64,000 nt of DNA, taken from contig JANYDK010000132.1 of assembly GCA_025363655.1 (NCBI GenBank), forward strand, positions 1-64,000, given 5' to 3'. Source of the stretch: Deltaproteobacteria bacterium (GTDB lineage Bacteria; Myxococcota_A; Polyangia; Polyangiales; JADJMO01). The notes below the pieces were generated by a model, which was not told the origin of the DNA, made no database searches, and worked only from the letters and a program-made list of their open reading frames with translations. The position numbers and the translations under genes are program-made. How positions within the stretch are numbered: the stretch's first letter is position 1; every line of letters starts with the position of its first letter. This document shows, piece by piece, positions 1 through 64,000 of this stretch.

Positions 1-2
1 AG

Positions 3-125
3 GCGCGCACCATCACCCGTCGCTCCTACGGTCTGCACAGCGCCTCGAGCCTCATCGCGATGCTCTTCCTCTGCTGCTCAGGCCTCACGCTGCGCCCAGC
101 GCACGCCGTGCCGAGCTTCCACTAA
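3..125 (+). pseudogene. C-terminal remnant of a transposase (ISL3-like), cut by window edge
   Basis: An open frame enters from the window edge and ends at a TAA at 123-125. It reads TRRSYGLHSASSLIAML and then a Cys-rich hydrophobic end. A Thr-Arg-Arg-Ser-(Y/F)-Gly-x-His-Ser segment near the C-terminus resembles the tail of ISL3-type transposases; this is recognition from memory, not a search. Only 40 residues are visible, so it cannot be told whether the gene is complete upstream. It lies on the opposite strand to the toxin/immunity fragments that follow and may have helped assemble that patchwork. Confidence 0.4.
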
Positions 126-244
126 ACCTCTCGGAGAGCCCAAATTAGTGATCAGCACGCCGAGCTCGAGCTTTCCAACTCCATGCTGCTCGATCTGGGA
201 TTGCATCAAGAGGAACTGCCTACGGTTGTATGGGTTCATATCTA

Positions 245-532
245 TCACTGCTTGATATTCCCACGGTCAACTGTCACGACTCTGCCCGTTGGGGTGTCCG
301 TGATCACCGTGATATTGTTGCCGGAATCAAAGTACGCGGTCGTTCCCTTGATCTTCGCTGTCGCGCTTTGACCGTGGATGATCGTGTTCTCCACAGCCGA
401 AGGGGTAATGCCTTGACTTCGCATTCTATCGAACGCATGGCCACTGTACTGCCGGCCGTCAACCGTACTGACCGTCGCTAACCGGGCGTGCCCAGCTTTC
501 GCACGTTCGTACGAGAAGGTCGCAGAAGACTG
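245..532 (-). pseudogene. Orphan C-terminal toxin domain of a polymorphic toxin, no start codon
   Basis: On the minus strand a frame with no usable start runs from a TAG at 533-535 to a TGA at 245-247. Its conserved part reads GRQYSGHAFDRMRSQGITP, then SAVENTIIHGQ, later NNITVITDTPTGRVVTV. The layout His-x-x-x-Arg-Met, ITP-x-x-VE, and a final V-(I/V)-TD-x-x-TGRVVTV strand is typical of small RNase-like toxin domains at the C-termini of secreted polymorphic toxins (DUF4258/BECR type, tentative). There is no trafficking or repeat region. The frame overlaps the 3' end of the barstar gene, so the tail appears to have been joined on by recombination near 480. It is probably a silent toxin reservoir or a dead fragment. 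Confidence 0.6.
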
Positions 533-860
533 CTAGCTTGTCTTGCTCGGCAGTGAGCACTCGTGCGGAATCCTGAATTCCCAGCACGTAGGAGCCCCCA
601 GAAAGCCACTCGAGATCACAAAGGCACTCCTCGAGCGCCGCCCAATTCTCACCAAAGTAGTCGGGAAACTGGAACGACGCCGCGATTTCGTCGAATAGGG
701 CGGAGCTGTTCGTCATTTTTGAACCCCGAACGCGAACCACTGCCACTTCTGGGCCCTGAGTTCGCTTGATGCGCCACAAAATATTCGTGAAATCGGACGG
801 GCTCGCGACGACGAGAATCGCCCAAGGAGGGGTAGCACGGCCAAGGATATCGGTGTTCAC
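459..860 (-). CDS. Barstar-like immunity protein
   Basis: 133 residues from a GTG at 860. The centre carries the barstar family signature: a Phe-x-Phe-Pro-x-Tyr-Phe-Gly-x-Asn-Trp-x-Ala-Leu stretch at about residues 64-77, followed by the acidic helix EECLCDLEWL. Barstar proteins bind and block barnase-type ribonucleases in the cytoplasm, and in polymorphic-toxin loci they act as immunity proteins. The conserved part ends at SWARPV. The last six residues come from DNA that in another frame encodes the toxin tail at 245-532, so the natural C-terminus seems to have been replaced at the junction. The family call is firm; whether the protein still folds is not known. No barnase partner is visible in the window. 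Confidence 0.8.
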   Translation of the reverse strand: MNTDILGRATPPWAILVVASPSDFTNILWRIKRTQGPEVAVVRVRGSKMTNSSALFDEIAASFQFPDYFGENWAALEECLCDLEWLSGGSYVLGIQDSARVLTAEQDKLAVFCDLLVRTCESWARPVSDGQYG

Positions 861-991
861 TTGATATGCCAGGGTATCGTCTCATGCCTTCTATCGCCGA
901 AGCAGCGTCGCGACAGCAAGCTCGATCACCCGGGCGAACTGCACGTCTGCGAAGCATACACGGCGGACCACGCTTTGGGCGCCTGTAGGAA

Positions 992-1096
992 CTAGCCGCC
1001 TCCCGCGGTGCTGAAGAATGCGACTTGACCACTCGCGTCGCATGCAAGCCAGTCGTATTCGAAGCCGAGAATGTCTTCGCGTTGCAAGCGGCTCAC
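992..1096 (-). pseudogene. Truncated immunity-type gene, stopped after 34 codons
   Basis: A GTG at 1096, preceded by a good ribosome site (AAGGAG, 7 nt spacing), opens a frame reading VSRLQREDILGFEYDWLACD and then ASGQVAFFSTAGGG before a TAG at 992-994. A start with REDILGFEYDWLA, then D-x-x-G-x-V-A-x-FSTAG-x-G, recurs at the N-termini of small immunity-like proteins near myxobacterial toxin loci (recalled, not searched). Such proteins normally run on for 100 residues or more. An open but shifted frame continues to 891, which suggests frameshift decay. It lies between the barstar gene and the 116-residue orphan, all on one strand. Confidence 0.5.
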
Positions 1097-1230
1097 TTCG
1101 TTGCTCCTTGATGGATTCGCCACTTCCGGCGGGACTCTTGCCGACCTTGGTTCGCGCGCGGCGGAAGGGCAACCTGCAATCTATGGCGTCATTGCACGTT
1201 CGACGAGGAGCCGATGGTCCTTTGGGGAAC

Positions 1231-1581
1231 TCAGGCGGCGGTGAATTCCGCCGCAACGATCGTGAGCACGCAGCCGTCGGCAAAGTGTATCAACAGAGCT
1301 CGCCAACTTCGAGCGTTGCGCGCGCGGCTACCGCTGTCCGGAAAGGTGCTGCCCAAGCGATGGGCGATCGTACCGACGCATCGATCGATCGCGGCGTGAC
1401 TATCGAACAGCTCGGCTTGTTCAATCACCATCTCGTCCCAAACTCCGATGGCATCGTAACCGATGTACCCCTCTGCGCGGATCGTCCTTCGCGCTCCCGA
1501 CGATTCACGCAACTCCAACTCGAGCGAGTCGTAGTCGACCACGATTCTCTTTAGTTCGGCGTCGGGCCACGAGACGTTCAT
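1231..1581 (-). CDS. Small orphan protein, putative immunity protein
   Basis: 116 residues, starting at an ATG preceded by a strong ribosome site (GGAAAGGAG, about 6 nt upstream) in the 29-nt gap after the histidine kinase stop. No signal peptide or membrane segment is present. It contains a central GVWDEMVIEQAELF segment and ends in a strand-rich LIHFADGCVLTIVAAEF. No family was recognised. The immunity reading rests on context only: intact, small, cytoplasmic, and next to a broken immunity gene, a barstar gene and a toxin tail on the same strand. It could instead be co-transcribed with the upstream kinase and serve in its signalling. Confidence 0.7.
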   Translation of the reverse strand: MNVSWPDAELKRIVVDYDSLELELRESSGARRTIRAEGYIGYDAIGVWDEMVIEQAELFDSHAAIDRCVGTIAHRLGSTFPDSGSRARNARSWRALLIHFADGCVLTIVAAEFTAA

Positions 1582-1610
1582 CGGAAGCTCCTTTCCTACG
1601 AGACTCTGCG

Positions 1611-3263
1611 TCAGGAAGGCGAGACCAACGGCAACCGAAACGAAAACGTCGTCCCCTTCCCCGCCTCGGTCCGAAACGCAATATCCCCACCCATCTGCTC
1701 CACCAACGCCTTGGCAATGCTCAGCCCGAGCCCCGTCCCCGGCGTACTCCGCGTATCCCCGCCATCCGCCTGCGCGAACTTGGCGAAGACCCGCGGCGCA
1801 AAATCCGGCGAAATCCCCACACCGTGATCCTCGACCTCCACCCGCCCAAAGCCCTCGTGGCAATGGACGCGTACCTCCACCGATTCGCCCGACCGCGAGA
1901 ATTTCGCCCCGTTCGAGAGCAAATTGGCGAGCACCTGCAGCACGCGCTCGGGGTCGGCGTGCACCGAGACCGAATCGGCGCTGGCCTCCTCCGCGAGCTC
2001 GAGCTTGACGCCGAGCCTCGCCGCGTAATCCCGATTGGCAAGTAGGCTGCGACGCACCAGCTCCACGAGATCGACGCGTTCGGGCCGCATTTCCAGCGCG
2101 CCGGCCTCCAGTTTCTGGATGTCGAGCAAGTCTCCCACCAGGCGCAAGAGGCGTAGGCCATTGTCTTGGGCAATCACCACCAGCGATTGCGCTTCTTCCG
2201 GGAGCTCGCCGGCGACTCCCTCTTTCAGCAACGCCAAGGACCCGAGCACCGCCGTGAGAGGCGTGCGCAGCTCGTGGCTGACGGTGGAGACGAAGTCGTT
2301 CTTCAGGAGCTCGACCTTGCGACGAACGGTGGCGTCGCGAATGGTGCCCAAGACCGCGCGGGGCGCGTCGTCGCTCGTGCGATCGAGATAGGCGCGGACG
2401 TCGACCCAGACGGTGTCGCCCTTGGCGTCGTGCAGTCGACACTCGGCGATGAGCTCTCCGCCGTCGCTCGTGAGTCGTCGCAAATCGGCCACGAAAACAG
2501 CTCGATCCATGGCGTGGAGGTCGTTCGTGAAGGTGTCGAAGCTGCGCCGCTCGCCGCCCGTCTGGCCGAGCAAATCGCGATAGCGACGGGAGACCTCGAC
2601 CTGATCGCTGGCGAGATGCCATTCGAACATCCCGTCGTTGGTCTCTTGTGCGGCGACGGCATAGCGACGTTCGCTCGCCTGCAATTCATTGGTCATCAGC
2701 GCGCGGGTGCGATCGAAGAGCGCGGCGAGGCCGGCGACGAAGGGCAAGAGTGCACAGACCGCGACGGCGGCCATCATGCGCGTGCGGTCGAGATCGAGCG
2801 ACGGCGGGAAGACGAATCCCGATCGCGTGAGGACGACGAGCGCGATCACCTCCACCTCGAGCACTACCGCATAGACGAAGCCCGATTTCGCGCCGAGGAA
2901 GAATCCGGCGATGAGGGGCACGGCGAGCATCGCGGTCATCGACGCGGGGGCGAGTCCGCCATTCTGATAGGCGTCGTACGGCAGCAGCACCAAGAGCCCG
3001 CTGGGGATGATCGCCGCGCTCACCGACAAGGAACCGGTGCGACGCAATAGGAACAGCGGCATCGCGAAGACCGCGGCCGAGACGACCATCACCCAAGTCT
3101 TCGCGCCTGGCCCTTCGGTCGCCATGCGGTGCACGCCGAGCACCAGACTCACGGCCAGACACGCGAGGCTCCCGACCACGAGAATGCGCGCGCGCCGAAG
3201 GACGTCGAGCGCTCCCGGCCCCGTGCCAGAGGCGATTGCGGGCGGCAGGAAGCGCTCGAGCAT
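1611..3263 (-). CDS. Membrane-bound sensor histidine kinase with PAS domain
   Basis: 550 residues. Several hydrophobic segments fill residues about 25-185, apparently five or six membrane spans with almost no periplasmic domain. A PAS-like domain follows at about 197-312, then a HisKA domain with the H-box SHELRTP (phospho-acceptor His330). The HATPase_c domain has an N-box (NLLSNGAKF, 447-455), a G1 box (DHGVGIS, 479-485) and a G2 box (GTGLGLS, from 509). The protein should autophosphorylate and pass phosphate to a response regulator, but none is encoded nearby. It starts 6 nt after the stop of the C11 protease gene, so the two are probably co-transcribed. The signal sensed is unknown. Confidence 0.95.
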   Translation of the reverse strand: MLERFLPPAIASGTGPGALDVLRRARILVVGSLACLAVSLVLGVHRMATEGPGAKTWVMVVSAAVFAMPLFLLRRTGSLSVSAAIIPSGLLVLLPYDAYQNGGLAPASMTAMLAVPLIAGFFLGAKSGFVYAVVLEVEVIALVVLTRSGFVFPPSLDLDRTRMMAAVAVCALLPFVAGLAALFDRTRALMTNELQASERRYAVAAQETNDGMFEWHLASDQVEVSRRYRDLLGQTGGERRSFDTFTNDLHAMDRAVFVADLRRLTSDGGELIAECRLHDAKGDTVWVDVRAYLDRTSDDAPRAVLGTIRDATVRRKVELLKNDFVSTVSHELRTPLTAVLGSLALLKEGVAGELPEEAQSLVVIAQDNGLRLLRLVGDLLDIQKLEAGALEMRPERVDLVELVRRSLLANRDYAARLGVKLELAEEASADSVSVHADPERVLQVLANLLSNGAKFSRSGESVEVRVHCHEGFGRVEVEDHGVGISPDFAPRVFAKFAQADGGDTRSTPGTGLGLSIAKALVEQMGGDIAFRTEAGKGTTFSFRLPLVSPS

Positions 3264-3269
3264 GCGCCC

Positions 3270-5411
3270 TCAGGGGAGCGTCGTCGTGATCTTGGAGACG
3301 CCGACGTGTCCGGCGAAATCTTCCGCGAGCACCGTCAACGTGTAGATGCCGGGGAGCATCGGCCGAACATTGATCTTCAAGTCTTCGATCTTGTCCCATT
3401 TGACGTTGATCGGCAGCTTCAGCGACGACGACTTCCCACTTCCGTCGACGACGCGATAGCTCGGAGAGAACGCGACCTTACCGGCCGGTAGCTTCCGCGG
3501 ATCGAACGGCGTGTAGAAGATCTCGCCGTCGGTCTTGTCGATGAAGAAGCCGCTGAGAAGTTTGCTCCCGGCGAATCGAAGGAGCACCGGCTCTTCCTGT
3601 TTGCTCGTCAGCGAGACGGCGAGGACCTCGGCGTCGAAGGTGGTGCTGCCGAGGCGCTCGCGGTTAATCGAGAGCGGAAACTCGGCGCCGTCCTTCCCCG
3701 AGAGGGTGATGTACTGCGGGTTCCACTTCGCCGAGACGACGTTGGTGCCCTTCTTCCAAGCGGTGATCGCCGGCCCCTCCGCGAGCTGCTTGAAGAGCGC
3801 CGGATCGGTCACCGGATCGACCTCCACCGGCACCACCGCCGAGAGGAGGTTCTGCGAGACGATCATCACCGCCTCGCGCACTTCACCGTCGATTTGCGCG
3901 GTGACCGTGCGCTCACCCATGAAGAAGGGATTGGCGATCTGCTTCAGTACTTGGATGTTGCTCACCTTCGGCGCGACCGAGCTGTCGAACGCCTTCGAAT
4001 AGACGGTGAGCAGCTGGCTCCACGGGCTCGATTTGCCGAAAGGCGTCTTCTGATAGCTCGGGAGGAAATCGATGATGTCCTCGGTCGGCGGCAGCCAAAT
4101 CGAGAGGCCGCGGGCGTGCACTTTGTCGGCGCCGTCGAAGGCGTCGACCCGCGCCGCATCGAGCGAAGCGATGACCGCGCTGGCAGTGGCCTTGATGTCG
4201 GCGTTCTGCGTGGTGTCGCGCAAAACAGCAGCGATTTGCACCAAATCGGCGTACCCCTCGCTCGCGCCACCGAGCGGGTTGGTCTGCGGACCGAACTGAT
4301 CGACCGACGCGCCGGCGATGCCGAGCCCGACTTTGTTGTTCGCCAGATCGCCCTTCAGCAGCGTCGCCAGCTTGTCGACGTTGGCGCGCAAGACTGGCAC
4401 TTTGCTCATGTCGAAGAGCGCCTCGGTCACCGACGGATCGACGTCGGTGCCGCCCTCGCCGTAGAAGCCCTTCATCGAGGCGACGAAGGCTTTCCCCAGC
4501 GCCAAACCGTCCATCGTCGGCGTCGTCGTCAGCGCGCGCATCACCGGCTTGAAGTCGTATCCAGGCCCCGGCACCAGCTCCTCGCTCGAAGCCCAATAGT
4601 CGACGTGCGGCCAGAGCGCGTCGGCGACTTCCATCGAGCCCATCAGACACGCATCGGTCGCCAGCACCGCGAACTTCGGCAGGCCTGCTTCTTTACGGCC
4701 TTCGTCGAGCCCTTTCTGCAGCTCGGCGATCGACATCAGCATCGGAGTCGCCTCCGGCGGCGCGTTCTCGTCGACGTATCCGCCCTTCCAACCGGCGCCG
4801 TGATCGCCCATCAAGAGCGCATATCGTTTGGCCGGATACTTCTTCGTCGCCCAGGCGATGAACTTCGCCAGCTCCTTCGGGTGCGACATGTCGATCTCCG
4901 GCATGTCCTCGAGGAGCTTGCTGGAGATGTTCGACGAGCAGTCGTCTTTGGTCATGTAGTAGCGACGCGCGTTGTCCCAATCACCATTGGTGCGGTCGTC
5001 CCGATCGGCCTCGGGCGAGCCGGGCGCGGGACGCCAGCGATCGATCTCGGTGACGATGTTCACCTTCGCGGTCGACCCGATGCACTCGACCTCGTCGAAA
5101 TCGTCGAGCAGCGGCCCCTCGAGGTTGTTGTCGGCCACCGTGTAGACGAGCACCGTCCACTCCGCTGCATTCGCCGGCGGCACGTAGGCCTTTCCGTCGG
5201 GCGTCGTCCCATATCCCGCCGCCGCACCTCCCGCAGTGGCGGGGTTACCGGTCGGTAACTTCGGCACCGGCTTCATCGACGTCGGGTTGCCGCCGAGGAG
5301 CCCGGGAGGAATCGGCGGATTGACCTGCGCATGGCTGGGGGAGAGGCCGAGCGAGAGGCCGAGGGCGAGCGCGAGCGGAAAGGCGGGGCGCGCGCGGGGA
5401 GGAAGGAGCAT
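3270..5411 (-). CDS. Secreted clostripain-family (C11) cysteine peptidase
   Basis: 713 residues from the ATG at 5411, preceded by GGAAGGAG. The longer open frame upstream is a shadow of other genes. A signal peptide ends near Ala28, and a Pro/Gly-rich linker leads to the C11 domain, which opens with WTVLVYTVADNNLE (about 85-98). The catalytic pair of the family is present: His204 in LLMGDHGAGWKGG and Cys255 in LATDACLMGSMEVA. About 300 C-terminal residues look like beta-sandwich domains. C11 enzymes cleave after basic residues and often self-process. Secretion and the 6-nt spacing to the histidine kinase suggest an extracytoplasmic protease made together with a sensor; whether the kinase monitors it is speculation. 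Confidence 0.9.
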   Translation of the reverse strand: MLLPPRARPAFPLALALGLSLGLSPSHAQVNPPIPPGLLGGNPTSMKPVPKLPTGNPATAGGAAAGYGTTPDGKAYVPPANAAEWTVLVYTVADNNLEGPLLDDFDEVECIGSTAKVNIVTEIDRWRPAPGSPEADRDDRTNGDWDNARRYYMTKDDCSSNISSKLLEDMPEIDMSHPKELAKFIAWATKKYPAKRYALLMGDHGAGWKGGYVDENAPPEATPMLMSIAELQKGLDEGRKEAGLPKFAVLATDACLMGSMEVADALWPHVDYWASSEELVPGPGYDFKPVMRALTTTPTMDGLALGKAFVASMKGFYGEGGTDVDPSVTEALFDMSKVPVLRANVDKLATLLKGDLANNKVGLGIAGASVDQFGPQTNPLGGASEGYADLVQIAAVLRDTTQNADIKATASAVIASLDAARVDAFDGADKVHARGLSIWLPPTEDIIDFLPSYQKTPFGKSSPWSQLLTVYSKAFDSSVAPKVSNIQVLKQIANPFFMGERTVTAQIDGEVREAVMIVSQNLLSAVVPVEVDPVTDPALFKQLAEGPAITAWKKGTNVVSAKWNPQYITLSGKDGAEFPLSINRERLGSTTFDAEVLAVSLTSKQEEPVLLRFAGSKLLSGFFIDKTDGEIFYTPFDPRKLPAGKVAFSPSYRVVDGSGKSSSLKLPINVKWDKIEDLKINVRPMLPGIYTLTVLAEDFAGHVGVSKITTTLP

Positions 5412-5501
5412 GGGCGGACGATAGCAGTGTGGAGACGGCGCGGGCGTCGGGGCTTGGGTGGCAAGTTGGCCCGGGTGGTGGAGCTCCGTTACGGGGCTCA
5501 T
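5412..5501. promoter_or_regulatory. Divergent intergenic region, C11 protease / small protein
   Basis: 90 nt separate the start of the protease gene from the start of the small protein gene on the other strand, so both promoters must lie here or just inside the genes. No clear sigma-70 boxes, inverted repeats or riboswitch-like folds were seen. Confidence 0.4.
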
Positions 5502-5990
5502 ATGGCCGCGCAAGTCAGCGTCTCTTCGCCGCGTTCCCATCCGAAAATTTGCATCGACTCCGAGCGGAGGCGGACGCGGAGTCATGACGCCGAGACGGCG
5601 CTCGCGATGCAGCTCGAGACGGTGCGCGACGAGCACGAGGTCGAGCTGCTGATCATCACCGACCTCGACGGTGCGCCACTCGAGAGCGCAGGCGACACCG
5701 ATGACGCCATCGCCCTCGCCGCCTTCGCCGCCGCGATCGCCAAGGAGCACCCTTCGTGGCAATCGATGGTCACGAGCCAAGGCTTCGTCGTCGTCGAACG
5801 CGTCGAAATCGGCTTGCGAAGCTGGGTCGTCGCTGCACAGTCCCGCTTCTCGCTCCCCGACCGCGCCGGCATCGCTCGCGCCGTGGCTGGCGTGATGCGC
5901 ATTCTCGCCAGTGGCCTGGCGCTCGACGTCGAGGCGCCGATTCCTTTGGTTCAATTGGGCGGCTGGGGCGACTGGCCGGAAGAGTGCTAA
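5502..5990 (+). CDS. Small cytoplasmic protein of unknown function
   Basis: 162 residues from the ATG at 5502. A segment reading ELLIITDLDGAPLESAG, followed by an alanine-rich helix and a later VERVEIGLRSWVVAAQSRF strand, has the beta-strand/helix pattern of Roadblock/LC7 (MglB-like) folds; that is a weak structural guess. No signal peptide or membrane segment is present. It ends 9 nt before the ChaC-like gene and probably shares its transcript. The frame is open further upstream to about 5331, but that part overlaps the divergent protease promoter and reads as arginine-rich shadow sequence, so the later start was chosen. Confidence 0.7.
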   Translation: MAAQVSVSSPRSHPKICIDSERRRTRSHDAETALAMQLETVRDEHEVELLIITDLDGAPLESAGDTDDAIALAAFAAAIAKEHPSWQSMVTSQGFVVVERVEIGLRSWVVAAQSRFSLPDRAGIARAVAGVMRILASGLALDVEAPIPLVQLGGWGDWPEEC

Positions 5991-5999
5991 ACCCCCGGC

Positions 6000-6527
6000 G
6001 TGCCTGACTGGCTCTTCGGCTACGGCTCCGTCATCTATCGCCCGAGCTTCCCATTTCTCGAGCGACGCCCAGCGACGCTGCACGGTTTTCGCCGACGATT
6101 TTCCCAGCTCTCCGACGATCACCGCGGCACACCCGAGGCTCCCGGTCGCGTCGTGACGTTGCGTGAAGTCGCCGGTGGCCGTGTACGTGGCGTCGCATTT
6201 CGCTTCGAGCACGCACGCGCGCCGGAGATCTTCGCCGAGCTCGATGTGCGCGAAAAAGCCGGCTACGTGCAGCGGCAAGTGGAGCTCGAGCTCGACGATG
6301 GCTCGCGTGTCGCCGCGCTCAGTTACATCGCCCCGCCCGGAAATGGCTGGGACGCGGGTGTCGAGAGCGACGAGGAGATCGCCGCGCGCATCGCTGCGTC
6401 GGTGGGGCCGAGCGGGAGCAACGTCGAATATCTCTTTCGGCTGCGCGATGCGCTCCGAGAGCTCGCCGACGACGACGATCATGTGGAGCACTTGGCGCGG
6501 CGGGTCCTCGAGCTGCGCGCGTCATAG
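6000..6527 (+). CDS. ChaC-like gamma-glutamylcyclotransferase
   Basis: 175 residues with a GTG start, about the usual size for this family. The N-terminal FGYGSVIYRP matches the substrate-loop motif FGYGS-(L/V)-(I/V)-x-(R/K)-P of ChaC proteins. LDVREKAGY near residues 81-89 corresponds to the family's conserved L-x-x-RE-x-x-GY segment, which carries the catalytic glutamate. These enzymes cleave the gamma-glutamyl bond of glutathione, giving 5-oxoproline and Cys-Gly. The gene follows the small protein by 9 nt. Glutathione specificity is inferred from family membership only. Confidence 0.85.
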   Translation: MPDWLFGYGSVIYRPSFPFLERRPATLHGFRRRFSQLSDDHRGTPEAPGRVVTLREVAGGRVRGVAFRFEHARAPEIFAELDVREKAGYVQRQVELELDDGSRVAALSYIAPPGNGWDAGVESDEEIAARIAASVGPSGSNVEYLFRLRDALRELADDDDHVEHLARRVLELRAS

Positions 6528-6551
6528 AAACCGCTACACTGCGAGCTCGTC

Positions 6552-7217
6552 ATGCGCACTTCGCTTTGGGTTCTGTCGTTGCTCGCCTTCGCGGCCGTCG
6601 CCTGCTCCAGCAGCAGCGAGCCTGGCTCGGAGGACGCGAGCGACGTCGACTCCAGCACGAGCCTCGACGCGGAAGGCGACACTGCCGTCGATGGTCCCGT
6701 CGATGGCCCCGTCGATGCTCCCTTCGACGGTCCCGTCGACACGTTCGCCGATGCCTTCGCCGACGCGAAGGGTGATGCCGGCCCCGATGCCAAAGGGGAA
6801 GCCGGCCCGGACGTCTCGTTCGATGCGCCCGACTTCGGCGAGACAGGCTGTTTCAATTCCTCGGTGGGGACGTTCGGCGAGTGCGTGACGCTCCCCGCCT
6901 GCGCGGCCAAGGGCGATCACGTCTCGACGGCAGGGTTCTGCCCTGGACCGTCGACCATCGAATGCTGCACCCCAGCGCCCAACGTCGCCGACAATCCGCC
7001 TACCCCCGCGGGGTGGAAGCCGATGGTGCAGGCTGCCGTCACTCCCGACATGACCACCTGGGCAGTGGCGATTCTCCACGATCCGACCACCTATCCGATG
7101 TTCTCCACCACCACGCGCACCTTCGGCACCGTCCTCGTGCTCGCGCGCGTCGAGTGGCACCCGCCCGATTTTCTCAACAAGGCCATACACCGCGGGGTCA
7201 CGCTCTATACGAAGTGA
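6552..7217 (+). CDS. Lipoprotein with acidic repeat linker
   Basis: 221 residues. A signal peptide ends in the lipobox FAAVAC (Cys18). The mature protein begins with a Ser/Asp-rich linker, including four 12-bp in-frame units encoding VDGPVDGPVDAPFDGP (DNA 6687-6734), up to about residue 95. The remaining 125 residues contain paired cysteines in CFNSSVGTFGEC, a later TIECC, and the end of the domain around VLARVEWHPPDFL. No known family was recognised. The linker type matches most lipoproteins in this window. The start follows the ChaC-like stop by 24 nt. Confidence 0.85.
   Translation: MRTSLWVLSLLAFAAVACSSSSEPGSEDASDVDSSTSLDAEGDTAVDGPVDGPVDAPFDGPVDTFADAFADAKGDAGPDAKGEAGPDVSFDAPDFGETGCFNSSVGTFGECVTLPACAAKGDHVSTAGFCPGPSTIECCTPAPNVADNPPTPAGWKPMVQAAVTPDMTTWAVAILHDPTTYPMFSTTTRTFGTVLVLARVEWHPPDFLNKAIHRGVTLYTK
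6687..6734 (+). repeat. 12-bp in-frame tandem repeat in lipoprotein linker
   Basis: Four units of the pattern GTCGATGGTCCC, with small changes, encode (V/F)-D-(G/A)-P units of the acidic linker. Unit length is a multiple of three, so gain or loss of units alters linker length without a frameshift. Confidence 0.8.
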
Positions 7218-7281
7218 CGAAGTGACGAAGTGACTCGGTGATTCGTTGGCACGGAACGAGTCGTCGTGCGACGTTCGGCGC

Positions 7282-7656
7282 ATGACGATCACGCTCCACG
7301 ACGTCACGACGAGCGCCGTCGGGCTCTTCTTCTTCGTCACCGGGTGCATGGCGCTGGTCAATCCGCAGAAGGTCGTCGGCATGTTCGGCGCCACCGCCGA
7401 GACGAAAGAGAGCCGCGCCGAGGTGCGCGCCGTCTACGGAGGTTTCGGCGTCGCGCTCGGCGGCTGCATCTTCTCCCTCCGCTGGTGGCCGCCGGAGCAA
7501 GCCCGCGGCGCGGTGCTGGCATTGGCGATTCTCGTCGCTGGCACCGGCATCGGACGCATCCTCGGCGGCATCGTCGACAAAGAGACGCGCTTCCACCCGA
7601 CGTGGACGCTGGTGCTGCTGGAAGTTGCGCTGACGGTTGCGCTACTCGTGCGTTGA
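7282..7656 (+). CDS. DUF4345-like small membrane protein
   Basis: 124 residues from the ATG at 7282; a TTG at 7246 would add 12 residues with no clear benefit. Four hydrophobic segments are visible at about residues 8-25, 49-67, 76-98 and 105-123, with charged loops between them. The first span ends in TGCMALVNP, and the second begins VYGGFGVALGG, a pattern seen in DUF4345 family proteins. Function is unknown for the family. A short direct repeat (GACGAAGT, three copies with stops) fills 7210-7235 between this gene and the lipoprotein upstream. Confidence 0.75.
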   Translation: MTITLHDVTTSAVGLFFFVTGCMALVNPQKVVGMFGATAETKESRAEVRAVYGGFGVALGGCIFSLRWWPPEQARGAVLALAILVAGTGIGRILGGIVDKETRFHPTWTLVLLEVALTVALLVR

Positions 7657-7905
7657 CGCAGAGACGACCGCCCATTCCCTGATCCAGCGCATTTCATGGT
7701 GCTTGCGTGTTGCTCGTGCGCAGGCGTGCAACTCAATTCGCGCGTAGCCCTGAATGCACCCTTCGATGGGCTCGTCGGTCAGCCAACGACGGAGAGCTCC
7801 CCTCGCAAGTACGCGAGACGGGAGGCCGTCAGCCGTCCACGTCGACTCGCGCGTGCGAGCCGCTCATTGCGCTTTCTCGGTCCACCCGAGAAGGAGGGTT
7901 GTCTC

Positions 7906-8562
7906 ATGTCCGCTTCCCGTCGCCTCTTCCGCTTCGCGTTCGCCACGACCCTCACCGGCCTCGCGCTCACCTGCGCTGGCTCTGCACTCGCCCAAGGCCC
8001 CGCCGTTGCCACGGCTCCCCCGGCGACAGAAGCTCCGCCCGCACCTGCGCAAGGCGTGCAGAAACAGTGGGGCATCGCCGCCAACCCGCTCTCGACGATC
8101 GTCGGTCGCTACGGCATCGATGTCACGTACATGATCGCCCAGCACCAGGGCATCGTCCTCAATCCCTTCTATCAACACGTCAGCGCCGACGTGACGAGCT
8201 CGTCGGGCGGCGTGACGACGACCTCGAGCAGCACCTTCAGCGGCTTCGGCGGCGAGCTCGGATATCGCTATTTCACCGGCGACAAAGCGATGAACGGCTT
8301 CTACATCGGGCCGTCGTTCATCTTCGGCAGCTACGCGCAAAAGAACAGCGAAGGCGAAAAGACCGCCTTCACCAGCATCGGCGGCGCCATCGACCTCGGC
8401 GGACAGTACGTCTCCGACAGCGGCTTCATGATCGGCGGCGGCTTCGGTCTCCAGTACACCAAGACCAGCACCCAGTTCGACGACCTGCCCTTCGGCGCCA
8501 AGGTCCTCGCCGGTGGCGGCGTCCGCCCGCGCTTCCTCTTCACCATCGGCTATTCGTTCTAG
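7906..8562 (+). CDS. Outer-membrane beta-barrel protein (porin-like fold)
   Basis: 218 residues from the ATG at 7906, which has a strong ribosome site (AAGGAGGG, 7 nt upstream). The signal peptide is cleaved after SALA near residue 28, and an Ala/Pro-rich linker follows to about residue 50. The rest alternates hydrophobic and polar residues in short strands (for example GIDVTYMIAQHQGIVLNPF and GFGGELGYRYFTGDKAMNG). The protein ends in FLFTIGYSF, the aromatic C-terminal signature of proteins inserted by the BAM machinery. It looks like an eight-stranded barrel of unknown role. A 10-bp stem hairpin lies just after the stop. Confidence 0.85.
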   Translation: MSASRRLFRFAFATTLTGLALTCAGSALAQGPAVATAPPATEAPPAPAQGVQKQWGIAANPLSTIVGRYGIDVTYMIAQHQGIVLNPFYQHVSADVTSSSGGVTTTSSSTFSGFGGELGYRYFTGDKAMNGFYIGPSFIFGSYAQKNSEGEKTAFTSIGGAIDLGGQYVSDSGFMIGGGFGLQYTKTSTQFDDLPFGAKVLAGGGVRPRFLFTIGYSF

Positions 8563-8578
8563 CCCCCCTCTCCTCTTG

Positions 8579-8602
8579 CCCCTCTCCCTTCAGGGAGAGG
8601 GG
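8579..8602. terminator. Perfect 10-bp stem hairpin between convergent genes
   Basis: CCCCTCTCCC (8579-8588) pairs with GGGAGAGGGG (8593-8602) around a 4-nt loop. It sits between the convergent barrel gene and the L,D-transpeptidase gene. There is no T-run, so it may be a factor-assisted terminator or a copy of a dispersed palindromic repeat. Confidence 0.55.
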
Positions 8603-8680
8603 TTGGGGTGAGGTCTGCGCGACTCATCGCTCCCACGCCCCACGCGAAAGCGCACTGGCACGCGCGTACGTCGTGCGGGC

Positions 8681-10465
8681 TCAAATATGCGAATAGACGA
8701 TCGTCCCTTTGCCGGTCGCGTCATCGGCCCAGGCGGCGTGCCAGCCGTTCGGCAAACCCGGATCGGTCCAGAAAAACAGCCTTCGCGCGTCGATGGGCGA
8801 GAGGTTCACGCAGCCGTGCGAGCGCGGAGTGCCATATTCGTCATGCCAATAGGCAGCGTGGAAGGCATATCCCTTTTCGAAATATTGCACCCACGGCACG
8901 TCGCGGAGCTCGAACTTGTTGCCGACCTCGTTGGCGTCCATCGTCGTCGTCACGTGCTTCTCGCGAATGCGAAAGGTACCGCGCACCGTCGATTTGGTGG
9001 TCTCCGGATCGCCGATGCCGTCTTGCCCGGTGGAGACGAGCGTGGCGAACACCGGTTTGTCTCCTTCGTAGAAGACCAGCGTCTGTTTGATGACGGAGAG
9101 ATCGATCCACTTCTGCGAGCCCTTGGCGAAGGCCGCCGGCCACTCGTCGGGCTTGCGGGCGATGGTGATGTCGCCCTTCTTCAGCCAGCGGCCGTCTTTC
9201 ATTTCGAAATAGCGCGTCTCGCCAATCGTCTTGTCTTTGCCGGTGAGCGGCACCGCTTGGCGGAAGACGAGCTTGCCGTCCTGCTTCACCTTGTCACCCT
9301 CGAGGCGCCACGCCGGCACCGATTTGTGCAGCTCTTTCGGATCTTTGCTGTGGTTGTAGGCGAAGGCGATCGGCAGCGTGAAGTCGTCGCGTAGCTCGAC
9401 GCCGTGCCACTGCGAGCCGACGTTGGGCTTGAGCTTGCTGATGGGGACGAGCCGCAGATCGGTGGTCACCGCCATCGCGCGATCGGCATAGGCCGGCCCG
9501 ACGTCGAAGGCGTCGATGAAGGCGAGGCCGGTGTGCCGCTTCACGCGTCCGGCGATGACCGCGTATTTCGGCGCGATGAACGCCGAGAGGTGCGGCACCT
9601 GACGATCGCCACCCTCGAGCCACCAGGGAATTTTCGTCGTCGCGCTGTCGGCGCCGAAGAGCTCGAGGAGCGAGAGCTTGGTCGACGTCTTCGGCGCAAG
9701 AGGACCGGCGTCGGCGACGAGGTCGACCTCGCCCTCGTCCTTGTCGTCGCCGCTGCCGTCTTTGTCTTTCAGGTCCGGCTTCGCGTCGAGCTTCGGATTG
9801 GCGTCTTCCGGCGTGATCGGCTCGGACTTGGTGATGGGGACGCCGGTGAGCTCGAGCGGCACGTCGTTGGCGCCCGGCGTGACGATCGACCACTCGTCCT
9901 TGTGCTTCTCGTAATACTTGAGGTGGTTGTCGAGCTTGAACTCGTACTGGTGCTGCTCTTCGGCGTTCGGCACCTTCAGGTACTGCGGCGCCACCGAACG
10001 GATGAAGCCGTAGCGGTAGGGCATCGCGTGCAAGAGGTCGGGCCGCCGGAGCTTGGTGGCGCGGACGATCGGGTGCTCGCTGTCGAGGGTCGCCTGCTCA
10101 CCGACGCAGACGAAGCCGACGGGCTTGATCGCGTACCAGCCTTCGGGGCAACTGCCCTTGTCCTTCGGCTTCTCGTCGCGGCCGACGATGGCCCCTGCGC
10201 GGAGGTACCCGAGCTTGGCCGAGTTGCGGCGAGGCTCGGCGTAGACCCACGTCTGCATGACGATGCTCGCGAGGGTCGGTCCTTGCGGAACCGCGGAAGC
10301 GCTGGCGAGGGCCGCGGTGCTCGACGAGGGCATCGTGCTCGCCGAGGTCGACGCCGACGCAGCCGTGGAGACCTGTGCGGATGCGCCTCGCTTGCAGGCC
10401 GCCGCGGGCACGACGGCGAGCGCGAGCGGCAAGAGGACCCACGGGGTGCGACGACGGAGCGACAC
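8681..10465 (-). CDS. L,D-transpeptidase (YkuD) lipoprotein
   Basis: 594 residues. The signal peptide has the lipobox PAAAC (Cys24), followed by a Ser/Ala-rich linker. An SH3-like region with GWYAIKPVGFVCVGE lies near residues 108-122. The catalytic YkuD domain is C-terminal and has the motif HAAYWHDEYGTPRSHGCVNL, containing the family's His and the SHGC-(V/I)-N cysteine. These enzymes form 3-3 cross-links in peptidoglycan or attach proteins to it, acting in the periplasm. The middle part is long and charged (a DKDGSGDDKDEGEVD stretch) and has no recognised domain. The protein is larger than usual for the family. Confidence 0.9.
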   Translation of the reverse strand: MSLRRRTPWVLLPLALAVVPAAACKRGASAQVSTAASASTSASTMPSSSTAALASASAVPQGPTLASIVMQTWVYAEPRRNSAKLGYLRAGAIVGRDEKPKDKGSCPEGWYAIKPVGFVCVGEQATLDSEHPIVRATKLRRPDLLHAMPYRYGFIRSVAPQYLKVPNAEEQHQYEFKLDNHLKYYEKHKDEWSIVTPGANDVPLELTGVPITKSEPITPEDANPKLDAKPDLKDKDGSGDDKDEGEVDLVADAGPLAPKTSTKLSLLELFGADSATTKIPWWLEGGDRQVPHLSAFIAPKYAVIAGRVKRHTGLAFIDAFDVGPAYADRAMAVTTDLRLVPISKLKPNVGSQWHGVELRDDFTLPIAFAYNHSKDPKELHKSVPAWRLEGDKVKQDGKLVFRQAVPLTGKDKTIGETRYFEMKDGRWLKKGDITIARKPDEWPAAFAKGSQKWIDLSVIKQTLVFYEGDKPVFATLVSTGQDGIGDPETTKSTVRGTFRIREKHVTTTMDANEVGNKFELRDVPWVQYFEKGYAFHAAYWHDEYGTPRSHGCVNLSPIDARRLFFWTDPGLPNGWHAAWADDATGKGTIVYSHI

Positions 10466-10686
10466 GGCGGCCCTTCTCTAGCACGCCCAAGCTGCCGTGG
10501 AATCTGCGGCAAATCCACCGATTCCAGGGCCGAGCGGGGAAGGAGGAACGCGCACCGCCTGCCGCGACATTCCGCCCCCCGCGCGAGACCTTGGCGCCGC
10601 GCCGGTTGGTGCGTCCAAGGGGAAGCAGCTGGCGAAATGCCCGAAAGGCTTCACCTCCGGCAGCTGCGGTACCATACGAGCCCCCC
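10466..10686. promoter_or_regulatory. Divergent intergenic region, L,D-transpeptidase / Ser-Thr kinase
   Basis: 221 nt separate the two divergent starts. The open frames running through it on both strands are Arg/Pro-rich shadows. No convincing promoter boxes or operator palindromes could be picked out by eye. Confidence 0.4.
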
Positions 10687-12678
10687 ATGGAAGGATACCC
10701 GGCCGTCGGCGCGATCGTTGCGAATCGATACCGCGTCGAGGCGTTGCTCGGCGAAGGTGGCATGGGCGCTGTCTTCCGCGCCGTCGAGGTGCAGGGCGAG
10801 GGCCGTCGCGTCGCGCTGAAGTTCACGTCGACGGAGGTCCGCGATCGGCCCGGCATCGCGAGCCGCTTCGCCAACGAGGCCGTCGCCGCGTCGAAGATCG
10901 CCAGCGAAAACGCGGTCAAAATCCTCGGCGTCGAGACGACCGCAGACGGCACGCCCTTCATCGTCATGGAGCTCCTCGAAGGGCACGACCTCGACGACGT
11001 CATCGAGCGCGAGGCGCCGATCACCGCCGAGCGCACCGTCCACTTCGGCCTGCAAATCCTCCGCGCGCTGCAGGTCGCCCACGGCGCCGGCGTCATCCAC
11101 CGCGATCTCAAGCCGGGCAACTGCTTCCTCGTGCAGAAAGACGGCGATCCCGACTGGGTGAAGATCATCGACTTCGGCATCGGCAAGATCCTCGGCGACG
11201 AGACGAGCCAGCTGACGCGCACCTCGATGACGCTCGGCACCCCTTCGTACATGTCGCCCGAGCAGGCGAAGAGCGCGAAATCGGCCGACGCACGCAGCGA
11301 TCTCTACTCGGTCGGCGTCATCCTCTACGAGCTGCTCACCAAGCGGCGGCCGTTCGAGGGTGATTCGCACAACGAGCTGGTGGTGAAGATCTGCACCGAG
11401 CCGCCGGTCCCGCTGCGCACCTACCGCAACGATCTGCCGAAGAAGCTCGTCGCAGCGGTCGAGCATGCGCTCGTGAAGAGCCCGACGGGCCGCTATGCGT
11501 CGGCGAACGAGTTCGTGGCCGCGCTTCGTCCCTTTGCCGGACCGCAGTCGGCCAACGTGCTCTCGCGCATCGACGGCACGCCGCCGCCGGCCTCGGTTTC
11601 GCCTGGCGCGGTCTCGATGATGTCGCCGCAGATGTCGCCGTCGGCGCTGGCAGGCCTGGGCAAGGGCGTCCCCGGCACCGCGCCGATGAACGAGCCGCAG
11701 ATTGGCCCGGATGGAGTCGCGCGGGCGGCATCGACGCAGTACGCCGCTCCTTCGCCTGCACCTCGCGTCGCTCCGGCTGCTGCGTCGCCTGCGCCTGCGC
11801 CCGCGCCTCGCGGCGAAGAGAAGACGATGCTCGGCGAGCCGGGTCCGATGGACTTCACGCCGCATGGCGCGCCGGTCGCTGCGATGGGCGCCGCTCCTGC
11901 AGTCGATGACGGCCGCGTGAAGACGGAGATGGGTGCGCCGGTCGTCAACGTCCTCGCACCGACACCGTTGGCTCCGAACCCGTACGCCGGCGCGCAGACG
12001 CCGGTGGTCGTGCCACCCGACGACGACGATTACGACGACGACGACCGTCGCGGTGGCACGTCGTGGCTGATGATTCTCCTCGGCCTGCTGGCGGTCGGGC
12101 TCGTCGGATCAGGCGTCTATTTCGCGGTTCTCGGCGGTGGCAAGAGCAGCCCGCCGAAACCGCCGGTGGTGGCCAAGGCGACGGATGGCTCGGACGACAC
12201 GACCGACGACGACACGACGCCGGCGAAGAAGAAAAAGAAGAAGCCGACCACGGCGACCAACGCCGTCGACGACGACGACACCACCGTGCCGGTGACGCAT
12301 CCGACGGCGACGTTCCCCAAGCCGACGGCCACGCCGACGACCAAGCCCTCCACCAAGCCGTCGACCTCGACCTCGACCTCCACCACGCCGTCGACCAAGC
12401 CGTCGACGAAGCCCTTCCCGACGTTCTCGTTTCCGACGATCACCTTTCCGACGCAGGCTCCAACTCCAGCGCCGACGCCCACGCCCACGCCCACGCCTGC
12501 ACCTACGCCTACGCCTACGCCGACGCTGATCATCGTCCCGACGGCGGCTCCGACGCCGACGCCCGCGCCGACACCGACGGTTGTGCCGGTCCCGACACCG
12601 ACACCGACACCAACTCCGACGCCGACCATCATCCCCGTGCCCACGGCCGCGCCGACCAAACCAAAGATCGGCGGCTGA
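10687..12678 (+). CDS. Transmembrane Ser/Thr protein kinase (Hanks type)
   Basis: 663 residues from the ATG at 10687. The N-terminal kinase domain (about 13-280) has the Gly-rich loop GEGGMG (22-27), the ATP-binding Lys45 in VALKF, the catalytic HRDLKPGN (Asp140), DFG at 162-164 and a GTPSYMSPEQA activation segment, so it should be active. It continues with an Ala/Pro-rich cytoplasmic linker, a single membrane span at about 459-480, an Asp/Lys-rich segment and a long Pro/Thr repeat tail outside the membrane. SHNELVVKICTE inside the kinase is typical of myxobacterial kinases. The tail has no PASTA domain, so how it senses anything is unclear. engB begins 2 nt after its stop. Confidence 0.95.
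   Translation: MEGYPAVGAIVANRYRVEALLGEGGMGAVFRAVEVQGEGRRVALKFTSTEVRDRPGIASRFANEAVAASKIASENAVKILGVETTADGTPFIVMELLEGHDLDDVIEREAPITAERTVHFGLQILRALQVAHGAGVIHRDLKPGNCFLVQKDGDPDWVKIIDFGIGKILGDETSQLTRTSMTLGTPSYMSPEQAKSAKSADARSDLYSVGVILYELLTKRRPFEGDSHNELVVKICTEPPVPLRTYRNDLPKKLVAAVEHALVKSPTGRYASANEFVAALRPFAGPQSANVLSRIDGTPPPASVSPGAVSMMSPQMSPSALAGLGKGVPGTAPMNEPQIGPDGVARAASTQYAAPSPAPRVAPAAASPAPAPAPRGEEKTMLGEPGPMDFTPHGAPVAAMGAAPAVDDGRVKTEMGAPVVNVLAPTPLAPNPYAGAQTPVVVPPDDDDYDDDDRRGGTSWLMILLGLLAVGLVGSGVYFAVLGGGKSSPPKPPVVAKATDGSDDTTDDDTTPAKKKKKKPTTATNAVDDDDTTVPVTHPTATFPKPTATPTTKPSTKPSTSTSTSTTPSTKPSTKPFPTFSFPTITFPTQAPTPAPTPTPTPTPAPTPTPTPTLIIVPTAAPTPTPAPTPTVVPVPTPTPTPTPTPTIIPVPTAAPTKPKIGG
12466..12642 (+). repeat. 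Pro/Thr (PTPAPTP) coding repeat in kinase tail
   Basis: Degenerate short tandem repeats of CCG/CCC/CCT and ACG/ACC/ACA codons encode an extracytoplasmic Pro-Thr stalk. Such stalks span the periplasm or carry glycans. The third codon positions vary, so the repeat is older at the protein level than a fresh DNA expansion. Confidence 0.7.
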
Positions 12679-12680
12679 CC

Positions 12681-13406
12681 GTGCGCGAAGCAAAACTCAT
12701 CGAAAAACCCGCGAAAACCGCGCCTGAAATCAACGCGTGGGACATCATCAAGGCCGAGTTCATCGCCTCGAGCGGCTCGAGCGAAGGCTCGACGTTGCCG
12801 GCACCGACGTTCGCCGAGGTCGCCTTCGGGGGCCGGAGCAACGTCGGCAAGTCGAGCATGCTCAACGGCCTCATGCAGCGCAAAGGGCTCGTCCGCACCT
12901 CGTCGACGCCTGGGTGCACGCGCGCAGTCAACATCTTCCACGCGGTCACGCGCGCGGGCCTCGAGCTCAACTTCGTCGACTTGCCCGGCTACGGCTTCGC
13001 GAAACGCAGCAAGGAAGAGCGAAAGCTTTGGGGCACCATCCTCGAGAAGTACATCCTCGAGCGTCCGACTTTGCGCGCCGTGGTCGTCATCGTCGATGTG
13101 CGACGCGGCGTCGAAGAGGACGACCTCGAGCTCCTCGAGTTCTGCGCCCAACCGCGGCCGGGCAACGCGCCGCTGAAGACGCTGATCATCGCCACCAAGC
13201 TCGACCTCCTCCCGAAGTCGAAGCGCAAGCCCGCGCTCGCCGCCATCAAGGCCGCCACCAAGCGTCCGGTGCTGGGTTTTTCCGCTGAATCGCAAGAAGG
13301 CCGGGTCGACGTGGTGCGCGCCATCGAGCGTGCGATTCTCGGAGAAGTGCCGACCGAGACGACCGAGACTACGGAGACGACCGAGACGACGGAGCCGACG
13401 ACGTGA
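12681..13406 (+). CDS. engB: Ribosome-biogenesis GTPase EngB/YihA
   Basis: 241 residues from a GTG 2 nt after the kinase stop. The GTPase motifs are complete: G1 GGRSNVGKSS, G2-region STPGCTRAVN, G3 DLPGYG, G4 TKLD and G5 SAES. The GCTR-x-x-(N) and LPGYGFA segments are specific to the EngB/YsxC family, which assists large ribosomal subunit assembly in the cytoplasm. The C-terminus carries five TET-like tripeptides encoded by 9-bp units, a feature not usual for EngB. The stop overlaps the next start by 4 nt (GTGA). Being directly behind a membrane kinase gene suggests shared transcription. Confidence 0.95.
   Translation: MREAKLIEKPAKTAPEINAWDIIKAEFIASSGSSEGSTLPAPTFAEVAFGGRSNVGKSSMLNGLMQRKGLVRTSSTPGCTRAVNIFHAVTRAGLELNFVDLPGYGFAKRSKEERKLWGTILEKYILERPTLRAVVVIVDVRRGVEEDDLELLEFCAQPRPGNAPLKTLIIATKLDLLPKSKRKPALAAIKAATKRPVLGFSAESQEGRVDVVRAIERAILGEVPTETTETTETTETTEPTT
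13353..13397 (+). repeat. 9-bp in-frame tandem repeat at the engB 3' end
   Basis: Five units of ACCGAGACG and close variants encode TET-TET-TET-TET-TEP at the very C-terminus of EngB. Length changes here would alter only the tail. Confidence 0.8.
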
Positions 13407-14038
13407 CGGGGTGGACGCGAGTGCCGGTGCGCGCGATCGTGCTCGCCGGCGCCGCGGCTGCTTTGGCTCTCCTCGGACGAGACGCGCTCTTTCGTGCACT
13501 GACCCCGAGCATCGACGACGGTGCCGCGGCGCTCGCCGAAGTCACGAGCGCGCTGCCCAAACCGGGCAAGACGCTCACCCTCCCGCTGCACGCCCCCGTC
13601 GTCGAAGAGCTGACGCTCGGCGCACCGGAGCTCTCTCGCGAGGTTGCGCAGGCCAAGCCGCAGCCCTTCGCCAAACCCTCCGCGAAGCGCGAAGCGCCGC
13701 GCGTCGCCGCCAAGACAGCTCCCACGCCTGTCACCGTCGTCACGCGCGCGGAGGTCGAGGCCGCGATCGCCAATCGCCTCGGCGGCGCGCGCACCAAGTT
13801 GGTGCGTGACGAAGACGGCGCCGTCGTCGGCCTCGCGGTGTTCGGCGCCGGTCCGCTCGCTCGGTTCGGCGTCGTCGACGGCGACATCCTCGTCTCCGCC
13901 AACGGCTATTCGTTGCGCACCCCGAGCGACGCCCTCGCCGCGCTCGGAGCCCTCCGTGATGCGACGAAGATCACCGTCGTCTTTCGCCGCGGCGACGCCC
14001 GCTATGCGCTCAGCGCCGACATCGCGCCCGCGCCTTGA
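13403..14038 (+). CDS. Membrane-anchored PDZ protein, GspC/PulC-like
   Basis: 211 residues, GTG start overlapping the engB stop (GTGA). An N-terminal hydrophobic segment at about 10-25 is an anchor, and a Pro/Ala/Lys-rich linker follows to residue 110. The C-terminal 95 residues look like a PDZ domain: GPLARFGVVDGDILVSANGY is the substrate-binding turn found in type II secretion GspC and in PulC-like proteins. The overall layout (anchor, linker, one C-terminal PDZ) matches GspC. No other type II secretion genes are nearby, so it may be an orphan relative rather than the true secretion component. Confidence 0.75.
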   Translation: MTGWTRVPVRAIVLAGAAAALALLGRDALFRALTPSIDDGAAALAEVTSALPKPGKTLTLPLHAPVVEELTLGAPELSREVAQAKPQPFAKPSAKREAPRVAAKTAPTPVTVVTRAEVEAAIANRLGGARTKLVRDEDGAVVGLAVFGAGPLARFGVVDGDILVSANGYSLRTPSDALAALGALRDATKITVVFRRGDARYALSADIAPAP

Positions 14039-14448
14039 GCCCTCCAGCTGGGCGGCGGCTGACCCCCGCAGGATCCCCCGTGATTTCCTGGCTGCACCCT
14101 ACGTACGTCAAGTGCGCACCTGAACGCCGGCACGACGCAACGCGGTGGAAAGATGCAGTCTCACGAGCCAATTCCCGCGGACGATCCACAGCCATCGTCT
14201 CGCGGTGTCGCGCACGTGGCGGCGCAATTGGAGGCTCGGCCGCCGAGGTCCCGCGTGACGTCGGCGGTCACCTCGCGCAGCGCCGGTGATTTCCCCAACA
14301 AGTTATCCACACCCGAGAGACGGAGTGGAAAGTGCGTCGAAACCAGCGGTATCGCACCTGTACAAGAGGTAACGGCAGGGTGTTGAAGTTTGCGCACGCG
14401 TTGACTCGGGCGCGGACTCGGACGCGGCCTCGGGCGCAGGCGGTCTCT
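14039..14448. other. 410-nt gene-free region between convergent genes
   Basis: No convincing gene was found; open frames here are short shadows. It contains a perfect DnaA box (TTATCCACA at 14303-14311) and an imperfect GTGAC/GTCAC inverted repeat near 14255-14271. The stretch nearest 14400-14440 is a degenerate GC-rich repeat (CTCGGGCGCGG pattern). Confidence 0.5.
14303..14311 (+). promoter_or_regulatory. Perfect DnaA box (TTATCCACA)
   Basis: A perfect match to the consensus DnaA site in unusually AT-rich local sequence. It is a single site with no neighbouring copies, so it is not an origin; at most it is a titration site or chance. Confidence 0.35.
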
Positions 14449-17400
14449 CTAATTGCCGATGACGGTCTCTTCCTCCGACAACGCGTCGGAGGCGAGGCAG
14501 AACGTGCGGAAGCTCGCGTACTTGTCGGGGTCGATGCGGGCGGCGGCGAGGTCCCAGGCGCGCTTCATGGTGAGCGTGGAGCCAGTGAGGGAGTCGCTGG
14601 CTTCGGTGAGGTCGGGGCCGAAGGCGAGCTTGCCGACGATGGGGCCACGCTTGACCTTCATGCCGCTCGGGAGACGGATGTCGATCTGCAGCGTCTGCTT
14701 CTCGCCGCCGTCGAGCACCATCGGCGTCAGGCGCAGCGGGTGCGGGACGAGGCCGGCGAGGCGACGACGGAAGGGCGCGAAGACGACGAGCTCGCCACCA
14801 CCGACGGCGCGCGCGAAGGACGGGACCTCGACGGCGACGTTGATGCCTAGAGGTTGGTCGAGGTCTTCGCGGTTGACGATTTCGAGCTTCTTCAGCTGCA
14901 CGTTCGGCAACTGCTTGGCGAGAATGCCCGACTCGACGGCGGCGCGGAGCTCGCCCTCGGAGAGCTGATCGATGCCCTCGCGGAGGCTGGCGCCGATGAT
15001 GCCCGAGTACTCGAGCGTGAGCGTACCGACGGCGTCACCGTTGGGGGCCATGTCGAAATTGCCACGGACGAAGATGCCGTCGACGACGCCGCCGGCCGGC
15101 ACCTTGCTGCGAGGCGCGCCGGGACGAAGGACGATCGCCTCTTCACCGCGCGCCGACGGGGGCACGTAGCCGAAGGGGAGGTAGCGACCTCCGAACGACA
15201 TGAAGAGCTCGCCCTCGTCGGTCGAGACGTCGAGCAGCGTGTGACGGAAGCCGTCGCCGGCCGAGAGGGGCGAAGCGGGGGGCGGCGCCAGGCGATCGTG
15301 CGCGATGGCGATGTACGTGTCGATGCCGGCAGCGCGCGCGAGCACGCGGAAGGCCGCGGCAGGATCGCCCGAGTTGCCGATGATCACGCGACGACCGTCG
15401 GACTCTTCGCCTTTCTGGATGTTGCGCGTGACCCATTGGTAGAGCTTGCGCGCGCGTTCGGCGGTCTTCGCGGGCGGGATGGTGCCGACGATCGACATCG
15501 CCTTCTTGACGATGCGCGGATCGACCGGGGTCGTCTCTTTGAGCGCAGCGGCGGCGCTGGCGACGGCGTCCTCGAGCTTCACGCCCCAACCAAAGCTGAC
15601 GTTGGGGATCCACTCGTCACCCGAGGCGCGGTACTCCGGCTCGTCCGGCGCAGGGGGCGCGTCGTCGGCGCGGAAACGACGGACGTCGAAGGCGCCGAGC
15701 TCGCTCACCACCGGCTTCGGTGCACCCGCACGCGCCTCGAAGATGGCCGCGCGACCCTTGGGGGTGATGACGAGGTATTCGCTGCGCGCGTAGGCGATGC
15801 GCGGCTCGGCGAAGAACCAACGAGGCGCGACGTAGGAAGACATCGACGCGCTGCCCGAGCTGATGACCTCGGTCTCGATGATGTCGCCGACGTCGAGATC
15901 GGGGAACGTCAGATCGGGTTTGCCGGCGACGCGCAGCGGCTCGAGTGAACGTCCGTCCTTCTTCAGCACGCGGAGGTGAAGCGCCTTGCCTGCCTTGGCC
16001 TGCACGCGCGAGAGCTCACCGATGGCGTCGCGCGAGAGGACGCGGATGATCTCGTGCTCGAGGAACGACGTGCTGCCGTCGCTGCGAATCCAGAGAGCGC
16101 CGTAGTCGAGGATGCGCTCGGCGGAGCCTTGCGGCGTCTTGCCTTTGTGCTTCTCGTCGTGCTCGGCGATGACCTTGTGCGCATCGAGCCGAAAGGGCGA
16201 GAAATCGAGCGTTTGCTGCAAGAGCTCGAGCGCGCGGAGGACGTCGCCGGGGCGCACTGCGTACTTCTCGATGGTGCGCTTGATGGCGTCGTCGAAGGCG
16301 TGCTTGTTCCCCTTCGCCAGCCCTTGCTCGAGGAAATCCATCGCCGTGCCTTTGCCCTTGGCGAGCTCGGCGGCGATGCGTGCGGTGGCCTCGTCGATGG
16401 AACCTTGGGAAGCCTTCAGCTCTTCGAGCCGCGTGACGTACGACTTGCGATCGGGGTGCGCGGCGACGAAGGCTTCGAAGGCCTTGATCGCGCCCGGCAC
16501 GTCGCCGAGGCCGAGGAAACGCTGCGCGAGGATCGGCTCGTCGGGCTCGATCTCGGCGAGGTGGATCGCCAACTTGTCGGCTGCCGTGAGCGGCCCGTGC
16601 TCGTCGAGGTTGGTGAGCTGCATGCGGACGACCGAAGGATCGTCGGGGAATTGCTTCACCAGATCGGCGACGAGCTTGTCGTGCTCGAGCGTCCAGCCGA
16701 GCTCACCGTAGAGCTCGACGAGTTGCAGCGAGGCGTTCGGTCGCTCTTTCGCCTTGGCCACCAGCGCGGCCAGGCGCTTGGCCTTCTCGGGCGGCGGCGT
16801 GCCTTCACCTTGCAGCTCGACGGCGAGGAGCGGCGAGAGCCACAGCTCCGGATCGACCTCTGCTGCTCGCTCGAAGAGAGCTTTTCCACGCGACGTCGCG
16901 CGCGGCGCCGGCCAGATCGGATCGCGCACGGCGGCCTGCGCGGCGAGCTCGAGGAGCGCACCGGGCGCGTCGCTCTCCTTCACCGGACCGGTTCCGGCGT
17001 CGAGGAGCTCGCCGAGGATCACCGAAGCGACGTCGGCCGCGTCACGATCGAGCGCGGCGCGCGCGGCGAAGAAGGTCGTCAGCGGATCGTGCTCGGAGTC
17101 TTCGCTGGCCGCCAAGACCGGGTGCGGATCGTCGACGACGACAGGCTTTTTCCCGCCATACGCCGGCGTAGGGTCATCGTCGGTGGTGACCTTCAGCGTC
17201 TCGCCGTCGTGCGCGCGCACCTCGATGGCCGAGGCGCCGTCGCCCGCGCGGACGACGATGCGATGACGACCGGCGGCGAGACGAAGCACCACCGAGTCGT
17301 GGAGCGGGCCGCCCCACTTCGTACGATCGCGAAGACGGACGACGACGTCATCGACCGTGACGCGCGTGCCATCACTGGGAGCGAGCACGATTTCCTGCTC

Positions 17401-18228
17401 GCGATCGAGCGTGAGGAAGGTCTCGGCGAGGTAGACGCCGCGCCCTGGGCTCGATTTCGCCGACGTCGTGCAGCCGATCGACTCGGTGGCGAGGACGCGC
17501 GGACGCACCGACGCACCCGGCCGCCCTTCGAACACCGCCGGCCACGACGTCGCGTGCTCGCCTTCGAGCGCGGAGGTGTCGTCGTCGCCCGGAGAGAACT
17601 CGAACGGCCCGGCGATGCGCATCTTCTCGACGCACCCGATGGTCTTGCGACGAATCGCTGCGCCCTCGGAGAGCGGCTTGCCGAACTCGCTCGCCGCCGC
17701 GACGAGGTGCGCGATCGACGACAGCGCACGAAAACCGAGCCCACTCGGCGTCGCACGTGGTGCGAGGAGCGGCGCCAGACCTTGCAGCGCCGTCAGCCGA
17801 TGCGCGCGCGGAACGAGCGGCGCCAAATCCGAAAGCGCTTCGACGGCGACGAGTCCGACCAGCGGCGAGCGCTTGGAGGGAGCCTCGGCGGTCGCAACGA
17901 GCACCTCGATCCACTCGTCGAACGCCTTCGTCGCGACCCCGTGCACGTCGTCGTCGAGCGCGCGCGCCAGCTTCGCATCGAGCCCGCCCCCCGTCGCCGC
18001 ATCGAGCTTCTTGCGCGCATCCCGCGCCCCTTTGGTCGTCCCACCGGGCGCCACCAGCTCGGCCGAGAGCAGCCGCCCGAGGGCATCGGGGTCACCACTC
18101 GCCGCCTCTTCACGAGCCTTGTCGAGCGCACTCCGCGGCGTCGGCTCGAGCGAGCAGCCGCTGCCCGCCGAAAGAGCGAGCACGAACAGAGGCGCGAGCA
18201 CGATGCGCAGGAATTTGGGCGCGGGCAT
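14449..18228 (-). CDS. Very large DUF3857/transglutaminase-like lipoprotein with degenerate active site
   Basis: 1259 residues. The signal peptide has a lipobox-like SGC (Cys25). The N-terminal half holds helical repeats and a beta-sandwich-like part; the C-terminal half starts near residue 690 with a DUF3857 domain (WIRSDGSTSFLEHEIIRVLS) and continues into a transglutaminase-like region after ARKLYQWVTRNIQK. Where active relatives have G-D-C-x-D-x-A, this protein has GNSGDPAAAF, so the catalytic Cys is gone. A His remains in FRHTLLDV, but the expected Asp position is not acidic. It is probably a structural or binding pseudo-enzyme in the envelope. It is a paralogue of the 1339-residue protein at 19596-23615, whose active site is intact. 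Confidence 0.85.
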   Translation of the reverse strand: MPAPKFLRIVLAPLFVLALSAGSGCSLEPTPRSALDKAREEAASGDPDALGRLLSAELVAPGGTTKGARDARKKLDAATGGGLDAKLARALDDDVHGVATKAFDEWIEVLVATAEAPSKRSPLVGLVAVEALSDLAPLVPRAHRLTALQGLAPLLAPRATPSGLGFRALSSIAHLVAAASEFGKPLSEGAAIRRKTIGCVEKMRIAGPFEFSPGDDDTSALEGEHATSWPAVFEGRPGASVRPRVLATESIGCTTSAKSSPGRGVYLAETFLTLDREQEIVLAPSDGTRVTVDDVVVRLRDRTKWGGPLHDSVVLRLAAGRHRIVVRAGDGASAIEVRAHDGETLKVTTDDDPTPAYGGKKPVVVDDPHPVLAASEDSEHDPLTTFFAARAALDRDAADVASVILGELLDAGTGPVKESDAPGALLELAAQAAVRDPIWPAPRATSRGKALFERAAEVDPELWLSPLLAVELQGEGTPPPEKAKRLAALVAKAKERPNASLQLVELYGELGWTLEHDKLVADLVKQFPDDPSVVRMQLTNLDEHGPLTAADKLAIHLAEIEPDEPILAQRFLGLGDVPGAIKAFEAFVAAHPDRKSYVTRLEELKASQGSIDEATARIAAELAKGKGTAMDFLEQGLAKGNKHAFDDAIKRTIEKYAVRPGDVLRALELLQQTLDFSPFRLDAHKVIAEHDEKHKGKTPQGSAERILDYGALWIRSDGSTSFLEHEIIRVLSRDAIGELSRVQAKAGKALHLRVLKKDGRSLEPLRVAGKPDLTFPDLDVGDIIETEVISSGSASMSSYVAPRWFFAEPRIAYARSEYLVITPKGRAAIFEARAGAPKPVVSELGAFDVRRFRADDAPPAPDEPEYRASGDEWIPNVSFGWGVKLEDAVASAAAALKETTPVDPRIVKKAMSIVGTIPPAKTAERARKLYQWVTRNIQKGEESDGRRVIIGNSGDPAAAFRVLARAAGIDTYIAIAHDRLAPPPASPLSAGDGFRHTLLDVSTDEGELFMSFGGRYLPFGYVPPSARGEEAIVLRPGAPRSKVPAGGVVDGIFVRGNFDMAPNGDAVGTLTLEYSGIIGASLREGIDQLSEGELRAAVESGILAKQLPNVQLKKLEIVNREDLDQPLGINVAVEVPSFARAVGGGELVVFAPFRRRLAGLVPHPLRLTPMVLDGGEKQTLQIDIRLPSGMKVKRGPIVGKLAFGPDLTEASDSLTGSTLTMKRAWDLAAARIDPDKYASFRTFCLASDALSEEETVIGN

Positions 18229-18321
18229 GAACCGTGGGTCTTCGCGTAATCACGCGAGGCCGGCAAGTGCCGCAGCAAATGCATCCATCGGTTATGCATC
18301 TGGCCCGACGACCGCGGTCGG

Positions 18322-19515
18322 TCAGCGTCGCGTGAAGTAGTAGAGCGCGAAGGCGATCGCCATCAAGACGAGGATCCAGAAGAGCGGCGACGGCTTCTTC
18401 GGCTCTTCTTCTTTTTCCTTCTCGACCCGCGCGATGGGGGCACGCACCTTCGGTGCCGGCTCGTCTTCTTCCTCGGGCTCTTCGACGACGACGGGCTTCT
18501 TCGGTTTGGGCTCGGACTTGGGTTCGGGTTCCGGCTCGGGCTTCGGTTCGGATTTCTTCGGTTCGGGTTCCGGTTCCGGTTCGGGTTCCGGTTCGGGCTT
18601 CGGTTCGGGCTTCGGTTCGGGCTTCGGCTCCGGCTCGGGGGCGGGTTCAGGTGCGGGCGCGGGTGCGGGTTCGGGCGCAGGCTCGGGCGCGGGTGCGGGC
18701 GCAGGTGCAGGCGCAGGTGCAGGCGCGGGCGTGGGCGCAGGCACGACCTTGGACTCGGGCACCGGCGTCATCTCCGCTGCAGCCGCCGCCTTCTTCGCCG
18801 CAGCCTTCTCCTTCGCCTCGATCTCCGGCCGGAAATCCCTGAGCACGATCGCCTGCGCGTTCGCACCACCGGCGCGCGTGTTGTGCAGACCCTTGGCTTT
18901 CGCGGCGAGGATCTTCTCCAACCCAGCTCCATCGACGCCGCCCTGCACCAAGTAGCTCGTGAGCTCGTCGAGCGTGCCTTCACATGCGTCGATCAGCGCA
19001 GTCGCATAGGCCTTCATCGCGCCATCCGCGCGCGCGGCGTCGGCTTTGCGGACCGAGCCGAGGGCGAAGACGCAGGGTTGTTTGATCGCGGCGATCGGCA
19101 TCGTGGCCGAGACGCGTTCGGCGTTGAAGACCACGAGGGCGCGCTTGACGCGTTCGCGTTTGAGGATCTCTTCGACGTCGGCCCATGGGACGCAGCCCTT
19201 CGGCGGAGAGGCTTCGGTCTCGCGGACGGCGAGCATCAGATCGCCGCCACGCTCGAGGAGGCAACCGGCGAAGTAGAGGAAGAAGGCTCCGTCCTGCGCC
19301 TCGTGGATGCCCTTCTGCAGGGCATTGAAGAGGTCGATGCTGGTCTGGGGATCGATCAGCGTGCGCGAGCTGCCGGCGAAGGTGGTCTGGCCGAGGGCCT
19401 TGCCGAGTGCGCGTGCGCTCTCGGCGGCTTGCGGAACGCTCGGGAGCAACGGGTCGACGTGCTTCGCGACTCCCACGAACAGCGCGTAGCGTTTCGACTC
19501 GTCGAAGACAGGCAT
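18322..19515 (-). CDS. Tail-anchored caspase-like protein with lost active site
   Basis: 397 residues. The first 210 resemble a caspase/C14 p20 fold: [20 protein letters not shown] at the start, an inserted strand [12 protein letters not shown], then [13 protein letters not shown]. Active relatives carry SGHG at the first site and D-C-C-x-S at the second; here these are AGCL and FNAER, so both catalytic residues are missing. A basic/Ala-rich helix follows, then about 110 residues of Pro/Ala, Pro/Glu and Pro/Lys repeats. The protein ends with a single hydrophobic span ([17 protein letters not shown]) and TRR, a C-terminal tail anchor. The head would face the cytoplasm. It sits between two giant transglutaminase-like genes on the same strand. 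Confidence 0.75.
18490..18750 (-). repeat. Pro/Ala-Pro/Glu-Pro/Lys stalk repeat
   Basis: Alternating-proline coding repeat: PAPAP units, then PEPEP and PKPEP units, made of 6-bp and 12-bp DNA steps (GGGTTC, GGCTTC, GGCGCA on the plus strand). It should form a stiff extended stalk between the caspase-like head and the membrane anchor. Confidence 0.75.
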
Positions 19516-19595
19516 TGCCCATCAACGTCGGGCAGCGGTGCCCGCTCTGTCAACGACTCGCCGCGAGCAGGGCGAATTTGCGCGAGAATTCAGAG

Positions 19596-22500
19596 TTACG
19601 GTGAAATCACCAGGCGCTGTCCGAGGGCTCCGTCGACGTCGCGGAGAAAGGCGCGGAAGGCCGCGTAGTCCTTGGCGTGCACGCGCGTGACCGCGAGCTC
19701 GAAGCGCGCGTGGATCTTGACGACGCCCTTCGTCACCTCGACCTCGACGGAGTAGCTGCCGAACGCCGTCGTGCCCTTCTTCGACTCCGGCGTGCGATCG
19801 ATCTTCGCGCCGGGAGGGAGCTTGTAGGTGAAGCGGTCGTCGACCGATTGCGTCGACCAGAAGCGCAGATCTTGTTTGCGATCGGAGAGCGGCGCCCAGG
19901 CGGCGACGAGCGATCCCATCGTCGAGACCGGGAGCGTGCGACGATCGCCGTCGATTTTGCCGAAGCTCGCGCCCTTGCCCTTGGCCTTGATCGACGGGGT
20001 TTTCTCGAGCTCTTCCAGCGCGCTCGGCGTCACCGACGACCACTCGACGGCGGTGAAATCGGCCGGGAGATCTTCGTGGAGCTTGGCCTCGAGCGGCGAG
20101 GTCACGCGATAGCGACCGCGGAGGCGCGGCGCGAAGGTGCCGGTGCCCTCGAGCGTCGCCTCGACCGAGCTCGCCGACAGATCTTTGGCGAGCTCGATCT
20201 CGGAGACGAGCGTGCGCACGGAGGCCGAGGCGGGCGGATCGGGGAGATGGACGATCTTCGCCTTCTGCCCGATGGCCTGGCCGATTTGCACAGCGAGCGC
20301 GTTGCGATCCATCGCCGGAAGCTCGGTCGATCCGTGATCTTCGGCGGTGCCGTCGAGGTAGAGATCGAGCGAGGGAACGTAGGCGATCATGTGATCGAAG
20401 AGCGCCAGCGACGGCGGCTGGGTGGCGACGTCACCGCGCTGGTTCGTGCGCACGAGCACCGGCACCGCCTCGATGTTCAGCTCCTTCAACATGGTGACGA
20501 TGAGCGTCGCCTTGTCTTTGCAGTCGCCGAAGCCGCGCGCGAAAATCTGCGAGCAGCGGTAGGGCAGGAAGCCGTGGATGCCGAACTCGAGGGCGACGTA
20601 GCGCGTCTGCTGCACGACCCAGTCGTAGACCGCGCGGATCTTGTCTTCGTTCTTGGTGAGTCCCTTGGTGATCTCCTTCACCTTGGCGCGCACCGCGTCG
20701 TCGGCGACGTACTGATCTTTGACCAGACCCCAGTACCAAGCGGCCAGCGAATCCCAGTCTTTGTAGGTGGAGACGTGCACCTTGGCGAGCGTCTCGGCCC
20801 ACGGCGGCATGCTCGGTTCGCTGATCGTGCCGGGCACCATCTCGGCCAGCCAACGACGGACGTGGAAGTCGCCCTTGTCTTCTTCGGTGAAGGCGACCTT
20901 GAGCGTGGACGGATTCTCGATGGCCAGCTCGCGACCCTTGGGAGTCCGCAAAACGTGCTCGATGCGCGCGGTCGGCTCGGAGTTCTGCAGGTACTCGACC
21001 TCGCCGAAGTAGTCGCCGAAGGCGTTGCGCGGGGTGGTGTCCTCGATGCGATAGCGAAGCTCGACGACGTCACCGGCGCGGAGGTTGGGGAAGAGCACGT
21101 AGTAGACGCGCCCCGACGTGTACATCGAGATCGACGGATCGTTGTTGCTCGTCTCGCCCGTCTCCGCGGCCTCGTCGACCTTGCCGTCTTCGCGGTAGAT
21201 CTTCGCTGCGCGCAACGTGACGGTTTCGATGTCGGCTTGGAACCCGAAGGCATACTGCTTCGCCTTCGAGACCGCCTCGTTGGTGAGCGGCTGAAAGACG
21301 ATCTGCTTGAAGCGCGAGCTGAGCCCGTTCGGGAGCACGGTCGTCACCGTGACCTCCGAGAGGATGCGCGTGTCGAAGCCGAGCGAGGGGAGCGTGCGAC
21401 GTTTGAGGAAGACCTCGCTCGCCTCGGCGTACATCTCGTCCTCACGCGGCTTGCTCGGCTCGGCTTGCTCGAGGTAGTCGCGAATCTCGGTCAGCTGCGG
21501 CCAGCGCGCGAGCACCTGCTTGTAGAGCTTGAGCTGCACGTCGCGCTTGCCCCGTCGACCTTCGACGTCGGCGAGGGCGATGCTGATGCTCGGATCGTCG
21601 GGTGCGATCTCGAGCGCGGCGGTGAGGAGACCGACCGCGAACGCTGGATCGCCTAGTTTTTCCATGGCTCCGGCGCCATCGCGGATCGGCGCGTCACCGG
21701 TCGGATCGATCGCACGCCAACGAGCGATGACCGCCCGAGCGGCGACGACGTCGCGCGTGCGCACCGCGGTGTCGAGGCTGTCGGTGAGGTAGGCGCCGTC
21801 GGTGAGCGAGAGCTGCGCCCAACGGAGACGAATCTCGTCGGCGTCGTTCGGCGCATCGAGCGCGGTCCAACGAACCAAGCGCTCGAGGAGCACGCGCGAG
21901 CGCGGACGGAGACCGAGCGCTTTGTCGATCTCGCCGCGCGCGATGCGACGCATGCCGACCGAGGCGATCAAGTCGGCGTGGGCGACGATGCTCTGCAGGT
22001 GATCGGGCGACTTCTGCAGCGCGCGTTCGTAGAAGGGGAGCGCGTCGTCGGGGTTCGGACCGCCGGCCGCGAGGAGCCCTTCGGCGTAGAGGACGTCGAC
22101 GTCGTTCGGCGCGAGCGCGACGGCCTTCTCGACGAAGCCACGACGCTGGTTGCGATCTTCCGCGAGCTCACCGGCGAGGAGGTAGCGGGCCGCGGTCGGC
22201 GAAGTCTCGGCGGCGCGCCTCGCGAGGTCACGCGCTTCGTGCTTGGTCGGATCGTCGCCGCCGGTCTCGGAGAGATGACGGGCGAGCTGCTCGAGGTCGG
22301 CGGCGCTGCTCTTGTCGCCTTTGGCGCGGGCGATGAGGGTCTGGAAGTAGCTCTTGGCGTTGCCGACCGAGAAGGGCTCCGAGAGGAGGAGCGGCTTCTT
22401 CTCGGGCTTGAATTCGCTCGTTTTCTCGGCCTTTTCGTCGCCCTTCTTCTCGAGCTTCTTTCCGTCTTTCTCGTTCTTCTCGGGCTTCTCGTTCTTCTCG

Positions 22501-23615
22501 GGCTTCGGCTCTTCCTTCGGCGCCGGCAGCGGCGGCTTCTTCGCCTCTTCCTTCTCGTTCTTCTCGTTCTTCTCGTTCTTCTCGTTCTTCTCGTTCTTCT
22601 TCGCGTCGCCTTTCTTGGCGTCGCCCTTCTTCGGGTCGATCTTGGCGACCGGCTTCTCGTCCTTCGTCTTGCCTTTGCCCTCGGCGTCGGCGGCCCAACG
22701 CGGATCGGAGTCGACGCGGATGCCGGTGAACGGCGCTCCCTTGGCGTCGGCGATGCGCAACGTCAACGAGGGCGAGCGGTCCATGCCGCAGACCTTCACC
22801 AAGAGCCGGTTCCACCCCGGCGCGATGGTGATCGAGGTCGCCATGCGATCGAACGTGAGCCCGCGCTCGGCGGAGTCTTCGAGGACGCGATCGCCATTCC
22901 AATAGACACGAACGCTCCCAGAGGCACCGAGCCAGAGCGAGGCGTCGAGCGGCTTCGCCTTCTTGTCTTCGGTGGACGAGCCGTTGACGAACGTCGTCGC
23001 GAGCACGCACGCGTGGGTGCTCGGGCGAACCGCGGCGGCGAGATCGACGATGCCGAACGGCGAGGCGGCCTCGGGGAGGCGGCGCCAATGCACGCCCTTG
23101 TGGTCTTTGCCGTCGTACGTCATCGTCGCCGAGAGGAGCCCGCGGCGATCGAGTTCAGGCCCGATTTCCGGGGCGAAACCGGCACGGCCTTCGTGATCGA
23201 AGGGACCGACGACGAGCCACTTGTCGACGTAGCCGGCGTGCATCGCGAGGGTGTGCGCTTCGCTGGTGTCGCCGAGTTGGAGACGCGCGGTGGCGGCGAA
23301 GGCCGTGGCGAGCGCGCGCACCGGCGGATCGATCGAAGCGTCGTCGCCGAGCGACTTGAGCGCGGCCGAAATGGCGAGCGGATCGTCGAGGTCCCAGTGG
23401 TTCCAGAGATCGTAGATGGCGTCGGCTTGATCGATGCCTTTGCTCGACTTCACGCGCGCGGCGATCGCCCAGGCTCCAGCGGAAGCGTCACCGCTCCCCG
23501 ACTTGGGCACCCCGGCGACGACGTCGGCGGCGAGCAGCGTCAGAGGGACGAGAAGGGCAAAATGAAGGGAGCGGTGCACGTCGGAAGTTGTCGACTGGAG
23601 CGGCTGGCGGGTCAA
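19596..23615 (-). CDS. Giant secreted DUF3857/transglutaminase-like protein with intact Cys-His-Asp and TPR-like region
   Basis: 1339 residues with an N-terminal hydrophobic signal segment (HFALLVPLTLLAADVVAG). The N-terminal third includes a beta-sandwich-like part (VYWNGDRVLEDSAERG) and a very basic linker with KNE repeats at about residues 340-420. TPR-like helices occupy about 430-720, with AVALAPNDVDVLYAEGLL and ALEIAPDDPSISIALADV. A DUF3857 domain follows at about 750-930. The transglutaminase-like core at about 970-1110 contains GFGDCKDKAT (Cys), ALFDHMIAYV (His) and LYLDGTAEDHG (Asp), a complete triad. Reactions in this family include amide cross-linking or hydrolysis; the real substrate is unknown. 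It is paralogous to the 14449-18228 protein. Confidence 0.9.
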   Translation of the reverse strand: MTRQPLQSTTSDVHRSLHFALLVPLTLLAADVVAGVPKSGSGDASAGAWAIAARVKSSKGIDQADAIYDLWNHWDLDDPLAISAALKSLGDDASIDPPVRALATAFAATARLQLGDTSEAHTLAMHAGYVDKWLVVGPFDHEGRAGFAPEIGPELDRRGLLSATMTYDGKDHKGVHWRRLPEAASPFGIVDLAAAVRPSTHACVLATTFVNGSSTEDKKAKPLDASLWLGASGSVRVYWNGDRVLEDSAERGLTFDRMATSITIAPGWNRLLVKVCGMDRSPSLTLRIADAKGAPFTGIRVDSDPRWAADAEGKGKTKDEKPVAKIDPKKGDAKKGDAKKNEKNEKNEKNEKNEKEEAKKPPLPAPKEEPKPEKNEKPEKNEKDGKKLEKKGDEKAEKTSEFKPEKKPLLLSEPFSVGNAKSYFQTLIARAKGDKSSAADLEQLARHLSETGGDDPTKHEARDLARRAAETSPTAARYLLAGELAEDRNQRRGFVEKAVALAPNDVDVLYAEGLLAAGGPNPDDALPFYERALQKSPDHLQSIVAHADLIASVGMRRIARGEIDKALGLRPRSRVLLERLVRWTALDAPNDADEIRLRWAQLSLTDGAYLTDSLDTAVRTRDVVAARAVIARWRAIDPTGDAPIRDGAGAMEKLGDPAFAVGLLTAALEIAPDDPSISIALADVEGRRGKRDVQLKLYKQVLARWPQLTEIRDYLEQAEPSKPREDEMYAEASEVFLKRRTLPSLGFDTRILSEVTVTTVLPNGLSSRFKQIVFQPLTNEAVSKAKQYAFGFQADIETVTLRAAKIYREDGKVDEAAETGETSNNDPSISMYTSGRVYYVLFPNLRAGDVVELRYRIEDTTPRNAFGDYFGEVEYLQNSEPTARIEHVLRTPKGRELAIENPSTLKVAFTEEDKGDFHVRRWLAEMVPGTISEPSMPPWAETLAKVHVSTYKDWDSLAAWYWGLVKDQYVADDAVRAKVKEITKGLTKNEDKIRAVYDWVVQQTRYVALEFGIHGFLPYRCSQIFARGFGDCKDKATLIVTMLKELNIEAVPVLVRTNQRGDVATQPPSLALFDHMIAYVPSLDLYLDGTAEDHGSTELPAMDRNALAVQIGQAIGQKAKIVHLPDPPASASVRTLVSEIELAKDLSASSVEATLEGTGTFAPRLRGRYRVTSPLEAKLHEDLPADFTAVEWSSVTPSALEELEKTPSIKAKGKGASFGKIDGDRRTLPVSTMGSLVAAWAPLSDRKQDLRFWSTQSVDDRFTYKLPPGAKIDRTPESKKGTTAFGSYSVEVEVTKGVVKIHARFELAVTRVHAKDYAAFRAFLRDVDGALGQRLVISP
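22552..22596 (-). repeat. 9-bp perfect tandem repeat (KNE units)
   Basis: Five perfect copies of TTCTCGTTC on the plus strand encode (N-E-K) units of the basic linker in the giant transglutaminase-like protein. Perfect identity at all positions, including third bases, indicates recent expansion. Confidence 0.9.
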
Positions 23616-23633
23616 CCGCTCACACGCACAGGC

Positions 23634-24449
23634 TCACGGAGCGGGAATCGAGAGTGGCGCGGCGTTGACCTTCTGTTCGCTGCCGTCGGCTTGGAGCGCG
23701 AAGACGTCGGCGAAGGTCGAGCTGGCGGTGAAGTCGAAGGTCATGCCGTAGCAGTTGACGTGGCCGAGCGGGATCGCCGCCTCGGGCGCGTTGGTCGTGA
23801 TCCACGACGAGAGTGAGCCCCAGAGCAGCCCCGACGAACGCGGCAACACGAACGACCTGCCCTTGCCCTTCTTCAGCTCGTCGGCCGTCGCGGCGGTGAC
23901 CACCCGATAGGCAAAGGCGGTGGCCGGGAAGACCAAGTTCGTGGTGCGGTTGTGCGAACACTTCCAGGAGCTCACTTCGTGCACGAAGGTGACGGTGGTC
24001 GCGCTCGTGGTCGGCGCCTTCCAACCGGGATCGACGGTGAAGCTCCAGGTGGTGGGCGCGCCGCTCGGATCGGCCAAATCGAGCTCGAGGGGACCAGGCT
24101 TGGCGGCCGGCACCTCGACGCGAAACACCTGCATGCCGGCGGCCTTGCTCTCGGGGAAGACGATGACCGGAAGCTTGGTGGTCTTGCCGCCGACCTTCGA
24201 GGTCGCGCCGAAGAGCGGCGTGCTCTTGCTCGCCTGCCACTCCGGGACGAAGAGCCAGAACACTGGTTTTTGCGGCACGGAACCATCCGAGGGCGCGAGC
24301 GCAGCGGACGGCTGCATACACTTGGCCTCGGCCGTGGTCGGCAGCAGCACCATCGACGCGAGCGTTGCGATCGCGCTCAGCGAGACTGCCGAGACGCGCG
24401 AGACGCGCGAGACGGACGGCGGCAGCAGGAAGCGAGGGGCGAGGCGCAT
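23634..24449 (-). CDS. Secreted protein of unknown function
   Basis: 271 residues. The signal peptide contains a repeated SRVSRVSAVS stretch and ends at TAEA near residue 42. The mature part has beta-rich sequence with three cysteines (one near the start, one in WKCSHN, one in HVNCYG) and ends in DVFALQADGSEQ. No family was recognised. It is 18 nt upstream of the giant transglutaminase-like gene on the same strand, so the two are likely co-transcribed. A possible role is an envelope partner or substrate of that protein, but there is no direct support. Confidence 0.8.
   Translation of the reverse strand: MRLAPRFLLPPSVSRVSRVSAVSLSAIATLASMVLLPTTAEAKCMQPSAALAPSDGSVPQKPVFWLFVPEWQASKSTPLFGATSKVGGKTTKLPVIVFPESKAAGMQVFRVEVPAAKPGPLELDLADPSGAPTTWSFTVDPGWKAPTTSATTVTFVHEVSSWKCSHNRTTNLVFPATAFAYRVVTAATADELKKGKGRSFVLPRSSGLLWGSLSSWITTNAPEAAIPLGHVNCYGMTFDFTASSTFADVFALQADGSEQKVNAAPLSIPAP
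24382..24417 (-). repeat. 9-bp tandem repeat in a signal-peptide coding region
   Basis: Four units of GAGACGCGC and variants on the plus strand encode SRV/AVS steps in the n-region of the secreted protein's signal peptide. Confidence 0.7.
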
Positions 24450-24614
24450 GGGGTGAAACGTATACGGACCACACGGCGTGACGATCTACGCCTTTTTTTG
24501 GGACTTTTTCCGCCCCGCCGTGTCGCGCCGCGAGCGTTTGAGACAGGGCAAAATAGCGGTCGCTCGCGCATCGAATTTCTAGAGCGTTCGCAATGATCGT
24601 GGCATGACTGGCCG

Positions 24615-25499
24615 GTGACCTTCCCCTACCCCGTCCCGATCCGCGTCCTCGCTCTCTTCACAGTGCTCGCGGCGTCGGCCTCGACGGCGTGCGGCGGCTC
24701 TTCTACCGAGAACGCAGGGACGGGCGACGCCGGCTCCGACGGCAGCACGAACGGCGACGGGCTCTCGGACGGTCTCGCGGACGGGCTCGCGGACGGGCTC
24801 GCGGACGGGCTCTCCGACGGGCTCACCGACGGCGCGCCGAGCTTTCCGCCGTGCGGCGATGGCCCTTATTTCACGTACTCGGCGAACATCGGCGAGATCA
24901 CCGCCGCCGACGACGTCGTCGTCCTCTCGAGCGCGATCTTGACCTTCGACGAGTGCCCGAGCCTGAAGCTCACGCCCGACGGCAAGGGACGCGTCTCGGC
25001 GTCGCTCAGCAAAGGGAAGCCCTTCACGGTCAGGGTCACGGCCGACAAGCACATCACCGTCATCGGGCCCGAGCGTCTGGTCCCCAAGGACGATGCTCTC
25101 ACCGGCTATCGCGAGAACATTCTCCTCCCTGTCAACCTCACCGACGCCGTGCCGCAGTACATCGACAGCGCGCCGTCGTTCGCCTTCATCATCGAACCGA
25201 CGAGCACCGCGGTGAAGCCGTGCAACGAGGTCGACAAAGTGACATTCGACATCCCTACCGGCGTGAAGGGACACTTCATGCTCGTCGGCTGGCCGAAGAA
25301 CAACGCCGATCCGCTCTCGGAAGGCGTCAGCATCGGCCCGGTCGTCTTCTTCACCGGCGTCACCAGCTCCAGCGTCGCCGGCATCGTCGCGCACAAGACG
25401 AGCTGCGCGATGAACGCCAAGGGCGCGCCGACGTACCAAACGGGCAACTACAAGTTGGAGAACGGCGCTTGGACGTATGGGAACGTCGACGAGCGCTAG
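24615..25499 (+). CDS. Lipoprotein with DGLADGL repeat linker
   Basis: 294 residues from a GTG at 24615. The lipobox is STAC (Cys26). An acidic linker with six DGL-x units (DNA 24756-24827) leads to a beta-rich domain from about residue 78, with [17 protein letters not shown] near its start and a further three cysteines. The domain runs to the end with no known family. It is convergent with the NlpC/P60 gene, and the two ends overlap by 4 nt. Confidence 0.8.
24756..24827 (+). repeat. 12-bp in-frame tandem repeat (DGL-x units)
   Basis: Six units of GACGGGCTCGCG, two of them identical and the others changed at the last codon or one base, encode [12 protein letters not shown] in the lipoprotein linker. 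Confidence 0.9.
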
Positions 25500-27097
25500 C
25501 GGCGCCGCCTCCTCCCGATCCACAGCGCCAGCGCAATCCCCACCCCTAGCCACGCGCCCGTACGGCCGTCGCCATTGCCGTTGCCCGTCGCGCAACCGCC
25601 GCCCGCAGTCGTGCCCGAGAAATCGCCGGGATCGCCGCCATCGCCGACCTCGCACGCGTCGCCGATGCCGTCCTTGTCGGTGTCGGCTTGGTCGGGGTTG
25701 GAGACGTCGGCGCAGTTGTCCTTGGTGTTGACGATGCCGTCGCCGTCGAGGTCGTCGTCGCAGACGTCGCCCTTGCCGTCGCCGTCGGTGTCGAGCTGAT
25801 CGGTGTTGGCCGCGCTCGGACAATCGTCGACGTCGTTGGTGATCGTGTCACCGTCGAGGTCCTCGTCGCAGACGTCGCCCTTCCCGTCCTTGTCGCTGTC
25901 GAGCTGATCGGGATTCTTCGCTTCCGGGCAGTCGTCCTTGGCGTTGAGCACGCCGTCACCGTCGATGTCGGGATCGCAGTCGTCGCCGATGCCGTCCCCG
26001 TCGATGTCCGATTGATCGGGATTTTTCACGGTTTTGCAGTTGTCGGTGGCGTCGGGCACGCCGTCGGCGTCGTCGTCGAGCTGACAAGCGTCGCCCTTGC
26101 CGTCGCCGTCGGTGTCCTTCTGATCGGGATTCTTCACCAGTGGACAATTGTCCTTGGCGTTGAGGATGCCGTCGGCGTCGATGTCGTCGTCGCAGGCGTC
26201 GCCCTTCCCGTCCTTGTCGAGGTCGGCTTGCGTCTTGTTGGCGACCAGCGGGCAGTTGTCCTTGGTGTCGAGGATGCCGTCGTTGTCGTCGTCGGTGTCG
26301 CAGGCGTCGCCCTTGCCGTCCTTGTCGGTGTCCTTCTGGTCGACGTTCTTCACCGTGTCGCAGTTGTCCTTGGTGTTGAGCACGCCGTCACCGTCGATGT
26401 CCGGATCGCAGACGTCGCCGATGCCGTCGCCGTCGAGGTCTTTCTGATCGGCGTTGTCGGTCTTGTCGCAGTTGTCCTTGCTGTCGGGGACGCCGTCACC
26501 GTCGGTGTCGACCGCGTCGGTGAGGTTGCTGCGGACCGCCGCGGTGTAGCCGCTCGTCGAACGATCGTCGTGGATGCACTTGTAGACGCACCCCTTGCAC
26601 TCGTAGGCCCAGGCGTAGCCCCACGGATCGCCCTTCTCGAAGAGCCACGTGTGATGGCTGCTCGAGAACGCGTCCATCAGCTTGGCGTCGCTGCGCGAGA
26701 TGACCTTCCAGTAAGGGCCGCTGCTGGTGAAGCTGTCGGCGACGTACGGATGCGACGCCGTCGTCAGCGCGATCGGCGAAGGGATTTGCCACGCCTTGCC
26801 GACGAAGCCGGAGCAGTCGGCGCCCCACGCTCCGGAGTGTGTGCACGACGGGCAACCGCTGCTCCCGGTCGGCGTGCAGACGCCCTTGTCGGTCGCGCCT
26901 GGGCTCCATTTGCTGCCTCCCCACCAGTACGAAAAGTTGGGGATGGTCTTGGCGATGGTGAGAATCGACTCGCGCGTCATCGCCGCCGGAGCTCCACCGG
27001 CATTGCCGGCAGCGCTGATCGCGAGCATCGCGACGGGCAGCAGTCGCGTCGCGCCGAGGAGCACGCGGGTGAGAACGGAGCTTCCCTGGCCGCTCAT
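25496..27097 (-). CDS. NlpC/P60-like protein with eight thrombospondin type-3 repeats
   Basis: 533 residues. A signal segment lies at about 10-35. An NlpC/P60-like domain follows, with [10 protein letters not shown] and [16 protein letters not shown], where the Cys is the expected nucleophile and [10 protein letters not shown] supplies a His. Residues about 197-490 form eight calcium-binding TSP3 repeats, each built as D-x-DGDG-x-x-D-x-x-D-(N/D)-C followed by N-x-DQ-x-D-x-D-x-DG-x-GD-x-C. The C-terminus has a glycine-rich stretch, a hydrophobic span ([14 protein letters not shown]) and Arg-rich end, a sorting signal of the GlyGly/MYXO-CTERM type. Probably a surface or envelope cell-wall hydrolase. 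The start overlaps the stop of the beta-propeller gene (ATGA). Confidence 0.9.
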
Positions 27098-28197
27098 TTC
27101 GCCCTCCGCAGCGTCGCGACGGTGAGCCCGACGTGGAGGTGATAGACGGCGCCATCGGCCCCGACGACGAGGGAGCGAAGCTGCTCGGCATCACCTTCGG
27201 GCGCCGGGAGCATCACGCGTCCGAGCTCGAGGCCATCGCGCGAGAGCTCGACGACGCTGATCTCGGAATCATAAAGTGTATATGGAGGTATCGGCGACTC
27301 GCGCGCGAGGTGCGCTGCCAGCCAGACGTTGCCCGCCGCGTCGCCCTCGAGCCCCGCGAGCTGGAGCACCGGACGATCGAAGGCGATGCGATGCACGAAC
27401 GCGTCCATGCCGACGCCGATCGCGCTCACCATCGCTGCGCCTTGCGGATCACGCGCCGCGCGCAGCACGGTGCCGGTTCCGTTGATCGTCGGGCGACCTT
27501 CCATCGTCGGCCGGGCCGGATCGGCATCGCCATTCGGCAACGCCACGCGCACGATCGTCGCGTGCTCGAGCTCGACCCAGAAACCGTCGGGCGCGGCGAA
27601 GAGCGCGGTGACGGCGCCTCCCTCGGAGACGCCCTGTCCGACGAGCGCGACGCGCTTTTTCTCGGCCCCCGTAGCGTCGGTGAAGATGAGCGCGCGCTCG
27701 ACCAATCGATCGAGGAGCACGAGCCCGCCCGCCGGATCGACGACCAGATCTTGTGCCGTGCGCGCGACGTGCGGACCGAAGTGCACCGTGCGTGGCATGC
27801 CGCCGGTGGGCGGATAGATCTGCACGCGCTCGTTCACCTGATCGAGCACGTAGACGTTGCCGAGGCCGTCGACGGTGAGGCTCATCGGCGCTTCGGGGCT
27901 CGCCTCGGACGGGAGCGTGCGTCCGAGCTCGTCAGCTCCGTTGCCAAACGAGGCGACGGCGAGCACGTCGACGACGAACGGACGCCCCGCAGGGATCGCT
28001 GCGTACGCGTTGCCCGTGGGGGACTTCGCCTTCGCCTTCGCCATCACGGGCGCGTTCGCGTTCGCAGGTGCGTTGACGGGCGTCTGCGCCGACCCGTTCG
28101 ACGGCGAGGGCGACACCGGACGTTGCACGAAGAGCGCAGCAGCGACGGCGCCCGCTGCGGCGAGCGAGAGCCCGAGAGAGGTGAACGACGACTTCAT
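27094..28197 (-). CDS. NHL-type beta-propeller secreted protein
   Basis: 367 residues from the ATG at 28197. An N-terminal hydrophobic segment ([17 protein letters not shown]) is a signal or anchor and is followed by an Ala/Pro/Asn-rich linker. The main domain shows NHL-like steps such as [19 protein letters not shown] and [19 protein letters not shown], typical of six-bladed propellers that bind proteins or ligands. The stop overlaps the NlpC/P60 start (ATGA), so the two are translated together. A 36-residue longer start exists upstream, but it would bury the signal segment. Confidence 0.8.
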
Positions 28198-28278
28198 GCG
28201 ATCGATGCTACGAGCACACGAAAGCCTGCGAAAGCCGGTGATCCGTCCGATCACCCTCGTCACATCGAGGTGACGGTG

Positions 28279-29997
28279 TCAGGGGCGGAACACCGCTCCG
28301 TCGTTGTAAAAGGTAGTACCGGTCGCGTACTTCGCGCCGCCCCAGACGATCGCTTCTTTGCCCGTCCAGACGACGCTCGCGCGCGAACGGGCGACCGGTG
28401 CGCCCGTCACGTCCATCGTCGCCCACTTGTCGGTGGCCGGATCGTACGACGCGCCGCCGTCGAGCGCGGTGCCGGTGCTGCTGTTGCCGTTGCCGCCGCT
28501 CCACACCCAGAGCTGTCCGTTGCCGTACCAAGCAGCGCTCGCGAAGCGACGCGCGGTGGTGCCGAAGAGGGCGTCGTCGGGGATCGAGAACGACGTCCAG
28601 CTCCCGCCCGGCAGGTAGCGCGCGCCGGTGTTGCGGCCGTAGAAGCTGGCGACGAGCGTGCCGCTGTAGCCGCCGTAGATCAGCATCTCTTTGCCGCTGT
28701 AGACGCCGACGTTGTCGTAGCGACCGTCGATCTCCACGGCGGGATCGGGGAACTTCACCCAGATCTTCGTCTTCGGATCGTAGCGCGCTCCATCCTTGAG
28801 GTAGCCCGCGGTGCCGTAGCCGCCCCAGATCACGACCTCGGTACCGGTCCAGATCATCGTCGGGCGATAGCGGGCAGCGAGCGGCGAAGGCGGCAGCGTC
28901 GTCCAGGTGTTGAGCGCCGGGTCGTACGCAGCGCCGTCGGCGCAGTAGGTGCCAGTGCACGAGCCGTAGCCGCCCCAGACGATCATTTCATTCGTCGTCG
29001 TCGACCAGACCGCGCCATGCTCGCGACGCGCGAGGAGCGTCGGCGTCGCCATCGCCTTCCACGAATCGGCCGACGGATCGTACATCGCACCATCGTTGCG
29101 ATACGTCGTGTCGATGCCTCCCCAGACGATCATCTGCGATCCGCTCCACACCGCGGTGTGGAGATAGCGACCCGAGGTGAGCACCGCAGGCGCAGCGGCG
29201 AGCGTCTTCCAGGTGTTCGATGCGAGGCGATACGAAGCGCCGTCGTTCTTCTGGTACGCGCTGACGTACGTGCCGTAGCCGCCCCAGACGATCATGTCGG
29301 TGCCGGTCCACACCGCCGAGTGCTGGTAGCGACCGACGAGCGCGGTCGGCGCCGCGGACATCGCGATCCACCCACGCGGCAACGAACAATCGCTGTACGC
29401 GCCCCACTTGCAGGTGAGCCCGCAGGTGCGCGTGCGTACCTCGCCGGAGACGGTGCACGAGGCCGCCGTCGTCTCACTGGTGCTGGCGGTGCAGTCACCT
29501 TCGCCGAGGCAGACGCCGACGTTGAAGGTGCAGGTGATCGGATCGCAATAGTCCTTGGAAATGCCGCATTTCGTGCCGCAATCGGAGGTCTTGGTGTCGC
29601 CGATGTTGCAGTACGAAGCGCCGACTTTTTCGCCGGTGCACGTATCGAACGCGCCCCACACGCCGCCCGGAAGACATCCGCGCGTCTGCGTCCCGCACTT
29701 GCCACACGGCTGCGTGTCGCTCGAAGGATACGAGCAGGCGCTCGACGCATCGAAGGTATCCTTCGGTGCATCGACGCCGGTGTCGACCGACGCCACGTCG
29801 GACTTGCCGGTGTCGAGAGCCGGCTTGGTGTCGGGCAAGTGCGAGCTGTCGAAGCCGGCGTCGCCGGTCACGGCGCTATCGCCACCGACGCCGAGATCGT
29901 CCTGCGCGGTGGCGCATCCGAAGCTCGTGAGTCCGACGAGTCCGACGAGCCCGACGAGTCCAAAGGGCTGAGAGAGGAGTGTGAGGACGTGCTTCAT
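28279..29997 (-). CDS. Modular lipoprotein: acidic linker, Cys-rich domain, seven kelch motifs
   Basis: 572 residues from the ATG at 29997. The lipobox is SFGC (Cys28), after a signal peptide with GLVGLVGLVGL. An acidic linker covers about 30-85. The Cys-rich domain at about 86-208 has CGKCGTQTRGC-type units and ends with WGAYSDC. Seven kelch motifs follow (for example HSAVWTGTDMIVWGGYG), consistent with a seven-bladed beta-propeller. An alternative start at 30033 overlaps the stop of the upstream kelch gene as ATGA. Lipid-anchored propellers of this kind usually bind other molecules at the cell surface; the partner is unknown. Its length equals that of the paralogue at 47144-48862. Confidence 0.85.
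   Translation of the reverse strand: MKHVLTLLSQPFGLVGLVGLVGLTSFGCATAQDDLGVGGDSAVTGDAGFDSSHLPDTKPALDTGKSDVASVDTGVDAPKDTFDASSACSYPSSDTQPCGKCGTQTRGCLPGGVWGAFDTCTGEKVGASYCNIGDTKTSDCGTKCGISKDYCDPITCTFNVGVCLGEGDCTASTSETTAASCTVSGEVRTRTCGLTCKWGAYSDCSLPRGWIAMSAAPTALVGRYQHSAVWTGTDMIVWGGYGTYVSAYQKNDGASYRLASNTWKTLAAAPAVLTSGRYLHTAVWSGSQMIVWGGIDTTYRNDGAMYDPSADSWKAMATPTLLARREHGAVWSTTTNEMIVWGGYGSCTGTYCADGAAYDPALNTWTTLPPSPLAARYRPTMIWTGTEVVIWGGYGTAGYLKDGARYDPKTKIWVKFPDPAVEIDGRYDNVGVYSGKEMLIYGGYSGTLVASFYGRNTGARYLPGGSWTSFSIPDDALFGTTARRFASAAWYGNGQLWVWSGGNGNSSTGTALDGGASYDPATDKWATMDVTGAPVARSRASVVWTGKEAIVWGGAKYATGTTFYNDGAVFRP
29931..29961 (-). repeat. 9-bp tandem repeat encoding GLVGLVGLV in a signal peptide
   Basis: Three 9-bp units of GTCCGACGA and a partial fourth, plus strand, lie in the hydrophobic core of the kelch lipoprotein signal peptide. 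Confidence 0.75.
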
Positions 29998-30029
29998 GTT
30001 CTTCGTGCTTCTCGTTGGGTTGCCGAAGC

Positions 30030-31721
30030 TCATGGCCGATAGACCTTGCCGTCGTTCTTGCTGCTCTGACCGCCCCAGATGATCGCCTCGGTGCCTGTCC
30101 ACACCGCGGTCGCTTCGTAGCGCGCGGTCGGAGCGTTGGTCGTCGGCATCGCCGTCCACGAGTCGGTCGCCGGATCGTAGATCGCGCCATTGCCGAGCAC
30201 GCCCGCGTCGCCGTAGCCGCCCCACACGTAGAGCTTGCCGCCGGCCCACCAGCCGACGAGCTCACGACGTTTGGAGCCGGCGAGGAGGGTCTCGCTCGGT
30301 GCGCTGAACGGCTTCCAGGTGCCCGCGGCGTCGTCGTAAGCGGCACCGGTGTTCCTCATGTACGAGGCCGCGACCGATGCGCCGTAGCCGCCCCAGAACG
30401 TTGCCTGCGTGCCGTTGGCGAGGCCGAGCAAGTAATAGCGACCGTCGAGCGGGGCCGGCGATTTGAGCGCGGCCCAGGTGCCGGTGCCCGACGGATCGAA
30501 CGTGGCGCCGTCGGCGCAATAGTTGCCCGTGCAACCCGTGCCCGTGCCGCCGAAGATGACTGCTTTGCTGCCGTTCCAGACCATCGATGCGAAGTAGCGA
30601 CCGGGGATCGGCGAGGTCGTCGCCGGCGTGCGCCAGGTGTTGGTGCTGGGGTTGTAGAGCGCGCCATCTGCACAGTAAGTGCCGGCGCAGGACGATCCAT
30701 AACCTCCGTATACGAACATCTCGGTGCCCGTCCACACCGCCGAGGCGTAGTAGCGGCCGTAGAAAGTGGTCGGCGGTGCGAGCATCGTCGTCCACGTCGG
30801 CGGCGTCGTGGAGAGATCGAGCACCGCGCCGTCGTTGCGGTAGCCGGCGTTGTAGCCGCCCCAGACGATCATCTTGTTGGTGCCTGCAGCGACCGCCACG
30901 TGTGCGTATCGCCCGACGACGGGCGCAGCGGGGAGCACGGTCCAAGTATCGGTGGCGAGGTTGTATTTCGCGCCGTCGGCGAGGTAGCTCACGCTGCTGG
31001 AGTTTCCGCCCCACACCACCATGTCGCTGCCGGTCCAGACGGCCGTGTGCTGCTGGCGACCGGTGATCGGCGCGACGGCCATGTCGTCCCAGCCCTTCAC
31101 CGCCAAGCAATCGGTGAACGACGACCATGCACACGTCGTGTCGCAGGTGCGCGTCTTGGTCTGACGAACCGAGCTGCACGCGTACGCCGTCTCGACGTCG
31201 CCTGGGTTGCAAATCCCTTCGCTCCCGCATGCGCCCTTGTCCCACGCGCACTTCGGCGAGCAGGTCTCGGTGCGCTTGCCGCACTTGCCGCAGGTGGTCG
31301 TGCGCGTCTCGGCAGGCGTGCAGTCGCCGATTTCGGCGGTGCAGGCGCCCCACGGGAGCCACGTGCCGCCATCGCCGGCGCAGAGCCGACTGTGCGTTCC
31401 GCACTTGCCGCACGGCTCGGATTCGATCGCGCCAGGGGTGCTGCAGAAGGGCGAGCCGGTATCGACGACGACGTCGGCATCAGCGCCCGCGTCTGCGTCC
31501 GTCGGCGTGTCACCGATCGTCGAGTCGGTCTTGCTGCCATCCGCGCCGCTGGTGTCGACGACCGTCGAGTCGACGCCGGAGTCGTCGGGCGAGACCGTCG
31601 TATCCGCCGAGCCCGTGTCGTCGTCACCGGCCGGCCCAGAGCCGCCGTCGGAAGAGGAACACGCGACCGCGAACAGCGGAGCGACAAGCGAAGAGACGAA
31701 CAACGACTGGCGAAGGCCCAT
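30030..31721 (-). CDS. Modular lipoprotein: acidic linker, Cys-rich domain, seven kelch motifs
   Basis: 563 residues from the ATG at 31721. The lipobox is AVAC (Cys21). An acidic Asp/Ser/Thr linker (about 22-95) leads to the Cys-rich domain, with CGKCGTHSRLC and CGKCGKRTETC units and the ending WSSFTDC near residue 212. Seven kelch motifs follow, such as HTAVWTGSDMVVWGG and EATAVWTGTEAIIWGG. It is a paralogue of the next gene downstream, whose longer start overlaps this stop. The pair was probably formed by tandem duplication. A 12-bp palindrome (GTTCTCGAGAAC) lies 13-24 nt upstream of the start and may regulate the pair. Confidence 0.85.
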   Translation of the reverse strand: MGLRQSLFVSSLVAPLFAVACSSSDGGSGPAGDDDTGSADTTVSPDDSGVDSTVVDTSGADGSKTDSTIGDTPTDADAGADADVVVDTGSPFCSTPGAIESEPCGKCGTHSRLCAGDGGTWLPWGACTAEIGDCTPAETRTTTCGKCGKRTETCSPKCAWDKGACGSEGICNPGDVETAYACSSVRQTKTRTCDTTCAWSSFTDCLAVKGWDDMAVAPITGRQQHTAVWTGSDMVVWGGNSSSVSYLADGAKYNLATDTWTVLPAAPVVGRYAHVAVAAGTNKMIVWGGYNAGYRNDGAVLDLSTTPPTWTTMLAPPTTFYGRYYASAVWTGTEMFVYGGYGSSCAGTYCADGALYNPSTNTWRTPATTSPIPGRYFASMVWNGSKAVIFGGTGTGCTGNYCADGATFDPSGTGTWAALKSPAPLDGRYYLLGLANGTQATFWGGYGASVAASYMRNTGAAYDDAAGTWKPFSAPSETLLAGSKRRELVGWWAGGKLYVWGGYGDAGVLGNGAIYDPATDSWTAMPTTNAPTARYEATAVWTGTEAIIWGGQSSKNDGKVYRP

Positions 31722-32062
31722 GCAAAGCGCTCCGTTCTCGAGAACTCGGGAAAAAAGAATCGGGATGTATGTACCCCAAGACGCCCCCGCGCTCGTCCGG
31801 CCCCCTTGGACGTCCGACCGAGACAAAACCTACACCCGCGGAATTGGGGGTGTTTGCCCTCAGGCCGGACGAGGGCGTCGCCCGGACCCACGCTTCGACA
31901 TCCCACCGAATTTCGAGTCTCTCGTCCGCGGGTAGACTGCGAGGATGTCCGCCTGCCCGAAGTGCGCGCAGCTCCTCTCGTACGCGTTGCACTGGCCGCG
32001 CTCACCGAGGCCGCGCCGTTCATGGCCATCCCGGTGACGCGTCGTCACGCGCGCTGGCAGTG
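31722..32062. promoter_or_regulatory. 341-nt divergent region upstream of the kelch pair
   Basis: No gene is seen. It contains a 12-bp perfect palindrome at 31734-31745 and an AT-rich stretch near 31748-31775 that could host the promoter for the minus-strand kelch genes. The rest is GC-rich with no clear structure. Confidence 0.5.
31734..31745. promoter_or_regulatory. 12-bp perfect palindrome, candidate operator
   Basis: GTTCTCGAGAAC, perfectly self-complementary, 13-24 nt before the start codon of the first kelch lipoprotein. A repressor site or an mRNA hairpin near the ribosome site are both possible. Confidence 0.35.
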
Positions 32063-33100
32063 GTGATCGTGCGCGCTCGATGCGGCGTTGCCGTTGGCGC
32101 GCTGATGATGGCCTGCACGAGCCATGGCGCGCTGGTGACGACGGCGATCACGACGTCACCCAGTCCTGCGACGAGCGCAGGCCTGCACGTTCGACTCGCG
32201 CCGATCGAGGGCACTTTCGCCGAGGGATATGCCGAGATCGACGGACCGTATCTTCGCATCGTCGTCGCCGATCGCGCGATTGCCTGCGGCGCGGTTCCAA
32301 GGAGTGATCACGCCGATCTCGATGCGCTCGGCTTCGCGTTCCTCGAGCTCGAGGTCCCGCTCGGACCGGGCGACGGCAGGTACGGAGGCGAGCCGGTGGG
32401 CACGTTCGCTTGGCTGCACTCGGCGCAGGTCTCGGCGGAGGCGCAGCCGCACTTGGCGACGTTGACCCTCGATGCGCTTCCGAAGGCGAAAGACCAGCCC
32501 GTCGTCGGCCAGTTGATGGTCGATGCACGACAACCAAAATCGGCTGGGAAAATGGTTCCAAATCCACCTGCGCGCTTTCTCGTGAGCGGTTCGTTCTCGG
32601 TGCCGCTGTGCACGTCGCTGCCGACGCCGAGCACCACGGGGCTCGATCGTCCGACGAAGCCGATGTCGGCGACGCTCGTCGGCATGGAGCAGTTCGTGCC
32701 GCACTCTGCGCTGGCGTGGGTGGAGCGTGACGAAGCCAACGACGTCGACGTGCTCTCGGCGATCGAGCTCTTCGACGAACCGGTCGACTGCGCTGGCCTC
32801 GACTCCGCGCTCGGCACGAAGGACTCACTCTCGCTCCGCGGCTTCGGCGCGAGCTCGCGAGTTGGCCCGACCGGAAGGCCGATTCCAGCGTCGGCGAGCT
32901 TTCATTTTCAACGCCCGAAGGCGAAGCGCCCGCACCCGACGTGGCTGACCGCGCCGCCGGAGGTGCTCGGGGCCGAAGGGTGGCTCACGTTCGATGCGAT
33001 CTCTTTCGTCGCCGGCGGTCACGTGACGGGCGTTGCGCGTGCGGGAAACGACGCGCTCGCCGCCGAGGGACGATTCGACGCGGTGGTGTGTCGCAAGTAG
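32063..33100 (+). CDS. Lipoprotein of unknown function
   Basis: 345 residues using the GTG at 32063; GTGs at 32060 and 32069 are equally possible starts. The lipobox is LMMAC (Cys18). The mature part is beta-rich, with Cys in IACGAVP, PLCTSLP, PVDCAGLD and VVCRK, and runs to the end with no recognised domain. It shows GC-biased codon use like its neighbours. It stands alone on the plus strand after the divergent kelch genes. The annotation is confident as a gene but not as to role. Confidence 0.7.
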   Translation: MIVRARCGVAVGALMMACTSHGALVTTAITTSPSPATSAGLHVRLAPIEGTFAEGYAEIDGPYLRIVVADRAIACGAVPRSDHADLDALGFAFLELEVPLGPGDGRYGGEPVGTFAWLHSAQVSAEAQPHLATLTLDALPKAKDQPVVGQLMVDARQPKSAGKMVPNPPARFLVSGSFSVPLCTSLPTPSTTGLDRPTKPMSATLVGMEQFVPHSALAWVERDEANDVDVLSAIELFDEPVDCAGLDSALGTKDSLSLRGFGASSRVGPTGRPIPASASFHFQRPKAKRPHPTWLTAPPEVLGAEGWLTFDAISFVAGGHVTGVARAGNDALAAEGRFDAVVCRK

Positions 33101-33362
33101 TCGCTGCCCGACTTCGCCAGTCACGCTCGCCGCGTGAGCTCGCACGCTCCGCTCAGGATGTCGGAGACGCGATTGGAGAAGCGCGACTACCTGATGAAGG
33201 AGGGCTTCACGCTGCTCGCATGAGCATGGGCGCGCTCACCTTCGCGCGGAGGGTCGGCTTCGACATGGGCCCGTTTCGCCGCACGAAATCGTGGGCGACG
33301 CGATGTGCGCAAAGGCAGCCCATGCCTAGGCCATGAGTCTCTGACGGCGGCTCGTCCGTCGC
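33101..33362. other. Gene-free gap with one 22-codon open frame
   Basis: Only a short ATG frame at 33158-33223 is present (reads MSETRLEKRDYLMKEGFTLL before a stop). It is too short to call and may be a fragment. No hairpin with a T-run was found for either convergent neighbour. Confidence 0.4.
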
Positions 33363-34139
33363 CTACTTCTTCGGCCCTTCGAAGAGCGCAAACGCGGCAC
33401 CCTGCGGGTCCATCAGCTGGACGATGCGTCCGCCGCCAGGGACCTCCATCGGTCCATTCATCACCTTGGCGTCGCGCTTCTTCGCGCGCTCGAGGGCCGC
33501 GTCGAGATTGTCGGTGGTCGCGTAGTAGAGCCAGGCTGGCGGCATCTGCGCGTTGGGCGGCAAGTTCATCATGCCGCCGAACGAGACGTCGCCGAGGCCG
33601 TAGACGCGATACGTGCCCATCGGGCCCATGTCCATCTCTTGCAGCGTCTTCCACCCGAAGATTTCCGAGTAGAACGCGATCGCCTTGGCTTGGTCGGTGG
33701 TGAGCAGCTCGCGCCAGGAGAACTCGCCCGGCTTCGTGTGATCGTGCAGCGCCATCGGATCGCCACCCGGTTTGAAGACCGCGATCGACGCGCCCTGCGG
33801 ATCGGCGATGATCGCGAAGCGTCCGACCGTGGGAATGTCGGCCGGCTCCTTCAGCACCTTGCCGCCGAGCTTCTTCACCAGCGCACACGTCGCATCGACG
33901 TCGTCGACACACACGTTGCCAATCCAATGCGGCGGAATGCCCATTTTCGCGGCTTCTTCCGGCAGCGCCATCACCCCGCCGAGCGGACCTTGGCTGCCGA
34001 CCCACATGACGTAGTCACCGAACTCGGCGAAGGGCTGCGTCTTCCACCCCACGACATCGCCGTAGAACTCCATCGCCGCCTTCGCGTCCTTCGTCATGTG
34101 CTCGTACCAGACGAAGTTGCCTTGGACCGCAGTTGCCAT
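33363..34139 (-). CDS. VOC (glyoxalase/bleomycin-resistance) tandem-domain protein
   Basis: 258 residues. Two ATGs stand in a row; the ribosome site GGAGG fits the second (34139, 6-nt spacing) better than the first (34142). The protein is two VOC modules: residues about 1-120 (NFVWYEHMTKDAKAAMEFYG and PQGASIAVFKPG) and about 130-258 (KAIAFYSEIFGWKTLQEM and PQGAAFALFEGPKK). Each module has the beta-alpha-beta-beta-beta layout of the superfamily. Members bind metals or small substrates in the cytoplasm; which reaction is done here cannot be read from the sequence. Confidence 0.85.
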   Translation of the reverse strand: MATAVQGNFVWYEHMTKDAKAAMEFYGDVVGWKTQPFAEFGDYVMWVGSQGPLGGVMALPEEAAKMGIPPHWIGNVCVDDVDATCALVKKLGGKVLKEPADIPTVGRFAIIADPQGASIAVFKPGGDPMALHDHTKPGEFSWRELLTTDQAKAIAFYSEIFGWKTLQEMDMGPMGTYRVYGLGDVSFGGMMNLPPNAQMPPAWLYYATTDNLDAALERAKKRDAKVMNGPMEVPGGGRIVQLMDPQGAAFALFEGPKK

Positions 34140-34326
34140 CATCGACCTCCAGGGTGGTGCGCCACGCGCGCTTTTCGGGGTGCGGATGATGCTTCAACTC
34201 GGCGACGGGACCTACAGCTTCCCCGGCTCCTCCGAATTTCGCACCAGCTCCGGGAGTGCGGGCGCGGCACCGGCGAAGACGAGCGGCGCGGGCGATTCGT
34301 GTTAACCTCCATCGAGAGCTCGGCGG
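34140..34326. promoter_or_regulatory. Divergent region, VOC protein / Cys-cluster protein
   Basis: 187 nt with starts pointing outward at both ends; promoters for both genes are expected here. No strong boxes or repeats were seen. Confidence 0.35.
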
Positions 34327-34824
34327 ATGAGCGACGCCACCATCGACGACCTTCACGCCGAGATCCAAGTCGAAGCGACGCGACTTCACGTCTTGCACGC
34401 CGCTCGGCTCGCATGTCGTCGCGGGTGCAGCGCGTGTTGCATCGATGGATTGACCGTCTTCGAAGTCGAGGCCGAGACGATTCGCCTCCATCACGCGAGC
34501 TTGCTCGCGACCGGTCTTCCTCACCCCGAAGGGGGCTGCGCCTTCCTCGACGAAGCCGGCGGTTGTCGCATCTACGCACACCGTCCCCAGGTCTGCCGCA
34601 CGCAGGGATTGCCGCTGCGATGGCTCGAAGAGGACGAGACAGCGACCGTCGAACGGCGCGACATCTGTCCGCTCAACGAAGCGGGTGAGCCCATCGAGAC
34701 GCTCGCCGAGAGTGCCTGTTGGACGCTCGGTCCGATCGAAGAACGGCTCGCTGCGATGCAGTTGGCGAGCAAGCCGAACGCTGCGCGGGCGTCGCTGCGT
34801 GGGCTCTTCGTCGTGACTGGGTGA
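34327..34824 (+). CDS. YkgJ-type cysteine-cluster protein
   Basis: 165 residues. The N-terminal CRRGCSACCIDGLTVF fits the C-x(3-4)-C-x-x-CC metal-binding signature of YkgJ/UPF0153 proteins, and a second pair appears as CRIYAHRPQVCRTQGLP, with RP-x-x-CR typical of the family. These proteins probably bind zinc or an iron-sulfur cluster; their role is unclear. A further Cys in DICPLNE and one in ACWTLG would complete the set. No signal peptide is present. It precedes the GH87-like gene by 50 nt. Confidence 0.85.
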   Translation: MSDATIDDLHAEIQVEATRLHVLHAARLACRRGCSACCIDGLTVFEVEAETIRLHHASLLATGLPHPEGGCAFLDEAGGCRIYAHRPQVCRTQGLPLRWLEEDETATVERRDICPLNEAGEPIETLAESACWTLGPIEERLAAMQLASKPNAARASLRGLFVVTG

Positions 34825-34874
34825 TTGGCATCACCCAACAGCGAGGGCGCGGGCGAGTGGTACGTTCCATTGCC

Positions 34875-36776
34875 ATGAATCGTCGTGCGACCTGCGCAGC
34901 GGTGCTCATCGCCGCAACGGCATTCACGCTCGGCTGCGGCGACTCCGGCGAGACGCCCGACCTCGACAGCGCCCCACCGCTCGACACCGGCGCCGAAACC
35001 GAGGTCTCCGGCCCTCTCGACGCAGCGGACGCGACTCCTCTCGCCGACGTCGACGGCGGCGAAACCGGCCCGAAAATCGGTGCCACGACCCCGTTCGTCA
35101 GCTTCGAGGCGGAAGATGGCAAGGTCGGCGGCGGGGCGGCCATTCGTCGACTGACGAGCGCGCCGACGACGCCCTATTCCAGCCCGGAGCTCGAGGCCTC
35201 GGGGCATGCCTACGTGTCACTCACCGCCGTCGGCGATTACGTCGAGTGGACCAACGACACGGGCCGCGCGCTCACTGCGATCGACATTCGCGCTTCGATT
35301 CCCGACTCGCCCGGCGGGGGTGGCACGAGCGCGACGCTCGGCCTCTACGTCGATGGCATGCTCCGTCAGCAGGTGAACCTCAGCTCGCGCCAGACGTGGC
35401 TCTACGAGAACGACGGCAACTACAACGGCAACGATCAAGACCCGACGCACGGCTCGCCGCGCGTCTTCTACGACGACGTCCACCTCTTCATTGCCGGCGC
35501 TCCGCTCGGGCCCTCGTCGCGCATTCGTCTCCAAAAAGACGGGTCCAACGTCGCCGCGTTCTACCACGTCGACGTCGTCGATCTCGAGACGCCGAAGCCC
35601 GCGACGGCCAAACCGACCGACGGGCTCTCGATTCTCGACTACGGCGCACGCGCGAACGATCCGAGCTTCGACAGCACCAAGGCGATACAGGCCTGCATCG
35701 ACGACGCTCAGAAGATGAAGAAGAGCGTCTTCATCCCGCCGGGGACGTTCTATCTGCTGACCACGTCGGGCCTCCATGCGAAGGGGATCACCCTGCGGGG
35801 TGCAGGCGCTTGGTACAGCACCATCTATCGAAGAGTGCCGCTTCCCAACCCGAGCCCGCTCGGCGCGCTCTTCGAGCTCGACTCCTGTCATGTCAGTGAT
35901 CTCGCGCTCGACTCCAACGCCACCAGCCGCGCCACCATCGACGGCGCCGGCGGGGCGATGGACACCACGGGCACCGGCTGGACCGCCGACGGAATCTGGA
36001 CGCAGCACACGCTCTCCGGCTTCTGGGCGTCGGGCATCTCGGGATTGGTCGAGAATTGCCGGCTCCTCGGCATTTGGGCCGACGGCTGCAACCTCAACAA
36101 CGTCAGCCTCACCGGCACCGTCGGCAACGACCTCACCGCGCGAAACAACTTCGTCCGCGGCACCGGTGACGACGCGATGGCCATCAACTCCGTCGATTTC
36201 AATGGCACGCAGCACTACACGCCGATGTCCCACGCGGTGTTCGAGAACAACACCACCATCGCGGCGTGGGGCGGGAAAGGCCTCGCCATCTACGGCGGCA
36301 GTGACCACGTCGTCCGCTACAACTACACCAGTGACACGGCGCGCTACATCGGATTGGGCGTCGGCAAGTTCGGGGTCAATGGCTCGGAGTTGAGGTCGGC
36401 GACGGTGACCGACAACGTCGTCGTGCGCTGCGGCGGAAATGCCTATTCGCAAGGGCAACCGGCGTTGCACATCGGCAATGGCGGTGATGGAAAAGAAGTC
36501 GGCAGCGTCGCTGGTGCCATCATCGCGCACAACCTCGTTCGCGATGCGCTCTACGACGCCGTCGGATTCTCGACCTCGACCGCCATCGTCTTCGACGGCA
36601 ACACGATGACGAGCCCAGGTCGCGATGGCGTGGTCATTTCACCGCCGTTTTATCCGGCGCCCACCGGCTCGGCGACGTTGACGGGGAACGTGGTGACGGG
36701 AGTTGCGGCCGGGCACCTCGCGTTTCGAAACGCCTCGAGTGGCTACGTGGTCAGTGGCGGCGGCAACAGCTGGTGA
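34875..36776 (+). CDS. Lipoprotein with CBM-like domain and GH87-like beta-helix
   Basis: 633 residues from the ATG at 34875. The lipobox is TLGC (Cys21), with an acidic linker to about residue 72. A carbohydrate-binding-like domain follows (SFEAEDGKVGGGAAIRRLTS to about 235), and then a parallel beta-helix starting with LSILDYGARANDPSFDSTKA, the pectate-lyase-superfamily entry motif. ADGCNLNNVSLTG and FVRGTGDDAMAINS lie in the likely active-site turns. The combination resembles family 87 glycoside hydrolases (mycodextranase/alpha-1,3-glucanase); that assignment is from memory. It could attack fungal or bacterial alpha-glucans. The stop directly abuts the stop of the convergent next gene. Confidence 0.75.
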   Translation: MNRRATCAAVLIAATAFTLGCGDSGETPDLDSAPPLDTGAETEVSGPLDAADATPLADVDGGETGPKIGATTPFVSFEAEDGKVGGGAAIRRLTSAPTTPYSSPELEASGHAYVSLTAVGDYVEWTNDTGRALTAIDIRASIPDSPGGGGTSATLGLYVDGMLRQQVNLSSRQTWLYENDGNYNGNDQDPTHGSPRVFYDDVHLFIAGAPLGPSSRIRLQKDGSNVAAFYHVDVVDLETPKPATAKPTDGLSILDYGARANDPSFDSTKAIQACIDDAQKMKKSVFIPPGTFYLLTTSGLHAKGITLRGAGAWYSTIYRRVPLPNPSPLGALFELDSCHVSDLALDSNATSRATIDGAGGAMDTTGTGWTADGIWTQHTLSGFWASGISGLVENCRLLGIWADGCNLNNVSLTGTVGNDLTARNNFVRGTGDDAMAINSVDFNGTQHYTPMSHAVFENNTTIAAWGGKGLAIYGGSDHVVRYNYTSDTARYIGLGVGKFGVNGSELRSATVTDNVVVRCGGNAYSQGQPALHIGNGGDGKEVGSVAGAIIAHNLVRDALYDAVGFSTSTAIVFDGNTMTSPGRDGVVISPPFYPAPTGSATLTGNVVTGVAAGHLAFRNASSGYVVSGGGNSW

Positions 36777-37400
36777 TCATCGAAGCTGCTTCGGCTCTTC
36801 TTCCGGCGGAAGAATCGGCGCCCTCTTCCCCTCTTTGTTGAACCGCCATGCATATGCCATCCCCAGAAAGACCGTCACGATGTGAATCGGGAGGAGGAAG
36901 AACCCGGCGATCGATCGCACCACCGGCAGGCTGAAGGCGACGACGTAGATGGCAGTCGTGACGAGGACGTGGAGCCAGGGGGCCGCGTAGGCGAGGCCGA
37001 TGGGGCCGAGGAGACCGAAGAGGCCTCCGTAGAGGATGCTTTTTTCACCGGCGGCGGGCTTCGCCATGATCACGCCCTTGGCGCGCGTGGCGGCTTGCTT
37101 CACCAACACCTGGCCGGCCGAACGCATGGCGCGATCTTGCAGGTCGTCGTAGGCCTCGCGTTCGCGCTGCGCGGTGACCTTGCGGGCGACCTTGGGGGAG
37201 AGGCCTTTGACGGTGTAGACGACGACCGCGTCTGCTTCGTCGATGTCACTGTGGATGTGACCGTGGCGCACCATGTCGTCGAGCATCGCTTCGACCTTGC
37301 GCGGCGGCAGGCGCGTGCGAACGGCGACGTTGGCGACGGTGACCTTGGTTCCCTCGGCGGCGAGGGCCAGCACTTCGGACTCGAACTGATCGCGATCCAT
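36777..37400 (-). CDS. Membrane protein with N-terminal helical (winged-helix-like) domain
   Basis: 207 residues from the ATG at 37400. The N-terminal 75 residues (DRDQFESEVLALAAEGTKVT, then RLPPRKVEAMLDDMVRHGHI) look like a small winged-helix DNA- or protein-binding module. The C-terminal half has hydrophobic stretches at about 120-190 (GLFGLLGPIGLAYAAPWL, VVAFSLPVV, FFLLPIHIVTVFLG), probably two or three membrane spans or hairpins. The role is unknown. It shares no visible operon partner; its end meets the GH87-like gene end with no spacing. Confidence 0.75.
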   Translation of the reverse strand: MDRDQFESEVLALAAEGTKVTVANVAVRTRLPPRKVEAMLDDMVRHGHIHSDIDEADAVVVYTVKGLSPKVARKVTAQREREAYDDLQDRAMRSAGQVLVKQAATRAKGVIMAKPAAGEKSILYGGLFGLLGPIGLAYAAPWLHVLVTTAIYVVAFSLPVVRSIAGFFLLPIHIVTVFLGMAYAWRFNKEGKRAPILPPEEEPKQLR

Positions 37401-37494
37401 CGAGCCGTGAGCATAACCACCCAGGCCCGCTGCGCACGAGCGGCTCTCGCCTGAACACGTGCTTCCCCAGCGCGACCGAGGTACGAAGCCGCCA

Positions 37495-38412
37495 ATGGTC
37501 ACGCTCCGCGCCGGGAATTCTTGGCTTTTCTTCACGATCGCGGCGCTGCCGCTGCTCGCTTGTGGCTCGACTTCGCCGCCGCCGTCGCAGTTCCCCACCG
37601 CCGAAGCCGCCGTGACGCGCCTCGACGCGACCTTCGCGCAGGTGTCGGGGGTGACGGGCAAAGCGGCGATCGACTATCTCGGACCGAACGGGCGCGTGCA
37701 CGCGGAGCTGGCCGTGCTCGCCAGTGGGCCGGCGAATTTGCGCTTCGGGGTGACCGCCAACGTCATCGGCGGCGCTGGAGAAGTCGCCTCGGACGGCAAG
37801 ATTTTTCAGGCCGAAGACAAGGGCGCGAACAAGTACCTCGTCGGTCCGGCCAAGCCCTGCAACATCGCGCGCATCACGCAGGTGCCGCTCCCCTCGGAAG
37901 AGCTCTTGCCGATGCTTTGGGGCATGCGTCCGAAGATCGACGGCCCCATCAAGTGCGACTCCATCGAGTGGAACGGCGACGGATACTACAAGGTGATGAT
38001 GAGTGACGGCTCGAAGGACGGCATCGCCCACGAGCTGCACATCGCGCCGACGCCCGGCACCTGGGACAAACCCTACGCGCAGCAGAACGTGCGGCTCCTC
38101 GGCGTCCTCGGATGGAAGGGAAGCGGCAGCGACTCCGAGCTCGTCTACCGAGTGACGATGAAGGCGCACAAGGCGACGAAGACGGCGCCGACGATGATCG
38201 GCGACACGCCCGGCCTCGACCCCGACGTGCCGCCGAGCGGGCCCGACGTCACCGTCGAAATCCCCTGGAAAATCCACATCGAAGTGCCCGCGAAGAAGAG
38301 CGACGTCATCTTCGAGTACAGCGAGGCAGCGCTCAACCCACCGCTGCCCGAAGGTGCGTTTCACCTCAATCTGATGCCGGGCGTTCCGGTCGAGCGCGCC
38401 GACTGCGAGTGA
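37495..38412 (+). CDS. Lipoprotein with LolA/LolB-like fold (tentative)
   Basis: 305 residues from the ATG at 37495. The lipobox is LLAC (Cys23). The mature part opens with TRLDATFAQVSGVTGKAAID and continues in alternating strands (GRVHAELAVLASGPANLRFGV), a pattern like the half-barrel of LolA/LolB or DUF4292 lipoprotein-handling proteins. The similarity is only in pattern. A GTG at 37459 could extend the N-terminus but would spoil the signal peptide. The stop overlaps the next start by one base (TGATG), so the two lipoproteins are translated together. Confidence 0.75.
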   Translation: MVTLRAGNSWLFFTIAALPLLACGSTSPPPSQFPTAEAAVTRLDATFAQVSGVTGKAAIDYLGPNGRVHAELAVLASGPANLRFGVTANVIGGAGEVASDGKIFQAEDKGANKYLVGPAKPCNIARITQVPLPSEELLPMLWGMRPKIDGPIKCDSIEWNGDGYYKVMMSDGSKDGIAHELHIAPTPGTWDKPYAQQNVRLLGVLGWKGSGSDSELVYRVTMKAHKATKTAPTMIGDTPGLDPDVPPSGPDVTVEIPWKIHIEVPAKKSDVIFEYSEAALNPPLPEGAFHLNLMPGVPVERADCE

Positions 38413-39110
38413 TGACCGCGCTGCGCGTCGCGGTCGCCGTCGCCTCGGTGATCGCGTTCGCATACGGATGTGCGCCTCCGCCGTCCCCGAAGGCCGCGAA
38501 GGCGGTGACGTGTGCTTCGGCGATCACCACGACCACGGCATCGGCCAGTGCGTCGACCTCGACGTGCGGCGATCCCCCGGCCGACAACAAGTCGTCTTCG
38601 TCGTCGGAAGATGGCGCTTTCGGGGGCGCCGACGTCGATCGCGACGAGAACATGGACTACGGCGACGGCGCCGTCTCCATCCGCTACGACGCCGCCAATC
38701 GAAGCGTCTCCGTCGGCGGATATGCGCCGATCATCCTCGACGTCGACGTCGCTTGTTGGCACGTCACCGGCTTCGCTGGCCTGTACGACGGTAAGCCACC
38801 GGTGTTCGTCGTCGTCAGCCCCTATGGCTCGCAGAAGTGCGGCACGATGCTCGGGCTCTCGCGCATCTATCGCTTCGATGGCGCCGTCTGGCTGCACGTC
38901 ATGGACAGCGTCGGCTCGGAGCTGCACATCCGCAGCGACGGCCCCGACGTCATCGAGTGGAAGCTGGTCAGCGCCGAAGAGGGCACAAATAGCGGTCCTT
39001 GGACGCGAATGCCGAAGAAGGCTTTTCCGCCGACGAAACCGAAGGCCGACGACATGCACCCGTACGGATTCCGCAAGCCGCCGCCGCCCGTTCCCAATCT
39101 CAATCCCTGA
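38412..39110 (+). CDS. Lipoprotein of unknown function
   Basis: 232 residues, ATG overlapping the upstream stop as TGATG. The lipobox is AYGC (Cys20), followed by a Ser/Thr/Ala linker. The domain from about residue 80 is beta-rich, with IILDVDVACWHVTGFAGLYD and YGSQKCGTMLGLSRIYRFDG, ending in Pro-rich sequence. No family was recognised. Co-translation with the LolB-like lipoprotein suggests they act together. Confidence 0.75.
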   Translation: MTALRVAVAVASVIAFAYGCAPPPSPKAAKAVTCASAITTTTASASASTSTCGDPPADNKSSSSSEDGAFGGADVDRDENMDYGDGAVSIRYDAANRSVSVGGYAPIILDVDVACWHVTGFAGLYDGKPPVFVVVSPYGSQKCGTMLGLSRIYRFDGAVWLHVMDSVGSELHIRSDGPDVIEWKLVSAEEGTNSGPWTRMPKKAFPPTKPKADDMHPYGFRKPPPPVPNLNP

Positions 39111-39267
39111 CGAGTATCTTCGAGAGCATGTCCCGAAGGCAGGCCTTCTCGATCCTCGCCCGGGTGCATGCTCGGCCGCGAAGCCGGGCCCCTCTTGCAT
39201 CGCCGAGCTGTGGAAGATCTACACGGCCCCCTGAAGGCAGGTACCATCCTCGATGGGGGGATCGGCG

Positions 39268-41481
39268 ATGAGGACGATTGGAATTTCGCGAAGGCTGGTC
39301 GCGGTGCTGGCTTGCGTCACGCTCGGAGGCGCGATGGCGGGTGCGTGCGCGGGCTCGGACGAGAAGCCGGTGCGCGCGGTCGGCGACGGCTGCATCAACG
39401 CCAGCGAGTGCGCCGATCCTTTGGTCTGCGCCTACCAGCGATGTCACGTGCAATGCGTGACCACCAAAGACTGTAGCGGCATCGAGCGCTGCGTCGGATC
39501 GGCGTATCCCAAGCTCGGCGTCTGTCTCGACGACTCGTGCTCACGCAACAGCGATTGCGGACAGCCGCTGGTCTGCGGTCGACGTGGTCGATGCGAAAAC
39601 CAATGCGGCAGCAGCCGAGACTGCCTACCGGGTCAGGTCTGCGCGCAAGGCTCCTGCGCCGACGTCGCCGACGTGCCCGACGCCGCCACCACGCCGCCGA
39701 CCGGGACGGGCGATCCGTGTGTGCACAATACCGATTGCAACGCTCCTTTGGTCTGCCTCGCCGGCACCTGCTCCATCGAGTGCCTCGGCGATCGCGACTG
39801 CCGCGACGGCGAGGTCTGCCTCGAGACGATTTGCCGTAAAAACAGCAGCGGAACCGACACGGGCCCCCTGTCCGATTCACCCGTCTCCTTCGACGCACCG
39901 CCCGACGCGCCCTCGACGTGGGGAGCGCCCTGCGCTTTCAACAGCCAGTGCTCACCGCTCGTCTGTCGTGCCTCGAGCGGCCGTTGTGATTTCGAGTGTC
40001 GCGGCGACGTCGATTGCGCCAGCGACTCCGGATGTGTCGGCGGCTACTGCATCGTCGGTCGTCGCGGCGAGACGGGCGTCGACGGTGGAGGCCTCGATGC
40101 GACCTTCGACGTCGGCGCCGAGACGGGCAAATCGTGCTCCCTGCACGCCGACTGCGACGACGGCGTTTATTGCAATGGACTCGAGCTCTGCCTCTCGGGA
40201 CATTGCCGCTCGACCGATGGCCCTTGCGACAGTCACAGCGGCTGCACCAAAGACACGTGCACCGAGTCGACGAAGAGCTGCACGCACACCACGCTCGGCC
40301 CGACCGACGCCGACGGAGACGGACACCTCGACAAGATCTGCGGCGGCGATGACTGCGACGACAAAGACGCGACGACGTACCTCGGCGCCGTCGAGCGCTG
40401 CGACGGTCGTGACAACAACTGCAACGGCGCCATCGACGACTTTGCGGTGGCGCCACGTGGTCCGTCAATCGTCGTGACGCCGCCGACGCTTCGCGAATCG
40501 ATCCGCATTCGCCCTTGGGCCGCGCCCGCCGCGGGCTCGTTCGTGATGGTCTCCGAGAACAGCATTACTGGCAGCTGGAAGAGCTTCGCGCAGACCGTGA
40601 GCGGCGCAGGCGTCGTCGGTGTCGAGAAGACGTTGGCTACGGCTGGCGTCGGCGCTCTCGCCGGCTTTGCGACCTCGCCGACCATCGGCCTCGAGATGTG
40701 GAACCAAGCCTCGACACAACGGGTGGTCGCGCAAATCAACGCCGACTCGAGCCTCGGCACGTCGAGCTTGCTGTCGACGTCGGCCACTTCCGGCGCGATG
40801 AGCGCTGCGTGGAGCGGCTCGCATTGGCTCGTCGCCTGGAACCACTCCGTGTCGGGCAGCGCCTTCGGACAATACGCGTTCGTCGAGACCGACGGCACCT
40901 TCACCGCCGTCCGCAATTTCCCCACCGCCGACGGCACCGGCTTCCTCGGGTCCGCCGCTCTCCCGGTGTCGATTGCCTACAACGCCGGAACCTACCTCCT
41001 CGCCTACGTCGACAGTGTCGGCACGCTGCGCATGTTCGTCCTCGACTCGTCGGGCAATCGGCTCGTGCCGCCGATCGACGGCACTTCCGGCTCGAGCGGC
41101 TACCTCCTCAAGGTGTCCGCCTACGGCACGGGGTTCATCGCCTTCCACGGCAACGCAAAGGCGCTCACCGTCTCGACCACCGGCGTGCTCGGAAAGGAGG
41201 TCACGCTCGCCCACACGAACGCGAGTCAGGTCGACTTCGACGTCGACTACCCAGCCGTCGGCGTCGCCGCCCTCACCGACGATTTGTCGGTGGCGTTCGA
41301 CTACTACCCGACCGGCATCGAAGGCGCGTACGAGCGCACGATCCCCACGGTCGTCAGTGCCATCAACTCCAACTACGATCGCATCGCCGTCGCGCAGAGC
41401 GGAGGCCGCTGGCTGCACGGGTTCCTCGCGGCGACGGCCGACGACAAGATCCACGCGCAACTCTTCGGCTGCGCGCCCTGA
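39268..41481 (+). CDS. Cys-rich lipoprotein with MopE-like metal-binding motif
   Basis: 737 residues from the ATG at 39268 (an ATG at 39253 adds five). The lipobox is AGAC (Cys27). Residues about 40-290 contain repeated small Cys knots of the type G-D-x-C-x-x-x-x-(D/E)-C-x-x-P-L-V-C. At about 350-395 a MopE-like segment, DADGDGH then DDCDDKDATTY and CDGRDNNCNGAIDD, is the putative metal-binding signature found in many myxobacterial surface proteins. The C-terminal 340 residues are beta-propeller-like (SWSG, VAWN strands). Probably a surface lipoprotein; the metal is not known. Confidence 0.85.
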   Translation: MRTIGISRRLVAVLACVTLGGAMAGACAGSDEKPVRAVGDGCINASECADPLVCAYQRCHVQCVTTKDCSGIERCVGSAYPKLGVCLDDSCSRNSDCGQPLVCGRRGRCENQCGSSRDCLPGQVCAQGSCADVADVPDAATTPPTGTGDPCVHNTDCNAPLVCLAGTCSIECLGDRDCRDGEVCLETICRKNSSGTDTGPLSDSPVSFDAPPDAPSTWGAPCAFNSQCSPLVCRASSGRCDFECRGDVDCASDSGCVGGYCIVGRRGETGVDGGGLDATFDVGAETGKSCSLHADCDDGVYCNGLELCLSGHCRSTDGPCDSHSGCTKDTCTESTKSCTHTTLGPTDADGDGHLDKICGGDDCDDKDATTYLGAVERCDGRDNNCNGAIDDFAVAPRGPSIVVTPPTLRESIRIRPWAAPAAGSFVMVSENSITGSWKSFAQTVSGAGVVGVEKTLATAGVGALAGFATSPTIGLEMWNQASTQRVVAQINADSSLGTSSLLSTSATSGAMSAAWSGSHWLVAWNHSVSGSAFGQYAFVETDGTFTAVRNFPTADGTGFLGSAALPVSIAYNAGTYLLAYVDSVGTLRMFVLDSSGNRLVPPIDGTSGSSGYLLKVSAYGTGFIAFHGNAKALTVSTTGVLGKEVTLAHTNASQVDFDVDYPAVGVAALTDDLSVAFDYYPTGIEGAYERTIPTVVSAINSNYDRIAVAQSGGRWLHGFLAATADDKIHAQLFGCAP

Positions 41482-41484
41482 GAA

Positions 41485-41583
41485 GCTCCGCTCGGTTGCC
41501 GAAGCTTCTCGTTTCGCCAAAGGTTGCTTCGCAACTTTGGCCGCTTCGGTCAATCTCGCTCCGCTCGGTTGCCGAAGCTTCTC
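41485..41583. repeat. 26-bp direct repeat flanking a hairpin
   Basis: The sequence GCTCCGCTCGGTTGCCGAAG followed by CTTCTC occurs at 41485-41510 and again at 41558-41583. Between them, 41517-41540 forms a hairpin, CCAAAGGTTGC/GCAACTTTGG with one bulged base. The block lies between the convergent ends of the MopE-like lipoprotein gene and the polyferredoxin gene. The second copy overlaps the last two bases of the polyferredoxin stop. It may act as a two-sided terminator, or be a copy of a dispersed intergenic repeat. Confidence 0.75.
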
Positions 41584-43582
41584 ACGTCTTCTGGTTGTAG
41601 CTGGAATTCTCGAGCAAGATGATGTTGGTCTTGCTCCGCGTCTCGCCGACGCTGGTGACGTAGACGGCCGGCTGATCGACCACCGGGCAGACCTTCTCGC
41701 AGGCGCCGCAGCCGATGCAGAGCGCGGGATCGACGACGGGCTTCTGCACCTTCACGTCGTTGCCGTTGCGGTCTTTGACGACGTCGTCGATGGTGTAAAT
41801 CGACTTCGGGCTGGTGGGGCAGAACTCTTCGCAGACGATGCACGGCGTCGCCATGCTCCACGGCAGACAACGGCCCTTGTCGTAGAAGGCAGTGCCGACC
41901 TTGATCGGCGCGACCTCCCACTCTTTGCCTTCGGCGCCGGCCTTCCAGCGACCCATCTTCTGGGTCTCGTCGATTTTCTGGATGGCGCCGGTGGGGCAGA
42001 CGTCGCCACAGAGCACGCAGCTCGCTTCGCAATAGCCGATGCGCGGAATGAGGATCGGCGTCCACATGCCCTCGAGCCCGCCCTCCATGAACGCCGGATG
42101 GAGCGCGTTGTTGGGACACACCTTCATGCACTCGGCGCAGCGGATGCACCGCTCGAGGAAGGCGTGCTCGTCGACGGAGCCGGGCGGACGAATCGCTTTG
42201 CTCGTGTAGTTGACCTCGGCGGCCGAGGAGTCACTCTGCCGATGAAGCGCATAGAACGCTGCGCCCGCCGCGACCGACGCGATCGCGGTGCGCCGCTCGG
42301 GGACGAGCTCGGTCTTGCGGCTCTTCCAGCCGGGGAGAAAACGGAACTTGATGACGTCCTCGGGGCAGGCCGTCTCGCAGTTCATGCACATGTGGCACTC
42401 GTCCTGCCGCCACTTCACCCCACCCTGCGGGGAGTCGGCGCCCTGGCAATGGACGAGGCACAAGTTGCAGTCGGTGCACTTGGCGTGGTCTTTCTCCATC
42501 CCGAAGACGGCGAACTTGGCGAAGACGCCGAGCATCGCCCCGAGCGGGCAGAGCGCGCGACACCAGAACCGCGGCACGATGCGATTCATGAAGAGGATGC
42601 CGACGAAGAGCGCGCCGATGAACCACGCTTGATGAAAGTAGACCTGCTTGGTCGTGAAGACGTGCGAGGCGAGGAGATCTTGCGTCTTGTCGGCGGCGTT
42701 CTGCAGCCAGAGCTTGTTCGTCGAGGCCGCCAGCCCGAGCACGTGCGTGCTCACCCACTGCGTCGCCGGCAGCACCGAGAGCCCCATCGCGCGAACCATC
42801 ACGCAGATCGGATCGAACACCCCACCGACGACCACGCCCGCCGCCGCCGCCGCCAGAGATGCATAAAGTAGATAGTATTTGAGCCCCTGCCACTTCTTCG
42901 TCTTGTTCGCCTCGACCCGCTTCGCCCCCTGCCCTTGTCGCGACGGCAAGAGCCATCCGAGGAAGTGATGAAGCGTGCCGAAGGGGCAGATCCACCCGCA
43001 GAAAACCCGCCCGAAGACGAGCGTCAGCGCGACCAGCCCGAGGCTCCAGAGCAGCCCCCGATAAACGGTATGGGTCGAGAGCGCGGTGATCGCCGCGACG
43101 AACGGATCGGCGAGCAGAAATCCTTCGACGGGTTTTCCGACACGAATGACCTGTTCGCTACTGCTGAACGATCCGCGAAAGCCGGTGTTCACCAGCCAGT
43201 ACATGAAGAGGCCGAAGAAGCCGAGTTGGGCGACGCGGCGGAGCCAGACGAGGGCGCGAATGCCGACGCGCGCTTCGATGCCAGAGCCGGAGCGGCGACG
43301 TTTTTTGAAGATGCGGCGGAAGAGAGTGGGACGACCCGCACTACGTTCGCGCGTAGTGGCAGCCTCTTCGCGTGGGGCATTGCACCGTACATCCGACGGC
43401 GACCGCCGCGCTGTGCCCTCTTCCGTCGCCTGCGTCGCCCCCACGATCCGCAAGTGCAGCCGCTTCGTCGGCTCGACCTCCGTCACCCGATCGATCGCCG
43501 GCACTTCCCCCACCACCCCCAGCCAACGAATCGGCTCGGCGTGCAGGCTCTCCAGCTCCGGGTCACTGCGCTTCGCGGACAC
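41582..43582 (-). CDS. Membrane-bound polyferredoxin (NapH/NosR/CcoG-like)
   Basis: 666 residues, GTG start. After a soluble N-terminal extension of about 100 residues, hydrophobic spans lie around 108-135, 155-172, 176-193, 236-255 and 318-340. Between them are VFCGWICPFGT and CRALCPLGAM, the C-x-x-x-CP motifs of the NapH/NosR/CcoG electron-transfer family. The C-terminal part has six 4Fe-4S ferredoxin motifs (CTDCNLC, CHMCMNC, CIRCAEC, CVLCGDV, CIVCEEF, CIGCGAC groups), giving a chain of clusters. It should pass electrons between the quinone pool or a membrane donor and an unknown acceptor. The start lies 1 nt after the stop of the DUF362 gene. Confidence 0.9.
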   Translation of the reverse strand: MSAKRSDPELESLHAEPIRWLGVVGEVPAIDRVTEVEPTKRLHLRIVGATQATEEGTARRSPSDVRCNAPREEAATTRERSAGRPTLFRRIFKKRRRSGSGIEARVGIRALVWLRRVAQLGFFGLFMYWLVNTGFRGSFSSSEQVIRVGKPVEGFLLADPFVAAITALSTHTVYRGLLWSLGLVALTLVFGRVFCGWICPFGTLHHFLGWLLPSRQGQGAKRVEANKTKKWQGLKYYLLYASLAAAAAGVVVGGVFDPICVMVRAMGLSVLPATQWVSTHVLGLAASTNKLWLQNAADKTQDLLASHVFTTKQVYFHQAWFIGALFVGILFMNRIVPRFWCRALCPLGAMLGVFAKFAVFGMEKDHAKCTDCNLCLVHCQGADSPQGGVKWRQDECHMCMNCETACPEDVIKFRFLPGWKSRKTELVPERRTAIASVAAGAAFYALHRQSDSSAAEVNYTSKAIRPPGSVDEHAFLERCIRCAECMKVCPNNALHPAFMEGGLEGMWTPILIPRIGYCEASCVLCGDVCPTGAIQKIDETQKMGRWKAGAEGKEWEVAPIKVGTAFYDKGRCLPWSMATPCIVCEEFCPTSPKSIYTIDDVVKDRNGNDVKVQKPVVDPALCIGCGACEKVCPVVDQPAVYVTSVGETRSKTNIILLENSSYNQKT

Positions 43583-43583
43583 G

Positions 43584-44600
43584 TCAGCCCTTGCTCAGAT
43601 CGATCTCGCGGTGGCGGAGCGATTCCCACTTCGTGGTGCCGATGCCGCGCGACTCGGCCATCGCGAGATAGCCAAGATTTTCAGGCTTTTGACCGATGAG
43701 ACGGCAACCGTAGGCGTCGGCGGCGACTTGGTCGATGGACGCGATGAGGGTGCCGGCTTCGCGGGCGTCGTCGTAGTTGCCGCCTTGGGGGCCGTTGCGC
43801 ATGAGGACGCGCACGCCGTCGACGATGGTGAGCGTCGGACGCATGAAGGTGGCGAGATCGGCGATCGATTTGTCGATGCTCTGGTGGAGGCGATTGCGGC
43901 GGCCGCCGAGGACGCCGTACCAGTTCTTCATGCCCGCCGTGTATTTCGACAAGTTGTGGTGCTTGGCGACGGGGACGTTGATGACTTTGTTGGCGTTGAT
44001 GAGCGGCGTGTAGACCGGCCACTCGTCGAGCACCTCGCCCGCGAGCCGAAGGGTGCGGAAGTAGTGATCGGTCGGGAGCACCACCTGCGCGCCGGCCTCG
44101 TAAGCCGCGTTCCAAATGCCCGAGCGCTGAAAACAACGGCCTGGATCGTTGCAGCTGGCGTCGGTGACGACGACCGTCTTGGCCCCTGCCCAGAGCGCTT
44201 CACGCACGAGCGCGGCGACGACCTGCGGGTTGGTGTTGGCAGCGTGCAGCGGCGTGCGATCCCAACCGATGTTGGGCTTGATGGCGACGACGTCTCCGGA
44301 CGACACGAAGCGCTTCATCCCTCCCATCGCCGCCAGCGCTGCGCTGACCAGCTGCTCGGCGCTGCCATTCGTGACGACCGCGAAGTCGAGCCCGCCGTCG
44401 TCCTTGATGCGAAAGTCGCGCACCTGACGCTCGCCCTCGGCGTGGTGCTGCCCGAAGCCGCCCTTGTCCCAGCGCCAACGTGCGAGCGCACCCGCGGCTG
44501 CCATCGTCCCGGCGGCGAGGCCGAGGCGGGTCAGCACCTCGCGACGCGTCGGTCGATCGACGCGCGGAGGTTGGGGCGGAGACTTGGGGACGATCGGCAT
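43584..44600 (-). CDS. DUF362 protein with Tat-like signal
   Basis: 338 residues. The N-terminus has TRREVLTRLGLAAGTMAAAG, a twin-arginine-type export signal. The rest carries DUF362 features: VVAIKPNIGWDRTP, then NTNPQVVAALVREAL, VVVTDASCNDPGRCF and VPVAKHHNLSKYTAGMKN. The last segments position conserved Cys, His and Lys of the family. DUF362 proteins often accompany polyferredoxins and are thought to work with folded cofactors in the periplasm; the reaction is unknown. One nucleotide separates its stop from the polyferredoxin start, so the two form a tight pair. Confidence 0.9.
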   Translation of the reverse strand: MPIVPKSPPQPPRVDRPTRREVLTRLGLAAGTMAAAGALARWRWDKGGFGQHHAEGERQVRDFRIKDDGGLDFAVVTNGSAEQLVSAALAAMGGMKRFVSSGDVVAIKPNIGWDRTPLHAANTNPQVVAALVREALWAGAKTVVVTDASCNDPGRCFQRSGIWNAAYEAGAQVVLPTDHYFRTLRLAGEVLDEWPVYTPLINANKVINVPVAKHHNLSKYTAGMKNWYGVLGGRRNRLHQSIDKSIADLATFMRPTLTIVDGVRVLMRNGPQGGNYDDAREAGTLIASIDQVAADAYGCRLIGQKPENLGYLAMAESRGIGTTKWESLRHREIDLSKG

Positions 44601-44699
44601 GATTTCGGGGGTAGCGGGAGCCTACTCCGAGAGCAGCCGAGGGGCACGTTTGCGTGGGCGAGGGCGTGAGGCCGCCCCCTCCTCCGAATTCTCAGAGCC

Positions 44700-47114
44700 T
44701 CAGAACAACACCTTCACCGGCGCCGTTCGGTTGCCCGTCGTCGCACCGTCGCCGATCTCGCTGCTTCCGCTGCCGCCCCAGCACCAAACGCTGCCATCGG
44801 TCTTGAGACCGCACGAATGGTAGTGCCCGACGGCGAGGCTGGTCACTCCAGAGAAGCCGGTGACGACCTTCGGCGTCCACGTCTTGGTGGTCGTGCCGTC
44901 ACCGACTTGTCCGTAGGTGTTGTAGCCCCAGCAGACGACCGTCGCGTCGAGGAGGCGCGCGCAGACGTGGGCATATCCCGACTTGAGCTCGACGACGTTG
45001 GACAAGTTGCCGGTGGTCACGCCGACGACCGGTCCCGGGGTGAGTCGGTCGGGAGTGGTGAGGCCGCTGCCGTCGCCTGTCGCTCCATAGAAGCTGTCGC
45101 CCCAGCAGCTGACGCCGCCGCCCGTGGTGCGCGCGCACACGTGGTAGTAGCCCATCGCGATTTCGACCACGCCGGTGAGGCCAGCGACCGGCGTCGGCGA
45201 AAGGACGTTGGTGCCCGAGGTGCCGTTGCCCTGTTGCCCATCGGAGTTGTTGCCCCAGCACCAGAGCGTGCCATCGGTCTTGCGTGCGCAGGTCGATTGA
45301 TAACCGGCGCGCACTTCGACGACGCCGGTCAATCCGGGGACCGTTTGCGCGGTCAGCTGCTGCACGGTCGAGCCGTCGCCGAGCTGGCCCGAGGAGTTGC
45401 TTCCCCAGCATTTGACGGTGCCGTCGGCGAGCAGCGCGCACGCGTGGTTGTAGCCGGTGGCGACTTGTTTGGCGGTGGTGACGCCGGTGACGGCTTGCCA
45501 GCTCGCGCTTCGTGACGTCGTGGTGCCGTCGCCGAGGATGCCGCTCGAGTTGTAGCCGAGGCACTTCACCGTGCCGTCGGTCTGCGTCGCGCAGGAAGCG
45601 TAGAAGCCGGAGGTCGAGACATCGACGGTGGTGGCCGTCGTGAGGAGGATGTTCGACGGCTTGCTACGCGTCGTCGTCGTGCCGTCGCCGAGCTGACCAT
45701 CGCCGTTGGCGCCCCACGCGCGAATCGTCCCGTCGCTCATCGTCGCGAAGGTGACGTACGAGTAGAAACCGCTGGTGATGCCCGTCACCTTCAAGCAAGT
45801 ACCCGCTGTGCACCCGCCGAGCCCGCAGACGTTGCCGCAGGCTCCGCAGTTGTTCGCGTCGGTCTTCAGATTGAGGCAGAAATCGCCGCAGGCCGACGTT
45901 CCACCGGCGCAGACGAGCGTGCAGCTACCGGCGACGCACGACTTGCCGTCGAGACAGATGGTGCCACAACCGCCGCAGTTTTTCGGATCGACGAGCGTGT
46001 CGCGACAAGTGCCGCTGCACGAGGTGAGCGAGCCGCAGGTGCCGGTGGCAGGCACGCACGCGCTTCCGGTGCAGGCTTCGGTCGACGTGCAGACGTGACC
46101 GCAGGTGCCGCAGTTGGACGCATCGCCCGTGAGATCACTGCAGCTCGGCGTGGCTACGCCGCACTTGGTGAGACCGCCGCCGCACGAGAGCGTGCAAGCG
46201 CCGCCACTGCAGACTTCGCCGCTGCCGCAGACCTTGCCGCAGGTGCCGCAGTTGGTGCTGTCGACGGCGACGTCTTTGCACGTGCCGCTGCAGTTGGTGA
46301 ACGCGCCGCAGGTGGTGGTGCAGGTGCCCGCGCTGCAGACCTGTCCGGCTGCGCAGGCCTTTCCGCAAGCGCCGCAGTTGGCGAGGTCGACCTTGGTGTC
46401 TTTGCAAGTGCCGCTGCAGTTGCTGAGGCCGCCGCACGAGACTTCGCAGACGCCCGCGTTGCAGACCTGTCCGCCGGTGCACGCTGTGCCGCAAATGCCG
46501 CAGTTGTCCTTGTCGTAGCGGGTGTCGCGACAGACGCCGCCGCACTTGGTGAGCCCGCCGCCGCAGCTGACGCCGCACTTGCCCGAGCTGCAGACCTCGC
46601 CGGTCGCGCACGCGCTCGAGCAGATGCCGCAGTTGCGGTTGTCGCTGCGGAGATCGCGGCAGAGGCCGCTGCACTCGGTGAGACCGGCGCCGCACGAGAG
46701 CTGACACTTGCCGGTGCTGCAGACCTCGCCGCCGCCGCACTTCACGTCGCACGCGCCGCAGTGGCGCAAATCGCTGTCGAGCGTGACGCATTCGCTGCCA
46801 CAGAGAACCTGTCCGGACGGGCACGTCGAGCCGAGCTCGGCCGCGTCGCTGCCGTCGTCGCCCGAAGCGTCGCGCGCGTCGTCGCTCGAGGTCTCGGGGG
46901 CGGTGTCGGGCACGAGGGCCGAGTCGCGTGCGTCGAGGGCGCTGGTGTCGGCGACGTCGCTCGACGCGTCGGCTCCCGTATCACCAACATCGATGTGCGT
47001 GTCGGTGCCGGCGTCGATTCCCGGTGCATCGGCCCCGTCTCCACTGCTGCAACCGACCACGCTGATCATCGCGCAGAGCGCGCCAGAGCTCACCCAGACA
47101 AGCTTCTTCGTCAT
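44700..47114 (-). CDS. Lipoprotein with eight Cys-rich repeats and a seven-repeat RCC1 propeller
   Basis: 804 residues from the ATG at 47114, which has GGAGG 5 nt upstream. The lipobox is VVGC (Cys22), with an acidic Asp/Ala/Ser linker to about residue 90. Eight Cys-rich units follow, each with NCG-x-CG-x-x-C-x-x-G-x-x-C, similar to what is catalogued as MXAN_6577-like domains (recalled). From about residue 470 seven RCC1 repeats appear, of the form GT-x-x-CWG-x-N-x-x-G-QLGDG-T; seven blades make a closed propeller. This is a sister architecture to the kelch lipoproteins next door, with a different propeller. An ATG at 47147 overlapping the kelch stop is a less likely start. Confidence 0.9.
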   Translation of the reverse strand: MTKKLVWVSSGALCAMISVVGCSSGDGADAPGIDAGTDTHIDVGDTGADASSDVADTSALDARDSALVPDTAPETSSDDARDASGDDGSDAAELGSTCPSGQVLCGSECVTLDSDLRHCGACDVKCGGGEVCSTGKCQLSCGAGLTECSGLCRDLRSDNRNCGICSSACATGEVCSSGKCGVSCGGGLTKCGGVCRDTRYDKDNCGICGTACTGGQVCNAGVCEVSCGGLSNCSGTCKDTKVDLANCGACGKACAAGQVCSAGTCTTTCGAFTNCSGTCKDVAVDSTNCGTCGKVCGSGEVCSGGACTLSCGGGLTKCGVATPSCSDLTGDASNCGTCGHVCTSTEACTGSACVPATGTCGSLTSCSGTCRDTLVDPKNCGGCGTICLDGKSCVAGSCTLVCAGGTSACGDFCLNLKTDANNCGACGNVCGLGGCTAGTCLKVTGITSGFYSYVTFATMSDGTIRAWGANGDGQLGDGTTTTRSKPSNILLTTATTVDVSTSGFYASCATQTDGTVKCLGYNSSGILGDGTTTSRSASWQAVTGVTTAKQVATGYNHACALLADGTVKCWGSNSSGQLGDGSTVQQLTAQTVPGLTGVVEVRAGYQSTCARKTDGTLWCWGNNSDGQQGNGTSGTNVLSPTPVAGLTGVVEIAMGYYHVCARTTGGGVSCWGDSFYGATGDGSGLTTPDRLTPGPVVGVTTGNLSNVVELKSGYAHVCARLLDATVVCWGYNTYGQVGDGTTTKTWTPKVVTGFSGVTSLAVGHYHSCGLKTDGSVWCWGGSGSSEIGDGATTGNRTAPVKVLF

Positions 47115-47143
47115 CACGTCCTCCAAAATGGCTCTGTGCGCGC

Positions 47144-48862
47144 TCATGGCCGATAAATGGCGCCGCTGGTGAGATACCCCGAGAGGTAATCGCTGGTCGA
47201 TCCACCCCAGAGGATGGCCTCGCGACCCGTCCAAACGGCAGTGGCGCGACCGCGGGCGCCGGGCGCTCCCGTTTCGTCGATGGGCGTCCAGGCGCCGGTG
47301 CTCGGATCGAACGAGCCAAATCCGTCGAGCGGCGTGCTCGACGACGAAGTGCCCTGTCCGCCGTAGACGAAGAGCTTTCCGCCCCCGAACCAGGCAGCGC
47401 TGTTGTAGCGCTTGTTGCCCGAAAGGAAGAGCAAGTCACCCGGCGTGGGGATCGCCGTCCAGCCGACGCTCGGCGTGTAGTACGCGCCGTTGTTCTGCGC
47501 GGTGCTCGCAGTCGAGGTGGTGCGTCCGCCGAAGAGGAAGAGCGATTTGCCATCGAAGGCAGTCGCCGAATCTTGCCTACCGTCGTAGGCCGTCGCCGGG
47601 GGATCGGAGAACTTGACCCAACTCTTGACCAGCGGATCGTAGCGAGCGCCGTCGACGAGACCGACGCTGACGTTGCGACCCCCGAGGATGATCATCTCGG
47701 TGCCGTTCCACGCGAACGCAGGGTCGGCGCGTCCGGCGATGGGCGCGGCAGGGATGGCCGTCCAGGTGTCGGTCGCCGGGTTGTACGCGGCGCCATCGGC
47801 GGTGACCGAGCTGCACGAGAGGCTCGAGCCGCTGGTGCATCCGCCCCACACGAGGAGCTCGCTGGTGGTGGTCGACCAAACTGCCGCCGACCAGAAGCGC
47901 GCGCTCAGCGGCGAGGTCGACATCGAAGTCCACGAGCCTGCGCCGCTCGCGCCGGCAGGATCGAAGATGACGCCGTCCTTGTAGGCGGTGGAGCTGCTGT
48001 CGCGACCGCCGAAGACGAGCATCTTCGAGCCGGTCCACACCGCCATCGCGTTGCGACGCCCGGCCGACATCGCCGAAGGTGCCGCCGGCATCATCGCCCA
48101 CGTGTCGCTCGCGAGATCGTAGATCGCGCCGTCGGTCTTCACGCTCGGACTGAGGCCGTATCCGCCCCAGATCATCAGCTTGCTGCCGGTCCAGAGGCCG
48201 ACGTTCCAGACGCGCCCGCCGAACGTGCTCGGAGGCGCCGCCATCGGCAGCCAGCCGCGGGGAATGCCGCACTCGCTGAAGGTCGACCAGGTGCATTTGT
48301 CGGAGCACGTGCGGGTGCGCACCTCGGCGGCGACCGAGCACGACGCGGTGGTCGATTCGCTGGTGCCCGGATCGCAAGGACCTGCTCCCGCGCAGACGCC
48401 CGTGACCCAGGTGCAGGTCTTCGAATCGCAGAAATCGGTGGCTTTTCCGCAGCGATCACAGTCGCTGACGCGCTTCTCGCCGATCTTGCATTCGACGTCG
48501 CCGTGCTCGCCGGTGCAGTCGGTGAACGACGTGAAGTAGCCCTCGGAGAGGCAGAAACGCGATTGGCTACCGCAGGCGCCGCACGCGCGGGTCTCGGTGG
48601 CGCCGGGGACGCACGAGGTCGCGTCGGCCGGGCGCGTGTCCTTCCCCGCGGTGTCGATCACGCTGTCGGGGCGCGTATCGGCGACGTCGGGAACACTGCT
48701 GTCGAGGCCGCCTTCGGACGCGAACGAGTCGACGACGGCTGAATCGCCCGTGACGGTGGGCGTGCTCTCGTCGCTCGTCGCGCAGGCGGGGAGGCAGCTC
48801 GCCACCGCGAGCAAGATCAGCGTGAGCTCGTGTTTGGCGGGAATGCTTCGAAAGGTCTTCAT
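47144..48862 (-). CDS. Modular lipoprotein: acidic linker, Cys-rich domain, seven kelch motifs
   Basis: 572 residues from the ATG at 48862. The lipobox is LPAC (Cys27). Acidic linker, then Cys-rich domain with CGACGSQSRFC and CDRCGKATDFC units, ending at WSTFSEC with IPRGW at the joint. Seven kelch motifs follow (NVGLWTGSKLMIWGG to TAVWTGREAILWGG). It resembles the 28279-29997 product most closely (same length, same RGW joint). It lies 11 nt after the 220-residue linker/Cys-rich protein and 29 nt before the RCC1 protein, so the three probably form an operon. Confidence 0.85.
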   Translation of the reverse strand: MKTFRSIPAKHELTLILLAVASCLPACATSDESTPTVTGDSAVVDSFASEGGLDSSVPDVADTRPDSVIDTAGKDTRPADATSCVPGATETRACGACGSQSRFCLSEGYFTSFTDCTGEHGDVECKIGEKRVSDCDRCGKATDFCDSKTCTWVTGVCAGAGPCDPGTSESTTASCSVAAEVRTRTCSDKCTWSTFSECGIPRGWLPMAAPPSTFGGRVWNVGLWTGSKLMIWGGYGLSPSVKTDGAIYDLASDTWAMMPAAPSAMSAGRRNAMAVWTGSKMLVFGGRDSSSTAYKDGVIFDPAGASGAGSWTSMSTSPLSARFWSAAVWSTTTSELLVWGGCTSGSSLSCSSVTADGAAYNPATDTWTAIPAAPIAGRADPAFAWNGTEMIILGGRNVSVGLVDGARYDPLVKSWVKFSDPPATAYDGRQDSATAFDGKSLFLFGGRTTSTASTAQNNGAYYTPSVGWTAIPTPGDLLFLSGNKRYNSAAWFGGGKLFVYGGQGTSSSSTPLDGFGSFDPSTGAWTPIDETGAPGARGRATAVWTGREAILWGGSTSDYLSGYLTSGAIYRP

Positions 48863-48873
48863 CGTCGGCTTCC

Positions 48874-49536
48874 TCACAGGCAATCGCTCCAGTCGCTCCA
48901 CTCGCAGCTGTCGGAACAGGTCCGCTTCTTCGACTTGGTCGAATCGAGGCAGGTGCCGGTCTGCACTTCGACCGAACCGGCCGCGCAACCCTTCTCGCCG
49001 GTGCAGGTGCCGGGGACCCATGCGCAGGTCGCGTCGCAGGTCCGCGGCCGGGTTCCGCATCGCCCGCAAGCGACGGTGTCGGCTCCACCGGGAACGCAGG
49101 CGCCGATTTCGCCGCTGCAAATGCCGTAGTCGAGCCAAGTCTTGGTGCTGTCGCAGAGGCGCTTGCGCGTACCGCACTTGCCGCACCCTTCGCTCTCGAC
49201 GGTGCCGGGAACGCAGCTGCTCGGTGAGGTGTCGTGCGCGTCGGCGCGTGCGTCGGTGCCGTCGCGTGCATCGCGCGTATCGCTCGCGTCACTCGCGTCC
49301 ATCGGATCGATCGCGGTGTCGTGGCCGCCGTCGGGCAAGCTGCTGTCGAACGCGTCGAGCGCTACCTCGGACGAATCGCTGCCCGCGTCGCTGCCGCCGT
49401 CGAAGGTGTCGATGATGGAAACATCGAACGAGGTTCCAGTGTCGCCATCGCCTTCTGGGTCACTCGTGGAGCTACAAGCGATCGGCGCGAAGAGAAACAT
49501 CCAGGCAAACGGCGCAACTCTACTTCGGAGCGACAT
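48874..49536 (-). CDS. Stand-alone acidic-linker/Cys-rich lipoprotein (no propeller)
   Basis: 220 residues from the ATG at 49536. The lipobox is PIAC (Cys21). An acidic linker reaches about residue 105, then three Cys-rich units (CGKCGTRKRLC, CGRCGTRPRTC, CEWSDWSDC) end the protein. The stop falls exactly where the relatives at 30030 and 47144 switch from the Cys-rich domain to kelch motifs, one or two residues after the final Cys. It is therefore a natural one-domain version or a clean truncation at a domain boundary. It is the first gene of the 44700-49536 minus-strand group. Confidence 0.85.
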   Translation of the reverse strand: MSLRSRVAPFAWMFLFAPIACSSTSDPEGDGDTGTSFDVSIIDTFDGGSDAGSDSSEVALDAFDSSLPDGGHDTAIDPMDASDASDTRDARDGTDARADAHDTSPSSCVPGTVESEGCGKCGTRKRLCDSTKTWLDYGICSGEIGACVPGGADTVACGRCGTRPRTCDATCAWVPGTCTGEKGCAAGSVEVQTGTCLDSTKSKKRTCSDSCEWSDWSDCL

Positions 49537-49967
49537 AGGGACCTTCGTCGGAAGATATACTTCGAACAACTGCCGTTCGCGAACTCCGTCGGAGCGCGAA
49601 GCGAGCGGACCCTAGCGCAACATTCGACTTTCGACAGCAACTCTCGCACTTATCGACACAGTGCCGTCCCGTTCGGATTTGGGAGTCTCGCTACGAGACT
49701 GTCGGTCTTTGCAAGGAAGATTTACGAGACAGTCGCCCACGGGGTCATTTCGGATGCATGAAACGAAAATGCCACGGCGTCAGAAGCGCATTTGCCCGGG
49801 TGCGCTCAATGCCGCACCAGAGTAGAGGGATAGAAAACCAATCCACGTCATGCTCGGTGTGTCCGCGCCGGACTGACAATCATGCCCCACGTTGCCTCGT
49901 GCAGAGAAAGCTGCCAATGAGTTCTTCCATTGGTCGGCGACGAGCCGTGCCGACGAAGGATTCGCCC
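49537..49967. promoter_or_regulatory. 431-nt divergent regulatory region with inverted and direct repeats
   Basis: A rather AT-rich region by local standards, with no gene. It holds a perfect inverted repeat at 49684-49700 (AGTCTCG-CTA-CGAGACT) and a partial second copy at 49723-49735 (TACGAGACAGTCG), the two half-sites spaced 31 nt. Promoters for the minus-strand lipoprotein group and the plus-strand vWA lipoprotein should be here. Confidence 0.5.
49684..49735. promoter_or_regulatory. Candidate operator: 17-bp inverted repeat plus displaced half-site
   Basis: AGTCTCG and CGAGACT pair around CTA at 49684-49700; TACGAGACTGTCG at 49692-49704 is repeated with one change at 49723-49735. The 31-nt spacing equals about three helical turns, which suits a regulator binding twice on one face. 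Confidence 0.4.
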
Positions 49968-51161
49968 ATGCGTCAGCTCTCTTCGAGACGTCGAAACGTC
50001 TCTGTTTTCTGCCTCGTTGCTGGCCTTGGCTCGAGCGCCTGCAGCGCCGACAAGGGCTCGAGCCCCGGCCCGGGCTCGCTCGTCAGCGACACCGGTCTTC
50101 CCGCGGACACCGGTGCTCCAGACACCGGCTGGCTCGAAGAAGACACCGCGCCGCCGGCCTTCGACGTCGCAGGCGAGACCGGCATGGACACCGCCCTCGA
50201 GCCCGACGCCGGCTGCGCCACGGCTACCGCGTCCGGGGTCAAGCAGCCGGTCGACATCATCATGGTGATCGATCAGTCCGGCAGCATGAGCGACGAAATC
50301 GTCCAGGTGAAGGCCAACATCAACAAGCTCTCGACGTATCTCGCGGCCACCGGCCTCGACTACCGCCTCGTGATGATCGCCGGCACCACGACTGGGTCCC
50401 TGCCGGTGTGCGTTCCGCCGCCGCTCGGAGGAGCCTCGTGCACCTCGAAGGCGCCGCGTTTCCGCGCCGTCGATCGGCACATCGAATCGTACGATTCGCT
50501 CAAATACGTGCTGCAAACCTACGACAGCACCGACGTCACGACCAAGTGGAGCGACGTGCTGCGGCCCGATGCGATGAAGGTGTTCATCCCCATCACCGAC
50601 GACGACGCGACCGACTCGTCGCTGGCGGTGCCGCGCAGCACCAGCTTCGACGACGCGCTTCTTTCGCGTGGAAAAGGCACCTTCGGCACCAAGTCGAAGC
50701 GCAAGTACGTCTTTTATCCGATCACCGGCGTGAGCCTGACCTCGACCAGCACGACATGCGCGACCGCCGTCAACGTCGGGCAGACCTACGTCGACTTGGC
50801 GACCCTCACCAAGGGAAAGCCGTTCTCCGTTTGCGAAACGAACTACGAGCCCGTCTTCAAGGCGATCGGAAAGGCGATTGCCACCACGGTGGCCTGCGAA
50901 ATCACCATTCCACCGCCGCCGTCGGGTGAGGCATTCGACCCGGGGAAGGTCAATGTGACACTCACCGATGCCTCGGGTCCTCACTCCGTTCCACAAGACC
51001 CTTCACTCGATTGCTTCGGTGGCGCCGACGGTTGGCAATACAACGCCGACAAGACGACGATCTTGCTGTGCGGCGAAGCGTGCTCGACGGCGAAGGCCGA
51101 TCCGACGGCGAAACTCGACGTCGAATTCGGCTGCGCGACGCACGTGAAGCCGCCGACTTGA
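49968..51161 (+). CDS. von Willebrand A-domain lipoprotein
   Basis: 397 residues from the ATG at 49968, with GAAGGA about 7 nt upstream. Lipobox SSAC (Cys25), followed by an acidic linker. The vWA domain begins VDIIMVIDQSGSMSDEIVQV, a canonical metal-ion-dependent adhesion site (D-x-S-x-S). TDDDATDS and similar loops supply other metal ligands. The C-terminal part contains several Cys and an EITIPPPPSG stretch. Such lipoproteins mediate protein-protein contact at the cell surface. It is convergent with the next vWA lipoprotein, 6 nt between stops. Confidence 0.85.
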   Translation: MRQLSSRRRNVSVFCLVAGLGSSACSADKGSSPGPGSLVSDTGLPADTGAPDTGWLEEDTAPPAFDVAGETGMDTALEPDAGCATATASGVKQPVDIIMVIDQSGSMSDEIVQVKANINKLSTYLAATGLDYRLVMIAGTTTGSLPVCVPPPLGGASCTSKAPRFRAVDRHIESYDSLKYVLQTYDSTDVTTKWSDVLRPDAMKVFIPITDDDATDSSLAVPRSTSFDDALLSRGKGTFGTKSKRKYVFYPITGVSLTSTSTTCATAVNVGQTYVDLATLTKGKPFSVCETNYEPVFKAIGKAIATTVACEITIPPPPSGEAFDPGKVNVTLTDASGPHSVPQDPSLDCFGGADGWQYNADKTTILLCGEACSTAKADPTAKLDVEFGCATHVKPPT

Positions 51162-51167
51162 GCTGAG

Positions 51168-52916
51168 TTACTTGGGTATCCCGCTCCCTGGTGGGACTTC
51201 GAATCCCACCAGGCGGCTGTCGAGCTTCACGCTACCGGGCATTCCCAAGACGTCGATGAAGGCGTTGAAGAACTGAGCCTCGGCTTTGGGCTTCACGGTG
51301 GTGTTGATTTTCGGAATGACCTCGAAGCAGACCGGTGTGCCGACGACGACGCTGAGGAACGTGTCCTTGACCCCGTCACCATCGGTGTCGTTCGCCCCGT
51401 GGGGAAGGCAGTCGGCGCCGTCGCCTTCTTCCATGGCCCGCAGCGCTTGGATGAATTGGGTAGCGTCGACGCCGTCGGCGTTGGTCGGATCGTTCGAGGG
51501 CACGGCGGTGACGTCGAATTGGCTGCCGACGCTGATGGCCTGAATCGCCTTGACGATGCTCGCGCTCACGCCGGCACCACTATTGTGCAGGAAATTGAGC
51601 CGACAAGACCCTCCCGGCCCGGTCGCCGCGCGCCCTTCGCCGTCGATTCCAGTGCAACAAGGGCCGGCGCCGGCGGTCGGACATTTACCGAAGGCAGCCT
51701 TGGGAATGTGGCTCTTGGAGCCGTCCGAGAGGTCGTTCGCCTGGTCTTCGGGGGCGGAGTAGGCGCCGTTGGTGATGTCGACGAAGCGAGCGTTGGTGCG
51801 GACGAACTCCTTCTTCAGATCGGCGACCGATGGCGGCGAAATGACGTCGGAACCGTAAGGGTCTTTGGCCACGTCGTGCCAGCTGACGTCGGTGATCTCG
51901 ACGACCACGGGGAGCGAGCCCGGCCGGAAGTCGACGCCGCCGAAGGTGCCTGGTTTGGGCTTGTGGAGGGGGACCGAGCCGCCGGTCCATTGCAGCTGTT
52001 TGCCATTGAGGAGATGCCACATCGAGGAGACCTGGGCCTCGGGGCCATCGGAGCCGCAGTGGAGCTCGAGCTTGTTGGCAGCCGCCTGGGCAATCGTCAG
52101 GCTGGTGGTGACGACTTGAATCACGCCAACTGGAAGATCGCCGGGGAGCGAGCCACCGCAGCCCGACGAACCGTAGCCGCCGACGGGATAGTCGTCGTGG
52201 TAGGCAATCGCCATCCCGACCGAGGGAATCGCCTTCACGAGCGATGGCAGCAACGTGGTCGTGATGTTGGTCTTGAGGTTGGTGAGCGAGCCGCCCATCG
52301 AGCCGGTCGTGTCCTCGGAGATGGCGACGTCGACCTGCTTGATGTTGGTGCCGAATTCGAGCACGTCGCGGTCGGGAATCGGCGCGCCGCCGTAGGGCTC
52401 GACGAAGAAGAAGTCGCGTTTGGGGCCTGTTTTCCGCAGTTGAACGATGGTCAGCGTGGTGTCGCCGCGCGCCCCTTCGGCCTCCGCGTGCACCACCGTG
52501 GTGACGCCGACGGCGGCGGTCGGGAGCGCGCTCGCCGAGGTGAAGTCGGGGCCGGCGAAGGTGCCGAGCGCGGGATCGTCGACCGCGAGCGTGACGGTGA
52601 GCGAGACGTCCCGCGACGTGCCATCGGCGAGATTGAGCGTGGCTTTGTAGCTCAGTGTGGCGGGCGTCGCCGGCGTGGTCGCCGTATCGACGTAAATGGT
52701 CGCATGGGCGGGCTCGAGAGCGATGTTTTGAAAAACGGGAGTCGGCGGGTCGGTCTCTCCGAGATCGCCGTCGACGACAGGGTTGGTTTCCGGAAGGTTT
52801 CCGGAATCGAGCCCGACGGAGGGCTGCTGGTCATTGGTCTTGGAGGCGCCGCAGGCAACCAGCGCGAGGGACGTATACGAGGCCAGTGCTCCGCGCGTGA
52901 GCATTCGAAGGTGCAT
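51168..52916 (-). CDS. von Willebrand A-like lipoprotein
   Basis: 582 residues. Lipobox ALVAC (Cys22), acidic/Pro linker, then a beta-sandwich (Ig-like) domain at about 60-160. A vWA-like domain begins with IKQVDVAISEDTTGSMGGSL near residue 190; the adhesion-site motif is D-T-T-G-S-M rather than D-x-S-x-S, so metal binding may be weaker. Several Cys and a CCTGIDGEGR segment lie near the end of the domain. It faces the other vWA lipoprotein gene tail to tail, but the two are not close paralogues outside the vWA fold. Confidence 0.75.
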   Translation of the reverse strand: MHLRMLTRGALASYTSLALVACGASKTNDQQPSVGLDSGNLPETNPVVDGDLGETDPPTPVFQNIALEPAHATIYVDTATTPATPATLSYKATLNLADGTSRDVSLTVTLAVDDPALGTFAGPDFTSASALPTAAVGVTTVVHAEAEGARGDTTLTIVQLRKTGPKRDFFFVEPYGGAPIPDRDVLEFGTNIKQVDVAISEDTTGSMGGSLTNLKTNITTTLLPSLVKAIPSVGMAIAYHDDYPVGGYGSSGCGGSLPGDLPVGVIQVVTTSLTIAQAAANKLELHCGSDGPEAQVSSMWHLLNGKQLQWTGGSVPLHKPKPGTFGGVDFRPGSLPVVVEITDVSWHDVAKDPYGSDVISPPSVADLKKEFVRTNARFVDITNGAYSAPEDQANDLSDGSKSHIPKAAFGKCPTAGAGPCCTGIDGEGRAATGPGGSCRLNFLHNSGAGVSASIVKAIQAISVGSQFDVTAVPSNDPTNADGVDATQFIQALRAMEEGDGADCLPHGANDTDGDGVKDTFLSVVVGTPVCFEVIPKINTTVKPKAEAQFFNAFIDVLGMPGSVKLDSRLVGFEVPPGSGIPK

Positions 52917-53012
52917 GGGGCGCGCACTCTCCGCGCTCGCGTCGAATCGGTCAAGGTCGTTGCGTCATGGACGTGGGCATTTCTCTTGTCCGAAATCGAC
53001 AGACTCGTTGCT

Positions 53013-54323
53013 TCATGAGCGGCGTCGTCGAGCCAACAGCCCCAGGGCACACACCCCGAGGGTCAGCGCCAACGGCGTTGGGCCGATCGGAGCGTAACTA
53101 CAATATCCACCGCCACCGCGGCCGCCCGCTTCCTCATAGGCGTCGTAGAAGGTGCGCGTCGGCTTCGGCGTCACACAGCGAATGTCGGAGATGACTCCGG
53201 GATTGCCCCAGCTGTCGATCGCCGCGACGCCGACCGCGTAGCTCTTCTCGTTGTCGAGACCGGTCACCTGCGCGCTGGTCGAGCCCGGGCCGACGAAGGA
53301 CCCGGCGTATTTCGCGAGCTCACCGCTCGGGAGAATGCCAGGCGCAAACCACGGAGGGAACGCGCCGACGCACGTGAAGTCGGTGGCGACAGCGGCCGCG
53401 TCTCCCGTGCTCGTATCCGTGGTGTCCGTGGTGGTGCTCTTCGCGTCGGCCGCGTCGGCCGCGTCTCCCGTGTCTCCAGTATCGGCGCTCGCGTCGGTGG
53501 GCGTCGCGGAGTCCGGAGATATGGTCCCTCCATCGAGGTGACCATCGCCGAACAGATCGTATGGCACGACGTAGGTTTGGTAACCCTGCAGGGTCGCGGT
53601 CGCGCCGCTGCTCGCGCTCCAATCGATCTTCGCCAATCCATTGCCGCCGCCACCCTTGATGCTCGTCGGCGCGGACGGGCCGGCGATGTCGAAGCCCATC
53701 GGCACGAGCGCCTCGAAGGCGTCGCCGCCGGTCGTCACGTCGGTCTCGCCGTTGAACGGCAAGAGGCTGATGTAGAACGTCCTCGGCTCCATGCTCGCGT
53801 TCGTCGTGCACTCGGTCGCGCGATCGAACGCATCCGCCACCGCGGAGACGTCGTAGCTGACGTCCTTCTTGCTCGTGGGGCTCAGCGCCGCCACGAAGGC
53901 GACGTCGGGGATGCGAACGAGCTGGTGGTCGGCGACGCTCGAATAGGCAATCGTCGCGACGTGATAGCAACTCTTGGCGTCGCCGACGCGCGCCGATGAA
54001 TTCGCGCAGCTGCCCCCCGTGAGATTGACCCAGAGTTGGAGCGACGACGGCGTCACCCAATCTGCGGCAGCCGTGGGAAACGCGAATTTGAATTGATAGT
54101 AGGTTTTGGTGCTCAGGCAGTCATCGCGGTTGGTGCCGGTGTTCGGGGCCGCCGGCCCCTTGGTCGGGGTGGCTTTGCGCGCAGTTCCTTCGCGTTGCGG
54201 GTAACTGGCATCCAAGGTGATGGTCTCGGCTGCGGCAAGAGATGCCAATGCCGTGATCGAGAGCAAAGTGCCAATGACGACGGCGAAGCGGGCGAGAGAC
54301 GGGCGAGTCGATCGTGCGTGCAT
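53013..54323 (-). CDS. MYXO-CTERM-like secreted protein
   Basis: 436 residues from the ATG at 54323. A signal peptide ends near AAAE at about 32. The body has a DNRLR-like domain (TLDASYPQREGTARKATP) and a fibronectin-like region (SAPTSIKGGGGNGLAKIDWS), with an Asp/Thr/Ala stretch at about 280-310 encoded by 9-bp units. It ends in GGGGYCSYAPIGPTPLALTL, then a hydrophobic span and ARRRRS. Cys, hydrophobic span and terminal Arg cluster match the MYXO-CTERM sorting tag, which directs export to the cell surface in myxobacteria. Confidence 0.8.
   Translation of the reverse strand: MHARSTRPSLARFAVVIGTLLSITALASLAAAETITLDASYPQREGTARKATPTKGPAAPNTGTNRDDCLSTKTYYQFKFAFPTAAADWVTPSSLQLWVNLTGGSCANSSARVGDAKSCYHVATIAYSSVADHQLVRIPDVAFVAALSPTSKKDVSYDVSAVADAFDRATECTTNASMEPRTFYISLLPFNGETDVTTGGDAFEALVPMGFDIAGPSAPTSIKGGGGNGLAKIDWSASSGATATLQGYQTYVVPYDLFGDGHLDGGTISPDSATPTDASADTGDTGDAADAADAKSTTTDTTDTSTGDAAAVATDFTCVGAFPPWFAPGILPSGELAKYAGSFVGPGSTSAQVTGLDNEKSYAVGVAAIDSWGNPGVISDIRCVTPKPTRTFYDAYEEAGGRGGGGYCSYAPIGPTPLALTLGVCALGLLARRRRS
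53443..53478 (-). repeat. 9-bp tandem repeat in acidic segment
   Basis: Four units of GCGTCGGCC and variants on the plus strand encode DAA/DTG steps in the acidic segment of the MYXO-CTERM-like protein. Confidence 0.75.
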
Positions 54324-54513
54324 CGGCGATGCGACACAGCAGCCGTCGTGCCACGAGCATCGTCCTCGACGACGCGCGTCGCCCCTCTGCATTGCCTGTC
54401 GGATTCCCTGGCGAGCTGCGCGAGAGCACGTTCGGGTCGACTGCCATTTTTTCAGCGGGCAGCGCGCCGGTTGTCGATCGTGCGCGACGCTTGCGAGAGC
54501 GCAAACGAGCCGA

Positions 54514-55038
54514 CTACTCGATCTTCTCCGGATGAATCAGCTTCCCATCCGGCGTCAGTCCTGCGCCTTCCATCGCCTGCGCTTGCGGCACCTTGTCGAC
54601 GGGCGGCCGCTCTTCGATGCGGTCGACGATGATCTCGGTCGCGGCGCCGAGGCCCAAGGTCGAGACCTCGACGCGGAGGTGGTGGCCGGGATCGGAGCCG
54701 CGCACCTTGAGGTTGGGGAAGATGGTTCCGTTGGCGCCGACGACGCCTTGCGGATCGTCGCTCTGTTGGCGGACGAAGTTGGCCACCTCGTCGAGCGGGC
54801 GAGCGACGGTGACGTAGATGGCGGTGCCGAAGCGAGCGTCGATGCGGGCTTCGCGAGGAAGCACCAGATCGTGCGCGCGCTGCACGCCAGGCGGCGCCTC
54901 ACCCGCGGCGAGGCGATCGGGCGGGGCGCTCGAGGCCGCTGCGCTCGGTTGGGGCGAAGGCGCAGGCGCGCGCTTACAGCCCGCCACGAGGGCGAGACCG
55001 GTGACGAGCGCTGCGGTTATTCGATGCTCGCTGCCCAC
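54514..55038 (-). CDS. Small lipoprotein at the end of the pilus operon
   Basis: 174 residues from a GTG at 55038 inside the pilY1 3' end (22-nt overlap). Lipobox LVAGC (Cys21), then a Ser/Ala/Pro linker and a domain with FGTAIYVTVARPLDEVANFV and TIFPNLKVRGSDPGHHLRVE. It ends in PEKIE. No family was recognised. Overlap with pilY1 implies it is made with the minor pilins and may help pilus tip assembly or anchoring. Confidence 0.75.
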   Translation of the reverse strand: MGSEHRITAALVTGLALVAGCKRAPAPSPQPSAAASSAPPDRLAAGEAPPGVQRAHDLVLPREARIDARFGTAIYVTVARPLDEVANFVRQQSDDPQGVVGANGTIFPNLKVRGSDPGHHLRVEVSTLGLGAATEIIVDRIEERPPVDKVPQAQAMEGAGLTPDGKLIHPEKIE

Positions 55039-58000
55039 GTATCGATCTTGGTGACGGAGACCGGCGGCACGAGTGTACGCGTATACGTCTTCGTCGAGGT
55101 ACCCCCCACGCCGCCTCCGCCGGTGGAAGGTGATTTCGGGCCGGTTTGCGCGACCAACTGGAAGTCGCCGGTGTTGATGCCGGTGACGGTCTGGTGGGAC
55201 GAGGTCGCGCCGGTGTACGGATCGGTCGTCGCGCTCGAGGCGGTGTCGACGCACGAGGGACGCTGCGTGACGCCCGCGCCGAAGACGATGGTGCCCGGGT
55301 CGAGCTGGAGACAACGGAAGAAGTTGCCGAGCCCGGGGCGGGCGTCGGTGTTGGGAACGCTCGGCGGGCAGGTGCCGACGATGACGTCACCAGGCTGCTG
55401 CTGCAGGCGCGCGCGCGGGAGGCCGGGCGAGCCGGTGCCAGGCTCGGTCTCGGCGTAGTCGACGCCCCAGATCGTGCCCTGACCTTTGAGGCACGCCGAC
55501 GCCGAGGCGACGTCGGGCGTGAAGGTCGAGAAGTAGAGATTGCCGCTGAAGAGCGAGAGCGGACCGGTCGGGGTGACGCCGCCGGTGAAGGGGATCTTCC
55601 AGTTCGTGACCGTCGACGCCGTCGTCCCCGAGAGCGTCGTCGTCAGCTGTTCGCTCACCGACCACATGTTGTTGACGTTGACCGCGGCGAAGTTGTTCTG
55701 GTCGCCGGTGGCGTAGATCACGGTGATGCGGCCGAGACGATCGACGGTGAGCACTGGGGCGAGCGAGACCGCTTGGGGCGGCTGCGACGTCGCGGTGAAG
55801 GTGGTGTTGATGTAGCTGTCGTGGAAGAGGCCGAACGTCCAGTTGGTCGGGTTGGTGTCGGTGAAATCGGCCTTCCAGAGGTCGCCGTCTTCGTCACCGA
55901 CGAACGCGCGGGTGGTGACGGCGCCAATCGCGGCGGGATAGATGGCGACGGCACCGGTGAGGGGCGCGTCGATGTTGGCGTAGGTGCCGACGATGCTCGA
56001 GGCGACGCCCGCGGTCTGGAAGGCGGTCACCGGCGAGTCGGTCTCGGCCGGATGATCAGGCGTTTTTCCCAGCGGATCGTTGCGGAAGGTGCGGAGGATC
56101 TTGCCGTCGTAGAGGCGCACGACGGTGAACGAGTTGCCCGCGCCGCGCCAGCAGCGCGTCTTCGTGCGAACGCCCGCTTCGATCGGCGTCGTCCAACGGT
56201 TGCACTGCGTCGGCCAGGTGGCCGAGAGCGTGCCTTCGCCACCGGGAAGGAAGGCGACCGGCGTCTCGACCGGCGAGCCACCCGCCTCGGCATAGTAGAC
56301 GGTGCCGATCGCCGGCTTGGCCGGGTAGGTGCCGAAGAGATTGCGATCGCCGCCGACCGAATCTTTGATCGTCGTCAGCTGCCAGAGAAACTCGGGGCGG
56401 GCCGGGTTGGTGACGTCGACGGCGTAGAAGCCGCGACCGGTGGTGAGCCCACCGACGGCGATGGTGCGCCAGTTGGCGACGCCACCCTTCGCTTGATCGC
56501 GCGTGCGTCCCCAAGGCGGCGTCGAGCCTCCGCCAATGCCGAAGGCGACGTCTTTCACCACCGGCGCCATGTCGAGGAGGAGCGCGTGCGCGCCGTCGTA
56601 CTGCTTGGGAATGCTCGGCAGCACCGCCGGCGGGATGAACGCCCAGAGCTCCGGGTTGGAGGTGTCGGTGAGGTTCGTCTGGATGCCGTGGAGCATGCCG
56701 TCGTTGGTCGCGACGAGGAGCATCGGGAGGCGCGTGGACTGGAGACGACGAAAGTCGGTGTACGACTCGTCACGGAGGAAGGCATCGGGCACGCCGACGC
56801 TGACGGGGGTCGCGTGGTAGATGTCGCCGAACGCGAGGCCGACGCGGTCGAGCCAGGTCACGCGCGTCGCCGGCAGGCCGAGCGCATAGTTGAGGTACTT
56901 GAGCTTGCACTGCGCCGGACTGGGCTCGTCCGAGCACGAAGAGGAGGTGATGTTCATCGCCTCCGGGGTCATGTTCGAGCTCGAGGTGAAGCCCGTCCCC
57001 GCGCCCTCGATCGACACGCCCTGTTGGTGCGAGACGCCGTCGTTGTCCGCGGTGGAGATGTTGCGGCGAATGCTCGTCGTCGAGTTGTCACCGCTGGAGG
57101 CCAAGACGCCGTTCCACGAATAGAAGTTGCGGTTGGTCGTCTTCGCGATGACCGTGCCGAGATCGTCGTCTTGCGCGGCGGAGAACGGGATCGCTTGCGG
57201 CGTCGTGCCCGAGCCCGCGGTGAGCACGCACTGGTAGCGGATGCGCTCGAGCGTGCCGGTCCAGGCGGTGAACGGATTGACCTTGAACGAAGAGCGGAAC
57301 TCGTTCTGCGACGAGTTGGCGCCGGTGCTGCTGGCGACCCCGGCGAAGACCGGGACGGTGCGGGAGGTCGAGGTGGTCGCCGTCGCCGCGGCCATCGCCT
57401 TCACGAGCGCAGCGCGGAGCGTGTCGGCAGTGTTGGCGATGTACGCCTTGCCGGTATTTCCGTTGTAGGCGATTTGATTGAGCGTGCAGCAGGGGTAGCG
57501 CGGATCACCGGGAAGCACCGTGGTCCCACAGCCGCCAGTCACCGGATCGACCGCCGAAGAAGTGCAATCGACCGCAGCGCCGGCCGCGTCGGTGAGCGAG
57601 AAGCCGACGACGAAGGTCGAGACCTGCGGCTTGCCCGACGGCGGGTGCGAGAGCTCGCGAGCGATGTCCTCCGCGCGACGCGACGGGCAGCAGCCCTTGC
57701 TCGCCGTCGTGGCGGTGCAGCCGCTGACAGTGGTGCTGTTCCACACCGATGCGAGCGAGGGATCGGCGTTGTCTTCGCACTTCTCCGACGTCGTCGGCGC
57801 GTCGCGGAGGTCGGAGTTGGGGAAGCCGTCGGTGATGAGGATGATGAAGTTGCCGCGGCAGGAGATCGACGGATCGACCGTGCTCGGACCGTCGGGATCG
57901 GTCCACATGTACTGCTGCGCGTCGGCGAGCATCGGACCGATCGGCGTCGCGCCGTACGGACGCGAGGCGAGCATCGCGTAACGAATGCGATCGTTGACCG

Positions 58001-58889
58001 CACGGAGCGCCGCGGTCGAGTCGTCGCCCGCGAAGCCGACGAGCGGACCTTCCCACGGCGCAGCGCTCGGGTTGCGGGCGCCGTTCTCGTAGATGTGCGT
58101 CGCCGGCGCGGTCGAAGGATCGCACGCCGCCGGCCAGCCGTACTGCGGCTTGATCGTGCCCGTGCCCTTCCAGCCGGGAAAATAGCTCCAAAGGCCCGCC
58201 TGACCGCTGACGAAGTCGTGACCGGTGCCGGTCCAACCGCTGCCCGAGTCGGGCGCGTTGTCGAACGTCATGAGACCGAAGCGCGCCTGATCACGGAAGG
58301 TGTCGAGGACGCCGAGGCCGTCGGTCTGGTAGTCGGTCGACGCGCAGGTGCCGAGCGCTTGGAGGAAGCTGCCGTTCCACTTGCGCCAACCGAAATCGCT
58401 GATGCCCCAGGTGGTCCAGTCGTTGGGCCACGTCGCGGTCTTGGTCAGGCTGTTGGAGCCGATCGCGCACGAGTTGGAGAGCGGCCGATAGTGATAGAGG
58501 CCGTATCCGGCGTCGTAGGGGTTGGCGCCGCCGAGGCCGAATTCGTTCTTGAAGTCGTCCTTCGAACGATCGACCGCGAGGAGCGTGTAGTTCTTGATCG
58601 AGCCGCCGAGCACCTCGAGCGCGGAGACCCAGCGGTTTCGGGCGATGGTCGCGGTCGCCTTGCTCCCGGTCGACGGATCGAGCGTGGTGCCGTCGTCACG
58701 AAGCGGCAACGTGCCGTTCGGCATGCGCTCCATCGAGCCCGAGGTGTCGAGGAGGATGAGGACGTTGGGAAGCGGCGGCGCGACATCGGACTGCGCCCGC
58801 GCGGTGCCGCTCAGCAGCACGGTGGCGGCGAGCGCTCCAAAGGGGAGCGCGCGATAGAGCAGGCCGTATTTTCTCTCTGCGCTCGTCAT
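55017..58889 (-). CDS. pilY1: PilY1-type pilus tip protein
   Basis: 1290 residues with a signal peptide ending near AQS (33). An N-terminal vWA domain has NVLILLDTSGSME, the metal-dependent adhesion site (48-53), and the rest of that domain spans about 400 residues. The C-terminal beta-propeller part carries FVGDEDGDLWKADF, the Asp-rich calcium loop typical of PilY1. PilY1 caps type IV pili with the minor pilins and acts in adhesion and assembly. It follows pilX by 56 nt in the minor-pilin operon. In Myxococcus several pilY1 clusters of this design exist and each supports pilus formation; here only one is visible. Confidence 0.95.
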   Translation of the reverse strand: MTSAERKYGLLYRALPFGALAATVLLSGTARAQSDVAPPLPNVLILLDTSGSMERMPNGTLPLRDDGTTLDPSTGSKATATIARNRWVSALEVLGGSIKNYTLLAVDRSKDDFKNEFGLGGANPYDAGYGLYHYRPLSNSCAIGSNSLTKTATWPNDWTTWGISDFGWRKWNGSFLQALGTCASTDYQTDGLGVLDTFRDQARFGLMTFDNAPDSGSGWTGTGHDFVSGQAGLWSYFPGWKGTGTIKPQYGWPAACDPSTAPATHIYENGARNPSAAPWEGPLVGFAGDDSTAALRAVNDRIRYAMLASRPYGATPIGPMLADAQQYMWTDPDGPSTVDPSISCRGNFIILITDGFPNSDLRDAPTTSEKCEDNADPSLASVWNSTTVSGCTATTASKGCCPSRRAEDIARELSHPPSGKPQVSTFVVGFSLTDAAGAAVDCTSSAVDPVTGGCGTTVLPGDPRYPCCTLNQIAYNGNTGKAYIANTADTLRAALVKAMAAATATTSTSRTVPVFAGVASSTGANSSQNEFRSSFKVNPFTAWTGTLERIRYQCVLTAGSGTTPQAIPFSAAQDDDLGTVIAKTTNRNFYSWNGVLASSGDNSTTSIRRNISTADNDGVSHQQGVSIEGAGTGFTSSSNMTPEAMNITSSSCSDEPSPAQCKLKYLNYALGLPATRVTWLDRVGLAFGDIYHATPVSVGVPDAFLRDESYTDFRRLQSTRLPMLLVATNDGMLHGIQTNLTDTSNPELWAFIPPAVLPSIPKQYDGAHALLLDMAPVVKDVAFGIGGGSTPPWGRTRDQAKGGVANWRTIAVGGLTTGRGFYAVDVTNPARPEFLWQLTTIKDSVGGDRNLFGTYPAKPAIGTVYYAEAGGSPVETPVAFLPGGEGTLSATWPTQCNRWTTPIEAGVRTKTRCWRGAGNSFTVVRLYDGKILRTFRNDPLGKTPDHPAETDSPVTAFQTAGVASSIVGTYANIDAPLTGAVAIYPAAIGAVTTRAFVGDEDGDLWKADFTDTNPTNWTFGLFHDSYINTTFTATSQPPQAVSLAPVLTVDRLGRITVIYATGDQNNFAAVNVNNMWSVSEQLTTTLSGTTASTVTNWKIPFTGGVTPTGPLSLFSGNLYFSTFTPDVASASACLKGQGTIWGVDYAETEPGTGSPGLPRARLQQQPGDVIVGTCPPSVPNTDARPGLGNFFRCLQLDPGTIVFGAGVTQRPSCVDTASSATTDPYTGATSSHQTVTGINTGDFQLVAQTGPKSPSTGGGGVGGTSTKTYTRTLVPPVSVTKIDTWAASIE

Positions 58890-58945
58890 GGTTTACCTCA
58901 CCACCTCTTCCAAATATCGAATCGAAGGCTCTCGCGCGCGCGTCG

Positions 58946-59659
58946 TCAGTAAATCGGACCGACGAAAAGGTGTCCGCGCGCACCCGTGAACGTCGCGCTC
59001 GGCCGCTCCGAGGCGTCGATCACGCCCATCACGCCACCCGGCTCGTCCTGGTAGATGACGCCGCTCACGGACATCGTCACGTCGAGGAATTGGGGGGCGT
59101 GGTCGTCTACGGACTCGCCCGGTTTGACGCGACCGACCAGCATCGGATCGGTGAACTCGACGTTGAAGCCACCCGCCATGGTGGTCATGCCGAGGCTGCC
59201 CGGAATGCCAGGGATACCAGGCCCCGACAACACCGGCCCTTGGAAGAGGACCATCCCTGCCCGGTTCTGGATGTCTGGGTCTCTGAGGTGATAGCAAGGC
59301 GGCATCGCCGTCGTCGGACCCGTGGCGCCGAGGCCGCCGTTGGCTTCGCAGAGGTCGCCCTTCTTGTTCAAGAGGCCGAGGTAGGCCTTGGGCGCGGTGC
59401 CGATTTCGCTCGTGACGGCGCGCGCGCCGTAGCCAGACACGACCTCGGAGACGTTGCGCTGGCGGAGGTAGCCGGCGGTACGCACTTCATAGCGCGAATT
59501 GCCGAGCGCCCAGGTGCCGATGGCCGAGAGGACGGCGATGACCATCAAGATGATGAACATCGTCGCGCCGCGCTCGTCGCTGCGGCGACGCCGGAGCCGG
59601 CGCCGGGCGGGGGCCGACCCATCGGGGTGGGTGCGGCGGGTGCGAGGGTGAATGCTCAT
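58946..59659 (-). CDS. pilX: PilX-type minor pilin
   Basis: 237 residues. After an Arg-rich N-terminus comes SDERGATMFIILMVIAVLSA, a PilX-like hydrophobic helix without the usual Glu at position 5. The body ends in RGHLFVGPIY. ATG overlaps the pilW stop (TGATG). Position between pilW and pilY1 is the usual one for PilX, which sits nearest the tip and helps initiate pilus assembly. Confidence 0.85.
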   Translation of the reverse strand: MSIHPRTRRTHPDGSAPARRRLRRRRSDERGATMFIILMVIAVLSAIGTWALGNSRYEVRTAGYLRQRNVSEVVSGYGARAVTSEIGTAPKAYLGLLNKKGDLCEANGGLGATGPTTAMPPCYHLRDPDIQNRAGMVLFQGPVLSGPGIPGIPGSLGMTTMAGGFNVEFTDPMLVGRVKPGESVDDHAPQFLDVTMSVSGVIYQDEPGGVMGVIDASERPSATFTGARGHLFVGPIY

Positions 59660-60951
59660 CAGTAGGCCGCCGATTGTTGGTTGAGGAGCGCGACCTCGCC
59701 GACGTCGGTGCGCGTGCGCGCGTAGAGACCGTTCGGGAGGAGATAACGAAGGAGACCGGAGCCGGTCGGACCGATGGCCGACGAACGATCGCCGTCGCGG
59801 CTGCGGGTGGTGATTTGGAAACGAACCGAGCGGATGCGCTGCGGACGGGCCGCGCCGCCGCCGGCAGTGACGTCGCCCGCAGCCGCCGTCGCCGTCGCGT
59901 CGTTGAACGGATAGGCGATGACGTTGGGCTCGCGGTATGCGCCGGTGGTGAGCGCCCCGTCGTCGATGCTGAAGGCGAACTTCAGGTCGACGACGTACTC
60001 GGCGACGATCTGCTGCGGCGAAGCGCTGGTTCCGCAGCCGGGCACCTCGGTGCCGTCGGGGTTGAGCTCGGTGCGGACGAGATCGAACTTGGTGGTGTCA
60101 CCGTCGGGGTAGGCCCAGGGGGCAATCGCCGCGAGGTTGCGCAAGTCGTAGCGCATGAATTGGACGGCATTCACCGTGGCTCCGAGGCCGAAGCCGGTGA
60201 CACCGCACTTTTTGTCGGCATCGGCGGTGGTGATGAATTTCGCCGACGGCGAGAGCTTGAGCGAGATCTGCGGCGCGAGGCCGTTGATCGTCGCGCCCAT
60301 CGTCACCGACTGGATGAGGAGGAACTGCGAGGAGCCGAGATTGTTGGTGAGGCGGAGGAGCTTCCCGGTGGGGAAGGTGGCGTCGAGCAGCGCCTGGAGG
60401 TCGCCGCCCGAGTCTGCGCCCGCGCCGACCGAGAGGAGGCGCTGCATCGCCCCGTTGTTGCGTTGCAGATAGATGGTGTAGCCCGCGCCCGAAGCCTCGA
60501 CGCTCGACGCCAGGTAATAGTCGGAGCCGGCGAAGTTGCCGTTGATGATGATCGAATCGGGATTGAGGCCGTTGGGGTCGCTCAGCGCCTTGGTCGCCGC
60601 GTACGAGCCACCGGGCACGTAGAGGATCGATTGCAGCCTGGTCGCGAAGCCGGACGCCGCCGGCTTCGGGCAGACGTCGGGATCGGCGACGACGTTGGAC
60701 GTCGACATGAGGCCGGCGCGGGCCAAATCGCTGCGGAGGCGATCGATGCCGATGCGGAGGTTGAGCTGCGCGCTGGCGACGCGTGACTCTTCACCGAAGA
60801 GCCGCGTCGACCCCTTCGAGAGGAGGAACGCCGCCAAGACGACGAAGAGCCCGGCGATGACCGCCACCAGCAGCTCGATGAGCGTGAAGCCACGCGCGCT
60901 CGTACGAGACGTCTTGCGAGACGCACGTCGGAGGAGGAGAGATGCGCTCAT
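59659..60951 (-). CDS. pilW: PilW-type minor pilin
   Basis: 430 residues. The class III leader is ARGFTLIELLVAVIAG, with cleavage after Gly21 and Glu at position +5. The long C-terminal domain (about 390 residues) is larger than typical minor pilins, as is common for PilW. Start overlaps the pilV stop (ATGA), and the stop overlaps the pilX start (TGATG). Confidence 0.9.
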   Translation of the reverse strand: MSASLLLRRASRKTSRTSARGFTLIELLVAVIAGLFVVLAAFLLSKGSTRLFGEESRVASAQLNLRIGIDRLRSDLARAGLMSTSNVVADPDVCPKPAASGFATRLQSILYVPGGSYAATKALSDPNGLNPDSIIINGNFAGSDYYLASSVEASGAGYTIYLQRNNGAMQRLLSVGAGADSGGDLQALLDATFPTGKLLRLTNNLGSSQFLLIQSVTMGATINGLAPQISLKLSPSAKFITTADADKKCGVTGFGLGATVNAVQFMRYDLRNLAAIAPWAYPDGDTTKFDLVRTELNPDGTEVPGCGTSASPQQIVAEYVVDLKFAFSIDDGALTTGAYREPNVIAYPFNDATATAAAGDVTAGGGAARPQRIRSVRFQITTRSRDGDRSSAIGPTGSGLLRYLLPNGLYARTRTDVGEVALLNQQSAAY

Positions 60952-61631
60952 TGGGCAGTCACCTTGGAGACCGCGCCGACGAGGTAGACGAAGTGATAGT
61001 CGTCCTCGTTGGCGCCGATCGGATCGCCGCCGCTTCCACCCGAGGGCGGCGCATCGCAGGTGGCGAGAGGCTCACGACGCTTCGACCAATAGACCCGCAC
61101 CTCGGTGCGCAGCATCGAGGGAGTGGTGCCCGGACAGCCGCCACCGGTGGTGCAGAGAATGTCGGGGTAGACCATCGTCAGGCGAATGTTGGTGCAGTAG
61201 ATGATGTCGCCGCCGACCGTCGGATCGATGTCGTTGCCGTTGAGGTCGAAGGACGCGCTGTACTTCTTGGCGCCGATGCTGCCGACGGGGAGAATCCAGC
61301 CCTTGCCGTACTCCTTGAGGTAGACCGTGTCCGTGGCCAGGTCGGAGTTCTTGGAGAAGTTCGAGGGGTGGTTCCAGTTGGTGGCGTCGGTCTGCAGTCG
61401 CTCGAGCCAGACGCGGGCGATGCTCGAGCCGGTGGAGAGCTGACGCGCGTCGACGTTGGTGACGATGGTCGCCTTCTCGAGCGCGACGATGCCCATCAGC
61501 CCGATGAGGAGCACGGTCATCGCCATCATCACTTCGATGAGCGTGAAGCCGCGCGCACCACGACGCGACGCCCCACGAGAGCCGCGAGCGGTGTGTTGGC
61601 GATGGGAAGGGGCTGTGGTCATGGCGTTCAT
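60948..61631 (-). CDS. pilV: PilV-type minor pilin
   Basis: 227 residues from the ATG at 61631, which overlaps the stop of the FimT-like gene (ATGA); an ATG at 61622 would be three codons shorter. The leader is ARGFTLIEVMMAMTVLLIGL, with Gly28 and Glu33 at position +5. Its stop overlaps the pilW start. It belongs to the priming complex of minor pilins. Confidence 0.9.
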   Translation of the reverse strand: MNAMTTAPSHRQHTARGSRGASRRGARGFTLIEVMMAMTVLLIGLMGIVALEKATIVTNVDARQLSTGSSIARVWLERLQTDATNWNHPSNFSKNSDLATDTVYLKEYGKGWILPVGSIGAKKYSASFDLNGNDIDPTVGGDIIYCTNIRLTMVYPDILCTTGGGCPGTTPSMLRTEVRVYWSKRREPLATCDAPPSGGSGGDPIGANEDDYHFVYLVGAVSKVTAQ

Positions 61632-62275
61632 CCGGGGACGTCGATGCGCGGAATGCCCGAGCTGCCGACGACGACGAAGCGCTGGAGGCCGAAGACGTTG
61701 CCTGCGGTGTCTTTGCGGTGGATTTCGTACTGCAGCGAGTCGCAGGCTTGAGGGCGCTTCCACACGCCACCGGACGACTTCCACCAGCTCGAACCCGAGG
61801 GCGTGAAGCAGAAGAGGCCGAGGCTCGCGGGGTTGGCGGCAATGGCCTCGATGCCACGAGGACCGAGCGTCTTGTCGGTGACGGGGTCGATGGTCTGCAT
61901 CACGCGGATGCCCACGCCCGGCGTCCAGCTCGGCGAGAAGCAGCTGTTGATCGGCGCGAGCGAGGCCGGGTCGAAGGCGTTCATCAGCACCAGCTTGACG
62001 AGGCCACCGGTGCTGACGGTGGCGCTGACCACGTGCGTCGCGCCGGTGGAGGCTGCGCGCGTACGAGCGACGCGGAACATGCCGGAGATGTCGTCGGCGA
62101 GCGCCCCGGCCCGTCGGTCGTCGAGCGTCTTGCTGATGGACGGGGCCGCGAGCGCGAGGAAGATGCCGATGATGGCGACGACGGCGAGGAGCTCGAGGAG
62201 CGTGACGCCGCGAGCTGCCACCCGGGAGACCCGGGATGACCGAGAGCGACGACGAAGACGACCGACGGCAGGCAT
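61628..62275 (-). CDS. FimT/GspH-type minor pilin, first gene of the operon
   Basis: 215 residues from the ATG at 62275; the frame is open further upstream, but that part overlaps the start of the next gene on the other strand. The leader is AARGVTLLELLAVVAIIGIF, with cleavage after Gly23 and Glu28 at position +5. The rest resembles FimT/GspH, with a Cys pair (NSCFSPSW and FCFTPSG). Arg/Ser-rich leader residues include a short SRVSRV repeat. Confidence 0.85.
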   Translation of the reverse strand: MPAVGRLRRRSRSSRVSRVAARGVTLLELLAVVAIIGIFLALAAPSISKTLDDRRAGALADDISGMFRVARTRAASTGATHVVSATVSTGGLVKLVLMNAFDPASLAPINSCFSPSWTPGVGIRVMQTIDPVTDKTLGPRGIEAIAANPASLGLFCFTPSGSSWWKSSGGVWKRPQACDSLQYEIHRKDTAGNVFGLQRFVVVGSSGIPRIDVPG

Positions 62276-62462
62276 CGGGGGTGGTTTCAGCAAGCGATGT
62301 GCCGTTCCTGCGAGGGAGGCCCACCTCGATTTCCCCGAGAAACCAGGGCCACGCGATCGTGGCTTCAGCAACCGATTGCGGCGCTCCGCAGAAAGTTCAA
62401 GGTCGCTGAAGGTGAGATATCGGCGCTCGCGGCCCTCGACGACGTCGACTATTCCAACGCCG
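62276..62462. promoter_or_regulatory. Divergent region, pilus operon / DUF6599-like lipoprotein
   Basis: 187 nt between the first minor-pilin gene and the plus-strand lipoprotein. The promoter for the pilus operon should lie here. No clear sigma-54 -24/-12 site (the type used by many pilA promoters) was found by eye. Confidence 0.4.
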
Positions 62463-63794
62463 ATGCACCTCCTCAGGATGCGCTCTCTCGCCCCGTTCGC
62501 CCAGTTTGCTCGCGTCGCCAGGCTCACCAGGCTCACCAGCCTCGCCTGCATCGCCTGCCTCGCCTGCGTCGCCGTCCCCCTGACGCTCGTCAGCGGATGC
62601 AAGGACGACGCGAAGAACAACGGCACCAAGGGCTCGCCTCCTCCTCCTCCCCCCGCTGCTGTCGGAAGCGGGAGCGGCGGCGCGAGCGGCGTCTGTGGCG
62701 ACGCAGCGATCGGCTTCACCGACGCGCGCACCGCGACCATGCTCCCGACGAAGATCGGCGCCTTCTGCGCGCTCAAGGCCAACCCCGTGCAAGCGTGGGG
62801 CGACGGCACTTCGAAGGACATCAAGGACATCGCCGACGCGATCGACGGTGCCGGCGACATCTACGTCGGCAACTACTTCGCGCGTCGCTTCGAAATCGTC
62901 AAATACAGCGACGAACGCGGCACGCTCGCGGAGGTCGAGGTCTGGGTGTCCACCTTCGACAAGCCCGAGAGCGCGTACGGGCTCTTCAGTTACCGCGTCG
63001 TCGCCAACGTCGATCCCGATCCGGCAGCAGCCGCGGCGGCGAAGCGGCGGCCGATGAAGCCGATCGCTGGCGGTGGCGCGGCGGCGCTGGGCAATGCGCA
63101 GGCCTTCATGTGGAAGGGCAACGTGTTGATCGAAGCGACGTACAACGCCGACCCGTCGAAGAGCGCAGAGCAAGCGACCGCCGAAGCGGACAGCATCTTG
63201 CCGGCGGTGATGAAGGGAATCGGAGACAGAATCGTGGGTGGGAGCGATCTTCCGCTCGACGTGCGCCTCCTGCCGACCGAGGCCGAAGGGCGCTTGCCGC
63301 TCGGTGTCGACTACGTGCCGCCGAAGTTCGTGCGACCCGAAGGCAAGAGCGACGCGCTCCACCTCGACGCGGCGGGCGGCCATGCCGTCGCGTACCTCAA
63401 GGAAGGCATCAAGCGCTCGCGGGTGCTCGCCTTCTCTCGCGACGAAATCGACGCCGCGCGCGACGCGATGTCGGCCTTCCGCAAGCTCGCCGGCGCCGTC
63501 ACGCTCAAGGAGAAAGAGCTCGGCGACGAGGCGGTCTTCTTCCCCTTCGTCGTCGGACCGGGCGGACCGGGCGCCGAGGGAAAGGCCGAGGGCATCGCGG
63601 TGCGCAAGGGACGCATCGTCCTCGCGATCATCGACGAAGAGCTCGCGCTCGGCGATCCGTCGCTGAAGGACCTCTATCCTCGCACGTCGAAGGACGAGAA
63701 GATCACCAAGCTGAAGGCCCTGCTCGCAGTGCGCAACGGCCCGCCCGAACCGGGAAGCGGCGCCTCCCCTGCGCCCTCGGGCTCTGCGCCCTGA
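62463..63794 (+). CDS. DUF6599-like lipoprotein
   Basis: 443 residues from the ATG at 62463. A long, repeat-rich signal peptide (LTRLTSLACIACLACVAV) ends at the lipobox VSGC (Cys46). A Pro-rich linker leads to the main domain, with IYVGNYFARRFEIVKYSDE and VWVSTFDKPESAYGLFSYRV, features recalled from DUF6599 family proteins. A second part from about residue 270 ends with EGIAVRKGRIVLAIIDEELA. The role is unknown. Confidence 0.75.
   Translation: MHLLRMRSLAPFAQFARVARLTRLTSLACIACLACVAVPLTLVSGCKDDAKNNGTKGSPPPPPPAAVGSGSGGASGVCGDAAIGFTDARTATMLPTKIGAFCALKANPVQAWGDGTSKDIKDIADAIDGAGDIYVGNYFARRFEIVKYSDERGTLAEVEVWVSTFDKPESAYGLFSYRVVANVDPDPAAAAAAKRRPMKPIAGGGAAALGNAQAFMWKGNVLIEATYNADPSKSAEQATAEADSILPAVMKGIGDRIVGGSDLPLDVRLLPTEAEGRLPLGVDYVPPKFVRPEGKSDALHLDAAGGHAVAYLKEGIKRSRVLAFSRDEIDAARDAMSAFRKLAGAVTLKEKELGDEAVFFPFVVGPGGPGAEGKAEGIAVRKGRIVLAIIDEELALGDPSLKDLYPRTSKDEKITKLKALLAVRNGPPEPGSGASPAPSGSAP
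62518..62571 (+). repeat. 9-bp tandem repeat in a lipoprotein signal peptide
   Basis: Six units of CCAGGCTCA drifting to CCTGCCTCG encode the tripeptide steps LTR/LTS/LAC/IAC/LAC in the hydrophobic core of the signal peptide. Confidence 0.8.
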
Positions 63795-63856
63795 GCCAGG
63801 GACGGTTCTAGGTTCTCTCGCGCTCCGACAGCACCTGGGCTAACGCCGACGACCCC

Positions 63857-64000
63857 ATGTCTGGAAAACACGTCGTCGCCACCGTCGAAGCGCCTGCCGC
63901 GATCGGCCCCTACAGCCAGGCGATCCGCGCCGGCGGTTTCGTCTTCCTCAGCGGCCAAATCCCGCTCGATCCTGCGACCGGCGCGCTCGTCACCGGCGAC
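63857..64000 (+). CDS. RidA family protein, cut by window end
   Basis: The first 48 codons are present, then the window ends. [20 protein letters not shown], then [11 protein letters not shown], is the N-terminal signature of the RidA/YjgF/UK114 family, which hydrolyses reactive enamine and imine intermediates of amino-acid metabolism in the cytoplasm. ATG at 63857 follows the lipoprotein stop by 62 nt. Confidence 0.9.

Follow-up and report, generated by a model that had tools for sequence, protein, structure and literature searches.

Within the 64,000-nucleotide stretch of DNA analysed here (the window), four consecutive genes raise the question of why a bacterium would encode a large transglutaminase-like protein together with a catalytically dead paralogue, and of whether the other two genes, one of which encodes a caspase-fold-like protein bereft of its catalytic residues, belong to the same functional unit. 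A preliminary description had proposed that all four products act together in an envelope complex. The four same-strand genes are present as that description had them, with open reading frames lying at or near the coordinates it gave and the quoted motifs reading as reported. In order of transcription, they are:

23634-24449, minus strand: P5, a small exported protein of 271 aa encoded upstream of P3 (translation)
19596-23615, minus strand: P3, 1339 aa, the active member of the pair (open reading frame and translation, Pfam)
18322-19515, minus strand: P2, 397 aa, caspase-fold-like (translation, NF047832 profile, PDB fold matches)
14449-18228, minus strand: P1, 1259 aa with an ATG start, the dead member of the pair (open reading frame and translation, Pfam, AF2 model)

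The 1339-aa form of P3 begins at a TTG codon, and a GTG located 36 nt inward would serve equally well as a start. P5 is separated from P3 by 18 nt (54 nt if the GTG is used), and the gaps of 80 nt between P3 and P2 and 93 nt between P2 and P1 agree with the 80-93 nt noted previously. A search for terminator-like sites on the minus strand between the four genes found none, and these terminator-free gaps would allow co-transcription. P3 and P1 lie 1367 nt apart, with P2 occupying the interval. N-terminal export signals are present in P3, P1 and P5 and absent from P2. The genome encodes no DUF3857 proteins other than P3 and P1. Elsewhere in the window, we observed a protein with thrombospondin type 3 repeats, a MYXO-CTERM sorting domain and a below-cut-off resemblance to MtsC (25496-27097, minus strand), as well as an alpha-1,3-glucanase-like (CatAgl D1/D2) protein (34719-36776, plus strand); a PADLOC run returned nothing meaningful.

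P3 combines a Sec signal that lacks a lipobox with TPR, DUF3857, transglutaminase-core and DUF3858-like regions. Its matches to the Pfam models for DUF3857 (4.6e-24; 85.8 bits against a cut-off of 24.6) and for the transglutaminase core (1.2e-7; 32.4 bits against a cut-off of 23) both exceed the thresholds of the DUF3857/Transglut_core/DUF3858 family group (PF12969, PF01841, PF12970), and a search of PDB sequences with P3 recovered TPR proteins only. The catalytic cysteine, histidine and aspartate are all present, in the motifs GFGDCKDKAT, FDHMIAYV and LYLDGT. P3 is therefore best read from its sequence as a putative exported, soluble cysteine enzyme of the transglutaminase/peptidase type, whose predicted catalytic set would fit peptide hydrolysis and transamidation equally well.

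P1 shares the C-terminal architecture of P3, and both proteins possess long N-terminal halves containing TPRs. Its signal is of the lipobox type (LALSAGSGC), and it is predicted from this signal-peptide pattern to be a bacterial lipoprotein; the only hydrophobic stretch in its hydropathy profile spans aa 1-27. The position of the catalytic cysteine reads GNSGDPAAAF, such that the cysteine is absent; the histidine is retained (FRHTLLDV) and the aspartate is gone (ELFMSFGG). The Pfam DUF3857 match is exactly at the cut-off (2.9e-5, 24.6 bits), and the transglutaminase core is detected only as a trace. An AF2 model of aa 660-1255, built from 31 sequences, nevertheless has a mean pLDDT of 91, and its best PDB match (E 1.7e-25) is 3kd4 (BDI_1141 of Parabacteroides distasonis), a solved DUF3857-type relative annotated as a 'putative protease'. 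Because of this confident model and structural match, the dead copy appears to be a maintained fold rather than a decaying gene. P1 differs from the DUF3857 family, 3kd4 included, in lacking the catalytic cysteine, and both P1 and P3 differ from it in their long N-terminal halves. Within the order, relatives of P3 and P1 are found in 167 and 157 of 184 genomes, respectively, when any match at E 0.001 is counted, weaker paralogues included. When the dead family is represented as a profile (A2), full-length relatives are recovered across the whole class and from a large part of the phylum sample.

Alignment of these relatives reveals how consistently the two families differ at the active site. 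All three catalytic residues are intact in 50 of 50 active copies, and the catalytic cysteine is absent from all 76 dead copies, a set that includes closely related genomes and does not represent 76 independent events. Every dead copy has the same three-residue alignment gap at this point and retains the preceding glycine; whether the change is a deletion or a substitution with an adjacent gap depends on the alignment, but the absence of the cysteine does not. Some dead copies contain another cysteine about nine residues further on, in the following helix. The other catalytic columns are less uniform, with the histidine kept in 8 and the aspartate in 20 of the 76. One active-type sequence (L200:1-975, G085:C245) reads GYGPVKERS instead of GDCKDKA and retains the histidine and aspartate. 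It was not taken as a real cysteine-less copy, as it is truncated, lies at a contig start and belongs to a genus in which two other genomes have intact copies; the fragment could reflect either an assembly error or a lone loss.

The two families are also divided by their export signals. Of the 76 dead copies, 55 satisfy a strict lipobox rule, and none of 44 active copies does; in nearly all of the remaining dead copies, the signal peptide can still be seen by eye to end in cysteine. The dead twin is therefore predicted to be anchored in a membrane and the active twin to be soluble. This clean partition goes beyond the preliminary description, in which only P1 had been called a lipoprotein, and the predicted split in lipidation is the main clue to mechanism that the sequences offer.

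To what extent are the two genes associated with each other? Among 60 loci sampled across Myxococcota, chosen as relatives of the pair and not by adjacency, the active gene lies directly upstream of the dead gene in 49; the remaining 11 comprise five loci cut by contig ends and six that are apparently true separations, among them those in the large genomes of group g79. For loci in which the start of the dead gene can be placed, which excludes 16, the median gap between the genes is 2 nt and overlaps of -4 or -1 nt are frequent, one value of 532 nt probably stemming from a wrong start. Such overlaps are a sign of translational coupling. The window pair is atypical in this respect, as a 1.2-kb gene stands between the partners and breaks the tight coupling. 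When the neighbours of the pair were examined in 18 loci and in the window, none was found to be conserved as generally as the pair itself.

In a 59-sequence tree, the active and dead lineages each form one clade (support values of 100/99 and 100/96, with 100/99 for monophyly of the dead lineage), and the two lineages split before the sampled Myxococcota diverged. Since the dead lineage is monophyletic, a single ancestral loss of the cysteine, kept ever since, is suggested. The pairwise distances of the partners correlate (r = 0.91 over 36 loci), a relationship much of which shared ancestry alone would yield. As regards a possible horizontal acquisition of the window pair, its active copy nests with group g24 in the tree of active copies, and its dead copy is basal to the sampled copies of family f12 in the tree of dead copies. 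A diverged second type of pair, in which the active motif is GDCDDK, occurs at L096 (G001:C225), L097 (G003:C133) and L099 (G022:C92); the same-family genomes G001-G004 are without the window's type of pair, and the genome under study is without their diverged type. Full-length versions of both partners are missing from every sampled genome of one genus in family f5 (group g7, which includes G008, G016 and G045), and several of these genomes are rated 100% complete, which suggests joint loss. In genus group g79 (G160-G165) and in G098, G144 and G142, a long distance separates the active gene from the dead one, or the two are found on separate contigs. Adjacency is therefore not essential to the pair, given such genomes as those of g79. 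The pairing of P3 with P1 is no accident.

A parallel arrangement was encountered outside the phylum. A scan of genome contigs with P3 returned a single relative, in a Flavobacterium MAG whose locus has one active DUF3857 gene with two dead copies after it, and DUF3857 genes in relatives of this MAG are often in tandem. All 13 of the Flavobacteriales tandems that were read have GDCK in the first gene and lack a cysteine at that position in the second; the second gene of G531 carries a cysteine slightly earlier in the loop. In the 59-sequence tree, which for this comparison samples one order and is subject to long branches and uneven composition, the active and dead flavobacterial copies join in a single group (99/99) that is distinct from both Myxococcota clades. 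This separate grouping points to two or more apparent origins of the dead partner. The flavobacterial dead copies whose sequences were inspected carry ordinary Sec signals and no lipoboxes, and membrane anchoring of the dead twin is therefore not universal.

These observations strongly support the association of active and dead copies, which extends far beyond what the window alone could show. They also make it probable that P3 and P1 are engaged in a functional partnership of some kind. The form of partnership that we favour, with a probability of about 0.58, is an envelope module of enzyme and pseudoenzyme in which P1 would serve as a lipidated, dead partner that anchors or regulates P3. According to this model, P3 would be exported as a soluble cysteine enzyme, and P1, stripped of the cysteine but with its fold kept, would be exported as a lipoprotein. 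P1 would then bind P3, or the substrate of P3, at the membrane by way of its TPR/DUF3857 scaffold and the reshaped loop of the former active site, and so might place, activate or restrain the enzyme. Physical contact between the two proteins, the direction of control, the substrate, the reaction and the identity of the membrane are parts of the model that we infer.

The literature provides partial precedents. Open-access sources that we searched mention DUF3857 in one paper, describe no function for the family and contain no instance of an inactive transglutaminase as the tandem twin of an active enzyme. EPB42 (band 4.2) is a vertebrate membrane-skeleton protein. Together with other dead vertebrate paralogues, it exemplifies the retention of a catalytically inactive protein alongside active family members (PMC10318531), but it is not an operon partner and differs from P1 in architecture. 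Inactive transglutaminases of the RloB type (rlo operon of Pseudomonas aeruginosa, PMC12239564; HM2192, PMC12096838) resemble P1 in that a periplasmic inactive domain shares an operon with an enzyme. RloB possesses seven membrane helices, and its partners are an aspartic protease and an ATP-grasp protein, whereas P1 is a predicted lipoprotein with one N-terminal hydrophobic stretch and is encoded beside its own active paralogue. In polymorphic toxins, inactive transglutaminase domains that have lost their catalytic residues have been suggested to act as peptide-binding anchors (PMC3482391); these domains are N-terminal modules of RHS toxins, and the analysis detected neither an RHS nor a toxin domain in P1.

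The toxin precedent lends itself to a different interpretation, in which the dead lipoprotein has a job of its own, for instance using its closed groove to retain peptides or cell-wall stems at the membrane, and has only its regulation in common with the active enzyme. The genomes in which the two genes are apart would be accommodated by this arrangement. The strict tandem order and the overlapping frames seen in most of the phylum, together with the independent recurrence of the tandem in Flavobacteriales, instead favour partnership, and we regard a separate role for P1 as unlikely. We give somewhat less weight again to the possibility that the dead copy is a dedicated inhibitor, decoy or favoured substrate that curbs a periplasmic cross-linker or protease. 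The common fold, the close or overlapping frames and the membrane tether would all suit an inhibitor, but the data do not separate inhibition from activation. Many inhibitor systems place the inhibitor gene first, and the opposite order found here, with the active gene leading, argues weakly against this alternative.

P2 and P5 stand outside this pair. As the preliminary description recognised, P2 has lost both catalytic residues of a caspase: its sequence is FLYFAGCLL at the site of the caspase (G)HG motif and VVFNAERV at that of D(A/T)C. Its aa 10-130 match the profile of EACC1-associated caspases (NF047832; PMC7159879) at 4.3e-14, but the score of 52.5 bits is below the curated cut-off of 140, and no EACC1 partner was seen near P2. 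Pfam searches gave no C14 match; the caspase region can be aligned with a true C14 protein, and the top 50 PDB fold matches of the P2 model, which has a pLDDT of only 45, are all caspases or paracaspases. The window encodes another caspase-clan protease (3270-6491, minus strand), which is 1073 aa long and contains a clostripain (C11) peptidase domain. Hydropathy analysis of P2 indicates a C-terminal membrane helix (aa 374-396) and no signal peptide, and the protein also contains a Pro/Glu/Lys-rich linker. As this linker produced many false matches in whole-protein searches, relatives were counted with the caspase domain alone, and P2 occurs in two of the 184 genomes of the order. The only close relative, in G001, is 39% identical and has the same losses (FAG[C/F], NAER); more distant relatives still have GHG and, wherever that region could be aligned, D(A/T)C. 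The G001 gene is not beside that genome's pair. Its contig ends just past the caspase domain, and a connection to the pair across the other contig edge was not borne out, as the contig bearing the pair begins with unrelated opposite-strand genes. No other genome examined has a P2-like gene between the pair members. Given its rarity, the location of its sole close relative away from the pair and its absence from between the members of any other pair, P2 appears to represent a small pseudo-caspase clade that entered the operon locally. P5 has no relatives in 97 genomes of the order and no family assignment from domain profile searches, and it may be an operon leader gene.

A four-gene envelope complex that includes the pseudo-caspase would be in keeping with the common strand, the gaps of 18-93 nt and the lack of minus-strand terminator-like sites between the genes. 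We nevertheless judge it very improbable, considering the distribution of P2, the orphan status of P5 and the predicted cytoplasmic location of P2, which would put the inner membrane between it and the exported pair and makes contact with that pair unlikely. The proposal of joint action is consequently supported for P3 and P1, for which phylum-wide tandem order, overlapping frames and the Flavobacteriales parallel can be cited, and is not supported for P2 and P5. Likewise, the check for conservation in relatives that had been suggested bears out the pair neighbourhood and the residue losses, and not the four-gene neighbourhood. An accident confined to a single genome, which had been named as the outcome that would undo the proposal, is excluded for P1 by the 76 cysteine-less copies and for P2 by the matching losses in G001. 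P2 and P5 are best explained as probable local additions that lie outside the conserved P3-P1 unit, a warning that the feature of the locus that most catches the eye, the pseudo-caspase, is also its least general. Least probable of all is that P1-type proteins are still enzymes that employ another nucleophile, for which the invariant glycine and frequent (N/S)R of the former cysteine loop might be invoked, as the histidine and aspartate columns vary widely, unlike those of a conserved new triad.

Returning to the model of P1 as the lipidated partner of P3, we suggest tentatively, and at somewhat short of an even chance, that DUF3857 transglutaminase-like proteins share a general design, the tandem of active and dead copies, that arose independently in at least two phyla and in which the secreted cysteine enzyme has the dead twin, lipidated in Myxococcota, as its obligate partner at the membrane. 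If true, this would define an unrecognised class of envelope machine built from an enzyme and a pseudoenzyme. A family with almost no literature proves to occur as a stereotyped active/dead pair, maintained across a phylum known for large genomes and complex surfaces. Because a sharp rule, evident in Myxococcota as a shared gap and one-sided lipidation, recurs in Flavobacteriales, these pairs offer a clear-cut setting in which to test why dead enzymes are retained by bacteria.

Follow-up and report, generated by a model that had tools for sequence, protein, structure and literature searches.

A tail-anchored pseudo-orthocaspase lacking the catalytic dyad and acidic pocket residues in a deltaproteobacterial genome

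The locus and its surroundings

The window (the whole stretch of 64,000 nucleotides of deltaproteobacterial DNA that was analyzed) carries on its reverse strand a gene that runs from ATG to stop without interruption and encodes a caspase-like head, a long proline-rich linker and a hydrophobic C-terminus (Table 1). The sole close homolog of this protein is encoded by JALHOE010000203.1 (Deltaproteobacteria bacterium isolate bin.11; G001:C203), from a metagenome-assembled genome of the same family, and is 39% identical over the head. Both proteins have lost the caspase catalytic residues, and they are referred to below as the dead pair.

Table 1. Features of the caspase-like gene and its immediate neighbors in the window
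Feature	Position	Strand	Basis or remark
Whole gene, 397 aa, tail-anchored pseudo-orthocaspase	18322..19515	-	ORF reading
Caspase p20-like core, residues 6-135	19111..19500	-	Profile, HMM, hhalign, model, PDB matches
Ser33 replacing first pocket Asp	19417..19419	-	Alignment with 44 active relatives
Cys85 replacing catalytic His (44/44 in active relatives)	19261..19263	-	Alignment
N131-A132-E133-R134 replacing D-x-C-x	19114..19125	-	Same four residues in homolog
C-terminal half of head, residues 136-230, p10-like by position only	18826..19110	-	
Proline stalk, residues 256-341	18493..18750	-	Composition reading
C-terminal membrane span, residues 377-395	18331..18387	-	Hydropathy
Upstream neighbor, exported TPR/DUF3857/transglutaminase-like	19596..23615	-	80 bp away
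Downstream neighbor, lipoprotein-like TPR/DUF3857/transglutaminase-like	14449..18228	-	93 bp away

The two large flanking proteins, both exported, are distant relatives of each other, and the upstream gene is possibly on the same transcript as the dead caspase. A conserved operon was considered as support for the reading given below and was rejected: none of the other four family genomes contains a match to the lipoprotein-like neighbor, and the neighbors of the homolog differ, being by reading a HIT-domain-like protein and a cytochrome c peroxidase-like protein. Because the homolog has other neighbors, the genomic context points to no conserved partner. Elsewhere in the window, positions 3270-6491 on the reverse strand encode a 1073-residue protein with a clostripain (Peptidase_C11) domain, likewise of a clan CD fold (E = 6.6e-35).

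The initial annotation of this gene had placed a single membrane span at the extreme C-terminus, and the hydropathy profile agrees, with one hydrophobic span that peaks at residues 377-395 of 397 (mean hydropathy 2.0) and is followed by just two residues. The N-terminus, read directly, has no signal. A lone span within about 30 residues of the C-terminus and no N-terminal signal are the marks of a C-tail-anchored protein, and the window protein would on its sequence belong to that class. The span is flanked by charges (KKP before, RR after), which do not by themselves fix its orientation.

The linker had been described as a stalk of about 110 alternating-proline residues that changes from PAPAP to PEPEP to PKPEP. 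The shift in composition from PAPAP to PEPEP/PKPEP is present in the window protein, but the length was somewhat generous, since strict X-P alternation covers 62 residues (258-319) within a proline-dense part of about 86 residues; the entire irregular linker comprises residues 232-376 (about 145 residues). The homolog has a similar proline stalk, which ends at the end of its contig, but the direction of the compositional change is not kept. A genome search found about 30 places in the organism's own genome that match the stalk, which is therefore an ordinary linker for this organism, and its treatment as a special feature was rejected. By polyproline geometry, the proline-dense part would be up to roughly 25 nm long when fully extended. 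A GTPase (MMR_HSR1) protein encoded in the window at 12063-13406 on the forward strand has a stalk-like stretch at 12448-12828 on the same strand.

Evidence for a caspase fold

That the head is caspase-like, as initially proposed, is supported by several kinds of comparison. The NCBIfam model caspase_w_EACC1 matched residues 10-130 with E = 1.2e-14, at a score of 54 bits against a curated cut-off of 140 bits. A hidden Markov model trained only on 44 active caspases, with the dead pair left out, gave both dead proteins about 50 bits over residues 3-132, and alignment of the pair with active caspases by hhalign reached 98.5% over the whole head. Furthermore, tblastn detected an annotated Streptomyces caspase with 34% identity over residues 4-105. 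A Pfam scan of the protein gave no caspase match at E ≤ 1, including Peptidase_C14 (PF00656), and a PF00656 search of its own genome matched only L019, the intact caspase described below.

Structure prediction and fold search also matched the core. An AF2 model built from a four-row alignment had a pTM of 0.68, with pLDDT of 70-91 at most positions of the core, and its predicted order of elements is that of the caspase core (beta1-alpha1-beta2-alpha2-beta3-hairpin-alpha3-beta4). The best match of the model in the PDB was the MALT1 paracaspase (Foldseek E 8e-5; Z 12.1 over 178 residues, 3.4 Å), followed by metacaspases and caspases. The model is not fully independent evidence, because two of the four alignment rows were intact viral caspases that may have steered the fold. 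A single-sequence prediction of the head was of no use, with a pLDDT of 39. A profile search of the PDB with the pair only reached no caspase, and MALT1 and metacaspases came up when the query was a broader caspase alignment. Viral contigs were also scanned for caspases that might deepen the alignment, and few were found. L085 and L086, from IMG/VR contigs classed as viral, are metacaspase-like with intact HG and DCC motifs.

The caspase match is limited to residues ~6-135, and it is for this core that a caspase fold is supported. Residues 136-230 aligned no better than shuffled columns and so have no support from sequence; they were poorly modeled, with low confidence, although the structural alignment still extends to residue 230.

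The family of the best profile match raises the question of whether the protein is the caspase-like part of a conflict (counter-invader) system, such as an EACC1-caspase or vWA-MoxR system, and inactive caspases are indeed frequent in vWA effector positions (PMC7159879). We consider this distinctly unlikely, given that the profile score falls below the curated cut-off for the family, that Pfam recognized no EACC1, vWA, MoxR or effector-associated gene among 22 neighboring proteins (the adjacent upstream gene being of the DUF3857/TPR type), and that the sole PADLOC match, at 0.013, was weak and did not fall within the core.

Loss of the catalytic dyad and acidic pocket

Alignment with the 44 active relatives confirmed the initial reading of AGCL and FNAER in place of the catalytic segments. 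The window protein has FAG-C85-L at the position of xGHG and F-N131-A-E133-R at the position of (L/I)-D-x-C-x, so that Cys85 stands for the catalytic His and Glu133 for the catalytic Cys. Among the active relatives, the His, Asp131 and Cys133 are each present in 44 of 44 and Asp33 in 36 of 44; at these four columns the window protein has C85, N131, E133 and S33. The initial annotation had proposed aligning related proteins to see whether both sites are always lost; the homolog has Phe for the His (AGF for AGH), Glu for the Cys, the same NAER and Ser33. Neither member of the pair retains the His-Cys dyad of an active C14 peptidase, and as a bacterial p20 domain with replaced dyad residues the window protein is a pseudo-orthocaspase.

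In TbMCA2, Asp95 and Asp211 are the two acidic pocket residues for basic substrates (PMC6426788). From the alignment, we take the Asp33 and Asp131 columns as equivalent to these two residues, and both members of the pair have Ser33 and Asn131 there. Because these columns correspond to the acidic residues that hold basic substrates, the pocket is gone along with the dyad.

The missing residues suggest that the protein is inactive as a protease. The earlier statement that it cannot be a caspase-type protease gains from the loss of both pocket Asp residues and is too absolute in one respect, namely that the pair has C108, H19 and H211 in common. These residues could in principle form a new active site elsewhere in the fold, with C108 as the nucleophile and H19 or H211 as the base, and C108 lies within the most conserved motif, GCVPWxDVE, near its start. 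However, Cys also occurs at the C108 column in 2 of 44 active caspases, which have no need of it, and three residues in common say little when they come from one pair at 39% identity. Such a relocated site seems extremely improbable.

Distribution of the dead pair

Searches at three taxonomic levels (order, 183 genomes; class, 317 genomes; phylum, a sample of 377 genomes) found no further member. Scans of genome contigs with the single protein gave no match, and scans with the pair alignment recovered the known homolog only. Caspase-profile matches within the order numbered 113 in 56 genomes, the pair included; of the other 111, 109 keep the His as well as the Cys, one is truncated where its contig stops and one could not be assigned. 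In a tree, the two dead proteins group as a clade with support of 100/100; the stem leading to them is long, and no intact caspase is a close sister. A different family within the order contains a protein (L016/L026; G161:C138:41955-42338) with Gln for the His, the Cys kept and one membrane span; this Gln-Cys pseudo-orthocaspase is a lineage separate from the dead pair.

Conservation around the former active site

The loss of all key catalytic and pocket residues is what would be expected of a caspase gene decaying without function. Several findings oppose this explanation. The frame of the window gene is open, and the replacements recur in a homolog that is only 39% identical; because of this recurrence, the open frame and both losses are more than chance. 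The stalk is also kept. Furthermore, conservation is highest exactly around the dead site: within the dead pair, residues 76-135 are 54% identical with the key columns left out of the count, whereas the rest of the head reaches 29% in the shared alignment and 33% in the pairwise one. The resulting ratios, 1.87 (shared alignment) and 1.63 (pairwise), lie above those of every intact-caspase pair of similar identity, whether among 62 pairs (maximum 1.24) or 164 pairs (maximum 1.45). The medians for intact pairs were about 0.9, and Fisher p values were 0.002-0.009. The intact pairs are mutually non-independent, and one pair makes up the whole dead group. The pair is at large divergence, with dN of 0.59 and dS of 0.83.

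Free decay after the loss of catalysis predicts the opposite of this pattern, and the unusually focused conservation around the dead site therefore favors a binding role over decay. The word "conserved" here rests on one pair, as only two sequences define the group. Taken with the other findings, decay is very improbable.

Active caspases in the same genomes

The organism's own genome (G000) contains two caspases by the models used, namely the dead protein and the intact L019 (G000:C6:71593-72168, reverse strand), and the genome of the homolog contains an L019-like intact caspase, L062 (G001:C17). Both intact proteins have N-terminal lipoprotein-type signals (RRNFLMSAMASIAVAAGC in L019; MRRSLLALSASLALFGC in L062). 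L019 and L062 also have in common a C-terminal segment with WDEWV, and they are apparently exported lipoprotein caspases.

This co-occurrence invites a model in which the dead protein would behave as cFLIP does toward caspase-8, pairing with the cell's own active caspase as a dominant-negative regulator. Both genomes with a dead caspase carry the related active one, these are the only two caspases detected in the window's genome, and two other genomes of the comparison (G003 and G004) have neither; this pattern comes from five genomes only. The lipoprotein-type signals should place L019 and L062 outside the cytoplasm, whereas the dead protein lacks any export signal, a difference that makes a cFLIP-like pairing less likely. 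In addition, the intact genes lie on contigs other than that of the dead caspase, L019-type caspases occur elsewhere with no dead one, and conservation is lower in the half of the head expected to contain the dimer interface. We regard this regulatory pairing as unlikely.

Proposed role of the protein

The explanation that we favor, and consider reasonably probable, is that a pseudo-orthocaspase has been turned into a non-catalytic, membrane-tethered docking module. The caspase-fold head, having neither the dyad nor the two acidic pocket residues, would serve in docking rather than catalysis. It would lie in the cytoplasm, where we place it because there is no export signal, with the tail anchor in the inner membrane and the proline-rich linker keeping the head off the membrane surface. 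On sequence grounds, a binding surface is best sought in the former active-site face, and the remodeled residues 76-135 (including GCVPWxDVE, LKR and NAER) most likely bind a partner protein or peptide. The bound partner would then be gathered at the membrane. A sensing or recruiting role had been suggested in the initial annotation, and the arrangement outlined here would favor recruitment over sensing.

A variant of this explanation is that the active-site face has been rebuilt as a ligand or peptide site (NAER, GCVPW), or as a relocated Cys-His center, at the tip of a membrane-anchored stalk. We think this rather unlikely; if true, the rebuilt site at the stalk tip would be a type of sensor or recruiter undescribed for caspase-like proteins.

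Comparison with known systems

Inactive and C-terminally anchored caspase homologs are already known. In the survey by Klemencic et al. (2019, PMC6426788), 858 of 9,994 bacterial orthocaspases were pseudo-variants. Alphaproteobacteria and Cyanobacteria held 90% of these, the dyads were reported mainly as YS, YA, YN, YG, FS, QC and HA, and the acidic pocket was reported as highly conserved. Deletion of one pseudo-orthocaspase, SyOC of Synechocystis, altered oxidative-stress tolerance (PMC7889975). The window protein resembles the pseudo-orthocaspases of these studies in having a prokaryotic p20 domain with a replaced dyad, a p10 undetectable by sequence and presumed inactivity. It differs in that the pair has a Cys/Phe-Glu dyad, both pocket Asp residues are replaced, and a stalk and tail anchor are present; a kept acidic pocket is a reported, though not defining, trait of the cyanobacterial forms that the window protein lacks. 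Furthermore, the dead pair comes from a deltaproteobacterial/myxobacterial lineage rather than the two groups that hold most reported cases.

Cyanobacterial metacaspases with a caspase head and a C-terminal helix were described by Asplund-Samuelsson et al. (2012, PMC3501461), and the window protein is like them in its predicted cytoplasmic head and single C-terminal membrane helix. They belong to a different phylum, however, and the main text of that paper, in which the word "proline" is absent, describes no proline linker. The EACC1-associated caspases provide the closest profile, include inactive forms and belong to membrane-linked systems (PMC7159879), but the window protein falls below the family cut-off and has no EACC1 or vWA-MoxR partner nearby. 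Kaur et al. (2020, PMC7159879) proposed that inactive caspase domains bind peptides or act in a dominant-negative way within conflict systems. The MALT1 paracaspase and type I metacaspases are the best structural matches of the predicted model, but those proteins keep the dyad and are only about 15% identical in sequence.

The combination found here is new: a Cys/Phe-Glu dyad, a lost pocket, a stalk and a tail anchor, in a lineage with few such forms. In most known bacterial dead caspases the acidic pocket is retained, so that basic peptides might still be held. In the dead pair, dyad and pocket are both lost while their surroundings are the best conserved part of the head, a situation that separates a substrate-binding pseudo-protease from a pure docking surface. 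With this pair, the known range of pseudo-orthocaspases also comes to include a lineage whose caspases are nearly all intact.

Follow-up and report, generated by a model that had tools for sequence, protein, structure and literature searches.

The locus at positions 44700-49536 of the window (the whole stretch of 64,000 nucleotides that was analysed) is read here as a conserved cassette of three genes for outer-membrane lipoproteins with binding heads, whose export, exposure and binding we infer; a probability of about 60% is given to this reading. Judged from their sequences, the members of the cassette are a propeller-free rod of Cys-rich CPG modules, a kelch propeller on the tip of a CPG rod, and an RCC1 propeller on a rod of STIG1 repeats. 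The genome is a 9.0-Mb assembly of 150 contigs, and among named genomes its nearest relatives are MAGs of Myxococcota, one of them from groundwater. The features of the trio were located as follows:

48874..49536, minus strand: headless lipoprotein gene, 220 amino acids (ATG at 49536, stop at 48874; no Pfam or NCBIfam match)
48877..49215, minus strand: Cys rod of the headless protein, three modules, 113 amino acids (alignment and AlphaFold2)
47144..48862, minus strand: kelch lipoprotein gene, 572 amino acids (Pfam kelch)
48266..48613, minus strand: Cys rod of this kelch protein (locus 2), three modules, homologous to the headless rod
47147..48265, minus strand: seven-blade kelch propeller (Pfam PF24681, predicted fold)
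44700..47114, minus strand: RCC1 lipoprotein gene, 804 amino acids (stop at 44700; Pfam, NCBIfam)
45792..46823, minus strand: eight STIG1/MXAN_6577-type Cys repeats of the RCC1 protein (Pfam, NCBIfam)
44703..45788, minus strand: seven-repeat RCC1 propeller (Pfam, HMM repeat calls)

The three genes lie in an operon-like row, all on the minus strand, with gaps of 11 bases between the headless and kelch genes and 29 bases between the kelch and RCC1 genes; a promoter and terminator scan gave nothing above chance. The sequence-only reading had described this row as a gene without propeller, a gene with a seven-motif kelch propeller and a gene with a seven-repeat RCC1 propeller, and its coordinates were exact, with both heads recognised by Pfam. 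It had also given the three proteins a shared lipobox, a shared acidic linker and shared Cys-rich modules. Each of the three proteins has a lipobox-like ending where one would be expected (VVGC, PAC and IAC, assessed by eye) and an acidic linker (21-26% D+E, 3-5% K+R), but both features are unspecific: a lipobox is also present on further lipoproteins in the window and elsewhere in the genome, and linkers with 17-32% D+E occur on seven other lipoproteins picked from the window and genome, so that a linker of this kind does not define a family. The Cys-rich modules proved to be shared by the headless and kelch proteins and not by the RCC1 protein.

In the headless protein a lipobox-like signal is followed by the acidic linker and by three CPG/CGxCG Cys modules, with the stop codon right behind module 3. 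The rod formed by these modules, with the pattern C.PG....CG.CG...R.C, is common to the headless and locus-2 kelch proteins (40% identity, E 1e-23), and alignment placed the same three-module rod in both kelch proteins of a second locus in the window (locus 1, described below). When a profile of the CPG rod was run against the whole genome at E 0.001, four proteins were recovered, all of them within the window. The RCC1 protein carries Cys repeats of another kind, which matched Pfam Stig1 at E 3.1e-34 (117.8 bits against a cut-off of 24.1) and NCBIfam NF041328 (MXAN_6577-like) at E 1.6e-85 (284 bits against a cut-off of 100); it is the one protein of the trio to reach these cut-offs. No similarity was found between its Cys modules and those of the CPG-rod proteins, either by BLAST (E 0.18) or by profile-profile comparison with hhalign (probability 4.1%). 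The sequence-only reading had seen what looked like interchangeable heads on a common stalk, to be checked by aligning the modules. A single stalk for all three genes is contradicted by BLAST, by hhalign and by the genome-wide rod profile, and at the level of sequence the CPG and STIG1 rods are two unrelated kinds. The idea of interchangeable heads therefore fails for the trio; it holds elsewhere, on the bases described below.

The CPG rod belongs to no Pfam or NCBIfam family, as judged by a scan of the headless protein. Its AlphaFold2 model, built on an 11-row alignment, was predicted with confidence (mean pLDDT 94.2, pTM 0.58) as short strands and hairpins in a row. A Foldseek search of this model against the PDB gave no match at E 0.001 (best E 0.031), and the best result of VIA-align was to fibronectin type I modules (Z 2.9, rmsd 4.1, 62 aligned), which is too weak to name the fold. 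A relation to thrombospondin-type modules had been suspected from a W..W..C motif; no such match appeared in a PDB profile search or in the fold-search rows shown, though a relation may still exist.

Both propellers are well defined. The locus-2 kelch head matched Pfam PF24681 above its cut-off (E 1.8e-33), and the RCC1 head matched PF13540 (E 7.9e-51), PF00415 (E 1e-32) and PF25390, all above cut-off. Counting and HMM calls gave seven blades in each of the three kelch proteins of the window and seven repeats in the RCC1 protein, as had been claimed; yet seven is the usual count for these folds, and the number was rejected as a special feature. Twenty RCC1 proteins were located in the genome; with the same HMM, 14 scored seven repeats and the others four to six. 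The closest solved sequences to the RCC1 head were UVR8 (the best), HERC2 and RCC1. A UVR8-like photoreceptor was considered and set aside, as the Trp residues of the UVR8 motif are replaced here by Tyr.

The predicted fold of the locus-2 kelch head matched human kelch domains, KLHL12 and its relatives (best E 4.9e-17). It was also considered that the kelch proteins are anchored enzymes of the mutarotase or galactose-oxidase type, since all three gave weak matches to NCBIfam YjhT (E 4.2e-11 to 6e-19) and the locus-2 protein just passes Pfam NANM (47.8 against a cut-off of 45). The YjhT scores (56.5, 42.6 and 68.4 bits, where the cut-off demands 256.35) are nevertheless far too low for membership of the NanM/YjhT mutarotases, which was rejected, and most of the nearest hits by fold and by sequence are peptide-binding kelch domains. 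An enzymatic role for the kelch heads thus appears less likely on sequence grounds, and anchored enzymes are regarded as quite improbable.

The same trio, with order and orientation kept, was found in a genome of another genus of the same family (G003, locus L122), where the headless gene lies at 7304-7972, the kelch gene ends at 9639 and the STIG1-RCC1 gene ends at 12313. Between the window and G003 the kelch orthologs are 62.9% identical in the stalk and 48.2% in the propeller, and the RCC1 orthologs 57.1% in the stalk and 55.6% in the propeller. Heads and rods thus seem to have travelled together within the trio; this co-inheritance speaks for a stable function rather than for rapid swapping. 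When 22 ORFs of the window (one of them taken in the wrong frame and containing stops) were compared with the 18-kb G003 locus, matches came from the five family genes alone, so the flanking genes differ. Recurring in another genus with other flanks, the trio has the look of a unit that is portable and maintained, and its headless gene does not look like a local truncation.

The headless gene could otherwise be a broken kelch gene that lost its propeller through a local stop. Its rod does group with that of the first locus-1 kelch gene, apart from the rods of the second-position kelch genes (support 74/62), and this grouping was present in all 200 bootstrap trees among ten core rows. The headless gene has, however, an ortholog at the same place in G003, with a rod 60% identical, and the protein ends exactly at the border of the rod, where the 11 bases before the next gene leave no room for kelch remnants. 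In addition, rod-only proteins occur in relatives away from contig ends (L140, L152 and L156). On the strength of the G003 ortholog the broken copy was rejected, and we consider it extremely improbable; neither an ancestral nor a derived origin of the headless form was favoured (AU p 0.498).

By its strong rod matches the trio was placed in two of the five family genomes, G000 and G003; the kelch pair of locus 1 was placed in three of the five, G000, G001 and G003. As the assemblies are 87-96% complete, absences are no proof. An empty trio site was sought in G001 by way of a flanking CheR-like gene, and no clear syntenic place was found. In the window, locus 1 consists of two genes:

30030..31721, minus strand: first kelch lipoprotein, CPG rod and kelch, the counterpart by position of the headless gene
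28279..29997, minus strand: second kelch lipoprotein, CPG rod and kelch, the closest paralog of the locus-2 kelch gene (44% identity over 565 amino acids)

Variation was compared across genomes, with one genome per species. Locus 1 is collinear on both sides between G001 and G003, two genomes of one genus: positions 8553-13134 of L120 (G001) match the reverse complement of L123 (G003) at 14332-18975 with 80.2% identity, and the left collinear block of L123 (reverse complement) stops at 12308, which leaves a 2-kb gap before the right block. In G003 the gap is filled by an RCC1 lipoprotein gene (12331-14310) behind the kelch pair; G001 lacks this gene. It follows from this presence and absence that propeller genes have been added to or lost from these arrays within a genus.

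Outside the trio, the sequence comparisons give good support for heads being interchanged on a common base. The clearest case is a base of about 150 residues that begins with CR.PTQ[IV] (here the RAPTQI base), found in eight proteins of the genome; the heads on these are kelch in two, RCC1 in two, PQQ in one (Pfam PQQ_2, E 1.9e-22) and SBBP-type in three. Pfam recognised SBBP in one of the latter and no family in the other two, which are 33-36% identical to the first (E 4e-51 and 6e-66). No Pfam or NCBIfam family covers the base in the members scanned. For the comparison of bases that follows, of RAPTQI and of the CRNLD N-terminus, 10 proteins were picked by eye. It was asked whether such bases could be alike through chance or composition, without common descent, as acidic linkers and Cys-rich stretches may be: the linkers are of low complexity and sit on many lipoproteins, and the CRNLD N-terminus, which is found on two kelch and four RCC1 proteins, matches across head types at E 3e-10 to 3e-3 in those pairs that match. 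CRNLD is accordingly a weaker case of apparent base sharing. Kelch- and RCC1-bearing proteins, by contrast, have RAPTQI bases that share 42-48% identity across 189-221 residues (E 2e-35 to 9e-47), and 47 of 163 columns are invariant in an alignment of four of them, which makes chance likeness a very remote explanation for that base.

The RAPTQI base was found in 22 of the 38 genomes searched, though most of the distant ones gave just weak partial matches; there were many such matches (E about 1e-8 to 1e-3), mostly to the last 50 residues. Besides all eight proteins of the genome itself, five stronger ones from relatives were examined (one from G003, two from G002 and two from G017). Their heads were RCC1 (G003 and G002), FG-GAP (G017, E 3.7e-52), a beta-helix-like domain under the Pfam cut-off (G017) and a Cys-rich tail without Pfam family (G002). 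The tree of these 13 bases is poorly resolved, with long branches and one of ten inner branches starred, and exchanges therefore cannot be counted from it.

A second line of evidence is given by two RCC1 proteins on contigs C26 and C21, the stalks of which are 61.2% identical over 291 residues while their propellers are 28.4% identical, each propeller ranking last or nearly last among the 16 propellers listed for the other. In control pairs stalk and propeller both stay alike, with identities of 61.9% and 51.9% (C73/C39) and, as given above, 57.1% and 55.6% (window/G003). STIG1 repeats likewise carry RCC1 propellers in the genome and in G003 and kelch propellers in Polyangium (by Pfam for L215 and L220 and by our own HMM for L232). 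The CPG rod itself bears kelch, FGE-sulfatase or NIDO heads, or none, in relatives of the same order; ten such proteins were scanned with Pfam, and six gave no family at E 0.001. VWA heads had been guessed on the CPG rod by eye from DITGS-like motifs and were not confirmed, the one such protein scanned (L130) giving no Pfam family.

The nearest working model, by analogy, is TraA, the polymorphic receptor for outer-membrane exchange in myxobacteria, the same bacterial group, of which PMC6372800 states that Cys-rich repeats are proposed as the 'stalk' of a recognition domain and that the homology of the variable domain to PA14 is no more than distant. The likeness lies in a recognition domain raised on a Cys-rich stalk. 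TraA, however, combines its PA14-like variable domain with a MYXO-CTERM signal and varies in sequence inside that one domain, whereas the window proteins start with a lipobox-like signal, carry propellers and Cys modules of other kinds, and differ by whole head class. The three trio proteins gave no Pfam match to PA14 at E 1, and a MYXO-CTERM signal is absent from them, as they end in the propeller or straight after the rod; lacking both, they are not members of the TraA family.

That RCC1-type propellers can bind proteins follows from BLIP-II, described in PMC9218822 as a secreted bacterial binder. The trio RCC1 protein resembles the RCC1/BLIP-II group in its seven RCC1 repeats and differs in its predicted lipid anchor and its STIG1 repeats; BLIP-II gave no row at E 1e-6 among the solved-sequence matches of its head. 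MXAN_6577-like/STIG1 proteins have the same Cys repeats, which in the trio are fused to an RCC1 propeller, the MXAN_6577-like family model spanning the Cys part only. The trio kelch protein is like other kelch-domain proteins in its seven blades and its fold, and unlike them sits on a Cys rod, predicted to be lipid-anchored, without Pfam or NCBIfam family. Judged from search results alone, nothing was recognised in the literature on this operon or on propeller exchange.

In the proposed working of the cassette, each protein would be exported by Sec, lipidated, transferred to the outer membrane and displayed on the outside. The spacer would be the acidic linker together with the disulfide rod, and the propeller would be a binding rather than a catalytic head. 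The headless rod may serve as a spacer, or as a partner or competitor of the headed proteins. New pairs of head and base could arise by recombination between paralogs, and new combinations also when arrays already present gain or lose whole genes. The heads might instead face the periplasm, where the proteins would scaffold or quality-control envelope assembly, as does the propeller lipoprotein BamB, and would not be on the surface. Which side of the membrane a protein faces cannot be read from its lipobox alone, and the PQQ head on the RAPTQI base is BamB-like, with a match to NCBIfam BamB at E 7.6e-18, though at 64 bits against a cut-off of 285. About 20 RCC1 proteins in one genome, together with the many types of head, are more readily explained by a repertoire than by a single machine, and long acidic linkers and disulfide rods would be unusual for assembly factors; a periplasmic role is therefore held to be unlikely.

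That bacterial surface proteins shuffle their domains is well known. The unusual point here is the replacement of one propeller class by another on a single unannotated base within one genome, together with an RCC1 pair (C26/C21) that has disagreeing stalk and head histories. The CPG rod and the RAPTQI base could be defined as families from these alignments. Beyond the cassette itself, we tentatively suggest, as a possibility short of even odds, that the surface of myxobacteria of this group bears a repertoire in which entire propeller classes (kelch, RCC1, PQQ and SBBP, with FG-GAP in a relative) are exchanged on a few shared lipid-anchored bases, as tool bits are changed on one handle, for the recognition of prey, kin or matrix; the window trio would then be a set that has become stable and has a bare handle among its members. 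If these proteins are surface receptors, the way in which predatory, social bacteria diversify surface recognition would become testable through the head classes carried on one base.

Three further lipoproteins with acidic linkers are encoded in the window, two of them adjoining the trio of headless, kelch and RCC1 lipoprotein genes:

49758-51161 (+), lipoprotein with acidic linker, adjoins trio
51168-52916 (-), lipoprotein with acidic linker, adjoins trio
34719-36776 (+), lipoprotein with acidic linker of the same kind as the trio's

A Pfam scan gave a weak VWA match (E 0.011) in the first. In the third, D+E make up 26% of the linker and the head looks, by eye, like a beta-helix.

Other features of the window were assigned by resemblance:

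27094-28263 (-), protein that by eye looks like an NHL-type propeller, immediately 3' of the locus-1 kelch pair
55017-62860 (-), PilY1-like gene, then pilin-like genes

PilY1 diversity among myxobacteria is reportedly the topic of one published study (PMC13190605). Gly/Cys-rich, hydrophobic, Arg-ended tails, which resemble the MYXO-CTERM motif, were observed on two proteins (25496-27097 and 53013-54392, both -).

Genes noted in the relatives G001 and G003 include:

G001:C67:21645-22469 (L334), CheR-like gene with five in-frame stops
L123:4692-6671 (-), RCC1 gene differing between G001 and G003

The CheR-like gene is homologous to the gene 5' of the trio in G003. The G003 RCC1 protein of L123 bears a Cys-rich stalk of yet another kind, in which neither the STIG1 nor the CPG HMM (for the two Cys-rich module types of the trio) found a match. 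A second G003 protein (L277:148-2484) has 12 RCC1 repeats by HMM calls, exceeding a single propeller's worth.
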